Part shown: piece after piece, positions 1 to 64,000 of the stretch
Numbering within the stretch: position 1 is the stretch's first letter
Layout: each line of letters starts with the position of its first letter
Source: Echinarachnius parma
Taxonomy: Eukaryota; Echinodermata; Echinoidea; Clypeasteroida; Echinarachniidae
DNA: 64,000 nucleotides
Assembly (NCBI GenBank): GCA_037951105.1
Contig: JBAMJV010003026.1
Location: 312,501 to 376,500 of the forward strand
Direction of reading: 5' to 3'
Made by a program: the position numbers and the translations under genes
Notes under the pieces: generated by a model
The model's input: only the letters and a program-made list of their open reading frames with translations
Told to the model about the DNA's origin: nothing
Database searches by the model: none

Positions 1-110
1 TTTTGTATACCTTTCGAACATGGTAGCGTTATTTACTATTAGTTTATAATGTTACTGTCTAGGTTTGGTTACTAAAGTTCAGCCTTACCAAAACTGTACT
101 ACCCCTTTAA
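1..110 (+). mobile_element. Family-1 TTAA MITE, right-hand end (T2/Kolobok-like)
   Basis: The first 110 bases match the right end of the full copies at 17888-18436 and, in inverted orientation, 12622-13098. They run from the segment 'gtatacctttcgaacatggtag' relatives to the terminus CTACCCCTTTAA, with TTAA at 107-110. The left part lies outside the window. The remainder up to about 470 is AT-rich and shows nothing recognisable. Confidence 0.8.
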
Positions 111-478
111 CCCCCTCCTAACCCTAACATAACATCCTCTTTGCGTGCATTTCCTCCAATCCCGACCCAGCTTGTTTGGCCACTCACAGCATTTGTATTG
201 TTCCATGTCCCCACCCCCTTTCTAAGTTGTTAACGTGCATACCTATAAATAATGATGTTTTTGTTTGTTTAATTGTCACAATGTATATTGACTCTCATTT
301 ATTACACCAGCATTCCTATAGTAGATAAGCAGTTTTCAGCGGTATTTGCGCAGCATTATTTTTATGAATACTACTTTGGATCGCGACATGGCGATGACAA
401 TGATGATTAAAGCGATCAGTTTGTTTTTCTAATAATACAAGTAATGTTTATATTTCATTTTTCATATATAATTTACAG

Positions 479-1255
479 TGCTACAACGTGGAAATACAGA
501 AAGATAACTGGACATCAATGCTAAACCTTATGCAGACGGAGGCGGAAGTTGCAATAGGGGCCCTTGACGTGGGCAATCAAGACGCTATTCAAGGGCCCCT
601 GCGATTTCACCTGAACGCTGGAGATATGGTGACGCAAGGTATCTTGGAAATACAAACACAAATGGCGGAAGAGTTCCGCGCCTCCCCAGAGGTAGCGGAA
701 CTCACCGCTCATGTCCACACTATCCTTCATGCAAAGGCTAACATGCCTCTCTTTGAGGACGGAATGGACATACCAAACCCATTATATGATCTGCAGATGT
801 ATGCGAGGCACAACGCGCTACTTCCGCGTGTTATAAATCTTTCCCAAAATAAAATTCGGATTTGCCAGCAGGCGAATGAACAAATTGCCCCCCAAATTAG
901 AAATCTCGTCGCTTCCATTGCCCAGGGAATAGACGCGCGAACGCACGGTGGAATGGACCCGGTGCCCCCTCTCAGAGATATGCACCCCTATCATGTTGAG
1001 GGGGCACCGGGGCCAAGTACCAATGGTTGGGTCAATGTACCCACCCATGATGTGTCCCTAGACCTGGATATGGCACCGGGGCCCAGTCGGGAATTCCCGC
1101 CTCCCTCATATCTCGAGGCCCTGGGACTTTCTCAATCAGTAGACCCAGATATGGCACCGGGGCCCAGTCGTAGGAGGGTTAAGGCCCCGGTGGTGCCAAG
1201 ACCTGACATCATTTGTATCGACAGCGACGATGATACTTCTGATAATGATGACTAG
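479..1255 (+). CDS. Unknown protein with APGPS repeats, PPSY and SUMO-interaction-like motif (probably last exon)
   Basis: The function is not recognised. The open frame is preceded by a good 3' splice acceptor (AG at 477-478 after a T-rich tract), so 479-1255 may be a terminal exon. If it is translated on its own, the first ATG is at 518 and gives 245 aa. The first two thirds are probably helical and have no known motif. The C-terminal third is proline-rich and carries three APGPS motifs, a PPSY motif (PPxY class, recognised by WW domains) and, at the end, IICIDSDDD followed by acidic residues, which is the shape of a SUMO-interacting motif. A 23-bp segment is repeated exactly at 1067-1089 and 1148-1170, so the APGPS motifs arose partly by duplication. 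GC content is visibly higher than in the flanks, which supports coding. It could belong to a host nuclear protein or to a transposon-derived ORF; the downstream LINE-like tail leaves this open. Confidence 0.55.
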   Translation, partial: CYNVEIQKDNWTSMLNLMQTEAEVAIGALDVGNQDAIQGPLRFHLNAGDMVTQGILEIQTQMAEEFRASPEVAELTAHVHTILHAKANMPLFEDGMDIPNPLYDLQMYARHNALLPRVINLSQNKIRICQQANEQIAPQIRNLVASIAQGIDARTHGGMDPVPPLRDMHPYHVEGAPGPSTNGWVNVPTHDVSLDLDMAPGPSREFPPPSYLEALGLSQSVDPDMAPGPSRRRVKAPVVPRPDIICIDSDDDTSDNDD

Positions 1256-1740
1256 TCTGGCCGCGAATTATTATTTTTTCCGATTAACAATGCTCGTGCT
1301 TCGCATCATCACACATCATCAAAATTGTCGTAATGCATATTATAGACATAATTTTCTCCCCTTTTTTGGTCCCCCGTCTTGTGTCCAACATATCGCACAA
1401 ATTAAGTACTTATAAGTAATTTGTATCAATTAACATTCTATTGTCTAAGTATCTACTCTATTTATAGTATCATTCAAGCATCTTAATATACATGTATGGT
1501 GTGTCTTAGCTACCACCAGTCTATATCAACTCTTTTGTGAAAAGTTAGTATATTTATATTGTATTTGTATATAGAAACTTAATTGTGTTTTTATGATTTG
1601 AAATAAATTGAAGCTTTTTTAAATATAATATTGTTAAAAATTCTTAAAAAGTATATCTTGAATCTGCTGGTCATATGCTATTTGTACATATTTTTATATT
1701 TATTATGTCTATCATATTAATGTATTATTGTATTATTTAT
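1256..1740. other. AT-rich 3' flank with a polyadenylation signal
   Basis: No gene is seen. An AATAAA hexamer at 1602-1607 lies about 350 bases after the stop codon of the preceding ORF and could serve as its poly(A) signal. Confidence 0.35.
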
Positions 1741-1845
1741 ATTGTATGATGTTATATCAGGACCCTGACGAAAAACAGTATCATTGCTGATCAGGCTATC
1801 CTGTATAAATATATTTGAATAAATAAATAAATAAATAAATAACTA
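1741..1845 (+). mobile_element. Probable LINE 3' tail with (AATA)n
   Basis: A segment ending in 'ctgtataaat' leads into about six AATA units at 1818-1842. A short 3' end followed by a simple tandem tail is typical of non-LTR retrotransposons of the CR1/L2/Rex group. No RT coding sequence lies directly upstream, so this is either a short truncated copy or the 3' end of a transcript. The following 1846-2600 is AT-rich and unremarkable apart from a short CCTAACCCTAACC at about 2513. Confidence 0.4.
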
Positions 1846-2621
1846 AAAGTGTCTCCTAGCAAGGAATTTAAACAAAACAAAACATCGTGCTACAGAACCC
1901 ATCTGTTGATTGTTCACCCATGATCCCTGATTGAAATATGCCCACCCCCCATACAAAAAAAAATACAAACAAGACTTACGCTGGTAGTATCGTTATTAAA
2001 TTCATTAGAATAATTCTCAAGAATTTTTAAAGACAAAGGCCGTCAATGTGTATAATTGTATCCCAATCAGTAAAAACATACGCAATTAGAGGTGCGAAAG
2101 CACTCAGTGATTTTGGTAGATATCGAACAAATTAAATGGACTGTTACAATTATAGATTCATAACTGCGTGTATGTTTTTGTCCCTGATTTAAATTTACTT
2201 TTTTTCAACATTATACAAGGGGTCATAGCGTATGTTTTTGTTACTATTATTCAGTTTGCCCAGTACTCTCTTCACTAACACCCAACTATCCATTTCGTAT
2301 GTACTTATTACACATGCTTTATTCTAGGTGATTTTCAGCAACATGCTGTGACTATAGGTAGTGTGTTTATCATTTGTGCATGTTTTTATAATCTTTACTA
2401 TAACTGTAACTTTATAATTATATTTACTATCCTGGTTGTACTTCTCTATGTTTATCAACAATAGTACTCTTTGTACTGAACTTGATCAAGGTTTGTAAAC
2501 AGGTCAATAAAACCTAACCCTAACCATTGGTCAATGGCGGTAAAGAATGTTAATTGTGTTATTTTCGCGCGCAAACTTATTTCCCTAATCAAATGTGCGA
2601 GACAGAGTGGTGGTGGCACAA

Positions 2622-3355
2622 AACTACATAGGCGGCCGCTCTGTACATGCGCTCCATAGACTGCTACGCTTGGGAGCAGTTTTGTTACTCTAAATCAAAC
2701 GCGAGTTATCAACAAGTCAATAAATCTGTCAAGCCCAGCTGCTTGTAACCAATCTTGTTTTCGGAAAGAACAGCCCGAGTCTCTGCTGTGCCCGGGAGCG
2801 GTATCAAATATGAATCTGTTGTTTTGTTTTCTCATGAAATGCCCCGGATAAGGTTGGACAAGGTTGTGCCCAGTCACACGGCAGCTGCTTTTAATCAATC
2901 TTCTTAAACAAATGCATCCTGTCAAGCCCGGCTGCTCGTAATCAATCATCTTGTTTTCTTAAACAGTAAACAGCATTTTTGTCAACAAAACGGTAAGCCA
3001 ACAATTGGTTGGATACCTGACGTGCGCGTGAATAAACTTTGCTCGGCACAAATCTGCTCCCAGGCGTAGCAGAAACTCGGGCAGTTCCATCCGAAAACAA
3101 GATGATTGATTACGAGCAGCTGGGCTTGACAGGTTTATTGACTTGTTGACAACTCGCGTTTGATTCGGAGTAACAAAACTGCTCCCAAGCGTAGCAGTCT
3201 ATGGACCGCATGTACAGAGCGGCCGCCTATGTAGTTTCGTGTATTATCACTCGAGTACGGTAGGCAATGTACAGAAATGTCCAGTGACATGTACTTAAGG
3301 GTATAGGAGCTTCGAGACACCCCCTCCGTTTAGTCCTTTTCTCACTTCACTTCAA
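2622..3355. mobile_element. Foldback-type element, copy 1 (left end truncated)
   Basis: The left arm (about 2622-2773) is the inverted complement of 3090-3240; both contain the NotI-like octamer GCGGCCGC and the run 'ctgctacgcttgggagcag'. A GC-richer core of about 320 bases lies between. The right end continues to CACTTCACTTCAAAA, the outer terminus of copy 2. No transposase ORF exists; the short open frames are by-products of the palindrome. Confidence 0.65.
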
Positions 3356-3432
3356 AACAGTGACAGTATATTTGTATGTAGTAGTAAAAGAAGGGACATA
3401 CTACTAATATTGAAACTGGTCACTTCCAAAAT

Positions 3433-4395
3433 TTGAAGTGAAGTGAGAAAAGGACTAAACGGAGGGTGTGTCTCGAAGCTCCTATACCCTTAAGTACATG
3501 TCACTGGACATTTCTGTACATTGCCTACCGTACTCGAGAGATAATACACGAAACTACATAGGCGGCCGCTCTGTACATGCGGTCCATAGACTGCTACGCT
3601 TGGGAGCAGTTTTGTTACTCCGAGTCAAACGCGAGTTGTCAACAAGTCAATAAACCTGTCAAGCCCAGCTGCTCGTAATCAATCATCTTGTTTTCTTAAA
3701 AATTAAACAGCATTTTTGTCAACAAAGTTACTCCAAATCAAACGCGAGTTATCAACAAGTCAATAAACCTGTCAAGCCCAGCTGCTTGTAACCAATCTTG
3801 TTTTCGGAAAGAACAGCCCGAGTCTCTGCTGTGCCCGGGAGCGGTATCAAATATGAATCTGTTGTTTTGTTTTCTCATGAAATGCCCCGGATAAGGTTGG
3901 ACAAGGTTGTGCCCAGTCACACGGCAGCTGCTTTTAATCAATCTTCTTAAACAAATGCATCCTGTCAAGCCCAGCTGCTCGTAATCAATCATCTTGTTTT
4001 CTTAAACAGTAAACAGCATTTTTGTCAACAAAACGGTAAGCCAACAATTGGTTGGATACCTGACACGCGTGAATAAACTTTGCTCGGCACAAATCTGCTC
4101 CCAGGCGTAGCAGAAACTCGGGCAGTTCCTTCCGAAAACAAGATGATTGATTACGAGCAGCTGGGCTTGACAGGTTTATTGACTTGTTGACAACTCGCCT
4201 TTGATTCGGAGTAACAAAACTGCTCCCAAGCGTAGCAGTCTATGGACCGCATGTACAGAGCGGCCGCCTATGTAGTTTCGTGTATTATCTCTCGAGTACG
4301 GTAGGCAATGTACAGAAATGTCCAGTGACATGTACTTAAGGGTATAGGAGCTTCGAGACACACCCTCCGTTTAGTCCTTTTCTCACTTCACTTCA
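3433..4395. mobile_element. Foldback-type element, copy 2 with about 265-bp inverted arms
   Basis: The left arm starts TTGAAGTGAAGTGAG (3433) and extends to about 3700. The right arm, about 4130-4395, is its inverted complement and ends CTCACTTCACTTCAA. The core 3727-4045 repeats copy 1 (2685-3000) in direct orientation at an offset of about 1043 bp. The DNA after the right end (4396-4454) also matches 3356-3411, so the flank was duplicated together with the element. Confidence 0.7.
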
Positions 4396-4454
4396 AAACA
4401 GTGACAGTATATTTGTATGTAGTAGTAAAAGAAGGGACATACTACTAATATTGA

Positions 4455-5039
4455 ATATAGCGCCATCAACGGCGGCATGTAAGGTTGAAAGTTTCCCAAA
4501 CAGAATACCTCTGTAGACTACAAGAAGTCTTTGGGAGAAGGGTAATTATTGCGCACAATAGCTATCCATGTTTCCTGTTTTAACACACCATAAGTTATTT
4601 CTGTTGAGGATTTTTATCTTTTAAAATGTTTAAACTTATCTTGTTTTAACCGGTGACTGGTTATTACCATCAATCATCTTTTATAATGGTAGTCGATGTG
4701 GTCCTAATTATTTACCATCTCTGTAAAAAAAAAAAAAAAAGGTTAAACACTGGGGCTAAAAGACAAGCATTCCACCAAAACACCAACATATATTCAGGGT
4801 GTTCCCTCTCACGTGTTGTTCCTACTAATTTGTACTTGGTGTTCAATAGTGATGTATTTTGTTTCCATATGTCATAACAAAATGTACTCCATGACATCAC
4901 ACCAGACTTTCAATTCTGATAAGCATAAGCAAAGTGATGACGTAATATCAATGAATGGAGTCCGAGTAATATTTAATTTGTTGGTGGTGAAGAGGTTAAC
5001 CAGATCAGAATTGTAATGTAAGCCTATAGTGTAGCAAAC
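4455..5039. other. AT-rich spacer
   Basis: No gene, RNA or repeat family is recognised. A run of 16 A lies at 4725-4740. Confidence 0.4.
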
Positions 5040-5135
5040 CGTCGATATTAGGGCACAATGCGTCGGTTTAGGGATGCAATATGTCGGTTTAAGGAGCAAT
5101 GGGTCAATTGTTGGATGCAATGCGTCGTTTATGCT
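5040..5135 (+). repeat. Short degenerate tandem repeat before the telomeric array
   Basis: Four to five imperfect units of about 20-25 bases share the core GCAATGCGTCGGTTTAGGG. They abut the CCCTAA array and include two TTAGGG hexamers on this strand. Confidence 0.55.
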
Positions 5136-5147
5136 GACAAAAGTTGC

Positions 5148-5540
5148 TAACCCTAACCCTAACCCTAACCCTAACCCTAACCCTAACCCTAACCCTAACC
5201 CTAACCCTAACCCTAACCCTAACCCTAACCCTAACCCTAACCCTAACCCTAACCCTAACCCTAACCCTAACCCTAACCCTAACCCTAACCCTAACCCTAA
5301 CCCTAACCCTAACCCTAACCCTAACCCTAACCCTAACCCTAACCCTAACCCTAACCCTAACCCTAACCCTAACCCTAACCCTAACCCTAACCCTAACCCT
5401 AACCCTAACCCTAACCCTAACCCTAACCCTAACCCTAACCCTAACCCTAACCCTAACCCTAACCCTAACCCTAACCCTAACCCTAACCCCTAACCCCTAA
5501 CCCTAACCCCTAACCCCTAACCCCTAAACCCTAACCCTAG
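5148..5540 (-). repeat. Interstitial telomeric array (CCCTAA)n
   Basis: About 57 perfect CCCTAA units run from 5148 to about 5488, followed by degenerate CCCCTAA units to 5540. TTAGGG is the telomere repeat of vertebrates, echinoderms and many other metazoans. Its orientation is that of a left chromosome end, with the adjoining satellite on the chromosome side. Here it sits inside the sequence with 5 kb of other DNA on its outer side. Confidence 0.95.
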
Positions 5541-5699
5541 ATTTTGTAATCACCCCATCCAGCTTGAAGGATTTCCACTCCAGAATGAGAGTTAAAACAA
5601 CATTAACTCTGCATTAGGAGTGGATTCCACTCCAAACGAAGTGGTCACTAATATGGCTCCCTAAGGAGTGGACAAAAGAGTGGATTTCCACTCCAATAC
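5541..5699. repeat. Cluster of GGAGTGGAWTCCACTCC palindromes
   Basis: The exact 17-base palindrome GGAGTGGATTCCACTCC is at 5617-5633. Variants or half sites (TTTCCACTCC, GGAGTGG, GAGTGGATTTCCACTCC) occur on both sides within about 120 bases, between the telomeric array and the satellite. Confidence 0.5.
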
Positions 5700-8600
5700 A
5701 TTAAGAGAGATATGACAGCATATATTGACATTAGTTTAGGGTTTTCTCCGGGTTTTCTTCTAGATGCTCGGGGTTTGAAACTTTTATTGTTGAAACTTAA
5801 TCTAGACATGTCATTCTTACATTCCATACCATTTTTGGATTCAGTGGAAAGCAATTTAGATGAGAAATTAACCATTACAATACTAATAATAATTTCACGT
5901 TCTGAAAAAGCGTAAAATTTGATATATCTAGGTTCCCTTTAAATTCAAGTCATATATAGCATTAATTAGTGCTAGAGATTAAGTAAGACTAAATAATTAT
6001 TGAAGAAAACAATCTTTGCGATCATTATACCTCTCAAACAGTTCATAAGGGCTAATTATGACCATTCTGTTTAAAGGGAAGGTATAAGCGGTATACATTG
6101 CTATGCAGCCGAGAACGCAATTTGCCTATGACAGCATATATTGACATTAGTTTAGGGTTTTCTCGGGGTTTTCTTCTAGATGTTCGGGGTTTGAAACTTT
6201 TATTGTTGGAACTTGATCTACACATGTCATTCATTGATTCCATACCATTTTCGGATTCAGGGGAAAGCAATTTAGATGAGAAATTATGCATCCAAATCAA
6301 AACAATATTTTCATGTTCCGAAAAAGCGCAAACGTTTATATTTCGAGATTCCCTTTAAGTTCATGTCATTAATAACATTAATTAGTGCTAGAGATTAATA
6401 AGACTAAATAGTTATTGAAGAAAATAATCTTTGCGATCATTATACCTCTCAAACAGTTCATAATTGCTAATTATGACCATTCTGTTTAAAGGGAAGGTAT
6501 AAGCGGTATACATTGCTATGCGGCCGTGAACGCAATCTGACCAAGGACAGCATGTATTGACATTGGTTGAGGGTTTTCTCGGGGTTTTCTTCTAGATGCT
6601 CGAGGTTTGAAACGTTTATTGTTGGAACTTGATCTACACATGTCATTCATTGATTCCATACCGTTTTCGGATTCAGGGGAAAGCAATTAAGATGAGAAAT
6701 TAGGCATTACAATACTAATAATATTTTCATGTTCTGAAAAGGCGCAAAATTTGATATATCTAGGTGCCCTTTAAGTTCAAGTCATTGATAGCACTAATTA
6801 GTGGTAAAGATTAAGTAAGACTAAATAGTTATTGAAGAAAACAATCTTTGCGATCATTATACCTCTCAAACAGTTCATAAGGGCTAATTATGACCATTCT
6901 GTTTAAAGGGAAGGTATAAGTGGTATACATTGCTATGTGGCCGAGAACGTAATTTGCCTATGACAGCATGTATTGACATTAGTTTAGGGTTTTCTCCGGG
7001 TTTTCTTCTATATGCTCGGGGTTTGAAACTTTTATTGCTTGAACTTAATCTAGACATGTCATTATTTCATTCCATACTATTTTTGGATTCAGGGGAAAGC
7101 AATTTAGATGAGAAATTAACCATTACAATACTAATAATAATTTCACGTTCTGAAAAAGCGCAAAATTTGATATATCTAGGTTCCCTTTAAATTCAAATCA
7201 TTAATAGCATTAATTAATGCTAGAGATTAAGTAAGACTAAATAGTTATTGAAGAAAACAATCTTTGCGATCATTTATACCTCTCAAACAGTTCATAAGGG
7301 CTAATTATGACCATTCTGTTCAAAGGGAAGTTATTAGCGGTATACATTGATATGAGGCCGAAAAAACAATTTGCCCATGACAGGATGTATTGACATTGGT
7401 TTAGGGATTTCTCGGGGTTTTCTTCTAGATGCTCGGGGTTTAAAACTTTTATTGTTGGAACTTAATCTAGACATGTCATTCTTTCATTCCATACCATTTT
7501 CGGATTCAGGGGAAAGCATTTTAGATGAGAAATTAGGCATTACAATACTAATAATATTTTCATGTTCTGAAAAGGCGCAAAATTTGATATATCTAGGTGC
7601 CCTTTAAGTTCAAGTCATTGATAGCACTAATTAGAGGTAAAGATAAAGTAAGACGAAATAGTTATTGAAGAAAACAATCTTTGCGATCATTATACCTCTC
7701 AAACCGTTCATAAGGGCTAATTATGACCATTCTGTTTAAAGGGAAGGTATAAGCGGTATACATTGCGATGCAGCCGAGAACGCAATCTGCCTATGACAGC
7801 ATATATTGACATTAGTTTAGGGTTTTCTCCGGGTTTTCTTCTAGATGCTCGGGGTTTGAAACTTTTATTGTTGGAACTTGATCTACACATGTCATTCTTT
7901 CATTCCATACCATTTTCGGATTCAGGGGAAAGCATTTTAGATGAGAAATTATGCATCCAAATCCTAACAAATATTTTCATGTTCTAAAAAAGCGCAAACA
8001 TTTATATTTAGAGATTCCCTTTAAGTTCATGTCATTAATAGCTTTATTTATTGCTATAGATCAAGTAAGACTAAATAGTTTTGTAAGAAAACAATCTTTG
8101 CGATCAATATACCTCTCAGACATTTCGTAATTGCTAATTATGACCATTCTGTATAATGGGAAGGTATAAGCGGTAATATACATTGCTATTATGCGGCCGA
8201 GAACTCAATTTGACTAAAACAGCATGTATTGACATTGGTTTAGGGTTTTCTCGGGGTTTTCTTCTAGATGTTCGGGGTTTGAAACTTTTATTGTTGGAAC
8301 TTGATCTACACATGTCATTCATTGATTCCATACCATTTTCGGATTCAGGGGAAAGCAATTTAGATGAGAAATTATGCATCCAAATCAAAACAATATTTTC
8401 ATGTTCCGAAAAAGCGCAAAAGTTTATATTTCGAGATTCCCTTTAAGTTCATGTCATTAATAGCATTAATTAGTGCTAGAGATTAATAAGACTAAATAGT
8501 TATTGAAGAAAATAATCTTTGCGATCATTATACCTCTCAAACAGTTCATAATTGCTAATTATGACCATTCTGTTTAAAGGGAAGGTATAAGCGGTATACA

Positions 8601-11600
8601 TTGCTATGCGGCCGTGAACGCAATCTGACCAAGGACAGCATGTATTGACATTGGTTGAGGGTTTTCTTGGGGTTTTCTTCTAGATGCTCGAGGTTTGAAA
8701 CGTTTATTGTTGGAACTTGATCTACACATGTCATTCATTGATTCCATACCATTTTCGGATTCAGGGGAAAGCAATTAAGATGAGAAATTAAGGTTACAAT
8801 ACTAATAATATGTTCATGTTCTGAAAAGGCGCAAAATTTGATATATCTAGGTGCCCTTTAAGTTCAAGTCATTGATAGCACTAATTAGTGGTAAAGATTA
8901 AGTAAGACTAAATAGTTATTGAAGAAAACAATCTTTGCGATCATTATACCTCTCAAACAGTTCATAAGGGCTAATTATGACCATTCTGTTTAAAGGGAAG
9001 GTATAAGCGGTATACATTGCTATGCGGCCGTGAACGCAATCTGACCAAGGACAGCATGTATTGACATTGGTTGAGGGTTTTCTTGGGGTTTTCTTCTAGA
9101 TGCTCGAGGTTTGAAACGTTTATTGTTGGAACTTGATCTACACATGTCATTCATTGATTCCATACCATTTTCGGATTCAGGGGAAAGCAATTAAGATGAG
9201 AAATTAAGGTTACAATACTAATAATATTTTCATGTTCTGAAAAGGCGCAAAATTTGATATATCAAGGTGCCCTTTAAGTTCAAGTCATTGATAGCACTAA
9301 TTAGTGGTAAAGATTAAGTAAGACTAAATAGTTATTGAAGAAAACAATCTTTGCGATCATTATACCTCTCAAACAGTTCATAAGGGCTAATTATGACCAT
9401 TCTGTTCAAAGGGAAGTTATTAGCGGTATACATTGATATGAGGCCGAAAAAACAATTTGCCCATGACAGGATGTATTGACATTGGTTTAGGGATTTCTCG
9501 GGGTTTTCTTCTAGATGCTCGGGGTTTAAAACTTTTATTGTTGGAACTTAATCTAGACATGTCATTCTTTCATTCCATACCATTTTCGGATTCAGGGGAA
9601 AGCATTTTAGATGAGAAATTATGCATCCAAATCCTAACAATATTTTCATGTTCTAAAAAAGCGCAAACATTTATATTTCGAGATTCCCTTTAAGTTCATG
9701 TCATTAATAGCTTTATTTATTGCTATAGATCAAGTAAGACTAAATATTTTTGTAAGAAAACAATCTTTGCGATCAATATACCTCTCAGACATTTCGTAAT
9801 TGCTAATTATGACCATTCTGTATAATGGGAAGGTATAAGCGGTATACATTGCTATTATGCGGCCGAGAACTCAATTTGACTAAAACAGCATGTATTGACA
9901 TTGGTTTAGGGTTTTCTCGGGGTTTTCTTTTAGATTCTCGGGGTTTGAAACTATTATTGTTTGAACTTAATCTACACATGTCATTCATTGATTCCATACC
10001 GTTTTCGGATTCAGGGGAAAGCAATTTAGATGAGAAATTAACCATTACAATACTAATAATAATTTCATGTTCTAAAAAAGCGCAAAATTTGATATATCTA
10101 GGTGCCCTTTAAGTTCAAGTCATTAATAGCACTAATTAGTGGTAAAGATTAAGTAAGACTAAATAGTTATTGAAGAAAATAATCTTTGCGATCATTATAC
10201 CTCTCAAACAGTTCATAATTGCTAATTATGACCATTCTGTTTAAAGGGAAGGTATAAGCGGTATACATTGCTATGCGGCCGTGAACGCAATCTGACCAAG
10301 GACAGCATGTATTGACATCGGTTGAGGGTTTTCTCGGGGTTTTCTTCTAGATGCTCGAGGTTTGAAACGTTTATTGTTGGAACTTGATCTACATATGTCA
10401 TTCATTGATTCCATACCATTTTCGGATTCAGGGGAAAGCAATTAAGATGAGAAATTAAGGTTACAATACTAATAATATTTTCATGATCTGAAAAGGCGCA
10501 AAATTTGATATATCTAGGTGCCCTTTAAGTTCAAGTCATTGATAGCACTAATTAGTGGTAAAGATTAAGTAAGACTAAATAGTTATTGAAGAAAACAATC
10601 TTTGCGATCATTTATACCTCTCAAACAGTTCATAAGGGCTAATTACGACCATTCTGTTCAAAGGGAATGTATTAGCAGTAATATACATTGCTATGCGGCC
10701 GAAAAACCAATTTGCCTATGACAGGATGTATTGACATTGGTTTAGGGTTTTCTCGGGGTTTTCTTCTAGATGCTCCGGGTTTGAAACTTTTATTGTTGGA
10801 ACTTGATTTACACATGTCATTCATTGATTCCATACCATTTTCAGATTCAGGGGAAAGCATTTTAGATGAGAAATTATGCATCCAAATCCTAACAATATCT
10901 TCATGTTCTAAAAAAGCGCAAACATTTATATTTCGAGATTCCCTTTAAGTTCATGTCATTAATAGCTTTATTTAGTGCTAGAGAATAAGTAAGACTAAAT
11001 AGTTTTGTAAGAAAACAATATTTGCGATCATTATACCTCTCAAAAAGTTCATAAGGGCGAATTATGACCATTCTGTATAATGGGAAGGTATAAGCGGTAT
11101 ACATTGCTATTATGCGGCCGAGAACTCAATTTGACTAAAACAGCATGTATTGACATTGGTTTAGGGTTTTCTCGGGGTTTTCTTCTAGATGCTCGGGGTT
11201 TGAAACTGTTATTGTTGGAACTTGATCTACACATGTCATTCATTGATTCCATACCATTTTCAGATTCAGGGGAAAGCATTTTAGATGAGAAATTAAGCAT
11301 TACAATACTAATAATATTTTCATGTTCTGATAAAACGGAAAATTTGATATATCTAGGTTCCCTTTAAGTTCATGTCATTAATAGCACTAATTAGTGTTAA
11401 ATATTAAGTAAGACTAAATAGTTATTGAAGGAAACCAATCATTGCGATCATTATACTTCTCAAACAGTTCATAAGGGCTAATAATTATGACCATTCTGTT
11501 TAAAGGGAAGGTATTAGCGGTAATATACATTGCTATGCGGCCGAGAACGCAATTTGCCTATGACAGCATATATTGACATTGATTTAGGGTTTTCTCGGAG

Positions 11601-12621
11601 TTTTCTTCTAGATGCTCGGGGTTTGAAACTTTTATTGTTGGAACTTGATTTACACATGTCATTCATTGATTCCATACCATTTTCGGATTCAGGGGAAAGC
11701 AATTTAGATGAGAAATTATGCATCCAAATCAGAACAATATTTTCATGTTCCGAAAAAGCGCAAACGTTTATATTTCGAGATTCCCTTTAAGTTCATGTCA
11801 TTAATAGCTTTATTTATTGCTAGAGATCAAGTAAGACTAAATAATTTTGTAAGAAAACAATCTTTGCGATCATTATACCTCTCAGACATTTCGTTATTGC
11901 TAATTATGACCATTCTGTATAATGGGAAGGTATAAGCCGTATACATTGCTATTATGCGGCCGAGAACTCAATTTGCCTAAAACAGCATGTATTGACATTG
12001 GTTTAGGGTTTTCTCGGGGTTTTCTTCTAGATGCTCGGGGTTTGAAACTTTTATTGTTTGAACTTGAACTACACATGTCATTCATTGATTCCATACCGTT
12101 TTCGGATTAAGGGGAAAGCAATTTAGATGAGAAATTAACCATTACAATACTCATAATAATTTCATGTTCTGAAAAAGCGCAACATTTGATATATCTAGGT
12201 GCCCTTTAAGTTCAAGTCATTAATAGCATTAATTAGTGCTAGAAATTAAGTAAGACTAAATAGTTATTGAAGAGAACAATCTTTTCGATCATTATACCTC
12301 TCAGACATTTCGTAATTGCTAATTATGACCATTCTGTATAAAGGGAAGGTATAAGCGGTATACATTGCTATTATGCCGCCGAGAACTCAATTTGCCTAAA
12401 ACATGTATTGACATTGGTTTAGGGTTTTCTCGGGGTTTTCTTCTAGATGCTCGGGGTTTGAAACTTTTATTGTTGGAACTTGATATACATATATCATTCT
12501 TTGATTCCATACCATTTTCGGCTTGAGGAGAAAGCAATTTAGATAAGAAATTAAGCATTACAATACTGATAATTTCTGCATGTCTCGAAAAAGCGCAAAA
12601 TTTGATATATCTAGGATCCCT
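5700..12621 (+). repeat. Satellite array: 17 tandem monomers of 415-423 bp
   Basis: Aligning the landmark TTTAGGGTTTTCTC gives unit positions 5735, 6151, 6566, 6983, 7400, 7816, 8239, 8655, 9071, 9486, 9905, 10322, 10741, 11160, 11583, 12002 and 12418. Monomers differ by point changes and small indels. Variants recur five monomers apart (6151 with 8239, 6566 with 8655, 7400 with 9486), and 8655 and 9071 are near-twins. Roughly 80-codon open frames exist on both strands of most monomers but are broken in others; they are treated as fortuitous. The array lies directly beside the telomeric repeat, as subtelomeric satellites do. Confidence 0.93.
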
Positions 12622-13098
12622 TTAAAGGGGTAGTTTAGTTTTGGTAAGGCTGAACTTTAGTAGCCAAAACCTGCACAGTAACATTATACACTAATAGTTA
12701 GAACTCCACCATGCTCGACAGGTATACAAAATTACAAACGACTAAGTAAAAAGCCTGTTATCATTCAAAAAGAGACATGTGATGTTTTATTGATATAATG
12801 ATTAAATAGCGAGATCATCAACAACTATTTAAAAAACGCTTTTGAACATTTTTGAAAAAGTGCAAGCATTTTTTTATTTTTTTCTAAAATTCATCTAATT
12901 ATTTGGGCCCCAAATAATTATAAGATCAGATATATTTATTGATATTTCAGCCGTTTCTGGGTCGATTTTGACCAAATAAAGTTTATTCTGCCATTAAAAT
13001 TGCATGTTCTCTCAAATTCGACACTCAGTTTTTCATTACCTCACAAAAGAATTGTGTTGTGCAGCGCCCTGTCTACCAAAACTAAACTACCCCTTTAA
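12622..13098 (-). mobile_element. Family-1 TTAA MITE, complete, inserted in the satellite
   Basis: TTAA (12622-12625) is followed by AGGGGTAGTTTAGTTTTGGTA; the other end is the inverted complement, closing in CTACCCCT plus TTAA (13095-13098). It interrupts the satellite motif CCCTTTAAGTTCATGTC at its TTAA, which is present on both sides. Other monomers give the uninterrupted site. No ORF is present, so it is non-autonomous. The TTAA duplication and TTAAAGGGG start fit the TTAAAGGRR ends of T2/Kolobok MITEs. Confidence 0.88.
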
Positions 13099-13442
13099 GT
13101 TCATGTCATGTATAGCACTAATTAGTGCTAAAGATTAAGTAAGACTAAATATTAGAGGCTTTTCACAAATTCTTCGGAGGGATTTTAGTACGCTAATCTC
13201 AGCAGGTGGTTGCACTTATTTCGCAAATACCCTGTACCCTGGAAATCTACTACGGCATTCGGCTGAATTATCATCTAAATGCGAACAATGTTTCTATGTT
13301 TTGAAAAAGGGCAAAATGTGATATTTGGAGATTCTCTTCAAGTTCATGTCAGTTATAGCACTGATTAGTGCTAAAGGTTGATGAAAACTAAATAGTTATT
13401 GAGGAAAACAGAATTTGCACTCACGATAACTTTTATATACTT
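13099..13442 (+). repeat. Decayed satellite monomers at the array edge
   Basis: 13099-13155 completes the interrupted monomer. 13240-13440 is a further, much more diverged monomer part (CTGAATTATCATC..., GCACTGATTAGTGCTAAAGG). Confidence 0.6.
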
Positions 13443-13790
13443 TTTAAAGGGATGTTGAGTTCTGGTAAGGAGAGTACAGTTTTGGTCAAACTGAATTTTA
13501 GTAACCAAAACCTGCATCATTACATTTAAAACTAATAGTTATAACTCGAAAGGAATACAAAATTACAAATGACTTAGTAAATTTCCTGTTGTCATTGAAA
13601 AAGAGCCGTTACAATTCAAGAGGGCGCTCTCTAAACACTCATCAGTTTAAACCATTTTGAATCAAATATTGTGCATGTGATGTTTTGATGAAATAGTGAT
13701 TAGATAGAGAGATATTTAACAACTATTTAAATACCTATTTTGTAACCTGTTGAAAAGAGGAAGCATTTTTACAATATTTTTAACGGCTGG
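13443..13790 (-). mobile_element. Diverged family-1 MITE, truncated
   Basis: It starts TTAAAGGGATGTTGAGTTCTG and continues with the family-1 body ('aaaacctgcat', 'aagagggcgctct', 'gcatgtgatgtttt'). The distal terminus is missing. Confidence 0.6.
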
Positions 13791-13794
13791 TTCA

Positions 13795-14130
13795 AAATTA
13801 TAGAATAAATGTGGGTTTAGAGTTTTATTCTACATGCTCGGGGTCTGAAACTTTTATTGTTTGAACATAATCTAAACATGTCAATTATTCATGCCTTGCC
13901 ATTTCCTTGTTCATGGGAAAGTAATTTTGATGCGCAATTATATGTCTTAAAATGCCAGCAATGTTTGCATGTTATGTAACAGCACATATTTCGATATTTC
14001 GAGGTTTCCTTTAAGTGTATGTAATTTATAACACTAATCAATGCTAAAGATTGTGTTAATAAGCTGAACTGAATATTTATTAAAGAAAAAAATTGTTGCG
14101 CTCCACGAAAGATGCTAAAGACTTTATACT
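13795..14130 (+). repeat. Old diverged satellite monomer
   Basis: It shares the order of monomer landmarks (GGTTTAGAGTTTTATTCTAC, CTCGGGGTCTGAAACTTTTA, CCTTTAAGTGTATG, ACTAATCAATGCTAAAG) but has many substitutions and indels. 14131-14350 holds nothing recognisable. Confidence 0.6.
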
Positions 14131-14349
14131 CAGTGATTAATCTTTGTTATGTTGTATTAGATGAAAGGTACCACCAATAACACTCATTGCCATGCTAAAC
14201 CATGGACCTAGGAAGTAGGTTCATGGCTAAACGATCACGCGTTATAGTCGCCAGGGGAATTCCACTTAGAAGGACGTTGACACATTTATTCAGCGAAACT
14301 GACTCGTCCATCTTTCTGTCAATTATAATGGAAAACGCAATTTATTACT

Positions 14350-15570
14350 AAGTACTTGCAGGGAATTGGGAGTGTGTTTGTATGTGTGCGTGCGACATAT
14401 GTGTGTCTGTGTCTATGTGGGGGTATGTGTGCGCGACGTTGTGTGTGCGTGTACGTGTGTGCGTGTTCGCGTGTGTGCATGTGTTTGATTGAGTGCATGG
14501 ATATAATGAGCGCATGGATATATACTCCGCAAAAAAAGAAACTGGACACTAATCTTGTATGAGACCAAATATATCGTATTCATTAACGATAAAATATATG
14601 ATATTGTATAAATTACCCTCTTCAATATTCGCATGAAATCCAGATCCAATTAACCACACCAATGTTTTCAAAAATAGCAAAAATGGAACATCTACTCAAC
14701 CATATAAATGTTGATAAGCATGATCTAAAACGCTATATTCATGAGATGGCATAATTTTTCATTACAAATGTGACCTTTTCTATCTTCATCTCAATAAAGA
14801 GTATAAATGAAGACAAATTGTGAACGTTATAGGTGTTATTTTCATCCAAAAGTAACAAAATGGGGAATTCCATGGCAAAACTTTATTAGTCAAAACCACA
14901 GTTTGTGCCCTTATTTCAGCATGAAAATTCTCTTGGTAATTATGGTTAAAATTGCAGGGGACACATGAAATAGACAAGCTTCATGCCTGTAATACAGACC
15001 AGTATGATAATGCTCTCATTACCTGGCCCTGTTTGATTGACAAATTTGTATTTCCAGAGTTTGTTCATAACAATAAAGTTGAATAATGTCATAATTTATT
15101 TGAAAACAGACCTTGCTAGTGTTAATTGACCATGGCATTTCATGCATGAACGATTACACATTTAAGTTATACCCTGCATGTAGAGGACTAAATTCCCTTT
15201 AATTTGATATATGATCATGTACACTGTATCGTACATTAATATGAAATATTTCAACTTATACAAGTGTTCAGTTTCTTTTTTTGCGGAGTATATGAGCGCA
15301 TGCGTAGTGTTGGCGTGTATGTTTGTTTGGCGTGCATGTGTGAACGCATTTATCATTACAAAGTGCGTGCGTGAGTTCCTGAGTGCGAGTCTCAGTGAGT
15401 GTGTCCGTGTCTGCGCTGGAGTGTGCGGGAGTGTGTGTGTGTGATTCAGTGCAGATGTTTGTGAATAAGTTTGTTTGTGTGTGTGTGTGGGTACTAATTG
15501 TGTCTATGTGCGCAACTGTGTGTCAATGTGGATGTGTGTGCATATGTGTGTGAGTGGTCTCGTGCATTAC
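14350..15570 (+). repeat. GT-rich low-complexity tract, split by a MITE
   Basis: GTGTGT/GCGTGTGT-rich DNA occupies 14365-14520 and resumes at 15293-15560 after the insertion. The open frames in it are simple-sequence artefacts. Confidence 0.75.
14523..15290. mobile_element. Tc1/mariner-like MITE with TACTCCGCAAAAAAAGAAAC ends
   Basis: The left terminus TACTCCGCAAAAAAAGAAAC (14523) is matched by the inverted complement GTTTCTTTTTTTGCGGAGTA ending at 15290, allowing for one change further in. TA dinucleotides flank both ends (14521-14522, 15291-15292), the duplication expected of Tc1/mariner-type insertion. The 768-bp interior has no transposase ORF. Confidence 0.75.
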
Positions 15571-15743
15571 AACCGTGTTTGGTATTATAGTATATTGCTC
15601 AAGTCAAACTGAATTTTAGTATATCGAAATGTCACATTAACATAAACACCACTATATATAACTTAATTGGAAGAACAACAAATTGAAAAAGAGGAAAGAC
15701 TTTTTTTTTCTGTGTCCAATAGTATTAGTTTGTATTCATTCAT

Positions 15744-15985
15744 AACAAGTTCAAGTTCAAGTTCAAGTTCAAGTTCAAGTTCATTTATTCATTTCAATCT
15801 TAAATAAACAAAATATATAATACATGTATCAATCATAGATAAAGCATTGAAATAGGGAGACTACAAAAAAGTTAGAAACTTGTAGGCAGTAGCCCCCTTT
15901 AACATATATAGTAAAGCGTTGTACACATTTGATACAAATACAATCATTAGAAAATCATATAACATACAAAAATAAAAAATAAAAC
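15744..15985 (-). mobile_element. LINE-like 3' end with (GAACTT)n tail, minus strand
   Basis: Six or seven AAGTTC units (15744-15782) border a segment whose minus strand reads like a LINE 3' end closing in AATGAATAAATGAACTT. The arrangement parallels the (TTGAA)n tail of the LINE at 47.1 kb. No ORF is present. Confidence 0.45.
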
Positions 15986-17886
15986 ATTTAAAATAACAAA
16001 GTACGTACAACTAATTCTCAGCACATTATGAACATAACTATTTATTTTATTTTTGCTTATTACCCCGCTATACAACTTGAGTGCGCAACCGTGTGGTCAA
16101 ACTGAATTTTGAGTACCTCAAAATTAAGTTAACATGAACAATATTATTATAATTTGTTAGTAGAAATAAATAGTGAGAACGCTTATAGATTTGTATTCTT
16201 ATTTGTATTAATGTATTCATTCGTTATAAATATAAACACAAAATTATCAGTATGATTAGCATCAATGACTTAGCATTTTCGCTCACTACTCCGCCATATA
16301 ACATAAATTAAGCATGGAACGTCCTCCTTTGCTTAGTGGACATCAATCATATTCATCGCTTTAAGCACATGTAAACAAAAAAGTTACCTATTTTGTGTCA
16401 TCTACAAAGATGGTATATGCTATGAACAGATACAAATCCCAAGTAAATGACCATATTTTCTTTCCGCATTAACAGGAAAACGTTATTATGTTAAAATGAT
16501 CTCTTTCTTTATAAAGAAATAATGCAACAGTACAATGGAAATCGTGCATTTTCTTACGCGAAAGCTACCATTGCTCTACATATTATTGCATCTCATATGT
16601 CAGTAAAACAAAATATAATTTGTGAACCCGCTCTAAATATACGTTGATTACAAAACATATTCGCACACTATAAAAGTTATTATTAGTTATTAATTGCCAG
16701 CATAAAAGTATAAGTACACGATACTAATGTCCGAGACCAACAGTGATCATTTAACAGACATATAATACTGCTTTATATATTAAAAATCACATTATAATCG
16801 TAAATATACATAGAAAACTGATGCACGTAGAACACTTATTTACACTAGCCAAACGAAGAGTGAAGGAATATTCATATACACATACAGTAAGACATGCTAT
16901 CGACAATTTACACGAATCCCTCACAGTGTTATCGTAAACATACAAACAAAACTGTTGCACATAAAACCATTTTTACAATAGCCATACGAAGATTCAAAAT
17001 AATAATCAAACAAAACATACAAAGCTGAAGCATATAAGATATCTTTCACATTTAAAACATGCAAAATACTAATTATAGTATACAGAAATAGTTACTAACG
17101 ATCAATAATACAAATCATCGAAATAAAAAAGTGCTTAATAGAAATATGTGAACATACATTATGTTAACAATAAAGTTGAACTGGGATATACATCATTCTA
17201 CCAAATGCAAGTTTGTGTAGATTATGTACTAATATTACTAATTACTACATTCCCCATAGTCCTCAGCCCGAGTATCTTTGTGACCTGTCCAGTCCTCAAA
17301 TTTGAAAGGGTTAAACAAATGCACCATATGCCAAATAATCATGATAAACAACAGATCAAAGTCATGAACCAGACGTAAACAAGACCGATTCACCAGGGAT
17401 CGAAGAGACCGACAAGCCTGGGTAGGGTGTGAATTGCATTATTGAATTGAAACCTGGTACAAACCAGGGAAGGAAATTTGACTTCACAGAAAATGGAATA
17501 TGAATAATCGTGTCTCATTAACGCATACTGTTTTCTAAACACACTGACATCGAAATGTAAAACAGTAGAGCCATGAGCTATCAAATCTGGCAGATTGTAC
17601 TTTAGGCGAACAAATGGCAACTAACAATACTGAACATAGAATATAAACATTACCATCATACTGATAACGAGTGAGAAAAGAGGGCTAACACGATGTTTTG
17701 TGAAAGCTAAATTTTACAATTACCGGATTCAGTTGTGGTACAATTAAGAGAAAAAACATTATTTGAGAAGGTAATACAGATTCTAAGCGAAATATCCCTA
17801 TACGGGAATTGAGTTCCATTACTTTTTAGGCAGCCCATACTAGACAAACATATTGCAAATCGGTATAAACGCCAACGATCTGACGT
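15986..17886. other. AT-rich intergenic DNA, no feature recognised
   Basis: About 1.9 kb without a convincing ORF, RNA or repeat family. A short family-1-like stretch ('caaactgaattttgagtacc') occurs at about 16098, and a similar one at 15605. Confidence 0.4.
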
Positions 17887-17887
17887 T

Positions 17888-18436
17888 TTAAAGGGGTAGT
17901 TCTGTTTTAGTAGAGAGGCGCTGCACATCACAATTTATTTTGTGAGGTAATGAGAAACTAAGTGTCATTTGACAGAACATGCAATTTTAATGGCAGAATA
18001 AACTTTATTTTAGTTAAAATTGGTTCAGAAACAGCTGAAATATCAATAAATTTATCTAATCTTATAATTATTTGGGGCCAAAATAATAAGATGATTTTGT
18101 TCAAGAAATTAAAAAAATGCTTAGGCCTATACTTTTTCTAAAATTTTCGAAAGAGTTTTTGAATAGTTGTTGATGATCTATCTACTTAATCATTAGTTTA
18201 ATAAAACATCACATGCATAATTTTGTATGAAAATTGGTTGACCAATGCCTTTTTAGAGAGCGCCCTCTTGTGTTTTAATGGCTCTTTTTAAAAAAGAATA
18301 ACGGGCTTTTTACTTAGTTGATTGTAATTTTGTATACCGTTCTAGCATGGTGGGGTAATAACTATTAGTTGGTAATGTTACTGTCCAGGTTTGGTTACTA
18401 AAGTACAGCCTTACCAAAACTGTACTACCCTTTTAA
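17888..18436 (+). mobile_element. Family-1 TTAA MITE, complete
   Basis: TTAA (17888-17891) then AGGGGTAGTTCTGTTTTAG; it ends CCAAAACTGTACTACCCTT plus TTAA (18433-18436). It has the same interior as the copy at 12622-13098 in opposite orientation. 549 bp, no ORF. Confidence 0.85.
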
Positions 18437-19032
18437 TCTTTACAATTCCCCTCTGTACGTTTTCCTGTCTCTCGTTACACGAAACAGACAAAACGAGGCC
18501 ACTGTTATTGAATTGTTATCATCAGATATTGACCGCTCCTTGAAAGAATTATTTGTCCAGGGCAATGCTTGATTCATGGCATTGGAGACAGAAAGAAGGA
18601 GCATGCAAGTTATCATTCCGCTTATCAGTCCAGTTATCGAGAGACCGCGTTACCATGAAAGGTCAGAAATGCGGCTTTGATTGTAGACTCTCTTTTTATG
18701 GAGAGGGTATTACATCATGTCACACATTTTGTTCCTTGATTATGTTAGGAGTAAAGTTGGGTTGTGACAGGCTTTAGCGAAACCCTGCATGTGTGGGTAA
18801 ATATCAAATTATAGATTTTCACGACAAAGAAAGACCTCATCACAAGCTTATGATTCATGATTTGTTTTTAAATGGTTAATACTTGGCAAAGATATGTTTC
18901 TTTCAGTTTTAAAAATGTAGTTCTTTTACACACATTATTTTGACTTAAAATGCCGATTTCTACTGACAAGTGCAGCCGGTCACAATTGTTCCCTCTGAGA
19001 CCCCGCCCCGAAAACTCTGCGCTCATTTTATG
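18437..19032. other. Intergenic, nothing recognised
   Basis: Only short unconvincing open frames occur. Composition is similar to the surrounding unique DNA. Confidence 0.35.
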
Positions 19033-19410
19033 GGGATGGTGTGGCATGATCGCATGGACGCTAGACTTTGAATCTAGAGGTCGTGGGTTCAAACCCGATT
19101 GATGTCCCATCATTTATGTCCTTCAGCAAGACATTTAATCCATATTGCTGCTCTCTACCAGGAGAATAAATGGGTACCTGGTTGGGTGTTAATTAGCATG
19201 CGCGCTATATATATATCATATATGGCTGCCATTAGCTAGTATGCTCCCCGGGGAGTTGAGATGGTGCGCAAGATAATTGTGCGGGTTTGAACTGTACCAG
19301 TAACGACCAGGGTAATAATACAAGCGCATAGAGACGTGCTTCTGCAATGTGATATGCGCTATATAAAAACTGTTTATTATTATTATTATTACATTATTAT
19401 TATTATTTTA
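19033..19410 (+). mobile_element. tRNA-derived SINE with (ATT)n tail
   Basis: The head has a tRNA-like plan: an anticodon-type hairpin CTAGA-CTTTGAA-TCTAG (TTG in the anticodon position), then a B box in GTGGGTTCAAACCCG. The body contains 'gtccttcagcaagacattt', 'tgctgctctctac', 'gctagtatgctccccgggga' and ends 'gatatgcgctatataaa' followed by (ATT)n at about 19373-19405. The same body recurs at 23050 and, inverted, at 54540, and in part at 63535. The family is common in marine invertebrates; no name is assigned. Confidence 0.85.
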
Positions 19411-20463
19411 TTGCAATGCTCCGTGTACAAGTCCCATCTGTAATTTCAGTGGCGTAACAGATTACAACAATATCGGGGGCAGAATATATCCACATTCCCA
19501 CCCTGTATAAAGCGTAATAGAAGGGTTGTCAACCTTGAGCACGACGCGAGTCACTGATTACGAGGGTGTGAAGCAAATGAGCTGGGGTATATGAGGAGCT
19601 GTCCCCTTGTATGGTATCAGTTATAGGGAGATTTTGCACTTTTAATTGAACATGTGTAATCCAGTGCAAACCGAGGAAGGAAAATCGGAATGAGTTAGTG
19701 TGCCATGATTATACAGACTGTGATTTTGTTTATGGAGTAAACATAATTATGCAATATGCATGTTCGGGAATTGTCATCAGTTCAAACATTGCACAATATG
19801 CCACATTATTTATGTAATGGCACTAAGTACAATTTGGGATATCATACCATTTGTTTAAGTCGCTGGTACGGAATGCCACAGTTAATATAGTATGCTTGAA
19901 TTGTATTGATGGGGCAAGAGCCCCCAAGCCACCCCTCCCCATACGTAAGGCAGTGTTTACTTTAAGATTACTGCAATCGAAGCAACATTTCAGTACATAT
20001 CAGTATCATTTGGGCTATTTTACTACATCCTCGCATGTTATTGACCATGCATACAAACAGACTGATTCCATATAGTAACTACCCTTTCTCGCACAATCCT
20101 TTCCGAATCTACCGTGACTAGCAATGGTCATATTGGTTGTAATATCGTTATGGTCATGCTAGCAGACATCTATAGATACCAAATTGTCTGTGTGACTTAA
20201 TGATTCAAGTACAAAACATTGTCACAATGGTCATTTGTATACACGGGGACATTGAATACTATTATTAACTTTACTCTCTGCCATGGCTATCGATAACCCC
20301 AAAAAAGAGAATTTGAATATTTGTACAGTAATCAGAAAACTGATATGGCTAAATCCACAAACAATAATATCTATGGGATAAGACAAACGGCATGTTTACA
20401 ATTACAAGTAGTATTCTTTAAGGGCTCTCGAACATAGATCTACAGACAAACTATTTCTGAGGG
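19411..20463. other. Intergenic, nothing recognised
   Basis: Unique AT-rich DNA with short open frames only. Confidence 0.35.
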
Positions 20464-21545
20464 TTAAAGGGATAGTTTAGTTTCCGTAAAGAAAGTACAG
20501 ATTTGGTCAAACTGAATCTAAGTAACCCAAACCTGCACTGTAACCAAGGGCGTCGATTTCCTCTCGGCATTGAGGGGGGCGGGGGGGGGGGGGGGGGGGG
20601 GGTGGTGAAACGTCATTTCGACCATCATCGGTAAGAGAGTACCTAGTATAGTAGTATGTCCAGAATTTTATGACGGGGGGTGGGAGGGGGGGGGGGGGGG
20701 GGGGGGGAGGGGGCCAACATAGTTGTTGACCAACATGACACCAAAATTAAGGTAAACGGGCATTTTCTGAGTTAGCTTATTAGAAATGTTCAGATTAAGA
20801 TGTGCACATTGCAAGCACCCTGCTGGAACCCTAAACCTAATCAGTCAAGTGATATACTGCTCTCAAATTTGTTATCTCAAAGGGGGATACAATGGGCGGA
20901 TCCCCCGGAAGCTTTAGGATTTTGAATATTAAGAACTAAAGATGGTGTTCATTATTATGTTAATACGTAAAACCGTTACTTATCAAATAATATGTTGAAT
21001 GTTAGCTCATTGTTTGTGGGCATAGCGGGTTCCACGGGGCGCAGCTAGTCCCCGGAAGATTTTGTATTTGGGCAGTTAGGTACTCTCAAGATGTAGTTTA
21101 AAGAACATTATTATTTCGTTAATGAATGAGAGGGGTTAATGTCTCTCACTTTAATGTTATTTTATATATCTAAACCCCAACTATACGGGGGGGGGGGGGG
21201 CTGATAATGCAGGCCATCCCCGTACCTCAAATATTGGGGGATATATCATCTCATCAATTTGAATATGTGTACAGTAATCAGATAACTTATATGGCTAAAT
21301 CCACAAACAATAATATATTACCCTAACCCTAACCCCCCCCCCCCCCCCCCCCCCGTGATCGACCCCCATGACCATTACATTACAAACAGAAAGTTATAAC
21401 TCACCGTGCTCGCTCAAAAAGTATAAAATATTACAAATGATTAAGTAAAAAGAATATCATATGTCAAAAAGAGCCGTTAAAACTAAAGAGGGCGCTCTTT
21501 AAACACACATCGGTTTACTTTACCTAATCATACCATGCTTTTGAC
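20464..21545 (-). mobile_element. Family-1 MITE split by a secondary insertion, far end missing
   Basis: TTAA (20464-20467) then AGGGATAGTTTAGTTTCC begins the element. The body breaks at 20544 after 'cctgcactgtaac' and resumes at 21371 ('attacaaacagaaagttataac', 'agagggcgctcttta'). The distal terminus is absent after about 21545. Confidence 0.7.
20545..21370. mobile_element. Insertion with imperfect inverted ends CAAGGGCGTCGAT / ATCGACCCCCATG
   Basis: The 826-bp block separates two parts of a family-1 MITE. Its ends are imperfect inverted repeats (about 12 of 16 positions). The flanks ACTGTAAC and ACCATTAC agree at 5 of 8 positions, which could be an eroded 8-bp target duplication. The inside has long G runs (about 20576-20602 and 20688-20707), a run of about 17 G at 21186, and a CCCTAACCC-C(n) stretch at 21320-21353. 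Confidence 0.5.
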
Positions 21546-22084
21546 ATAATGACAGTCTACCTGAATATGACCATTTCATGATCCCAATGGGCTGCATATA
21601 TAAAGAGGCAGTATAAATTTGACATCAGACCCTTCGCCTTAACAATTTTAATGTAATACGTAACGAACGTATTTGATGAAATATATTGAGGACTTTACTA
21701 TAACATACCTCTAGCTTACAGAAGAAACTTACAAGTCGGAACAGCCTGTTTCATTAAATTATCTTATGTCTAAAACATTTTTAATGCTAGCAATAACTTT
21801 GTTTGTTACTCGCTAAACATCAGTGTAACTTTTTTCTGACCTATCAAACATTTACAAATTATAGTATCTGAATTGCGGTGAACAACGTGCTTTCTATTAC
21901 TCGAGAAAACATAAATGTAACATAAAATTGTAACATGGAAATTGTATTTATTCACCATGGCACCTCCGTATGGCACACAACACTTCATTCCAGTATAGCC
22001 TCCTGTGTGAGGTGCCAAAGGGATTATCGCATCAAGTATCAAGTAACAATTACAGAAGCAGGTATTTTCTAACCTCCCACAGGC

Positions 22085-22440
22085 TTACGTCACAAATGAT
22101 CGTAAGATTTATTAATTTACATACAGCGGTTACCTACGATTTCATGAACTTGGGATATCGTACGATCACGATGTGTTCAATATATTTGTGTAGCGGTCAC
22201 ATATTTGCCGGGGACCTTACGATGATTTGTGAGTTTAAGCAAAATTAAATCGCACGGCTCCCGTAGTTATAATCTGAAGGCTCGTACATACAGACGGCTT
22301 ACAGTACCCGCACGGGCATCGCAAGATACTCTTACGATGTTGTGCGATTTGAGTGTCCCCAAATTAAGTCGCAAAATCGTCCGATATTCGGAAAAATGAT
22401 TTCACCTAAACGTGGCATCGTAAGGGTGCCTTATCCGTAA
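22085..22440. repeat. Region enriched in CTTACGAT/ATCGTAAG motifs
   Basis: The motif or close variants appear repeatedly on both strands (for example ATCGTAAG at 22098 and 22428, CTTACGATG at 22216 and 22331, with related ATCGTACG and CTACGAT). No inverted termini were found. 21546-22084 and 22441-23049 hold nothing recognisable. Confidence 0.35.
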
Positions 22441-23049
22441 TAAGGGTATTTGTGCCTTAAGCAACTATGGCAGGGATTGAAGTCCACCCTGAGATTTCTG
22501 CTCTAATGTACCCCGATTCGGATGAAATCAGTCATGCACATACTTTCTGGAACAATTATATGAATTAACAACTTTTGCAATAGTATACATCCAAAATATT
22601 ATAATTCTAACTTTTGTCATCTTGTGCTTACTGAATTGTTCATGTTTGCTTCTGAAGCTAATAAAATGTAAGAACGAATTGAATAGATTTGAATTTGTGT
22701 ATGCATTTATCTGTTTTCAAATTGTTTGTGTTTATTGGCTATGTAAGCTCGTACATGCTTATGAAATTAAGGTATTACGAATTCTTATTATTGTGTAATA
22801 GCTCTTTAAAGAGGACCTTTCATGATTATATAAATATGACAACGCATTTTACACAAAAAATATTTAATGCATGTGTTCGCACAGTCGAGAGCGATGTGAT
22901 AAAAAACTTGCGATTCGCAAAATGTCAAGATAAATGTAGCTTAGAGTCAGATCAGATATATCTAAAGCGTCTGTTTCTAAGTTGCACGGCACAGGATGTC
23001 CCTCATATAAAGATATTATCCACTGCCGCCGAACATTCCCACTCCGCTT

Positions 23050-23285
23050 GTCCTTCAGCAAGGTATTTAATCCGCATTGCTGCTCTCTACCCAGGTGTAT
23101 AAATGGGTATAGTCTGGTGAAAATTAGCTGGTGCACCTATAGGGTTGCTCGCCGCTAGTATGCTCCCCGGGAAGTTGAGAATGTGTACAAGATAATTGTG
23201 CGGGTCTGAACTGTACAATATGACCAGGGGTTATAATGCGCTTAGGGGCTAACGCTATGTAAGTGCGATATATTATTATTATTGT
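23050..23285 (+). mobile_element. tRNA-derived SINE, 5'-truncated
   Basis: It starts inside the body ('gtccttcagcaaggtattta') and follows the 19033 copy to 'aagataattgtgcgggtctgaa' and an ATT-rich tail at about 23270-23283. The tRNA-like head is missing. 23286-23849 is unique DNA with no feature seen. Confidence 0.8.
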
Positions 23286-23849
23286 CCCACGGAAATTATC
23301 GCGGAGATTAACCGCGCGAAAAAACGAGGTTTGAGCACAACAACAATTCAATCAAAATCATTATACCACTTATGGAGGAAACTTTGTAGTGATATCATAA
23401 CATACACCTATTCATGACACATGACATTATAATTACTGGGATTTCATCATTCGTTCAGAATGAAGGAAACCCATTGTTCCCCTTTCTGCCTAAGCTGGTG
23501 TATTATATTGACGTGTCAAACGGGTAACCATGGACCACCGAATTGTCCAAATTTTTACTTTTAACATCGACAGTAAATGAACAATCATTTACAATTTCAA
23601 AATATATATCTTATAAGCCGCCTTCAAATTTGCCTTAACAAAATGTCCTTAGTTCAGTGATGAATGGATCATGACCCTCTACCTTTCGGATTCCCGTTGA
23701 ATAAACCAATTTGACAACGAAATGGAACTGATAATCAAACAACACAACTATTCCTTTTTTTCCAAACGGCAAATACATGTTAAGGTGGTGTACCTAAATA
23801 GACACAAAGTTCGCTCTTCTAACCTGGTCCTTATTTGAATTATTTATAT

Positions 23850-26633
23850 TTAAATGTTTAATTGTCCCCTGATTCTACGAAGCTTGTGGTCAAATGACTT
23901 TAGTGTCCGTGTAGGTATGTTATTTTGAAGACATAACTTCGTGTAGTATTTATAACGAACTGAAATTGGACCTTGACTTTCTTCGATGGACTGCTCCAGA
24001 AGGTCAATTTCTCTAGTTGACCAGGGACGATTGAAATTAGCAGGTAAGTGTCTGCTTTCCATTCTGACCACATTTTGCTCGTCATCGTCTTCAGTGTTTC
24101 CATCAATTGGGGTGATATCTTCCTCCAAAGGTTCTGTCACTTGTACCCGTTGTGGCTGCTGCCTTTTGGCAGTCGGCATAGGTGGGGGTCTAGGAACTTT
24201 GTAAGGGATCGTCTCGTGCAACCTTTGTACTTTTAAGCGGTTTATTCCCGCTATAATACTGTGAGATAATATTTCTAGCTGTTGCAATCTTCGCTGACTA
24301 AGTGGAAGATCAAGCTCTAGATTGGACATCCTGTTATAGTCAATATAGACTCCCAGTTGTACCAGTGCAACGCAACTAACAAAAAGGCACACTAACAATA
24401 TCTGATCTGCTTGTAAGTTGCATCCATCCAGTTTTTGGATTACAGGTTCCATCCAAGGCATGCCACATTCCTGAAAGGTTTTCAGGTTTGTGGCGAAGGT
24501 GAGTTTCCTGGTCTCGAGGTTGATTATGACATCACCTACAAGAGAAGCTGCTCTTGCAGCGTGTGACTCTTCACCACCAGGGGCGATAACCTGCCACACT
24601 GACTTCTTGTCCCAATGTGCCTTTGAGTGTCCTGATTGGTCCGTAAATCTCAGTGAAGGGAAATGTGTGATCTTATGGACAAGGAGGCCGGCTCGAACTA
24701 CATCCGCCACACATCGACCCTTTTGAAGAACCATTTCTAGTGCCCTGCCGTATGTCATGGGGTACGCAAATCTTTTTTTCTCGGACAATTCAATGACCAG
24801 CTGGTCAAGGGAAATGCTTCCAGAACATCTGTAGGATGGTGGCAGATTTGTTCGCTGAAACCCTTCAACGTTTACAATATCGTGATCATGTAGATCCTTT
24901 AGCAATATTCTAATTAGTGCTGAACCTGTAACAGAGTTACTTGCGTCAAGGGTATCAGCGAACGGAAATAACCGTTTGATCCGCTGCTGCTGGACTGTAG
25001 ACTTTGTCCAGTGATGGAGAGGAGGTGGAGAATTTGGCAAAGAAGCGGCATTCGCGGGTTCGATGCCAAGTATGCCCCTTCTAGATGTCAAACTTCTGTG
25101 ATCGTGCACGGCTCCGGGACCAAGATTTGTTGCCAAGATGTTATCAGTCGACTGTGTTGGTCGACCCCATAGCATCTTTTCTAAGCAGAGCTCCATTTGG
25201 TAAGCTTTCCAAGTTGATATGTAGCCTCCCATGTGTTGGTGATCATCACAGAGTTGCTTCAACTCTGTGATAGCATACACGAGGATGCTCTGTATGCTCT
25301 GAGTAAATGCCACCATTGTACCCGGAGCGTGATCTCCTAGTCTGCCGTTATAAAACGGCACAAACATAGGATGACGCTCACACATCAGTTGGAGTGCACC
25401 TTCGTTGAAAAGATCAGATGATCGTATCAACTCAGGTATCTGATCTTGAGCTAGTTTGGTAACTACTTCTAGCCTGCAAGGGATATCTCGTATGAGCTTA
25501 GATGCATTCTCCTCCATCATTGTAATGTAATTGGAAGCCCTAGCTTTCATGGCCCGAGTTGTATTCCAATGGAGAAGCTGACATGAGGCAATCAGACCGG
25601 ACACGGGATGAGGGTATAGCGTGGACGTACGGCTATGTGGGGTGTCGGCATACATCTGAATGAATGTTACTTGAGTAGGATGTCTGGCCACTCTCCTTAG
25701 CTCTCCAGATACATCGATCCTTCTCCCATCAAGATTAGACTGATAATTGCAAGCCTCGTACAATGAGAGTGTACTGTATAACGTACCACGCGTGTTAACA
25801 ATCTCCTGAATGCCCTGTCGTGACCATAGTAGGACTGTGTTGTAGTTGTTGGCAGACATGTTAACAGCATGATGAACAGATGCACACTTGGTTAATTCTG
25901 GCACAAATACTTCGCCTAAGGCAAGCGGTGTGGTTTGTTTTTGGCCAAATTGAGACGCCACTATCAAGAATCGAGTACCGGTTGGCGTCGGTGTCGTTGC
26001 AATAGCATGATCAAGGCAGCCCAATATGAAGGACTGATCTTGGGGCAAAACATTGAAATTTGAAAGATCGTGAAGACTATTTTTCTGAACACTAGGTCGG
26101 GCGTTATCTTCATGAGACAGAGACATGAGCGTAGTACTAACTTTCTCCCCTATAACGGTTAGAAGAGCCTGTGTTGCAGACTTAGCTTGTACTGCACTTG
26201 ATAAATCATGTGCACCCGTAGATCCATCAGGGACCAGGCACAAAGATACTCGGTATCCCATGGTATAACACAAATGAATGCCATGGCAGTTTTGCAAGGA
26301 CTTTAAACCGTTCCCGGTAAATGTGGACAGATCAAAGTGCTTCTTAGCAATGTGGTAGCATGGTTGAATATTTATTTTCTTCGAGTTAAGCTTAAGATAA
26401 AATACAGGAGCAGCAATCCCTGAAAGACTGTGTAATTCTACAACGACACCATCAATGTCATAATCAAAATCAATCAGTGCAGATTGTTCAAGAAGCGTGG
26501 CATTTGTGGATCTTACGTTTAAATGCTCGTCTTCATTTGACAAGAATCCTTCCATGTCTATTGCAGAGTTGATATCATGAAGAAGCTCCGCAGTGTTGTA
26601 CCGAGCTGTTTCAATAAGACTGTCTCTTTCCAT
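23850..26633 (-). CDS. 927-aa orphan protein with SANT/Myb-like C-terminus
   Basis: This is the longest ORF of the window and it is not recognised as any known family. The ATG context is AATCATGG, and a strong 3' splice acceptor (TTATTTCATTTCAG on the minus strand, around 26637-26650) lies four bases upstream. The gene therefore probably has a 5' non-coding exon and one large coding exon. Visible parts: no signal peptide; a hydrophobic stretch at residues 744-764; a proline-rich linker at about 814-820; an acidic segment at about 837-854; and a final 60-residue domain starting NRPWSTREIDLLEQSIEE and closing PTRTLKSFDHKLRRIRG. The tryptophan, leucine and terminal basic helix resemble a SANT/Myb or homeodomain-like fold, so DNA or chromatin binding is possible (inference). 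There is no RT motif, no obvious DDE triad and no zinc-finger spacing. A single long intact exon surrounded by repeats could be a transposon or virus-derived gene, or a lineage-specific host gene. Confidence 0.8.
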   Translation of the reverse strand: MERDSLIETARYNTAELLHDINSAIDMEGFLSNEDEHLNVRSTNATLLEQSALIDFDYDIDGVVVELHSLSGIAAPVFYLKLNSKKINIQPCYHIAKKHFDLSTFTGNGLKSLQNCHGIHLCYTMGYRVSLCLVPDGSTGAHDLSSAVQAKSATQALLTVIGEKVSTTLMSLSHEDNARPSVQKNSLHDLSNFNVLPQDQSFILGCLDHAIATTPTPTGTRFLIVASQFGQKQTTPLALGEVFVPELTKCASVHHAVNMSANNYNTVLLWSRQGIQEIVNTRGTLYSTLSLYEACNYQSNLDGRRIDVSGELRRVARHPTQVTFIQMYADTPHSRTSTLYPHPVSGLIASCQLLHWNTTRAMKARASNYITMMEENASKLIRDIPCRLEVVTKLAQDQIPELIRSSDLFNEGALQLMCERHPMFVPFYNGRLGDHAPGTMVAFTQSIQSILVYAITELKQLCDDHQHMGGYISTWKAYQMELCLEKMLWGRPTQSTDNILATNLGPGAVHDHRSLTSRRGILGIEPANAASLPNSPPPLHHWTKSTVQQQRIKRLFPFADTLDASNSVTGSALIRILLKDLHDHDIVNVEGFQRTNLPPSYRCSGSISLDQLVIELSEKKRFAYPMTYGRALEMVLQKGRCVADVVRAGLLVHKITHFPSLRFTDQSGHSKAHWDKKSVWQVIAPGGEESHAARAASLVGDVIINLETRKLTFATNLKTFQECGMPWMEPVIQKLDGCNLQADQILLVCLFVSCVALVQLGVYIDYNRMSNLELDLPLSQRRLQQLEILSHSIIAGINRLKVQRLHETIPYKVPRPPPMPTAKRQQPQRVQVTEPLEEDITPIDGNTEDDDEQNVVRMESRHLPANFNRPWSTREIDLLEQSIEESQGPISVRYKYYTKLCLQNNIPTRTLKSFDHKLRRIRGQLNI

Positions 26634-27179
26634 GATTCTGAAATGAAATAAATGCGATAAAGGCTTATAAAGTAACTGAACACAGTGTAACAGGAGTGTA
26701 TATATTATTCCCTAAATCATTGCAAAGGCAGTGGCGTAGCCAGTGATACCACACGAGAGCCACTAAAATGGTTAATTGAAAGCTACAAACATGCAATGCA
26801 AACAGTTCAGAAATAAAAGCATTTTAAGGGGAGCTTGTTAACAACTAACCCTAACCGTAAGTTTAGCTGAAAAGGGTAATATGATGGTAAGCTTGATGCC
26901 TGCGCGCCCCTCCTTCCCCGTAGTATAAATGCATGTACATGTCTACAACTCCTACATTTTGAGCAATATTATGTAATTTTCGCTTAAAATCATGTCATAC
27001 TTAAACAAACTAGTATTAATTGTGCAAAATCAAACTATTATTCTGAAAAATCAGGAGATTTAGAAAAATCAAATTATATTTTGAAAAATGCATGTAATTG
27101 CAGGCGCTCTATATACTACTAATTTCTGGCAGATTCTGATCTACCCAAAACTTAACTATCCCTATTTCCTATCCCTCGT
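26634..27179. other. 5' flank of the orphan gene with a hAT-like terminus
   Basis: The motif CAGTGGCGTAGC at 26729-26740 is the terminus shared by the hAT-like elements at 28741 and 53343; its partner end was not found. A decayed family-1-like stretch (about 26980-27170) ends 'cccaaaacttaactatccc'. Confidence 0.45.
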
Positions 27180-30100
27180 AAATGTGTACACATGGGGGGG
27201 GGGGGGGGGTGTTGCGTGAATACAAGCGGGAATGAGGGAGAGTGAAATGAAGGTAAGGGGTAGGAACTCCAAAACAACAGGTTTAGAAGATCGAGTCTGA
27301 TAATAAAAAGTCCATCTTTATAAATTGGTGGGACGGGGGGGGGGGGGGGGGGGGGAGGAGTACGTACACATCCAATGCCCCCCCCCCCCCCCCCCCCCGT
27401 CCACTGCTACGGGTCTGGTTAGCGATTCAGTCATGTCAATGAAGGATAAGGTGTCACTTACCAATTCGACCACTGACCAATGGGCTGGCTGTGAATGTTA
27501 TGTTGCAGGGATAACTCTGAATACAAATAAAAGGCAAACATTAAGTTATGAATGCAGCTAAAATACATTTTTAACGAGATGTTTAGCATACACATTTATG
27601 TTTGAATCATAATGTTATAGGCCACACATCTTATTAAATGCGAAATAGATCAAGCACATCATGCGCTATATCAATTGTAAAAATACTATAATAATACATT
27701 AAAAAACGTATATATCTGTATTTGAATACGTTTGAACACATGTATAAACAATCGATTTTCTTTGATACACCATGACAAATCAAATGAAAGTGAAAAACAC
27801 AGATAATAAATTATGTACACAGCATTCGAGGTATATGGTTGTGGGAATTTATATTTATTTTGTGAAACAGTCTTTCATGAGGGTATGATCAAGAGTGAAG
27901 AAACGGATTTAAATTCACAAAACAAATCCTAGGAAAATTGATGGCCCAGTGAAGGGGCGGGGTGGGGCAAAGGATTTACTCCCGTATATAGCCTTAATTT
28001 AAGGGCATGTGCCGCTGCGGAGAAGAGGGGATGGGGGGGGGGGGGGGTACATTTTTAAAAAACAGGACCGAAAGCTAATGAAATGTAAGCAATAAAGGGG
28101 GAGGAGGTCCGAAACAATAGGTTTAGAGGATGAATACCGATAAAATGTGGGCACGAGACTGATAGCACGTGTACACAGGACCGACACAAAATGGATCGTT
28201 ATGAATTGGGGGACGGGGGAGGGGCGGAGGAGTAGGGGAACGTACACATCCAATGCCCCGACCCCCGTGATACGAGCGATTCAGTCATGTCAGTGAAGGA
28301 TAAAGTGTCACTCTTACCATTTCCTCACTGACCAATGGGATGGCCTTGAATGTGATGTGGCAGGGATATCTGTGAATAGAAATACAAGCCAAACATACAG
28401 TTATGAAAGCATATACACGTTTATGTTGGAATGATACTGTCATTGGACTACCATCTAATTACATGCTGGGATTGGATCAATCATATAATGCGATCTATAA
28501 ATGGAAATGATTATTATCATAACATATTCTTACAAAACCGTGTATATTTGTATTTTGATATGTCTACATTGAACAAATTAATACAATCCACTTTCTTTGA
28601 TACGCCATGACAAATCACATGAAAATGGAAAACGCAGAGAAAAGAATTGTACACAGCAGTCGAGATGTATGCTATTAGTGGTGATTTTTGAAATGATATA
28701 TATTTATATATACTTTGTTTATTTCATTGTTACTTGTGTTCAGTGGCGTAGCGAGGGTCAAGTGATTGGGGGGGGCACAGCTGCGAGGGAGCGGAGCGAC
28801 CAAGCCCGAGGGCGCGTGGCGCCCGAGGGGGGGAGGGTGTGGGAGGGGGTGTCCCCCCTTCCACGGTAGGGAGCTTTTGCAAATTTTTACTCGAAATAAT
28901 GCAATTTGGTGCATACCTTGGAAGGAAATACTGAATTAAAGAAATCATTTCCCTCATGATAAAGTATACACACACAATCAAACCTACGTGTACACACACA
29001 CCAGACTCAAATACTCTCACGCCGTATGCTTGTCTACATTTATTTGGGGGAGGGTGTGGGAGGGGGTTCACCCCCTCCCAATTTTTTTGAAGTTTTTGAA
29101 ATTGGTGTTTAAAATATCACTGTAGAAGTATGGTCATTATTGTCTTTATCATTGTCTTAATCATGGGTGTTAAAATGGTATATAATAGTGAATCTACTCG
29201 TTACGTATTTTAAAACGGTAATAGCGAGGAAAGATTAAGCCCGTGAGATGGATCCACGTGATCCTGTATACTATAGAGCCATCGATATAGTCTAGGGCAT
29301 TGAGCTCCAATGGAACTAAGCAAAAGTGGAGGGGAGACATTGCGAGGGAGCGAAGCGACCAATTGGGGGAGGGTGTGGGAGGGGGTGTCCCCCTCCCACA
29401 GTAGGGAGCTTTCGTATTTTGGGGCCTGAAATTGTGCGATTTGGTGCACACCTAAGACAGAAATTTCACGTAATATAAAGTATATAAGTATGGAACCAAA
29501 CATACTTAATGACAAAGGAGGGGGACAATCTCCTCCCCTTTCTAATGTGGGGGACATAATATTCCAATTGTATTTGCATTCAGCGCATATGGACCGAATT
29601 TACTAAAAGATATACTATTTCAAATTATTTTATTTTCCTATGATAGTGTGCTATAGACATGATAGATGAGGGTCTAATAAATTTCGTATATATATCAGTA
29701 TTTCAGAATATGCAGATATCGACTCTGGAGAAGATGACTGGTGCTCCTTCAATCATGATCATCAACAATATGCCTAGATTATGCATCATGAATTAATGGA
29801 ACGGGTGCATTTGGAGTGAAGAAATTAGTAAAAGAAGTTTGTCTTTACCTAGACATTTAGGACTACGTAGTGCAGCTATGCGCCTTTATAGCCTGCATGA
29901 AGACGTCAAAATTATCTATAAAAGCGGGGGGCAGATTCAAGATCCTAAAAGGGCCCTTGGTATGATAAACGATTTACCATGCTAGGAAGTTTGTTAGGCC
30001 TATACGCGCTCTATGTCTTCTGAAATGCGGTGAGCGTCGATCCTCGCGCACGGGACTGAAAATTTGCATAAGGCGCTATATTGGAAGGATTCTTCAAACT

Positions 30101-30480
30101 GATATAGGTGCGCTATTGCTAGTACTAGGGAACGACTGTTATGTTCTTGGTTATTATCGTTGATAATGATTATTATCACAAATTAAATAAAACGTGATAA
30201 TAATGAATGATATACATTGTAGACACATTTGGCTTCATGTCGGGTCGTCTTTTTTTTTTTATTATTTTTTTTTTGCCAAACGATTGGGGGGGGGGGGGGC
30301 ACGTGCCCCCCCGTGCCCCCCCGTAGCTACGCCACTGCTTGTGTTATTCTCCTTTCTTCTTTTCCATCTCTCATCTATCTAGTATTCCTCATAACTCCTG
30401 CTTACATGGTACCTTATTATGCGCAAAGAGACCCTAACCAGCTAACGTAGATGTGATATGCGCTATATAAGGGTTAACCC
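27180..30480 (+). repeat. Segmental duplication, copy A
   Basis: 27228-28190 and 28427-30480 match 31843-32840 and 32841-33269 plus 38360-38390 (copy B). Shared runs include 'ggtaaggggtaggaactcc', 'gaaacaataggtttagagg' and 'cagctaacgtagatgtgat'. Copy A keeps about 235 bases (28190-28426) absent from B and contains the hAT-like insertion at 28741. No gene is seen in it; G-run/C-run pairs near 27335-27398 and 28033-28047 are prominent. Confidence 0.85.
28741..30337. mobile_element. hAT-like non-autonomous element with 8-bp target duplication
   Basis: It begins CAGTGGCGTAGC and ends GCTACGCCACTG. CTTGTGTT flanks it on both sides (28733-28740 and 30338-30345). The paralogous copy at 33131-33165 has CTTGTGTT once with no insertion, giving a true empty site. 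An 8-bp duplication and CAGTG/CACTG ends fit the hAT superfamily. The 1597-bp interior has no transposase, but carries two copies of a GC-rich module (28760-28930 and 29330-29470) and a G-run/C-run pair near the right end. Confidence 0.88.
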
Positions 30481-30509
30481 TTGCTACGAAAGTGATAATT
30501 GTATGATGT

Positions 30510-30694
30510 AAATGGCGTAGCGACGGGGGCGTACGGGGGGGGGGCGGGGGTACGTGCTCCCCCCCCCCCCCCCAATAATTTGGAAACAAAATATAAAACA
30601 GAAGGGGACAGTTTTGAAGAAAAAAAGAAATGCATAAGGTGTGCACCCAAATAATGTTGGTGCCCCCAATCTGTCTGACCACGCTACGCCACTG
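30510..30694. mobile_element. Small hAT-like element with TATGATGT target duplication
   Basis: The left end reads AAATGGCGTAGC (eroded from CAGTGGCGTAGC); the right end is GCTACGCCACTG. TATGATGT occurs at 30502-30509 and 30695-30702. The 185-bp inside is a G run, 'acgtgct', a C run and then AAATAATTTGG-like sequence. A second copy with the right terminus lost is at 31405-31575, and a left stub is at 38408-38458. Confidence 0.8.
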
Positions 30695-30793
30695 TATGAT
30701 GTATTGTACAATCTTTCATGTTTAGCCCCACCCCCCTCCATATTTACTCTTATAACAAAACAGATTTTTATTAAAACAGCCACACATGAAATG

Positions 30794-30960
30794 TTAAAGT
30801 GATCCATGTAAAGTGTCTAACTCCAAGAAAATGTCTGTGAGCTTCCTTGTTTCTCTTCTACCGTGTTGGTTAGCTTATGTTAAAAGAAATAAAATAGGGT
30901 TAGATATTTTCAAAATGTCCCTTTAGTATGAAGATAATTATCATAGCTAATAAGAGGATC
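30794..30960 (+). mobile_element. Family-3 TTAA MITE, left part
   Basis: TTAA (30794-30797) then AGTGATCCATGTAAAGTGTC. The body contains 'ctcttctaccgtgttggtta' and 'aaaatagggttagata'. The complete relative is at 57082-57624. A duplicate partial copy is at 31645-31815. Confidence 0.6.
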
Positions 30961-31644
30961 GAAAGCATTGCTCAACGGTTTTGACAAGCGGGACTGAGGG
31001 AGAGTGGAATGAAGGTAAGGGGTAGGAACTCCGTAACAACAGGTTTAGAAGATCGAGTCTGATAACAAAAAGTCCATCTTTATAAATCGGTGGGACCGTG
31101 GGGGGGGGGGGGGGGGGGAGGGAGAGGAGTACGTACACATGCAATGCCCCCCCCCCCCGTCCCCTGCTACAGGTCTGGTGAGCGAGTCAGTCATGTCAAT
31201 GAAGGATAAGGTGTCACTTACCAATTCGACCACTGACCAATGGGCTGGCTGTGAATGTGATGTTGCAGGGATATCTGTGAATAGAAATAAAAGGCAAACA
31301 TAAAGTTATGAATGCAGCAAAAATACATTTTTAACGAGATGTTTAGCATACATATTTATGTTTGATTCATGTTATAGGCCACACTACGAAAGTGATAATT
31401 GTATGATGTAAATGGAGTAGCGACGGGGGGGGGGGGGGGGGGGGGGTAGGTGCATTGCCCCCCCCCCCCCCCAATAATTTGGAAACAAAATAGAATACAG
31501 AAGGGGACATTTTTGAAGAAAAAAATACATAAGGTGTGCACCAAAATAATGTTGGTGCCCCCAATCTGTCCGACCGTATGATGTATTGAACAATCTTTCA
31601 TGTATAGAAACAGTTTTTTTTTTTAAACAGCCACACATAAAATG

Positions 31645-31815
31645 TTAAAGTGATCCATGTAAAGTGTCTAACTCCAAGAAAACGTCTTGGAGCTTCCTCG
31701 TTTCTCTTCTACCGTATTGGTTAGCTTATTTTAAAAGAAGAATAAAATAGGGTTAGATATTTTCAAAATGTCCTTTTAGTATGAAGATAATTATCATAGC
31801 TAATAGAAAGCATTG
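31645..31815 (+). mobile_element. Family-3 TTAA MITE, left part, duplicate
   Basis: This is the same segment as 30794-30960, carried along by the local tandem duplication. It starts TTAA-AGTGATCCATGTAAAG. Confidence 0.6.
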
Positions 31816-31839
31816 CTCAACGGTTTTGACAAGCGGGAC

Positions 31840-31989
31840 TGAGGGAGAGTGGAATGAAGGTAAGGGGTAGGAACTCCGAAACAACAGGTTTAGAAGATCG
31901 AGTCTGATAACAAAAAGTCCATCTTTATAAATTGGTGGGACGGGGGGGGGGGGGGGGGGGGGAGGAGTACGTACACATCCAATGCCCCG

Positions 31990-32022
<33 letters not shown>

Positions 32023-33269
32023 TCCACTGCTACGGGTCTGGTTAGCGAGTCAGTCATGTCAATGAAGGATAAGGTGTCACTTGTCACTTACCAATTCGAC
32101 CACTGACCAATGGGCTGGCTGTGAATGTGATGTTGCAGGGATATCTGTGAATACAAATAAAAGGCAAACATAAAGTTATGAATGTAGCAAAAATACAATT
32201 TTAACGAGATGTTTAGCATACACATTTATGTTTGAATCATAATGTTATAGGCCACACATCTTATTAAATGCGAAATAGATCAAGCACATCATGCGCTATA
32301 TAAATTGTAAGAATACTATAATAATACATTAAAAAACGTATATATTTGAATACGTTTACAGTGAACACATAAATAAACAATCGATTTTCTTTGATACACC
32401 ATGACAAATCAAATGAAAGTGAAAAACACAGATCAACAATAATGTACACAGCATTCGAGGTATATGCTTGTGGGAATTTATATTTACTTTTTGAAACAGT
32501 CTTTGATGAGGTATGATCAAGAGTGAAGAAACGGATTTAAATTGACAAAACAAATCCTAGGAAAATTGATGGTCCAGTGAAGGGGCGGGGTGGCCGGGCA
32601 AAGGATTTACTCCCGTATATAGCCTTAGTTTAAGGGCATGTGCCGCTGCGGAGAAAAGGGGATGGGAGGGGGGGGGGGGGGGGGGGGGGGGTGGGGGTTA
32701 CATTAAAAAAAAAACAGGACCGAAAGCTAATGAAATGTAAGCAATAAAGGGGGGAGGAGGTCCGAAACAATAGGTTTAGAGGATGAATACCGATAAAATG
32801 TGGGCACGAGACTGATAGCACGTGTACACAGGACCGACACATGTTGGAATGATACTGTCATTGGACTACCATCTAATTACATGCTGGGATTGGATCAATC
32901 ATATAATGCGATCTATAAATGGAAATGATTATTATCATAACATATTCTTACAAAACCGTGTATATTTGTATTTTGGTATGTCTACATTGAACAAATGAAT
33001 ACAATCCACTTTCTTTGATACGCCATGACAAATCAAATGAAAATGGAAAACGCAGAGAAAAGAAATGTACACAGCAGTCGAGATGTATGCTAGTGGTGAT
33101 TTTTGAAATGATATATATTTATATATACTTTGTTTATTTCATTGTTACTTGTGTTATTCTCATTTCTTCTTTTCCATCTCTCATCTATCTAGTATTCCCC
33201 ATAACTCCTGCTTACATGGTACCTTATTATGCGCAAAGAGACCCTAACCAGCTAACGTAGATGTGATAT
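31840..33269 (+). repeat. Segmental duplication, copy B
   Basis: It is paralogous to copy A (27228-30458) without the hAT-like insertion, so 33131-33165 keeps the unoccupied CTTGTGTT site. It stops at 33269 where the GACGTC-rich element begins and resumes at 38360. It contains a G run (31933-31952), a C run (31990-32021) and a G run (32673-32691). Confidence 0.85.
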
Positions 33270-33280
33270 CCCTGATAGCA

Positions 33281-35195
33281 GACTGACGTCTTTATGACGT
33301 CTTAATTTGGTCGTAAACTGGTAAACACGTCATATGTCGTACAAACGATCAGAATACGACGTCATTATGACGTATTTTAAAGACCATTTTTGACATGATG
33401 ACTTATGTCGAATAAAAGACGTAAAATTGACGTCATTATAACATCTTTAAACGACCATTTTTCCACTATTTATTTTTGTCGTAGGAAAGACGTAAAAACG
33501 ATGTCTTTATAACGTCGTTCAAAGACCATTTTTAAGAATGTATTATTGTCGTATAGAAGACATGATAACGACGTCTTTATAATGTCGTTTAAAGACCATT
33601 TTTGCCATACAGGTTTATGTCGTATCAATAACGCTATAAAGACGTAAGTTTGACGTCTTTTCAAGACCATTTTTTTGCCATCATTTTTTGTCGTATGGAC
33701 GCCCTTTTTACGACGTTAATGTGACGTATTTCAAAGACCATATTCCAATTGTTTTTTGTCGTATGGAAGGACGTAAAAATTACGTTAATATTACGTCATT
33801 TAAAGATCACTTTTTCAGTATTTATTTTTGTCGTATAGAAGACGTAACAACGACGTCTTTATGATGTCTTTGAAAGACTATTTTGCCATCATTTTTTGTC
33901 GTATGGACGACCACTTTACGACGTCATTTTGAAGTCTTTTCAAGACTATTTTTTTGCCATCATTTTTTGTCGTATGGACGACCTTTTTACTACGTCATTT
34001 TGACGTCTTTCAAAGACCATTTTTTTCACTATTTATTTTGTCATAAAAACGTCTAAAAATTGACGTCTTCATGATGTCTTTTAAAGACTATTTTTGCCAT
34101 TATGGTTTGTGTCGTACGACGACGTTAATACGACGTCATTATGATGTGTTTTCAAGACTAGTTTTTGCCATCATTTATTGTCGTATGGACGACCTTTTTA
34201 CAACGTCATTGTGACGTCTTTCAAAGACCATTTTTTCCAATGCTTTTTCGTCATATTAAAGATGTAAAAACGACGTCATTATCACGTCATTAAAAGATTA
34301 TTTTTAAGTATTTATTTTGTAGTATAAAATACGTTATAACGACGTCTTTATGATGTCTTTGAAAGTCAATTTTTGCAATTAAGGTTTGTGTCCTACGGAC
34401 AACATTATTAAGACGTCATTATGACGTCTTTTCAAGACTATTGTTTGCCATCATTTTTTGTCGTATGGACGACCACTTTACGACGTCATTTTGAAGTCTT
34501 TTCAAGACTAGTTTTTTTGCCATCATTTTTTGTCGTATGGACGAACTTTTTACTACGTCATGTTGACGTCTTTCAAAGACCATTTTTTCACTATTTATTT
34601 TGTCATAAAAAAGTCTTAAAATTGACGTCTTCATGATGTCTTTTAAAGACTATTTTTGCCATTATGGTTAGTGTCGTACGACGACGTTAATATGACGTCA
34701 TTATGATGTGTTTTCAAGACTAGTTTTTGCCATCATTTAATGTCGTATGGACAACCTTTTTACAACGTCATTGTAACGTCTTTCAAAGACCATTTTTCCA
34801 ATGCTTTTTCGTCATATTAAGAATGTAAAAACGACGTCATTATCACGTCATTAAAAGATAATATTTAAGTATATATTTTGTAGTATAAAAGGCTTTATAA
34901 TGACGTCTTTATAATGTCTTTGAAAGGACCATTTTTGCCATTAAGGTTTGTGTCGTACGCACGACAATATTAAGACGTCATTATGACGTCTTTACAAGAC
35001 TAGTTTTTGCCATCATTTTTTGTCGTATGAACGACCTCATTACGTCATTGTGACGTCTTTTTAAAACATTTTTTCCAATTATTTTTTGTCGTATAGACGA
35101 CGTTATTACAACGTGATTATGACGTCTTTCAAAGACATTTAAACAATTATTTTTGGCGTATGGACGACCTTTTTATGACGTCAATAAGACGTCTT
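33281..35195 (+). repeat. About 70-bp tandem repeats of the ACGTC element, with 562-bp higher-order period
   Basis: Landmark GTCGTATGG recurs at 33690, 33759, 33830 (variant), 33899 and 33969, so the period is 69-71 bp. Longer blocks recur at about 562 bp (33897 with 34458; 'ccaatgctttttcgtcatat' at about 34236 and 34798). Each unit holds one to three GACGTC or TGACGT motifs. Confidence 0.85.
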
Positions 35196-36173
35196 TATGT
35201 CGTCTAAATGGCGTAATTTATGGTACAAATTGACGTCTTCAAGACGTCTTCAAGACGCCTTTTCGGAAAAAGATACGTCGTTATCACGTCAAAATATGAC
35301 GTCTATATCACGGTAAACGCGGGTGCAAAATCTTCACTTTTTGACGTGAATTTACGACGTCTTAAAGACGACGTACACAAGGTGGAAATGACGTCAAATC
35401 CAGACGTAAAAAGTACGTCTTATATTGACCAATAAGACGTCTTTATGTCGTCTAAATGGCGTAATTTATGGAACAAATTGACGTCTTAAAGACGTTGTAA
35501 AGACGCCTTTTCGGGGAAAAATACGTCATTATCACGTCAAAATATGACGTCTATATGACGATAAACGCGGGTGCAAAATCTTCACTTTTTGACGTGAATT
35601 TACGACGTCTTAAAGACGACGTACATAAGGTGGAAATGACGTCAAATCCAGACGTAAAAATCACGTCTTATATTGACCAATAAGACGTCTTTATGTCGTC
35701 TAAATGGCGTAATTTATGGTACAAATTGACGTCTTCAAGACGTCGTAAAGACGCCTTTTCGGAAAAAAATACGTCATTTTCATGTCAAAATATGACGTCT
35801 ATATAACGGTAAACGCGGGTGCAAAATCTTCACTTTTTTACGTGAATTTACGACGTCTTAAAGACGACGTACATAAGGTGGAAATGACGTCAAATCCAGA
35901 CGTAAAAATCACGTCTTATATTGACCAATAAGACGTCTTTATGTCGTCTAAATGGCGTAATTTATGGTACAAATTGACGTCTTCAAGACGTCGTAAAGAC
36001 CCCTTTTCGGAAAAAATACGTCATTTTCACGTCAAAATATGACGTCTATATGACGGTAAACGCGGGTGCAAAATCTTCACTTTTTGACGTGAATTTAAGA
36101 CGTCTTTAAGACGACGTGCACGACGAAAAACGACGTAAATTTGACGTCATTTTTACCAGTGTTTGCTATCAGC
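35196..36173 (+). repeat. About 248-bp tandem repeats of the ACGTC element
   Basis: Landmark TGTCGTCTAAATGGCG is at 35199, 35446, 35694 and 35942 (247-248 bp apart). Each unit also contains 'aaacgcgggtgcaaaatctt'. A fifth unit is in the right part at about 38120-38340. The run ends with TTACCAGTGTTTGCTATCAGCG, a near copy of the element terminus. Confidence 0.9.
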
Positions 36174-37895
36174 GATTCATTATTGGCTGTAGGCCATGTT
36201 GTTGGATCATACATAAGCCATATATGGTTTACGTTGGAACTGTGTATGACACTAAATACAATATTTATGTGGGAGTGGTGCATATTTATTAGTGCGTCAA
36301 TTATTTGCTTTCTTCGTGAAAAATATATCAAATCATAACACGCTTTCCTAGATGCAGTTAATCTTAAGCCCGAATTTCCTATCTAGGTATGCACCAGATT
36401 GCACAATTTCAAATTCATAAATGCAAAATCTTTCTTACCGTGGGAGGGGGATACACCCTCCCAAACCCTCCCCCTCCCTCCCTGCCCCAGCCCTCAGGTG
36501 CTTCGCTCCATCGGGACTCATTATTGGCAGTGTGTTGTTGGATCATACATAATGTTGCATAATTATGGTTTATGTTGTGTTGTGTGTGTGTGTTTTGGGG
36601 TACATATTTATTAGTGTGTCAATTATTTGTTTTCTACGTGAAAAATATATTAAAACTTTCTGGTCGATCAAATCATATCACGCTTTCCAAAAAAAAAGCC
36701 GAATTTCCTATCTAGGTATGCATCAGATTGCACAATTTCAAGTCCAAAAATGCAAAAACTCCCTACCGTGGGAGGGGGGACACCCCCCTCCCACACCCTC
36801 CCCCCGCTCAGTCGCTTCGCTCCCTCGCAATGTCTCACTCTCACCTCTGGCTCAAACTTGGCATTCCAGAGTGTGGTTGGGCATGAGCCTCTACACACCA
36901 AAATTGTGAGCCCCCTTGGGGTTTTGCCCCCCCCCCCCCCAATCCAAAACTGCTTCCGGCGCGCCTGCCTCTGACCTAATAAAACAAATATGCAATTTAG
37001 CTGATTATCTGTATAATGCTAATTCTACAACAAATTTTCAATGTTGCCAAGGTAACATTGCTAAATTATCTAAAGAAACCTTTAAGCACATGAGAAAAAA
37101 CAAACAAATATTGGACTGTCTACAACCTATTATCGCCTACAGGAATAATTCATCATCGATTATAAACGATAGTATCAAAGTGGAAATAACCCAATGATGC
37201 CAGGGTGGTAATATTGCTAGATTTCCTAAAGAATCCCTTTAGAACATTAGTAAAAACAAACAAACAAATATTGGACTTATGAACGTCTACAACATAATAG
37301 GATCGCCTACAGGAATAATTCATGATCGATTATAAACGATCGTATCAAAGTGGAAATAACCCAATGATCCCAAGGTGGTAATATTGCTAAATTTTTAAAA
37401 GAAACCTTTTAGAACATGAATAACAAAAGAAAATACAGTAGGACTTATGATTAACGTCTTCAGGTCTAATGGATACAGGATTCATTCATGATCGATTATA
37501 ATCAATCGCATTAGAGTGCAAAGTAAAATTCCAAATTTTATAACTATTTACATTGAAAACATTGTTATTATGATCTTGTTTTTGCAGATATTAAAACTAA
37601 TATAAATACCAACCTGTTTTTAATATTTTCAACATGATTAGCAAATTAATTATTTAGGCATCAACTCTTTGAAATACTAAACAGTCAATACTAACCATTT
37701 AAATCTCACATACTAAGAAGCGGGATATATATACGGAACCTATACGACAACTGATCAGTAATGTGTTAGACGTAGGTTATAGGATAGGTTTAGGATATAG
37801 GATTATGTGTTACATGTTATAAAAGTGTTGACTGTGGAATATACTACAAGACATAACCATCTCAATTTTTTAATTATTAATAATTAATAATTAAT
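36174..37895. repeat. Non-ACGTC interior block with two tandem duplications
   Basis: 36174-36400 is repeated at 36517-36750 ('ttggatcatacataa', 'gaatttcctatctaggtatg'). Each copy ends in the GC-rich module also found at 28.8, 52.6 and 53.4 kb. 37040-37515 holds three units of about 165-170 bp around GATCGATTATAAACGAT. 37516-37895 is AT-rich and ends with TAATTAATAATTAATAATTA. No gene is seen. Confidence 0.6.
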
Positions 37896-38359
37896 AATGT
37901 AAAAATCGCTTCAAAATATGACGTCAATACGACGTCTTTTCGTCATAAAAAGACGTCGTTAGCACGTCAAAATATGACGTCTATATGTCGTGAAACGCGG
38001 GTGCAAAATCTTCATTTTTTGACGTGAATTTATGACGTCTTTAAGACGACGTACACGACTTGAAAATCACGTCAAATCAATACGTAAAAATCACGTCTTA
38101 TATTGACCAATAAGACGTCTTTATGTCGTCTTAATAACGTAATTAATGGTACAAATTGACGACTTAAAGACGTCATAAAGACGCCTTTTCGGAAAAAAAT
38201 ACGTCAATATCACGTCAAAATATGACGTCGATATCACGGTAAACGCGGGTGCAAAATCTTCACTTTTTGACGTTAATTTACGACGTCGTTAAGACGACGT
38301 ACCCGACGTAAAATGACGTAAATTTGACGTAATTTTTACCAGTGTCTGCTATCAGGGAT

Positions 38360-38462
38360 GCGCTATATAAGGGTTAACCCTTGCTACGAAAGTGATAATT
38401 GTATGATGTAAATAGCGTAGCGACGGGGGGCGTACGGGGGGGGGGGGGGGGGGGGCGGGGCC
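38360..38462 (+). repeat. Copy B resumed after the ACGTC element
   Basis: 'gcgctatataagggttaacc' and 'gataattgtatgatgtaaat' match 30460-30515. A hAT-like left stub follows (AAATAGCGTAGC), running into a long G run (38438-38454). Confidence 0.85.
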
Positions 38463-38650
38463 CCGGGTTTATTACAAATTGTTATATTTATGGATATTTC
38501 AGCCGTTTCTGAACCGATTTTGATCAAACAAAGATGATTTTATTGTTTAAATATTATGCTCTTTCAAATTTTACACTCAGTTTTTCATTACCTCACAAAC
38601 CAATTAAGTATTCTAGCGCCCTCTCTACCAAAACTCAACTTTTCCTTTAA
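38463..38650 (-). mobile_element. Family-1 MITE fragment
   Basis: The body 'atatttcagccgtttctg', 'tttttcattacctcacaaa', 'tagcgccctctctaccaaaa' and the terminus TTTCCTTTAA (TTAA 38647-38650) match family 1. The other half is missing. 38651-39602 is AT-rich unique DNA with no recognised feature apart from a C run at about 39443-39456. Confidence 0.7.
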
Positions 38651-39602
38651 TATAAAGACTATATTGTCGTGTTGCTATTACCGTGTGATTTGACAATTTA
38701 ATTAGAGTATCGTTTATTATTACAATATTTCACTCACTATTACATATGGAAGCACACGAACTTGAAGAAAATCAAGTTGAAGTGGAATCGAAGTGAAGGG
38801 GTATCATCCTCATCAAATAACCTGTAAAGAAATATAATAATCTGATGTTAAAAGATTGTGTAACTTATTATTATCTTCATAGTTTTGAGGGGAAGACTAC
38901 ATTGTATAGTGCAATGTTGGTGAAAACGTTATATCTAGTACAACCGGTTATGAATATCCTTAACAATCTAAGAAACACACTCTATAGCAACTACTAAAAG
39001 AACATGTATGTGTTGCTTTTGTAGCATAGTTATACACACTAATTTCATGGTATTCATAATGTTTGATGGATATTATTGATTTAAAAAATGATATAACTGT
39101 CAAAGTCCATGTTGATAACGGCGAGGATATTAATGGAATCATTGCCGTTGGACGTGTACAACAATGTCACTAACATTTCTTGTGAAACACTGCTAATTTG
39201 GGTATTTTCATACCAACTCGTACACCGTAACAAGGAAAATGTGAGTATATTACCCGCAACAAGATTTCTAGTTTGTTTGTGTGTTTGTTGTGGTTGATGT
39301 TATGTTTACCTTTAGGATGAGTCGCTAATAATATATTATTAAAATTGTTAAAAGTGTTTAAGTGAAGTGTTTAGTTTCAGACAATTAAATGTATGTACAA
39401 TGTAGTTAGAGAACCCTAGGGGTAGGCTTGCGTGCCCCCGTGCCCCCCCCCCCCCCTAAAAACATTGCCGAAAAGGGGGATAAAAAGAAATACATACGGG
39501 GGATGAAAGGCGAGTATGCTTTTTGAGGTTGGGAGTAAAGCCCTCACCCTCTCGTTTCTTCTCCACCCTAGCATGGATTTTTTTTAAATAGTCATAATCG
39601 GG

Positions 39603-39799
39603 TTAAAGGGGTAGTTCAGTTTTGGTAGAGATGGCGCTGCACAACACAATTTGTTCGTGAGGTAATGAAAATCTTAGTGTCGAATTTGAAAGAACATGGA
39701 ATTCTAACGGCAGAATAAACTTTATTTGGTCAGAATCGGTTCAGAAATTGTGATTTATTTGGGCCCCAAATAAATACCAAAACTGTACTACCGCTTCAA
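39603..39799 (+). mobile_element. Family-1 MITE, internally deleted
   Basis: TTAA (39603-39606), AGGGGTAGTTCAGTTTTGGTA, part of the body up to 'atttgggccccaaataa', then the far terminus AAACTGTACTACCGCTT with TCAA in place of TTAA (39796-39799). The middle is deleted. Confidence 0.75.
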
Positions 39800-40059
39800 A
39801 GGCTTCCAACATTCGGGCGAAAACTTGTCATATTCGGGCAAAATGATTTAGTATTCGGATGAGATTATATATTTCGGGCGATAAAATAGACATTATCCTC
39901 TCTATGATGTACTGTTTGTCAGATGAAATGGGGAAAAGGAAATCGGGCAAAAAGACGTTAGCTCGCTATCAATATTTTAACCGCATGACAGGGGTCTTGT
40001 TTGCCTATATACAATTCATGTTATATCTAATCTATTATTCATCATCCAGTTGAATACGA

Positions 40060-40300
40060 AATGTCACTTACTAGTAATTATGAAAGCAAATGTATTTGAT
40101 GAACAATCACCTTAAACTTCATGGAATCGATGTAAACAGGTAAAGGGGAACCATCGTGAATAAAAGGCGTTATATGGCCTAGTCTTGAGCAAACATGTAA
40201 CGTGATATTCACTAACTCATAGCACTCACTTTGTACACGGGACTATGATTGTTTAAGTATTGATAATGTACTGACACAGACAAAAGGACACATATGACTA
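40060..40300 (+). mobile_element. Degraded family-2 TTAA MITE fragment
   Basis: 'gttatatggcctagtcttga' and 'caaacatgtaacgtgatatt', then 'agcactcactttgt', parallel the 49151-49512 copy. No termini remain. Confidence 0.4.
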
Positions 40301-40505
40301 TATTGCTCGTACGCTGACCGTCACCAAATAATGTGCCGATAGCGAGGACTTGCCTACAGCAACGCACATGATTCCCCACATGACGCCCAAATCAACGCCG
40401 ATCACGCAATCGAGCACAAGCAAGATGCGCAGTCAACAAGCAAAACGTTGAACCGAATAACGACACGGTAATAGTCTAATAGACCACACAAACGAAAATG
40501 AATGA

Positions 40506-41051
40506 GCAGTGCGAGCATATACCACAGTTGACCCCCAAGACGGCCACGACAGCGAGCCCGAGCTTATTAGCAAGCCCAAACCTGACGAAGCCATGGTTAA
40601 CGACGACGACAATCCGCCTGATGATGGCGCAGTAGATACAGCTACAAATCATAACTACGGCCCGGCCAACGGCCTATTCGCCGATAACGAATACGTACAC
40701 AAGGCAGAGGTCGACCAAGAGCTAGATTATGCAAATCACCACCACGTAAGATGGACAGCGCAAATGACAAGCACCAGTGGCGTAGCGTGGTCGAACTGAT
40801 TGGGGGGGGGGGGGGGGGGAGGGGGGAGGGGGGAGGGGGGAGGGGGGAGGGGGGGGAGGCACGCAAAATTATTGGGGGGCACACCTTATGTATTTCTTTG
40901 TTTTTTCAAAAAAATGTCCCCTCATGTTTTCTATTGTTTTCTAGATTATGCAAATCACCACCACGTAAGCTGGACAGCGCAAATGACAAGCACGATGCCC
41001 AATGGAGCAACCGCGAATTCAGGATCGACCTCGACTTCGGAGTACATATAA
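40506..41051 (+). pseudogene. Acidic ORF interrupted by a hAT-like fragment (status uncertain)
   Basis: An open frame from 40506 (first ATG at 40593) encodes an acidic, Asp/Pro-rich stretch (MVNDDDNPPDD) with no recognised domain. It is higher in GC than its flanks. At 40775 it runs into CAGTGGCG and a G-run tract. Downstream, 40941-40993 repeats 40722-40774 (53 bp, one mismatch), after which the original sequence continues. Without the 219-bp insert the frame would close at about 41051; another frame stays open to 41116. The true frame cannot be chosen. No good splice acceptor or start precedes it, so it may be a gene fragment. Confidence 0.35.
40775..40940 (+). mobile_element. hAT-like left-end fragment flanked by a 53-bp direct repeat
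   Basis: It starts CAGTGGCGTAGCGTGG, then G runs, then 'aaaattattggggggcacac' and 'tcaaaaaaatgtcccc', which correspond to the small elements at 30510 and 31405. The right terminus is missing. 41120-41515 holds nothing recognised. Confidence 0.6.
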
Positions 41052-41521
41052 TCTGGGGCTCGTTCGATATAGCTGACCAAGAATCGAGCCCTTCACCAGC
41101 GCCGTCGCCGCACTGACTTTATTACCACGGCGGATTGATTTTGATTTTGATAAGTGTTAATAGGACCAAACAAATAATGAACGTTAAACATCCATTTACT
41201 CTCAAAAGAAAGGAATATGAGAGGAAAGCAATTAAAAAGACTTGTCAAAGATAGACATTTGTAGCGGCAAGGAATGAATATAAAAAATAATACATATCGC
41301 TGAACCGTCATGGTACAATGAACTCGTTAAAAGTACATTTTAAATTAGTAAATAGTTGGGTTTCGATATGTTCTATTGGATTTTTGTATTGTACCTGTTG
41401 TTATGTTTAGATAAAACATTGCAGTTTGCCATGAAGTTATTTGTGTTCAAAGTTTGTTCAAAAATTAATTACTCACATGTTTCCAGATTTATGTCTCCCC
41501 CTCTCTCTTATTACTCTTGGT

Positions 41522-41609
41522 CAGTAGCGTACCCAGGATTTTTTAAAGGGGGGGTTAAAATTACAATTTGAAAAAATACCCCCCCCCCCCCCCCCTGGGT
41601 ACGCCTATG
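41522..41609. mobile_element. 88-bp hAT-like mini-element
   Basis: The termini CAGTAGCGTACCCAGG and CCTGGGTACGCCTATG are inverted repeats. The flanks are CTCTTGGT (41514-41521) and CTCTGGGT (41610-41617), an 8-bp duplication with one change. Inside is a short G run and a C run. Confidence 0.7.
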
Positions 41610-42047
41610 CTCTGGGTACTAGCATGTTTCGGATCAAATCCCCTTTTTGATAATCATTCAGCTCAAGAGCGGTTATAAACGGTCATAAGCGTCATACTGT
41701 AATAAAGTTGTAAATCCTGACGCAAATTTTCCATTTTTTGACAAGGAAAGCAGTGTTCATTTTCATGAAACCTTCACACATCATACGGACATAACTTACA
41801 CTGATTTCTGTTTAGGATTGAGGTCTGAAATTGGCGCAATATCTGACACTTTACAGGTGCGCCTTAATGTTCGTTAAACCGGAGAGCTGTATGTAATGCA
41901 ATGGCTAAACCCACAAATTAGATATTAGAGTAAACACACAATGCCGCAATTAATTAACACGTTCATTCATATCCGATAACTCACTATGTGAAAATCATCT
42001 TTACCTTCTTGTTGTGATATTCGATGCCATGTGCATGCTTTATAAAG

Positions 42048-42375
42048 TGTAACATTGTCCGATTCAAATTGGAATTCTAGCGGTTCCCTCATTACCTGTT
42101 TAATTTGTTTTTCAAATTTGCATTTCGTTTTAAAAGTTGTTTTAAAAAGTCTTCAGATATGAAATTATCCACGGGATATTTTCAGCCGTGTACAGAGTAA
42201 GTGCATGAGTAAGTACATATAAAGTAGCCTACTTTGCATTTTCAATAATGTCGTCGAAAAATAACATCCAGTAACTTTAAATGTTCACACAGCACTTTCT
42301 GTAGATATCAGATCATACCAATACACATTTTACTAACCACGTAAAACTGTTTGCACTTTTAATTTAATTATAGAT
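42048..42375 (+). mobile_element. Degraded family-2 MITE copy
   Basis: 'gtaacattgtccgattcaaa', 'ctagcggttccctcatta' and 'tgttcacacagcactttctg' follow the order of the intact copy next to it at 42384. The termini are eroded. At 41640-41790, 'cattcagctcaagagcggtt' and 'gacaaggaaagcagtgttca' match a further dispersed repeat also at 50525-50620. Confidence 0.5.
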
Positions 42376-42383
42376 CTCCTTAA

Positions 42384-42761
42384 AGGGACTTAGTAACATT
42401 GTCCAAATCTTCAAAATAAAATTTTAATTCTAGCGATTCTATCATACCTTGTGGTATTCGTATTAACAATAAAATCAAAAATTCAAATTTCCCTTTCGTT
42501 ACAAAGATATGTACGATTGAAGTATTCAGATAAGAAAAACTCCCCCGGAGTTTTTCTTACTGTATGAGTGAAAGTGAGTGAAAGTGAGTGCAGTGAGTCA
42601 GTGAATATCACTTTGCATCTTCGCTCATTACTTGGCCATGCAATGTCCATTTGACTTGAAATTTTCACACAATACCCTGTGTACATATGAGATAACAACA
42701 ATATACATTGCATCAACCCTTCATCACTTTTTGCACATGTCAACAAAGTTACTAGATCCCT
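42384..42761 (+). mobile_element. Family-2 TTAA MITE, complete
   Basis: TTAA (42380-42383), AGGGACTTAGTAACATTGTC at the left end, GTTACTAGATCCCT then TTAA (42762-42765) at the right. The reverse-oriented relative is at 49151-49512. The terminus TTAAAGGGA fits the TTAAAGGRR class. It contains a perfect hairpin AGAAAAACTCC-CCC-GGAGTTTTTCT at about 42535-42559 and short GTGAGTGAAA repeats. Confidence 0.8.
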
Positions 42762-43054
42762 TTAACAGTTGGTATAATACCCTATGCTGCTATGGAGGGT
42801 GATGCAGAATCGTCGATAAGTGTAGAAGCAAGATGAAACAAATTTCGCATGCGCAGCTTACCTCTGGATGTAGCCTGCATGGATGTAGTGTGCGGATTGT
42901 GGATGGTCGATTCACGAAGCAGTCCTGTTGGGAGATTTGCTTAACTGAAATATTTTTCTTATAGCTGTGTTACATTTTGCGTTGCAGTTCGTTCATTCGT
43001 TAAGCAAATTGTCTGAATATATCTTGACGCTAATTGACATTGATACACGAAACA

Positions 43055-44865
43055 ATGGCAGATCTCGAAGAGAGGATGGAGGCATTAGAGGAAACGGTAA
43101 TTGAGGCCTTGCGAGATTCCAAAAAGGAAATTAAAACACTGAAAGCAAAAATGACAACGATGGAAGCGCTGCTCCAATCTGAGCCTATGGCTATTGAGCT
43201 GCAACCACCGGCGCCTCCGACAAGTTCCTCCGGAACTTATGCATCAAGTGCAACTGTACAAACAGTCCCGCCGGCAACAATCGACCAAGTGCCCCAGAAT
43301 TTGCGGGAAAAAATCCGCAGATTCATAGAGAGAGGGGATGCCCATGGACAAGAAAAAATGCCGCCAGTCCAACTTGCGTATGTGCGATACTGGATTTATT
43401 CCAGGGAACAAGACGGGAATGAGGGCGTTTCTGGTAAGTTTCATCGTTATAATGTAGTTGCTATAATAAACTTAGGGCTGAACCCGATCTAGACAATAGC
43501 ATTCAGCAATCAATCTACTGAGAAAACAAATAATAATACAGCAATTCAAAATGTTGATGATAGTAATAATAATAAATAACTAATGATGATGATGGGTAGT
43601 AATAATGATGATAATAATAATAATAATAATAATAATTATGATAATAATAATAATAATGATAATGAGAATAATAGTAATAATAATAATACTACTACTACTA
43701 CTAATAATAATAATGATAATAATGATAATAATAATCATAATAATAATAACAATTCAAAGGATAATAATCAATTTAAAAATAACGATTGTAAAAATAATAG
43801 CTTGCATTGAATTCGCGCATAGTGGAGGGTTTCCAAACGCAAGTAATATCGTATCAAATTCATCAAAACAGAAGCAAACTGACGATTCGATCGTTCAAAT
43901 TAGGAGCATTTAAATTCGTTAGTTGACATTATATTTTTTAATCATGTTTATTCAAGTTATTGTTTGTATTGCTCAAATTAACACTGCACAATCTTCATTC
44001 AATTTCGCGCAGGTAATCTAGAACACGAAGTTTAGACCTCAATCAACATTTACATTCCTTTATAGGTACCCGATTTCGCAGATTTAGTCTTCAGATTGGT
44101 TTCACAAATTTGTGTTCGTGATCTAAATTTGTATATACATATTTTTTTATTTTTTTATATATATAAATGTATATAATATATATAATTATATTTATATAGA
44201 TACCCATAATGACGTTTCGCGTATTATTGTGGTAATTTAAACACATATTCACCATGGGCATGATCAGTTGACAATGTGCATGGAAATCACGGTGGTTTTC
44301 ATAAGGAATATAATAATCTCATTCATTTCAATAACTTTCATTTCATTAAAATAATGTTTATATATCTATAAACATTCAACTTCTCTATCAATTTCATCAT
44401 ATTCATCATAATGATATCTTTGTGTTTTGTGTCATTAATTCAACAACTATAGTTTGTATCGCAATGGTGCAGGTTTCGGTTGCACTTGTCAGAACAGTTA
44501 CTAAATCCCTAAATGTCAACATTCGAAACGCATTTCAGTGAACAAAATGAAAAGGTGTAGGTGGAAATTAGAGCTATAGTTTATGGGCTTTATATATTTT
44601 TAAAGGTATAAACACAATTATATCAGAGTGTAATGTATCTTTCATGGTGTTACAATATATTACAGGCAGAGGAGAGCAGGCCACGGAGCTCATCGCAGAT
44701 GGTATTCACGACGGGATGTGGAACAAGGGATGGGCCCCCAAAGGAATCAAGACGGACCTACATACATACCTGCTGGAGAAGCTGAAAGCCCATGCCAAGC
44801 GCTTGCGGACCGCACGCATCGCCAAGCAGCGGAAGCGCTTGATGGATGGTATTGATACTGAATAA
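43055..44865 (+). CDS. Two-exon gene for a 192-aa coiled-coil, basic-tailed protein
   Basis: The family is not recognised. Exon 1 starts at ATG 43055 in a favourable AACAATGG context and ends at 43433 with a consensus donor (G|GTAAGT). Exon 2 starts at 44666 after TATTACAG and ends at the stop 44863-44865. The phase-1 junction fits and yields one continuous frame of 192 aa. Residues 1-50 are a heptad-rich acidic/basic helix (MADLEERMEALEETVIEAL), which suggests a coiled coil. A Pro/Ser/Thr-rich linker spans about 51-75. Residues about 80-160 form a compact segment with several Trp and Tyr (YVRYWIYS, GMWNKGW). The tail is strongly basic (KAHAKRLRTARIAKQRKR), suggesting nucleic-acid binding or nuclear localisation (inference). 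The stop codon overlaps an AATAAA, and a second AATAAA lies near 45085. The 1232-nt intron contains the (AAT)n tract. Confidence 0.72.
43568..43800 (+). repeat. (AAT)n/(GATAAT)n microsatellite in the intron
   Basis: Nearly continuous AAT/GAT/ACT trinucleotides lie inside the intron of the two-exon gene. The Asn-rich and Ile-rich open frames are simple-sequence artefacts. Confidence 0.9.
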
Positions 44866-45853
44866 ATTGGTCTGAAAATATAGGCATTTCCACGATGATA
44901 AGTGTGGTATGTAACCTATGCTAACTATTGGCATTGTGATGTAACTTCATTGAACTGTAGACATTTTCTTATCGTCAAGTCGGTAAAATGCGTTGCGGAC
45001 ACTTTTGCATTATAAAGCTAGATGCTAAAAATCTCCTTCTACGAAGTATTCCTAATGATTTATTGTATCTGCTAGTATAACCTAAAATAAACACATTTAT
45101 TTGTCTCCGATAAATAAGTGTTATGTGGAAAAGTCTATAGTCATATTCCCATCTCTCATGATACAAATTATTTGCGGGGTGAGCATTAATTGCTAGAAAG
45201 AAACAAATCCTTAGCGTAACAATTAGATACTCAATATGTAAATGAATGACGCATAGTAGACATTTCATTTACGATTCAAAGTGTTCCTCTCCTTACACCG
45301 CTCCCCCTCTCACTCCCTCACTCTGTCTATATCCCTTTCTCTCTAGACAATTTCGCACACATCAGAATTCATTTCATATAGTATTACGCTTTTCATGTCA
45401 ATAAACTATATCTAGCCTCCATAATGAGAAAAATATGAAAATCGTCCTTAATTTGTGTACGTTTATGTTATTTTAAGCACCACCGGAAATAAACATAGTT
45501 GAGGTAAAACGTACAAATAGATGTGTTAAATTTTAAAGTGAGTTTGGTTAAATTGGCCAAAGCTGATAGATCACTCTTATCTAGTTCATCATCAGCATAT
45601 ACCTTTAAACATAAATCTGATATATTCTACGGGTTAGCATATGAAATTATGAAGGTATTTATATTACAGTAAACTGACAATACTATAAAACTATTTCCAT
45701 GTGAATCATCAGAATATTATTAGCCATGACAACTGTACAATAACGTAGACTTTACTTGCTTCTAATAGCACCTATGTATGCATATGTTATCCATTATTTT
45801 ATTCTATACGTCACGTCATATGTAAAATTCAGGCACTACGGTAAATCGATGTA
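44866..45853. other. 3' flank and intergenic DNA
   Basis: AT-rich, no recognised gene. A CT-rich tract lies at 45285-45345. Confidence 0.35.
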
Positions 45854-46260
45854 TTAAAGGGGTAGTTCAGTTTTGGTAGAGAGGGCGCTGCACAACACAA
45901 TTTTTTGTGAGGTTATGACAAGGGCCCAAACTTTATTATATTATTTTTTTTTAATGAAGAAATGCTTACACCTTTTCAAAAATGTTCAAATGCATTTTTT
46001 GTATTAGTTGTTGATGATCTCTCTATTTCATCATTATTTCAACAAAACATCACATGCATTATTTTGGTTGAGACCAATGCTGTTTTAGAAAGTGCCCACT
46101 TGTGTTTTAATGGCTCTTTTTAAAAGATGACAGGCCTTATACTTAGTCATTTGTGATGTTGTATACCTTTCGAAGATGGTAGAGTTAAAATTATTAGTTT
46201 ATAACTTTACTGTGCAGGTTCTGGTTACTAAAGTTCAACCTTACCAAACAACCAAACTGC
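45854..46260 (+). mobile_element. Family-1 TTAA MITE, right terminus lost
   Basis: TTAA (45854-45857), AGGGGTAGTTCAGTTTTGGTA, 'gagagggcgctgcacaacac', a partly deleted body, then 'gttcaaccttaccaaaca', where the terminal CTACCCCTTTAA is missing. Confidence 0.8.
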
Positions 46261-46329
46261 AGGTTTTTTGGACTTGACTAAAATATGTTTTAAATGTTTG
46301 TCATTGTTTGCGTTTAAACCCTTTATCGC

Positions 46330-47000
46330 AATAATAGTACGAGTTTAACCGCGCGCCATTCGAGTAGAGACGAGCTTCGTACGATTTAACCGAGCGCGGC
46401 ACGAGTTGCAGTGATCTACGTACGATCTTTGTACGAGTTTTGTTTTGATAAGTTTGCACAGATGTTGTGGCACGATCGGATAAGTGCTTGACTCCAAATC
46501 ACGGGATTCAGTTCGGAACCAATCGATGCCCTGGCATTCAATTTTTGTTTACGTTGAATAATAAAAGGGAACTTGAGCGGAAATTAACTAGCCTGAAACA
46601 CTATGAAGAACGCACTCTTATTCATAGAGCGCTTTTCTCCAGGTATTACTACGAGTTACAAAGAGTCATGGCGAGTTCATTACGAGCGACCTCGAGCATT
46701 ATACGAGTTAGTGCGAGTTTTAGCGAGTTAAGTACGAGTTAAACCGAGTTGGTCAAAATGTTGAACATGTTCAAAATGTCTACGGCGAGTTCCGGAGAGT
46801 TTGTCGAGTTATGCCGAGTTGACGTACCCGACCTGTCCCGACTTGTCGCGAGTCTTATTACGAATTCCGTACGAGATATCACGAGTAATATTTTTTTCAG
46901 ATAAGTTCACACAAAGCGCGCATCTGCGCAGCGAAGATTCACCAGAATGTGAATGTCGCTTTTGTCACCCCGCCCAACTCGCCACAACTCGTCCGTTTAA
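46330..47000 (+). repeat. Region of dispersed CGAGTT motifs
   Basis: About twenty ACGAGTT/GCGAGTT/CCGAGTT or one-mismatch motifs occur on the + strand between 46338 and 46885 at irregular spacing. Near the right edge the motif flips (AACTCGCC at 46977, AACTCGTC at 46987). They surround a SINE-like stretch. This looks like a motif-rich DNA element rather than a coding region; no clear termini were found. Confidence 0.5.
46455..46660 (+). mobile_element. Diverged tRNA-derived SINE inside the CGAGTT region
   Basis: 'ttgtggcacgatcggataag' through 'cagttcggaaccaatcgatg' matches the head of the 19033 SINE position by position with many changes, including a degenerate B box AGTTCGGAACC. The remaining body is poor. 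Confidence 0.5.
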
Positions 47001-47094
47001 CTTGCCCAAGTGTGAGCACCCCGAAAGTATTCCATATAAAAAGTGAACATGTAACAAAATCGTCCTTTTAACTAATGTATTTCGGTACATACAT

Positions 47095-48270
47095 TGAATT
47101 GAATTGAATTGAATTGAAAAGAGTTTATTCATCAAATAAACTCCCTTAGGGGCTAACCACTCTCTCGGACCCACCTCCAGTTAAAACTCCTATGGAGTGT
47201 TTTGGAGGAATAAACTACCAAGTACCAAGTACCCAAGTACCAAGTAGTTGGCAGCCAAAGGCTGAATTGTACATTTTTTACAAAGTGCAAAGATTAACAT
47301 ACATATTAAAAGTTATAAAGTTTAAAAGGCGATAAGAAATATGCAAACAGCAAAATACACAATTATACATGTATAAGAAAAAAATGATCATACAAAGTTG
47401 AACTATATATTGTTTAAAATACGAACAAGGTAAGGAAGAGCACTATTTTGAAATCTTAAAGTTTTGCATTTAAAAGTGTCATATTTATTCGATTTTCTAA
47501 AATTGTATCTATTTTCTCTTTTAACTGGTAACCAATCATTAAAAACAGGGTGTTTTTCTAAAGATATTACAAACTGTTCACAAAGTTGTTTTCTTCTTGC
47601 TTCCAATGTAATCAAATTGCACAATGAAAGAGCATTAACATATGTTATATAATCACCTCCCAATATTATTCTAAGGACTCTCTTTTGAATCCGTTCGAAA
47701 TTTAATATTTGCTCTTGAGTAATATTTCCATTAAAAACCGGGACACAATAATCAAGTACTGGTCTTATGTATCCCATGTATATAATTAAAAGATCATTAC
47801 GAGGAAAATCAAATGATTTCAATCTACGAAGCATATACAATTTCCTATTACACCTTATGATTGTATCTTTAATATGTAAGTCCCATTTGAGATTACTTTG
47901 TACAATGACCCCAATAATTTTAGCAGATTCCACTGTATCTAATTCAACATTCCCAATGAGTAAATTTTCAAAAACTGGTGGTCGTTTCATAAAAGTAATA
48001 ACCATCGCATGACATTTGGCTGCATTAAGTTTCATATTATTTACACTAGTCCAATGTTGAAAGTTATTGAGAGATTCTTGCATTCTTGAAACTTGAGTAC
48101 ATTTTCTACTATCAACAAGTGTAAGATCATCGACATACTTATAATATGATATACTTTCATCTTTACAAGCATCGTTTATCATTATTACAAAAAGTACAGG
48201 GCCTAGTTTAGTTCCTTGGGGAACACCAGTATGAATCAATTGTGAGTCAGAAATGTTACCTCATTGTTAT
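47095..48270 (-). mobile_element. 5'-truncated non-LTR retrotransposon (CR1/Rex1-like LINE)
   Basis: On the minus strand the order is: RT fragment (48260-47403), a 3' UTR of about 300 bases, and a tail of TTCAA units (seen on + as TTGAATTGAATTGAATTGAA at 47095-47116). The 5' end is cut next to a TTAA MITE at 48303. Truncation at the 5' side and a simple-repeat tail are normal for target-primed reverse transcription. Confidence 0.88.
47403..48260 (-). pseudogene. Reverse transcriptase, C-terminal half (palm, thumb and tail)
   Basis: The readable frame begins just after a stop at about 48261-48263 and runs intact to 47403. It holds GVPQGTKLGPVLF (RT motif 4 region), the catalytic YVDD at residues 35-38 counted from 48239, the NNMKLNAAKC motif, a GVIVQSNLKWDLHI motif and the RPVLDYCVPVF/IQKRVLRII connection typical of CR1, Rex1 and Jockey-group LINEs. 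The endonuclease domain and the first RT motifs are missing, so it cannot be autonomous. There is no internal stop, which indicates a young insertion. Confidence 0.9.
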
Positions 48271-48302
48271 GCTTATTATTGATTAAGTGTTTCGATCAGT
48301 AA

Positions 48303-48814
48303 TACAGGAATAGTGGAGTTTTAGTTTAGAGGGCGCAACTCAAAATAATCATTTTGAGAGATAATTTGAAAGATCGTACATTTTTAATGACAAAATGAAC
48401 TTTAGGCTATTTGATCAACATTGGTTCAGAAACGGCTGAAATATCCATAGTCATAACAATATGTAATCTTTGCCGTCAAAAGTTTAAAAACTGCTTCATC
48501 TTTGAAATAATGTACACACGAAGTATTTAAATATGTGTTGATATTCTCTCTTGCTAAGCATCTTTTTAACAAAACATCACATGCACAATATTTTTATTAA
48601 AATGTTCAAACCAACGAGTTTTTAGAGAGCGGCCTTTAGAGTTTTAAAGACTCATTTTGAATGATAACATACTTTTTACTTAGTCGTTTGCAAAGTTGAA
48701 TTCCTATCGAGCATGGTGGAATTTCTACCATTATTTTTGTTTGTAATGATGCAGGTCGTGGTTACTGAATTTCAGTTTGACCAAAAAAAATGCAAAACTC
48801 AACTATCCCTTTAA
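48303..48814 (+). mobile_element. Family-1-related MITE (ATAGTTGAGTTTTG variant)
   Basis: The right terminus is AAAACTCAACTATCCCT plus TTAA (48811-48814); the left is an eroded 'ggaatagtggagttttagtt'. The interior includes 'agaaacggctgaaatatcca' and 'agagagcggcctttagag', corresponding to family 1. Confidence 0.7.
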
Positions 48815-49150
48815 ACTTGTTTGCATTGTGTGCATCATTGTTAATATGTTTCTGATGTTTTCATGTAAATAAATAACAAAACCTGTTGATATGAAAAATG
48901 GTTGTGAAAAGAAAATGTGATTTGAGAAAAGCTGCGTGTGTTTGTGTAGCAAAGGACTTGACTCTCTTTAACCCTTTTCAACCCGTTATATCGCGAGTTG
49001 AGATGGATCGCGCTATAGTTGCGTATAATATTTCCCAGACAAATGCCCAATGCCTATTCGAGGGTGAAGTCAGATTTATTGGGGGTGACAAATGGACCAT
49101 CTTGATCCGTGTTATACTTGAAACGCGATTTAATGGGTTCAATACGTTAA

Positions 49151-49512
49151 AGGGATCTGGTAACTTTGCTGACATGTGCAAAAAGCGATGAGTAGTTGAT
49201 GCAATGTATTTTGCTGTTATCAGATATCATGTCCAATGTGTGTTGTGTGATCAGTTTAAGTTAAATGGACTTTATATGGCCGATTATGAGCAAAAATGCA
49301 AATTGGCATTCAATAACTCATTCCACTCACTTTGTTCTGACGATCCATTGGATAATTTGACATCTGAACACTTTAATCTCTTTAACGAAAGGGAAATTTG
49401 AAAAACCGAAACCTGTCTCATGCTTTTGTGTTAATAAGATTACAACTAGGTATGAGGGAACCGCTAGAATTTCAGTTGGATTTTGAGGATTTGACAATGT
49501 TACTAAGCCCCT
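49151..49512 (-). mobile_element. Family-2 TTAA MITE, complete
   Basis: TTAA (49147-49150), AGGGATCTGGTAACTTTG at the left, TGTTACTAAGCCCCT plus TTAA (49513-49516) at the right; inverse orientation to 42384-42761. It has no ORF beyond short fortuitous ones. Confidence 0.8.
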
Positions 49513-49615
49513 TTAAACAGTGTGAAGTGCCTGATAAGTGTGTTTGCAAGATTGGTGTTCATGTCAGTATGATATCATGTTAATGGCTAACTACTGTTTC
49601 AAATAAAAACAAATG

Positions 49616-49650
49616 ATGTGTGTGTGTGTGTGTGTGTGTGCGTGTGTGTA
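49616..49650 (+). repeat. (TG)n microsatellite
   Basis: ATG followed by alternating TG with one CG interruption. Confidence 0.9.
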
Positions 49651-49659
49651 TACGAGATT

Positions 49660-50075
49660 GACCCTCGTCAAGCCTGTAGCCAGGGATGGTGCATTGGGTT
49701 CGAACGCCCCCCCCCCCCCCCCCCCCCCCCCCCATTCTGAAAGGTCCCCCTTGCACTGGTCTCGACCATCTTAACAAATATTCTTGTCTGACGGAACACC
49801 CTCCCCAACTGATAGGATTTTCAACCAATTGCCTCGGTCTTAAACCAATTGTGGAGGTGGTCTTGGCTGAGAAAATATTTGGCGACGGATAACCCAATCC
49901 TCCCCCCCCCCCCTTCTTCTCCCCACTGAGTGAACTGTCAACAAATTATCTTGGTCTCAGACGCAAAATTATCATCACCCAGGTGTAAGAACCTGTCTAC
50001 GCCACTGCTAGTAGTAGTAATAAATATACTAAAACTGCAACCGTGTTGTGTATCGAGGTAAACCAGTGGCGTAGC

Positions 50076-50107
<32 letters not shown>

Positions 50108-50130
50108 AGGTGGAGCACGTACCCCCTCCC
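49660..50130. mobile_element. Two hAT-like termini in opposite orientation with G/C runs
   Basis: GCCACTG at 50001-50007 ends one element on its right side. CAGTGGCGTAGCGACGG at 50064 starts another, followed by a G run (50083-50107). A C run of about 26 lies at 49708-49733 and a shorter one at 49903. Partner ends were not identified, and 49660 as left limit is approximate. Confidence 0.45.
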
Positions 50131-50384
50131 ATAATGGGAAAAACAATATGAACCATATATGGGGATATTAAACACACATAAATGCAGTCAGCAGACCCCT
50201 CATACACCCTTTTGTTCTGAGAATAGTTTATGAACGGAAACAAACGACAAAACTGTATCTTTAAAAAATGCCGATTGTCATGTAGTGGTAAGTAAGAGAG
50301 CTCAATCTTTCCACGAGATGTGTGCAAACTACATATTCTTCCCTGGTACGTCAGGAATGAGAAATCACCAATAAAGGGATGCCT

Positions 50385-50625
50385 GTAAATTGTCCAACTG
50401 ATAGAAAATCACTTGGAGCTTTTTCATATCTCTTATGCCGTGTTAATTAGCTTATGGTAAGAGAATAATAAAATAGGGTTAGATTTTTTTTTCTTCAAAT
50501 GCCCCATTAGTATGCCGAGATCTATCATTCAGCTCATGAGCGTTACTAAACGGTCATAAACCTTATATTAGTAATACAAATCTGACGCATATTTTCGTTT
50601 TTTTAACCAGGAAAGTAGTGTTCTT
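50385..50625 (+). mobile_element. Diverged family-3-like repeat
   Basis: 'ttagcttatggtaagagaat' and 'aaaatagggttagattttt' match the family-3 interior at 30870 and, inverted, 57520. It continues into 'cattcagctcatgagcgtta', shared with 41650. 50626-51230 is otherwise unremarkable, with a G run at 51101-51119. Confidence 0.5.
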
Positions 50626-51233
50626 TTCAATGCCTTTATTCTTCATTGTTCACACAAATATCTAAATAACAACTCATGACTGTACGAGGGGGTCTCACAT
50701 AGAGGGATGAATTGTGAGGGTCTACTAACGGGTAAGATAACCATGAGCGCCAATAAGGGTGATGAGCGATGATGAACAGTCAGTTTAAGATAGGGCTTGG
50801 GTGAACAATGGAAATGGCTTGGATGAAAGACACATCGGTTTATTGACATTTAAAGGAACGTAATTGTTTACATTTACAAACACAATAAATAGCACCGTAC
50901 TTTCATGCGTTTTTCGCAAGGAAGACTACTCTGAAATAATCATCAGAACATCAATTTCTTTGTCCAAAACTCTCTTTTTTGAGATTAGGTTATCCTAGAA
51001 TGTTTTGTTCTGCACAGCCACTTTCCAGCGTGTGCAAGTTACGCTATCTTTCCGCTCATTCATCAAATTTGTTTACTCTAGGCGGACGACGTTACCAAGA
51101 AGGGGGGGGGGGGGGGGGGTCCTGACTTTAAAACTATGACTTGTATACTATGTTCCTTTTTTAGTTCAAGTGAATTGCTCCCAGCAAGTATTTATACTTT
51201 TACTCATTCCCATGAAACGCCCGCCATTCTAGA

Positions 51234-51306
51234 GACTTCGTGGCTCGATGGTTTGAGCACTGGTCTAGCAATCCGGAGGTCTCTGGTTCGATCCCCGGCG
51301 AAGCCT
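51234..51306 (+). tRNA. tRNA-Ala(AGC)-like locus, possibly a pseudogene or SINE head
   Basis: The 73 bases fit the cloverleaf with canonical spacing: acceptor GACTTCG/CGAAGCC (6 of 7 pairs), T8-G9, D stem GCTC/GAGC (perfect), anticodon arm CTGGT-CTAGCAA-TCCGG with one T-T mismatch and AGC at 34-36, 5-nt variable loop, T stem TCTGG/CCCGG with one mismatch and the loop TTCGATC (B box GGTTCGATCC). Seven T at 51308-51314 form a Pol III terminator. The mismatches in three stems and a non-typical Ala acceptor (no G3-T70) argue against a working tRNA-Ala. Confidence 0.6.
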
Positions 51307-51619
51307 ATTTTTTTCATCAAAACAAAATGTTATTATTCATCACAACATAAAAATGTTCTTTCTTACATGCAATTTTACAGCATAGCTTGCATTTAGTTCT
51401 ACATCGACCATTCTCCATAGGTATAATACACAGGAACCATTATCGGCAGTTAGGAAGAGGCATGCGTTACAGATTATCGTTGATTTCTCACCAAATAACC
51501 TGAAATAGTTCATTAATTACACCCTTTCCGTTCCTCATAAGTTTCTAAACATGTTCATAGGTCTTATGATTTTTTTATTTTTATTGTCATGCCATAGATT
51601 TAAAAACTAATAGCTCTGG

Positions 51620-51935
51620 CGTACTGGGGGGGGGGGGGGGGCTTGAGGGGCGCTTCTCCCCCCCCCCCCCCCCTCCCCCCGCAAAAAAGGTCAAGCATGC
51701 CTTTTATCTAATTCGATAACAGTGATTGAAAAAAATGATATTTCTTTAGAAAAGAAAACACAGATTTTACTTCATGTCAAGTCGAATTTCCTTCCCTAGT
51801 ATGCGCCAGATTGCATAATTTCAAGTAAAACATTGCAAAAGCACCTTTACCGTGCACCCACTTACCATCACACCCAATAATCACCCTTCCCCTTCTCGGT
51901 TATTGTTTCGCTCCTTCGGGAATCGGTCTTGTATA
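51620..51935 (-). repeat. G/C homopolymers and a diverged copy of the GC-rich module
   Basis: A G run (51626-51641) and a C run (51658-51673) are separated by 16 bases. 51790-51930 follows the 52.54-kb module ('atgcgccagattgcataatt', 'tcgctccttcgggaa'). Confidence 0.5.
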
Positions 51936-51980
51936 CGTCTGGAATACAATGTTCATGTTAAATGTTGCTTGTAAGTATCG

Positions 51981-52316
51981 GTGTGGTTTACGGGTACACC
52001 ATGTGAGATGGGTGGATTGGTAAGTCCTGAAAAGGACTATGGTAGTCCTAGAAAGGACTGTTGGTGTAGTTCTGAAAAGAACTGTTGGTATTCTTTCTAG
52101 AATACCAACAGTCTTTTTCAGGACTATCCCAACAGTCCTTTATAGGACTACCAACAGTCCTTTCTAGGACTACCAACAGTTCTTTTTAGAACTCTCCTAG
52201 AAAGAATACCAACAGTTCTTTTCAGAACTACACCAACAGTCCTTTCTAGGACTACCATAGTCCCTTTCAGGACTTACCAATCCACCCATCTCACATGGTG
52301 TACCCGTAAACCACAC
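51981..52316. repeat. Hierarchical palindrome: 120-bp arms built of AGTCCT hairpins
   Basis: The left arm 51981-52100 and right arm 52197-52316 are inverted complements with one difference in 120. The arms and the 96-bp spacer both consist of mini-hairpins of the form AGTCCT-NNNN-AGGACT or AGTTCT-NNNN-AGAACT (for example AGTCCTAGAAAGGACT at 52044-52059) joined by GTTGGT or ACCAAC linkers. About eleven mini-hairpins are present. There is no coding content and no clear target duplication at the ends. Confidence 0.9.
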
Positions 52317-52539
52317 GTATTAATGTTCATGTTGTTTTGTCATAAAATAATGCCTTGGATGCACTGTTTGAACTGAATACGTCACTTTGCGAATTTTTTT
52401 TTTTTTGGGGGGGGGGGGGGGGGGGCGTGCATTGTAGCTTTTCTTCATAAATCAATCATAACCTCTTATGTTTGTAGAATCATGACGATGATGACGCACA
52501 AACGCACATTATAGTACATGTCGTCAAGGCAGAATTTAT

Positions 52540-52726
52540 TTTCTAGGCAATGTACCAGATTTCACAGTTTCAAGTCCAAAAATGCAAATGCGCCCTACAG
52601 TGGGAGGGGGGACACCCCCTCCCACACCTTTTCCCCAGCTCAGTCGCTTCGCTCCCTCGCAATATCCGGTGGTGATGCGGATTTGGTTTAGCCCCCCAAC
52701 AAAATGTTTTGCTCATTACGCCACTG
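52540..52726 (-). mobile_element. GC-rich module and hAT-like terminus, minus orientation
   Basis: 'caatgtaccagatttcacag' through 'ctccctcccacactttt'-type sequence and 'cagtcgcttcgctccctcgc' is the inverse of the module at 28760-28930. TTACGCCACTG ends at 52726, consistent with a hAT-like right terminus. The left end was not found; a G run lies at 52408-52425. Confidence 0.5.
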
Positions 52727-52737
52727 ACTAATAGAGT

Positions 52738-53070
52738 TTTTTTTAGATTTTTCAAATTTGAACTTCATTTTCATAACGAGCATGACAAATAATGTCTAAA
52801 TACCAAAAATCAATTAAATATGTTAAGTATTGGCTGAGATATGCCCATCCAACTTAATTGTACTTCAATAGGCAATCAGTGTTATAGTGCTCTGGTTCAT
52901 AAAGTTATGAATCAGTGCACTATAACACTGATTCGCCTATTGGACAAACAAATAATTCGGATGGTCGTATCTCAGCCAATACTTAACATATTCAATTGAT
53001 TTTCATGATTTAGACATTATTTGTTATGCTCTTTCTGAAAATGAAGCTCAAATTTGAATATTCTAAAGAT
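52738..53070. repeat. Foldback inverted repeat, about 145-bp arms
   Basis: 52749-52897 and about 52917-53058 are imperfect inverted complements (shared runs TTAAGTATTGGCTGAGATA, CAGTGTTATAGTGC, TGACAAATAATGTCTAAA) with a loop of about 20 bases. It is probably a foldback MITE. The outer ends are weakly defined. Confidence 0.75.
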
Positions 53071-53342
53071 AGGTATTTATGACGTCATAGATGACATCAC
53101 ACTTCGCCACTCTATAGTGTGCATTTTGAAGTTTGTCTTTTATTTCAAAATTGCGACGTAGAGGGATTTCTAATAAACGTCAGCGCCTCCGAAAGAGATT
53201 TGTTTCCAGTGGAGTTTGATTTATTCTGTGATCAATAATGCACACGCGATCGCCATAATAAACGAACACAGCATGATTAAACAAACGAACGCACAAACAC
53301 CAATACATACTCACACTCACTACTTTATATGATAAATGCGTC

Positions 53343-53545
53343 CAGTGGCGTAGCGAGGGTCAACGGATTGGGGGGGGGGGGGGGGGGGGGCACAACTGCG
53401 ATCGAGCGGAGCGCCCAAGCCCGAGGGCGCGAAGGGGGCGGGGGGGGGGGGGTGGGAGGGAGTGCATACCTTTTGTATTTTTTTTTTACTCGCAATCTTG
53501 CAACCTGGTGCATACCTTGGAAGAAAATATGATAATACATAAGTT
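53343..53545 (+). mobile_element. hAT-like left end with GC-rich module
   Basis: CAGTGGCGTAGCGAGGGTCAA, a G run (53370-53390), then 'gagcggagcgcccaagcccg' and 'gcaacctggtgcataccttg' follow the first 190 bases of the element at 28741. The right terminus was not found. Confidence 0.65.
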
Positions 53546-54109
53546 AAAGAAATCATGATTTAAATCATCTCCCTCATGATTAGACCGCTATACAAACACA
53601 ATCAAACAGCTATACAAACACAATCAAACCTACACACAAACCGTACTTCAATACGCTCACGTCATCCTTGCATGTTTATACTTATTTGGGGAGGGTGTGG
53701 GATCTACGCCCGTGAACACACGTGGAGAAATATTGAAACTGGTGTTTAAAATATCTCTTTAGAGGTATGGCTATTAATCTTCTTATCCTTATTACCATTA
53801 TTATTGTCATTATGCATTTTGTATGATTTTATTGAGATTTTATTGAGATTTAACATCGAAAACATGGGGGATTGTTTGGGTACTTGTACAGGCCACTCCA
53901 GCATCAAAAAGTGGGGGATATATCCCTTATCCCCCGCAATCTATAAGGTGAACACACTAAGACACACGCTGTTGATCACATGTATATCTCCTGCATGGTG
54001 GAACTGTTGTTACTGGCTTACATTTGAATTCAGATCTATCTGGTTAAGTGGATCTGTAAATGATGTGCTTGTTGTAGAAGGATTATTTTCAAGAAGGGGG
54101 GGGGGGGAA

Positions 54110-54250
54110 ATGTTCTCTAAAGTGGAGGGCATCACGAGGGAACGAAGTGACCAAGCGGGGGAGGGGTTGTCCCCCTCCCACTGGAGGGAGCTTTTGCATA
54201 TTTTTGGCTTTAAATTGTGCGATTCGGTGCATACCCGAGACAGAAATATG
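54110..54250 (+). repeat. GC-rich module copy
   Basis: 'gagggaacgaagtgaccaag', 'ttgtccccctcccactgga' and 'gtgcgattcggtgcataccc' match 29340-29470. Further inverted copies are at 36380-36510 and 36700-36840. Confidence 0.65.
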
Positions 54251-54539
54251 ATATGATTCATAGTTCCAGCTATGGAATCAAACATAATGTATGCAAATGA
54301 AAAAAGGGGGCATCCAGTCCCCCGCCTGTTGTAGCCCAAGTACCGCGTGAGTAGACCCACGACACGGGTCCGTTTGGTTCAGTAGGCCTATGCTCAACTG
54401 ATGCAGATGTCGACTCTGGAGAAGATGACTGGTGCCCTTTGCCTAGATATTTTGGACTACGTAGTGCAGCTAATACATGTAATAATACTAATAATGAAAC
54501 ACTTTTTTATAGTGCATAACACAAGAACATAATTGCATG

Positions 54540-54765
54540 TCCCTATGCGCTTTTATTATCACCCTCAGTGGTCATCAAGTACTAGTCAAACCCACACAAT
54601 TATCTTGCGCACCATCTCAACTTCCCGGGGAGCATACTAGCCAATGGCAGCCATATGATAGCGCCCAGGCTAATTAGCACCCGACCAAGTTCTCATTTAC
54701 ACTCCTGGGTAGAGAGCAGCTATGTGGATTAAATGCCTTGCTGAAGGGCAAACGGGAGTGGGCAG
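54540..54765 (-). mobile_element. tRNA-derived SINE body, minus strand
   Basis: 'cacacaattatcttgcgcac', 'ccggggagcatactagcca' and 'gggtagagagcagctatgt', 'ccttgctgaagg' are the inverse of the SINE body at 19120-19330. The head is missing. 54766-56150 is AT-rich with no recognised gene; a (TG)n lies at 55260-55279. Confidence 0.85.
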
Positions 54766-56159
54766 GGTAAAACCATATAGGATAATACTCAACCAATATA
54801 TACAAAATATAAACAGAGAAATTAAAACAACCCCATGGAAGTGTTATAATGTGGAGGGATAAACAGCTTAGCGACATATCCCATGACATAAACATTCAAC
54901 ATACATGTTACAGTGAAACAAATAAAATAACATAATTGATGTCAAAGACCAAAATGCCACCAAAAAAAAGTCAAGACTAGAGCAATGTCATACATGACGT
55001 GGCAAGTTACACATCTTCTTTACTTGTCCAACTGTATTAAGCAATATTTTTATATTTATTGTTTTATATGTAAGCGTGAAACAATTTTTATATTTGAGTC
55101 CCAAGACTATTCAATAATTAAGAACTAATGCGAACAACTACCCCCTAAAGGAAGCAACTTATATTAACATAAGAACAAGGATTTAGAAATTTGTTCATAT
55201 TTTTAACTTATAGCTAAATAATCTATGCATGTACTTGAATGTAGGCATAAGAAAACTGTTTGTGTGTGTGTGTGTGTGTATGTAGTTTCGAAGAATCATA
55301 TGTATGCTTGTATGTGTGCATGGTTATGTGTGGGTGTATATTCGAATTTACAAGTTTACATGTATATATTATAGGTATGTTTTGTAAGAATAATATATTT
55401 TAAGAAAATGATAATAGAGGAATAAGATTAAAAAGATATGAGATGTAAATGGTAAAATGAATCAACAAAATATGAATTTTACAAATAGTATGAAATAAGT
55501 AAATATTAAAAAAAATATCACATGAACACATACAACACATGCACATGTTAATCAGTATTTTGTTCTCCAAACGCACATACATACTTATGGTTCCCCTCTG
55601 CTTTATACAGGGCTTGGGACCTACAAATCCAAAGAATAAAGTCGGGGTATGAGGCTGAAGCTTTGACACAAACACCTATATCTAAGATTATTACAGCTGA
55701 GAATATGGGTACATATTTAATTGGTATCATGTGTTTATGATCAGGGTGACATAAAGAATACAAGATTTGAAAGAACACTTGTCTAGGTTTTCTTAGATGA
55801 GAAAATGAAACCACGTTAAGAGTCAGTTCTGACAAATATTCGGACGATATAGAACTGGTGTTATATTTTGCAAGGACCAAGGTCGGAGGGATGATTAATG
55901 AACAGTGCCCATGTGAAATATATTTTTAAAGAAAATGGGACCCATGTTATTTGGTTTCAAGTCTGACAAATGTTACACATCCCAGCAGCATATCCCATAC
56001 ATCAATATACAGGAGGAAATGTGATGCACTTTTAAGGCCTTTATTCTTTGGATTTGGCAGCATTAGAACCATTACAAACAGGTCGCGATGAACAAGGTAA
56101 CAAAATAATATACATCTCTCGTTTTTATATCCGGTGTATGGAAAAACTTATGGCTGCAT

Positions 56160-56880
56160 GCTTTGTGCATGCACCAACAGCAACTTGTAGACACTATCGG
56201 TGGAAATGCTAAAGAGCTTGGCCTACTCATCAGCATCAAACAAAGTACATGTTTCAAGGAGACCACCATCTCCGTACAAGATGTCTTTATAGGTCATGAC
56301 AAAATCAACACTTTCGAAGATTTCAGATTTCGTGGTAAGCTCAATCAATGAACAGGGAGACATGACCAAGGAGATCAATTGCAGAATTTCTGGTCCAGAA
56401 AGAAGTTTTCCCTTAAAACCAAGCTTCGTTTCTACAATACAAATGTATTATTGAGCCTTTTGTATGGCTGTGAAACATGGTATTTAAAGATTACTCAGGA
56501 AATGAAACTGGATGCTTTTGATTCAAAATGCCTGCGAAAGATCCTACACATCATGTAGAAAGACTTCATCACAAACAAAGAATTTAGAGAACGTTGTAAG
56601 CAGCCTCCAGTATCCGCAATAATGCATTTGTTTTATTAGGCGCCTGCAGTGATTGGGCCGTAGCATGTCTTCTCTCTGACAGCATAGCAAACCAAGCTCT
56701 ATGGTGGACTCCCCTGGGTAGAAGACGAAGGGGCAGGCCCAGAATGCACTGGAAACAGAACATTTGACATGATCTGAAATGCAGCCCTAGAAATTTAAAT
56801 GACAAAGAAACAAACTGCCGACAGACCCAGCTGGAGAGTGATGACCGCCTCATGCGTCGGACGACGCAGGAACTTTGACG
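56160..56880 (+). pseudogene. Fossil LINE reverse transcriptase (thumb and C-terminal region)
   Basis: The + strand reads in pieces like the RT C-terminal part of a second LINE lineage: KELGLLISIKQST, then TKLRFYNTNVLLSLLYGCET, KLDAFDSKCLRKIL, then WWTPLGRRRRGRPRMHWK and finally a segment ending RLMRRTTQEL before a stop. The blocks are in the correct order for the family but are split by several stops and frameshifts. No catalytic YxDD is seen, since it would lie upstream. A dead copy. Confidence 0.78.
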
Positions 56881-57081
56881 TGAGTCTAAGTCAAAGTCTT
56901 CTTGCACCAGTATATCTGTCAGTCTGTGTGTCTGTCCATCAGTCAACAATTTTGAATACAACTTTAGTACATATGTATATATAAGACGAATCACTCCTAT
57001 ACACAATACTTAGGTAAAATTGGCATACCATTTTTTAATGATGTTGTCAAAGGTCAGGTGTAAAGTTCAAGGGTAACTTAA

Positions 57082-57625
57082 AGTGATCCCTGTAAAGTGT
57101 CAGATATTGCATAAAATGACATTTCAGACTTAAATCCTATATCAATATCATTGTAAAATGCAATTGAAAGATTTGTGAGAGTTTGAAAGAAAACGAACAC
57201 TGTTTACCTTGTGAAAAAAATGAATATTGAGTTCATATTTTATCACCGAATACTGATGGCCTGCGTAGATTTGTCGCAGTAATAATCATCCGTTGACGAT
57301 ATCCGCACCCGTGTATGTTTACAGATGGTACAGAATTCATGGAATTTGCGCGCGCTCAGCTCAAAGTTCAGTAGTGTCGGGAATGTTTCCCACGCGCGCT
57401 GGCCGGACGTGTTCAGCTACGACAATTGTACTTTTTATCAAAAGCGTTGGCAACGCTTTTCAAATAATTATTTTAAATGATAATTATCTTCATACTAAAG
57501 GGACATTTGAACAAATCTAACCCTATTTTATTCTTCTCTTACCATAAGCTAAACAACACGGTAGAAGAGAAACGAGGAATCTCCAAGTAATTTTCGTGGA
57601 GTTAGACACTTTACCTGGATCACTT
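57082..57625. mobile_element. Family-3 TTAA MITE, complete
   Basis: TTAA (57078-57081), AGTGATCCCTGTAAAGTGTC at the left; GACACTTTACCTGGATCACT, then TTTAA at the right (TTAA 57626-57629). The interior carries the 'aaaatagggttagat'-type sequence on the minus strand. 57640-58080 holds nothing recognised. Confidence 0.75.
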
Positions 57626-58082
57626 TTAACGTCAACATGTTCTAAGAATGCAACTTGGAATGAACATCCTTTTTTAAAAATCAAACTAGAGACATAGGTT
57701 TACAGGTAGGACGTACATGTCATGCCATGTTCATAAGTCATCTTAGGTCAAATTAGTTTTGAAAATGCCAAATGATACTTCAATCCTGTAAAAAGTTACA
57801 GACGAACTGCAGTCACTTTCTTCGAAGCCTTAACCCTGATTTGAGGTTGCCCATGTAGATTCCAGATCTCGTTACTGCTATAACTTCAGGTCCGTTTCAC
57901 TGATAGACATCACACTCAGTTCCTGTATGCATTTGAAGACATAGATATTCAGATAAATATTTGGGTCATGGATTAAAAGGTCTGAGGGTAATAATGCTAA
58001 TGAAACATATTATATTGCAAATTAAAGCTGTGCAATAAATTCACATCTGTTTGCTGCCTGTAGAGTAGATCATGGTTTAATT

Positions 58083-58658
58083 ATGGATCAAAAAGGTAAA
58101 TTATGTATACAAAAATATCACTTGTACCATACTTACTATGTGACGGATTACTTTCAAATTTGTTACATGTATGCACAAACCGGAAGAGATTTGACGGTCA
58201 AGAGCTTAAAGATCAAAGGTCACTGGAGTAATAACATAGAAAAATTGATACACGCATACCCTTATAAGAGTGATCAAAGGCAATTTAGGGGTAATGCAAG
58301 GTCAAAGGTAAGAAGACACTTTCTCAATATCATATTTTATCATCTACTCATTCTAGGTCTAAATCAAGCATGGCACCACAATTTTTGTCTCGACCAACAT
58401 GCCTTCTTTGTGGGGAAATTGTCCAAGTTTGAGGGAATGGAACTTGCACATGATAAAGAGCCACCAAAGGAATGGCAAGAGCTGATGGAAGAAGCTGGGG
58501 AGGAGCTGATGGAGGATGGAAAAGGTGTCCCAGGTGTTGTCTCGGCTGCTGACGCAGCTGTTGTCTCGGCTGCTGACCCAGCTGTTGTCTCGGCTACTGA
58601 CCCAGCTGTTGTCTCGGCTGTTGTACCCGCTTTTCCCCCCGAACAAAAAAAGTTATAA
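58083..58658 (+). CDS. 191-aa ORF with four VVSAADPA repeats (uncertain gene or exon)
   Basis: The function is unknown. The frame starts with ATG 58083. The N-terminal part is mixed and contains good donor and acceptor look-alikes (AAG|GTAAGA at 58308, TTCTAG at 58351-58356); removing that 49-nt interval gives an early stop, so the unspliced frame is preferred. Residues about 95-155 are acidic (PPKEWQELMEEAGEELMED). The C-terminus is four 8-residue units of the type VVSAADPA, encoded by 24-bp direct repeats at about 58541-58636, and ends FPPEQKKL. The repeat is young at DNA level. It could be the last exon of a host gene or a chance frame. Confidence 0.4.
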   Translation: MDQKGKLCIQKYHLYHTYYVTDYFQICYMYAQTGRDLTVKSLKIKGHWSNNIEKLIHAYPYKSDQRQFRGNARSKVRRHFLNIIFYHLLILGLNQAWHHNFCLDQHAFFVGKLSKFEGMELAHDKEPPKEWQELMEEAGEELMEDGKGVPGVVSAADAAVVSAADPAVVSATDPAVVSAVVPAFPPEQKKL

Positions 58659-58729
58659 ATCATGATTAAGACACTGTTGTATCATGTGCATAGAAGAAAA
58701 GGAACATCAAATCAAATTGCCTTCATGCA

Positions 58730-60298
58730 TTACAGTCAATGTGTTAGAGGGCGCTGTTTTGCTGCGCCGCTGAAGAGAAAAGCTTGTCTGAAATTTCTCT
58801 TTATTTTTGCAGTTATAATCTGATTATATCATACATAATTGTGATGTACTGTTTTGGACTATCCGGTTGCACTCTTCCTGTGATTTTTGTGTGATTTATA
58901 TTAGTGACTTGTGAGTATGAAGATGAACTTTTTTCGACTGTTTTGCTATCTGAGTATTGCCGTAAGTGCATATACATTCACGTACATTTTCATCACACCT
59001 GATTGCTATTGTACACGCCCGTATAAGACAGTATGCATGGAACCTATTCGAGTCACAGATACTCGTACACTGCCAATATGCCGCTATACAACAAAAGAAC
59101 TCCAGGCATTACGTAACCACAACAATGATCATCTACCGGGCGGCGTGAAAGCCATCATCAAGAACCTCGGCATAGCAAGGCATCGGGGACGGCGCGGGGG
59201 AGCCCACGTACGGCGCCCTATAATTGCACGGATATCCGATCACTCTAAAGCTACGACCCACAATCACACACCAAGACATGTTGAGATTAAAAATCTGATC
59301 CGTGTCCCAATCCAACGAGGAGATACAAACCAGAAACCAGAAACCTAAGAAACTACCGAGTGTGTGTCGACCCTAAATCCAAAACGAACAGATACAAAAA
59401 CAGTCCCATCCCATTTTTTGCTAGTCTGTTAAACAAGAATGGATGTTAAACGTGACACGGTGTTCTTTTTTAGGGGTTTCTTACTTAGTAGCATTTATGA
59501 TTACAACTCATCAATTTGATACGACATGGAATGTGCTCTAATTATTTATTATTCCTAGTATACATTATTTTGTATTACTTTTCTCTGTGTAATTTTAATC
59601 ATGAGATTTTTCACGATATACTTTATTTAATGTAGTATGTGCAACCCTTTCTCTCTGCAATAATCCTTGAATGATTTTAAAACTGGATACTTTTATAAAT
59701 AATTAGAACAATTGGATGCGGCTTTCTAAAAATAAATGTAATATAGTTGCAATACCGCTATTTGAATTTGTACTACTCACACACACTTTGATACAAGTAA
59801 ACGCATTTATTTGTTTGAGATATATTATTGCATGTATACAAATATATTATAGTTGTAATACTGGATATATCATAAATACATGTCTATTATAAAGCGGTCT
59901 ATAAGATTACTTGCTTTTAATTTATTATTACAACCCATTAATTTGATAAGACATAACGTGCTATAATTACTTAATATTCATATACATGTACTTATTTTGT
60001 ATTAGTTTTCTTTGCGCAATTTAGATAGTGACAATTATTCAGGATATACTTTATTTAATGAAAGTCTGATGGTAGTTTGAATACAAGAATTGTTTTATTA
60101 TTTTAATGTCTACGAAATTATTATTATGTCTGATTAATGTTGTTCCTTGTTGACATAGTATGTATTTTACTTACAACTTTATTATTTTAGTATAATGTTG
60201 TTTGATGTATTATGTATTTTTACACTGTAAATGTTAAGCAATTTAGCCGTATGGCTACGAGTTTGCATGAATAAAATAAACCTTTCATATATATATAT
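58730..60298 (+). mobile_element. Internally deleted LINE: 5' ORF start joined to 3' UTR
   Basis: The 5' part contains a leader ('agagggcgctgttttgctgc') and an ORF typical of the N-terminus of LINE ORF2. It then passes into an AT-rich 3' region ending 'gccgtatggctacgagtttg', AATAAAATAAA and (AT)n at 60287-60299. Endonuclease and RT are absent. The 3' region contains a partial duplication (59505-59640 resembles 59935-60065, for example 'atatactttatttaatg'). Confidence 0.55.
58917..59348 (+). CDS. N-terminal LINE ORF fragment (GRRGG motif)
   Basis: Starting at ATG 58917 it gives 143 aa. A hydrophobic N-terminus (about 20 residues) is followed by KELQALRNHNNDHLPGGVKA and IAKH-like IARHRGRRGGAHVRR. 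The combination of an LRALR-type segment, a short helix and a GxRGGxxxRRPI motif just before the endonuclease domain is seen at the start of ORF2 in CR1/L2-type LINEs of marine invertebrates (recalled, not searched). The frame stops at 59346 before any endonuclease motif. Confidence 0.5.
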   Translation: MKMNFFRLFCYLSIAVSAYTFTYIFITPDCYCTRPYKTVCMEPIRVTDTRTLPICRYTTKELQALRNHNNDHLPGGVKAIIKNLGIARHRGRRGGAHVRRPIIARISDHSKATTHNHTPRHVEIKNLIRVPIQRGDTNQKPET

Positions 60299-60299
60299 A

Positions 60300-60800
60300 T
60301 GCCTTCATCAAATAGGCTGAGCTTCTCTCTGACACAGTCAAAATGCAAGCCAGAAACAAATGTCACCAAAGATTCAATCTAGGACAATTAAAACCTGGCT
60401 TATTACCACCTGATTAATAAATGATCCCCCATATAATTACCACCCTAGCACAATTGCCCCCAGCAAGTTAACGCCCCACGCCCCCATTTAGCAAACCACC
60501 CAACTCCGAAACCTCCTGAAAGAGTACACATTTGTCACAACCTGATGGCTTTTCTTCATTCCAAAATTATCCACCTGCCTGAGTTTGTCTTTATACCTGT
60601 ATGTTTGCTGATACAATCAAAGGAGGAATATTAAAGGTACTGATCATATTGGTTCAATGGGGAATGGAGAAGGGACAACTTTACCTTGTTGGGGTGAAAT
60701 CATTATGGTAATGATGATTATGGTACTACTGCAACTTATTATACTACTTGACTTACTTGATTTAGGTGCACAGGACGGTGTGTCCGTTCCCTCCCCTATG
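60300..60800. other. Intergenic, nothing recognised
   Basis: Unique DNA without a supported feature. Confidence 0.3.
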
Positions 60801-61107
60801 AGATAACTTGTTCCACTCAGGTGTGTTCTGGGCTACGAGCTCTGCCTCGTGTAAATGTAGTCACACGTCGCTCTGGGCTTGGTCTCTCCATCTCGTATTA
60901 TGTACACACTTCAGAGACGCTGCAAAAGAAAAGAAAAGGTACGCCAAAATTATCATATTTGCCTGCATCCACATAATTCATGTGTCCCTATATCATAATT
61001 CAAATATGCATAAATATGGCAGTGTAACAAAAATAACATTAGTTTATAATGCCCTAGCTTGATCGTAACTTCTCATTTCTCAACATGTTTTGCATTGATA
61101 TTTGCAG

Positions 61108-61392
61108 TAACCAGATCCATCATCAAATTCACGAAGTATGGTCAAAACTTCCCCCGGGACCTGCTTGGTAAATATTTAACCTTTATTTGGTTGAAATGCT
61201 TTAAGTGTTATAAATCTATAAACAAAATTGTCTACATTTTCATTAAAGTACCTAAATTCCTCTACAGGAACTACCTAAGGGAAGTATATAGCATCCCTCC
61301 CTTAAATATCACAGAGGAAAATACATCTGATGCGTCAGAGGAGGACCATACCCAAGACGAGGAAATGGAGGTTGGTGAGAATGATGGCCCCG
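61108..61392 (+). CDS. Exon-like segments, acidic protein (gene model unresolved)
   Basis: 61108-61167 is bounded by TTTGCAG and G|GTAAAT. 61268-61392 is bounded by TCTACAG and CG|GTAACA and encodes REVYSIPPLNITEENTSDA followed by a glutamate/aspartate-rich stretch (EEDHTQDEEMEVGEN). The acidic segment is probably coding. The phase of the first exon would force a different frame than its most protein-like one, so the two may not be joined. A further candidate starts at 61634 (EQLMDEGLLELEEAQ), followed by an in-frame TAG. No family is recognised. Confidence 0.35.
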
Positions 61393-62024
61393 GTAACAGT
61401 GGCAAGCTTCTGTTTAAGCATTTCCCTATTCATAGAGTTAGTCATAGAGATGCCGTGGCATGGCATGGGGGACGAGTGGCGAAAACTCACAGGTGCCCTC
61501 AAAGCGGTCCCTGGAGAGGAAGGAGAAAAAGGGCCAGTCATGGAAATAAATTAATGATCCAGTCATTATTGGGGAAGGTTGCACTCTGGTCATAGACTAA
61601 GCCTTTTCTCTTTATAAACTCTTCACTACATAGGAACAGCTGATGGACGAGGGCCTGCTAGAGTTGGAGGAGGCCCAATAGAAGTACTGGCAAAGTACCC
61701 TAGGAGGCCTGGTTGATGAAGAGAAATTAGACAGCAGCCAGGCCCTTGACCTCTGGGGTACTTTATACTCACTTTAGCCATGGACAACGCCAACCGGCCA
61801 TCATAAGTAAAGCACGTTGAGGAGAGCTGGGTCTTATGTAGGCATCATCCCCAATGTCAGGACGCCACATAAAGAAGGTTATACTATAACATTTGTTAGG
61901 GTTAGGTTATTTGTTGAGAAATTATTTGATAAGCAAAAGAATTACCTTCAAAGAAAAAGATGGCTTTAAATATGATTCAAAGTTATTCATTTATTATTTA
62001 TGTGTGTTGCATTTTCTCTCAGGT

Positions 62025-62226
62025 CTTTGAACACAAGACGAGTGGCGTGCTGCTGGGGCAGCCAGAGTGGCAGTGAAACCTGAGCCGTATGGAAGAATCA
62101 TCACATTCCCCCGTGCTAGGAGGCACTTCCCCGGCTATGTTAAGCCCTCTTACACATACCTGTTTTCACAGCCAAGAGCTCAATGATGAGTTCATCGGCG
62201 ATTGGACATGCTGTAAGGACTACAGT
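62025..62226 (+). CDS. Exon-like segments of unknown protein
   Basis: After TTTCTCTCAG (ending 62023) a frame encodes VAVKPEPYGRIITFPRARRH and FPGYVKPSYTYLF. It overlaps, in another frame, a short exon candidate 62171-62226 (acceptor GTTTTCACAG, donor G|GTAAGT) encoding QELNDEFIGDWTCCKDYS. Only one of the two readings can be right for each base. Both lie in a stretch with higher GC than its surroundings. Confidence 0.3.
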
Positions 62227-62449
62227 GGTAAGTTTGGAACTGAAGACCCTCAACCTTATGAAGATTGGGGGTGGCCGAGCTCTCCTAACCCTAACCCTAG
62301 GTAAATGAGATGGACAGCAGTCAAGTTATAATTGGCTGGTGTTTAATGTCCACATATTTGCAAGTTTCGTGATTGTGTTAAATTTTTAGATAAGATATGC
62401 GCCATCTTCATTGATTGTTATTCTATATCCTACCTTTTTGTTCTTGCAG

Positions 62450-62967
62450 GTCCATGAACAGCACCTGGAAATGGTTGACTCCTGTGCCGATGCCATGAAC
62501 CATCTTCCGTCAACAGCAAGGCGGAGCTTCCACTCCCTCCATGTGAAGGATATGAAGAATGTGAGACTGACTCAAGTTGCAGCATCTGCTAGAAATAGGG
62601 TAAGACAGGAATTTTTTAAAAGTTGTGTAATCTTTCAGAAAGACACAAAAGCACCATGAATCTAGATGTACTTGCCTTTATTCTGCATCCAACTGAAATA
62701 ATAAAAAAAAAATGTTCAGACATTCCAATCTGACTCAAAGGAAAACTAAACAGTATGGAATACTTCATCACCTATCATCCTTGCCCTCCCCCCCCCCCCC
62801 CCCCTCCCCATTTCATTGGGACGTAGGGGTAGCAGTGTACAAATAACTTGATTTACTAACTTTTCATTCAGGCAAACCAACTGAAGGAGAAGGCCAAAGA
62901 AGATGAGGACGAAATAAAAGATGCAACATGCTTCCACTTCCAAATAATGGGTCAGATGTACTGGTAG
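62450..62967 (+). CDS. Two phase-compatible exons, last exons of an unknown gene
   Basis: 62450-62599 follows TTCTTGCAG, has 50 codons in phase 0 (HEQHLEMVDSCADAMNHL onwards) and ends at AGG|GTAAGAC-like donor. 62872-62967 follows TTTTCATTCAG, continues in phase 0 (NQLKEKAKEDEDEIKDA) and stops at TAG 62965-62967. The charged helical content suggests a coiled coil. Together with the segments from 61108 they may form one gene whose 5' part was not resolved. A C run lies in the intron at 62788-62803. Confidence 0.5.
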
Positions 62968-63534
62968 ATGGCCAAATTTTCACAATTAGGCTCTCTATGT
63001 AATCTTTCCTCAAGAAAAAATTATTTGGCAGTCATTTTCCATGAAATCAATCAATTTGTGGGTAATAAGTAAATATCTAATTGTCCTGGAATGCCCCTTT
63101 TAATCACCATAAAAGAACTTCGCCCCCTGCCGTACACAACGTCTATCTAAATTCTGTAGATGATGTAAGCCGATGAATTGTCAATCACGCTGCTGATTTT
63201 GGACCCTAAATGTGGGCAGGGCGTAAACTGGCTACTAAGTGAGATTTGGCATCAGAAAATCACTACTGTGTTTATTTTCATGGAGTTTTTTTCGGCAGAC
63301 CTAGTTTACAAGTCATCAAATATGGAATAAGAGCCGAAGTATGTTGTATTCATTAGTTTCTTTAAGGTCAAATGGCAGTCAAGAATTAAAATAATATGTC
63401 AGCAAGGATGAATGGTCAACATGTAAGCTAAGTGCATGCTTAATTGACATGCATCTCAATAGAACATTCCCTTCTTTCCTTTGTTGATATCTTTTTAACA
63501 GTAAAACAAAAATACAACAAAGGTACCATGGCAC

Positions 63535-63610
63535 GTGCGTCCTTCAGCATGACACTTTATCCACAATTGCTGCTCTCAACCCAGGTGTAGTAAATGCGTT
63601 CCTAGCAGGA
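63535..63610 (+). mobile_element. SINE body fragment
   Basis: 'gtccttcagcatgacacttt' and 'ttgctgctctcaacccaggt' correspond to the 19120-19165 part of the SINE; the rest is unrecognisable. 62968-63530 and 63611-63880 show no feature. Confidence 0.6.
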
Positions 63611-63901
63611 ATGTATTCCTTCAAATGCTTGATGCGGTTGCTTGCCATGCTTGCAGGGTTAGTTTGTATTGAAGGAACTGCTATGCATTATTGAACTACA
63701 TTTTGAGGGGTGGCATATTTTGCACAGCATATAATGGAGCTGTTTGAAAGAAATTCTGTCTTTATTTGACAGTGATACAAAAAGAAGGCAATGATGAATA
63801 AAGTCTAGTGGGGTTAAGACTATTTCTGGCATTCAGTTAACATTAACATGTGAGTTCTCTGTCAACACCCCTTACCTTAGATCACCACAGCAGGCAGCTT
63901 G

Positions 63902-64000
63902 CTCAATGGAAGACTGGAAGTTGGAGTTCATGAAGTGGAGGTGGGAGGGCCGAAGCATTCACACCAGGCCAGGTGGACGCCATCAGGGAGGTCTTTAGTC
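63902..64000 (+). CDS. Possible exon running off the window
   Basis: GC-richer DNA after an acceptor-like ATCACCACAG is open to the window edge in the frame containing GRLEVGVHEVEVGGPK. It is too short to identify or to exclude chance. Confidence 0.25.

Follow-up and report, generated by a model that had tools for sequence, protein, structure and literature searches.

The window, a stretch of 64,000 nucleotides, contains a transposable element at positions 33270–38357 that carries the same end in inverted orientation at both termini, and an uninterrupted counterpart of its target site lies upstream. The features are as follows.

30338..30550, + strand: uninterrupted paralogous target site, outside the element
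33268..33269, no strand: the AT of the 2-bp target duplication on the left side
33270..33283, + strand: left end CCCTGATAGCAGAC (exact match), then the conserved left tip TGACGTCTTTA; the left tip is identical in four solo copies
33335..35181, + strand: array of 70-bp units, eight of which form a higher-order repeat of 562 bp
35182..36121, + strand: 248-bp array, 3.8 copies at 95%
36161..36174, - strand: internal right end (CGCTGATAGCAAAC in the window copy; two mismatches), then AT
36175..36967, + strand: first part of the middle, containing an interspersed repeat present elsewhere in the window and no ORF longer than 118 aa
36968..37917, + strand: second part of the middle, which recurs within the older family members L198, L208, and L210
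37918..38357, + strand: right arm, with some 1.8 copies of the 248-bp unit and the right end last
38344..38357, - strand: right end CCCTGATAGCAGAC, then inwards ACTGGTAAAAAT
38358..38359, no strand: the AT of the target duplication on the right side

Both termini proposed in a sequence-only reading of this DNA were recovered as exact matches to CCCTGATAGCAGAC, on the plus strand at the left and the minus strand at the right. With up to three mismatches allowed, the window holds seven matches to CCCTGATAGCAGAC, compared with a mean of 2.3 in shuffled sequence, and seven was reached in 0 of 100 shuffles. The third, internal right end had been overlooked in that reading. The right arm is 88% identical to 35739–36176, and the homology ends past the terminus and the AT. 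The claim of an uninterrupted paralogous site was borne out, as this site and the joined flanks of the element (33148–33269 plus 38358–38451) match at 209 of 216 positions, and the occupied site has two extra bases, AT, at the junction.

The termini recur in many other copies, in agreement with the proposal of one mobile element: the 14-bp end has 792 exact matches in the source genome (sea-urchin-like) and its control has none. Family ends are of the type CCCTGATAGCA..ACTGGTAAAA, with CCC..GGG outermost. Copies with two exact ends were picked from low-numbered contigs, giving a non-random sample of 35 (34 genomic copies and the window copy), and four small solo copies of 302, 749, 288, and 470 bp, each with a matching 2-bp duplication, extended the survey of target duplications to 39 insertions. 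The 2-bp duplication anticipated at the junctions is present at 34 of these, whereas 10,000 sets of shuffled flanks gave a mean of 6.9 and a maximum of 16. It comprises ten different dinucleotides, with TA at 13 sites and AT at only six, so that the AT reported on both sides describes the window copy but is not a trait of the family. The five insertions without a 2-bp duplication are L174, L178, L198, L201, and L176, the last with 3 bp. Five sites match over 4 bp, mostly inside simple repeats, and the duplication length there is therefore ambiguous. Fifteen family ends are followed by C or G, and the one sampled (601 b) is a diverged right tip; the C in all 35 outer right ends is a consequence of selecting exact ends and is no finding.

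The body of the element is not array throughout, as had been supposed. The region 36175–37917 (1,743 bp) holds three ACGTC/GACGT motifs and is not array. This ACGTC-poor middle is present in 34 of the 35 copies, which rules out host DNA peculiar to the window copy, and a recognisable internal right end is present in 31; the element is therefore a composite in which an ACGTC-array element is fused to the right-hand portion of an older member of the family. Its two right arms are 12% divergent and have end-specific sequence in common, indicating that they derive from two copies. A further join is seen at L204, where an inner right end abuts interior sequence of an older member (93% identical to L210 over 525 bases; left flank unrelated). 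L208 and L210 have a left flank in common and may be one duplicated insertion. No locus was seen in which an outer element still holds the inner one between both of its halves. All 31 recognisable internal right ends in the sample have the inner T in common; the idea that a fixed GTTTGC renders this end dead was withdrawn, as the outer right ends of three of the four solo copies carry T too. The middle lies 0.69% from its consensus at non-CpG sites (24 copies), a divergence of about 0.7% that points to a recent burst. The suggestion of a satellite mobilised as a transposon thus holds in that the unit is mobile and largely satellite-like, but it does not cover the composite build with its 1.7-kb non-array middle.

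The family has the inverted ends, target duplication, many copies, absence of a transposase, and tandem array that are the criteria for a non-autonomous DNA transposon with an internal satellite. We consider it probable that the element is such a transposon mobilised in trans, with a composite of nested origin and arrays serving as putative binding sites. The data establish the family, the ends and 2-bp duplications its copies have in common, the composite architecture, the recent spread, and the variation in array length; we infer the nested insertion, the cut-and-paste route, and the role of the arrays. A separate transposase would recognise CCCTGATAGCA-type ends and leave 2-bp duplications with a mild T/A preference, like cut-and-paste (DDE) enzymes. 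A complete smaller element (33270–36174) would have ended up within an older, longer family member, and the transposase, pairing the left end of the inner element with the right end of the older one, could then have moved both as a unit. A single such composite may have given rise to the many copies recently. The end-adjacent ACGTC arrays would offer multiple putative binding sites, often 11 bp or one DNA turn apart, to the transposase or an accessory protein; they would be comparable to the subterminal repeats of other transposons, and their length may shift through unequal exchange.

The nested tandem repeats of about 70, 562, and 248 bp described earlier are real. The 70-bp array has 24 anchors spaced 68–72 bp apart, whose order repeats at 562 bp. 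The region 33270–36174 holds 145 ACGTC/GACGT motifs, compared with 14.7 ± 3.9 in 200 shuffles (maximum 26), and motif cores have a density of one in 38 bp across the 70-bp array and one in 22 bp across the 248-bp array, sparser than the motif at nearly every 10–20 bases that had been estimated. ACGTC may form binding sites. For the arrays taken by themselves, we lean slightly against the view that they are functionless, a satellite that grew passively out of a founder repeat of 11 bp and travels with the ends. In each unit type, cores lie most often 11 bp apart, and autocorrelation also peaks at a lag of 11. This periodicity speaks for passive expansion, as do the unit numbers, which vary among copies from 6 to 36 and from 3 to 10 in the two array types. 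Nor do the motif cores exceed the remaining sequence in conservation: when neighbours in the 562-bp order are compared, differences are somewhat more frequent at CpG positions (38/144) than at other positions (172/904), and in the 248-bp array they are about equally frequent (6/134 and 29/610), so no special conservation of the ACGTC motif is visible. On the other hand, ACGTC-rich sequence extends to both tips and is retained in solo copies of only 288–749 bp, and ACGTC-richness is common to the 70-bp and 248-bp units, which are otherwise different. Across 35 copies, the left 2 kb has a mean observed/expected CpG ratio of 2.1, and the flanks of 34 copies have 0.77; the CpG excess of the arrays could reflect youth or lack of methylation.

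No transposase was found in the 35 copies sharing the ends, in which the longest frame is 221 aa, in line with the earlier statement that none is recognisable. L172 and L185, the longest main-type copies, were checked as autonomous forms and rejected, their extra kilobase being missing from other copies; by eye it comprises an inverted-repeat element of unrelated origin together with LINE-like DNA. L205 was rejected as a coding member, as its 117-aa frame has no Pfam match and no right end lies within 7.6 kb. Some Academ elements encode an XPG nuclease. At one locus, G000:C488, the family left end and a 70-bp array are followed by non-coding DNA and then by an intact 707-aa ORF for an XPG/ASTE1-like nuclease (XPG_N, E 4.6e-7; XPG_I_2, E 2.5e-5). 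Aligned with L198, array included, this locus is 74.9% identical. As to class, it is conceivable, if rather doubtful, that the motor is an Academ-type (AcademX) transposon with an XPG-family nuclease and that the family is its gene-less derivative. In the available part of its description, AcademX is paired with a nuclease and makes duplications of 3–4 bp (PMC10045372), whereas the window family has 2 bp at 34 of 39 insertions and 3 bp at one, with no transposase seen. Moreover, no array appears in 151-b probes taken next to two sister genes at the corresponding offset, the 701 b past the C488 gene contain no frame longer than 55 aa, neither a transposase nor a right end was seen at C488, and the genes of the XPG family may simply belong to the host.

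Less likely is a superfamily of eukaryotic DNA transposons not described before, or a branch of deep divergence, that would be marked by CCCTGATAGCA ends and by 2-bp duplications without target specificity. Its ACGTC arrays near the ends would act as multi-site enhancers, a nuclease of the ASTE1/XPG type might be its partner protein, and it would multiply via nesting through the inner left and outer right ends. A gene-less ISL2EU element, the class suggested from the AT duplications, is very improbable. It would fit the 2-bp duplications, the AT of the window copy, and the animal host, but the duplications of the family are not AT-specific (34/39 sites, ten dinucleotides), with AT in only 6 of 34, and its ends are CCC rather than GG. 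Neither an ISL2EU THAP/DDE transposase nor a YqaJ gene was found in the 35 copies. As far as the excerpted account goes, ISL2EU duplicates AT within the target A|AT|T and usually ends in GG (PMC4482050). Tc1/mariner was rejected, as TA makes up only 13 of 34 duplications, and Kolobok/KolobokP, with TTAA and RR..YY in the material available on it, is at odds with the 2-bp duplications and CCC..GGG ends. A CTRR end is a criterion for Helitrons. A rolling-circle (Helitron-like) origin, with insertion between A and T without duplication and a composite formed by read-through to a second terminator, is barely credible: the window site by itself can be read as TCCC..GGGA placed between A and T, and Helitron relatives often carry satellites according to the part of the source at hand (PMC12628747), but other copies have true 2-bp duplications of ten kinds (34/39 sites), terminal inverted repeats stand at the very ends, and the CTRR end is absent.

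Tetris elements have long foldback arms and other ends and are set apart from the window family by this description. The family resembles the Tetris foldback transposon of Drosophila virilis, in the part of its account available, as a DNA transposon supplying satellite building blocks (PMC4079207). Partial accounts of miDNA4 and Xstir of Xenopus describe MITEs with internal satellite arrays, miDNA4 being Tc1/mariner (PMC12628747); the window family resembles them in having terminal repeats, no genes, a variable-length internal tandem array, and a proposed role as a source of satellite DNA, but differs in its composite copies of about 5 kb, with two array types nearly filling the arms. The superfamily of KolobokP, in the section of its description available, has TTAA duplications and RR..YY ends, and KolobokP encodes a transposase and a His-Me nuclease (PMC9587614). 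It is similarly composite-like, in that a terminal repeat bounded by inverted ends of its own is found again on the far side of an internal region, whereas the window family has no genes and an incomplete right repeat.

Three exact tip/unit patterns found no stretches in viral_contigs. A gapped pattern gave 40 stretches there and at least 119 in genome_contigs; the 159 listed were taken as chance, because the array is absent from all of them (at most 11 motifs per 600 b, compared with 44 in the window). Literature searches with pieces of the end sequence returned no transposon paper by title among the matches listed, and ACGTC with transposon terms returned a bacterial MITE only; the window family was not found in the literature searched.

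Gene-less transposons with internal satellites are already known; what is new is how the composite is built, how large the arrays are, and that the 2-bp duplication is non-specific. If the arrays bind the transposase, they would represent subterminal repeats in an extreme form, and if the partner is a 2-bp-duplicating transposon with an XPG nuclease, a known superfamily would be extended or split. The family is a young case of a satellite travelling as a transposon, well preserved and present in many copies. Short solo elements, joins of inner to older elements, and the amplified composite stand side by side, and the conversion between transposon and satellite, in either direction, is therefore testable within one genome.

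The reported element occupies 33270–38357 of the window, exactly where the sequence-only reading had placed it. Both 14-base ends are exact matches at its borders, and its joined flanks are identical to the upstream empty site at 209/216 positions, with the occupied site carrying two additional bases, AT, at the junction. The nested 70-, 562- and 248-bp repeats seen at first inspection were recovered in the left part, which is made up of two arrays, one of 70-bp units organised in a 562-bp higher-order repeat and one of 248-bp units, and holds 145 ACGTC/GACGT motifs versus 14.7 in dinucleotide shuffles (~10-fold). The CpG observed/expected ratio is 2.2–2.8 in the arms and 0.73–0.74 in the remaining window. 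A third, imperfect right end lies inside the element (36161–36174), and the 1,743 bases that follow it contain three motifs; the array, first described as filling the interior, therefore holds for the left part and the right arm but not for this middle. The right arm (37918–38357) repeats the last part of the left block at 88% identity, and the similarity takes in the terminus and the AT after it. Their terminal 248-bp-type units are 91% alike with end-specific sequence in common, and among the internal units, those of the left block are 94–96% alike mutually and 85–86% like the one in the right arm. From this unit-by-unit pattern, the two right ends probably derive from two copies of one family.

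The window is of animal origin; for one gene family of its genome, the nearest named relatives are sea-urchin proteins (43–45% identity). The surrounding sequence contains a telomere-like (CTAACC)64 block adjoining 7 kb of 416-bp tandem units (5147–12625), and, upstream of the element, several kb of direct duplications, 84–98% identical, that include the empty site (27222–33155). A 953-aa open frame (23850–26711, minus strand) has no Pfam match; seven homologues were found, one of them in Lytechinus pictus at 51% identity and another in Danio rerio (37%), and their patchy spread suggests a mobile gene. Two further features were annotated:
47403–48260, minus strand, reverse-transcriptase fragment (PF00078)
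51233–51307, plus strand, tRNA-Ala(AGC) gene

The source genome (1,200,326,526 bases, 14,790 contigs, the window being C3025:312501–376500) contains 399 forward and 393 reverse exact matches to the 14-base end and none to the reversed control, bearing out the proposal of one mobile element sharing its ends with other copies. Among stretches fetched at the listed matches, which lie on contigs C25 to C1020, 34 have both exact ends 1.5–9 kb apart and, with the window, give 35 copies, picked by exact ends and not at random. The middle was matched in 34/35, partial or interrupted by insertions in some, and is 90.5–98.3% identical in the best single alignment in 33 copies besides the window. The internal right end is recognisable in 31/35 and carries T in all 31 where the outer ends, selected by exact match, have C; L191, L193 and L198 contain middle sequence with no internal right end recognised. 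Copy L178 (2.9 kb) looks like a deletion between arrays, because it lacks the middle and has a right end of the outer type. Anchor counts range among copies from 6 to 36 (70-bp) and 3 to 10 (248-bp). The 24 copies with a complete middle diverge from its consensus by 0.69% outside CpG sites and by 1.28% within them, and the spread of the composite is therefore recent. About 1.1 kb of copy L172 (~3480–4640 of the element, family orientation) has no counterpart in other copies and, with inverted-repeat ends by eye, is a different gene-less element nested within it.

The second part of the middle (36968–37917) is also present within family members L198, L208 and L210, where the left array is followed by a different non-coding stretch before sequence of this type; L208 and L210 may be a single duplicated insertion, since their left flank is common. 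In L204, the right end of the inner element is joined directly to an L210-type interior (525 bases, 93%), and its left flank has no match to L198, L208, L210 or L213. Two different joins were observed. The simplest reading of these sequences would be nested insertion, in which a smaller inner element inserted into an older family member and a later move paired the left end of the inner element with the right end of its older host. No locus with the inner element between both halves of the outer element was seen.

A 2-bp target duplication flanks 30/35 copies; L176 has a 3-bp duplication, and none was found at the flanks of L174, L178, L198 and L201. With four solo copies added (302, 749, 288 and 470 bp), 34/39 sites have a 2-bp duplication, versus a mean of 6.9 and a maximum of 16 in 10,000 rounds of shuffled flanks; five of the sites match across 4 bp and are ambiguous in length. 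Solo-like L204, with mismatched CA/AT flanks, was left out of the 39. The duplicated pairs are TA (13), AT (6), TT (3), AC, AA, AG, CA and GA (2 each), and GC and CT (1 each). The AT duplication first noted is correct for the window copy in length and sequence, but AT is a minority across the family (6/34, ten dinucleotides), which argues against ISL2EU as that group is described in PMC4482050.

No transposase-coding sequence was found in any fetched copy, and the longest stop-to-stop frame across the 35 copies is 221 aa, in agreement with the gene-less description. On contig C488, a family left end and 70-bp array are followed by non-coding DNA (74.9% identical to L198 in an alignment that includes the array) and then by an intact ORF of 707 aa, in which XPG_N (E 4.6e-7) and XPG_I_2 (E 2.5e-5) domains were recognised. 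The AcademX nuclease is of the XPG type. This ORF near a family left end recalls AcademX; PMC10045372 describes a nuclease for that group together with 3–4-bp duplications, against 2 bp in this family. A search with the second half of this ORF gave 23 matches at ~18 places in the source genome; these represent an XPG/ASTE1-like gene family, and most of the listed ones sit in open frames. Some of these genes could belong to transposons. Probes of 151 bases at the matching offset found no array next to two sister genes, and the 701 bases past the C488 gene hold no frame >55 aa. The nuclease link is a lead only.

ACGTC/GACGT motifs are abundant in the two arrays, at the tips and in the short solo copies. 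The commonest core spacing is 11 bp (17/49, 11/44 and 4/20 adjacent spacings in three blocks, counted in homologous and hence non-independent units), and autocorrelation peaks at lag 11 in the 70-bp consensus as well as in the 248- and 562-bp units. This spacing fits paired sites on one DNA face and an 11-bp founder repeat equally well. Among neighbouring units, CpG sites differ more than others in the 562-bp order (38/144 vs. 172/904) and about equally in the 248-bp array (6/134 vs. 29/610), so these comparisons do not point to constraint on the motif. The balance tips slightly towards the arrays serving as binding sites.

Transposons with internal satellites are already known (PMC12628747), and the present family is a variant of that kind: a real, young, composite and gene-less transposon of unassigned superfamily, by its duplications distinct from ISL2EU, with a satellite body.
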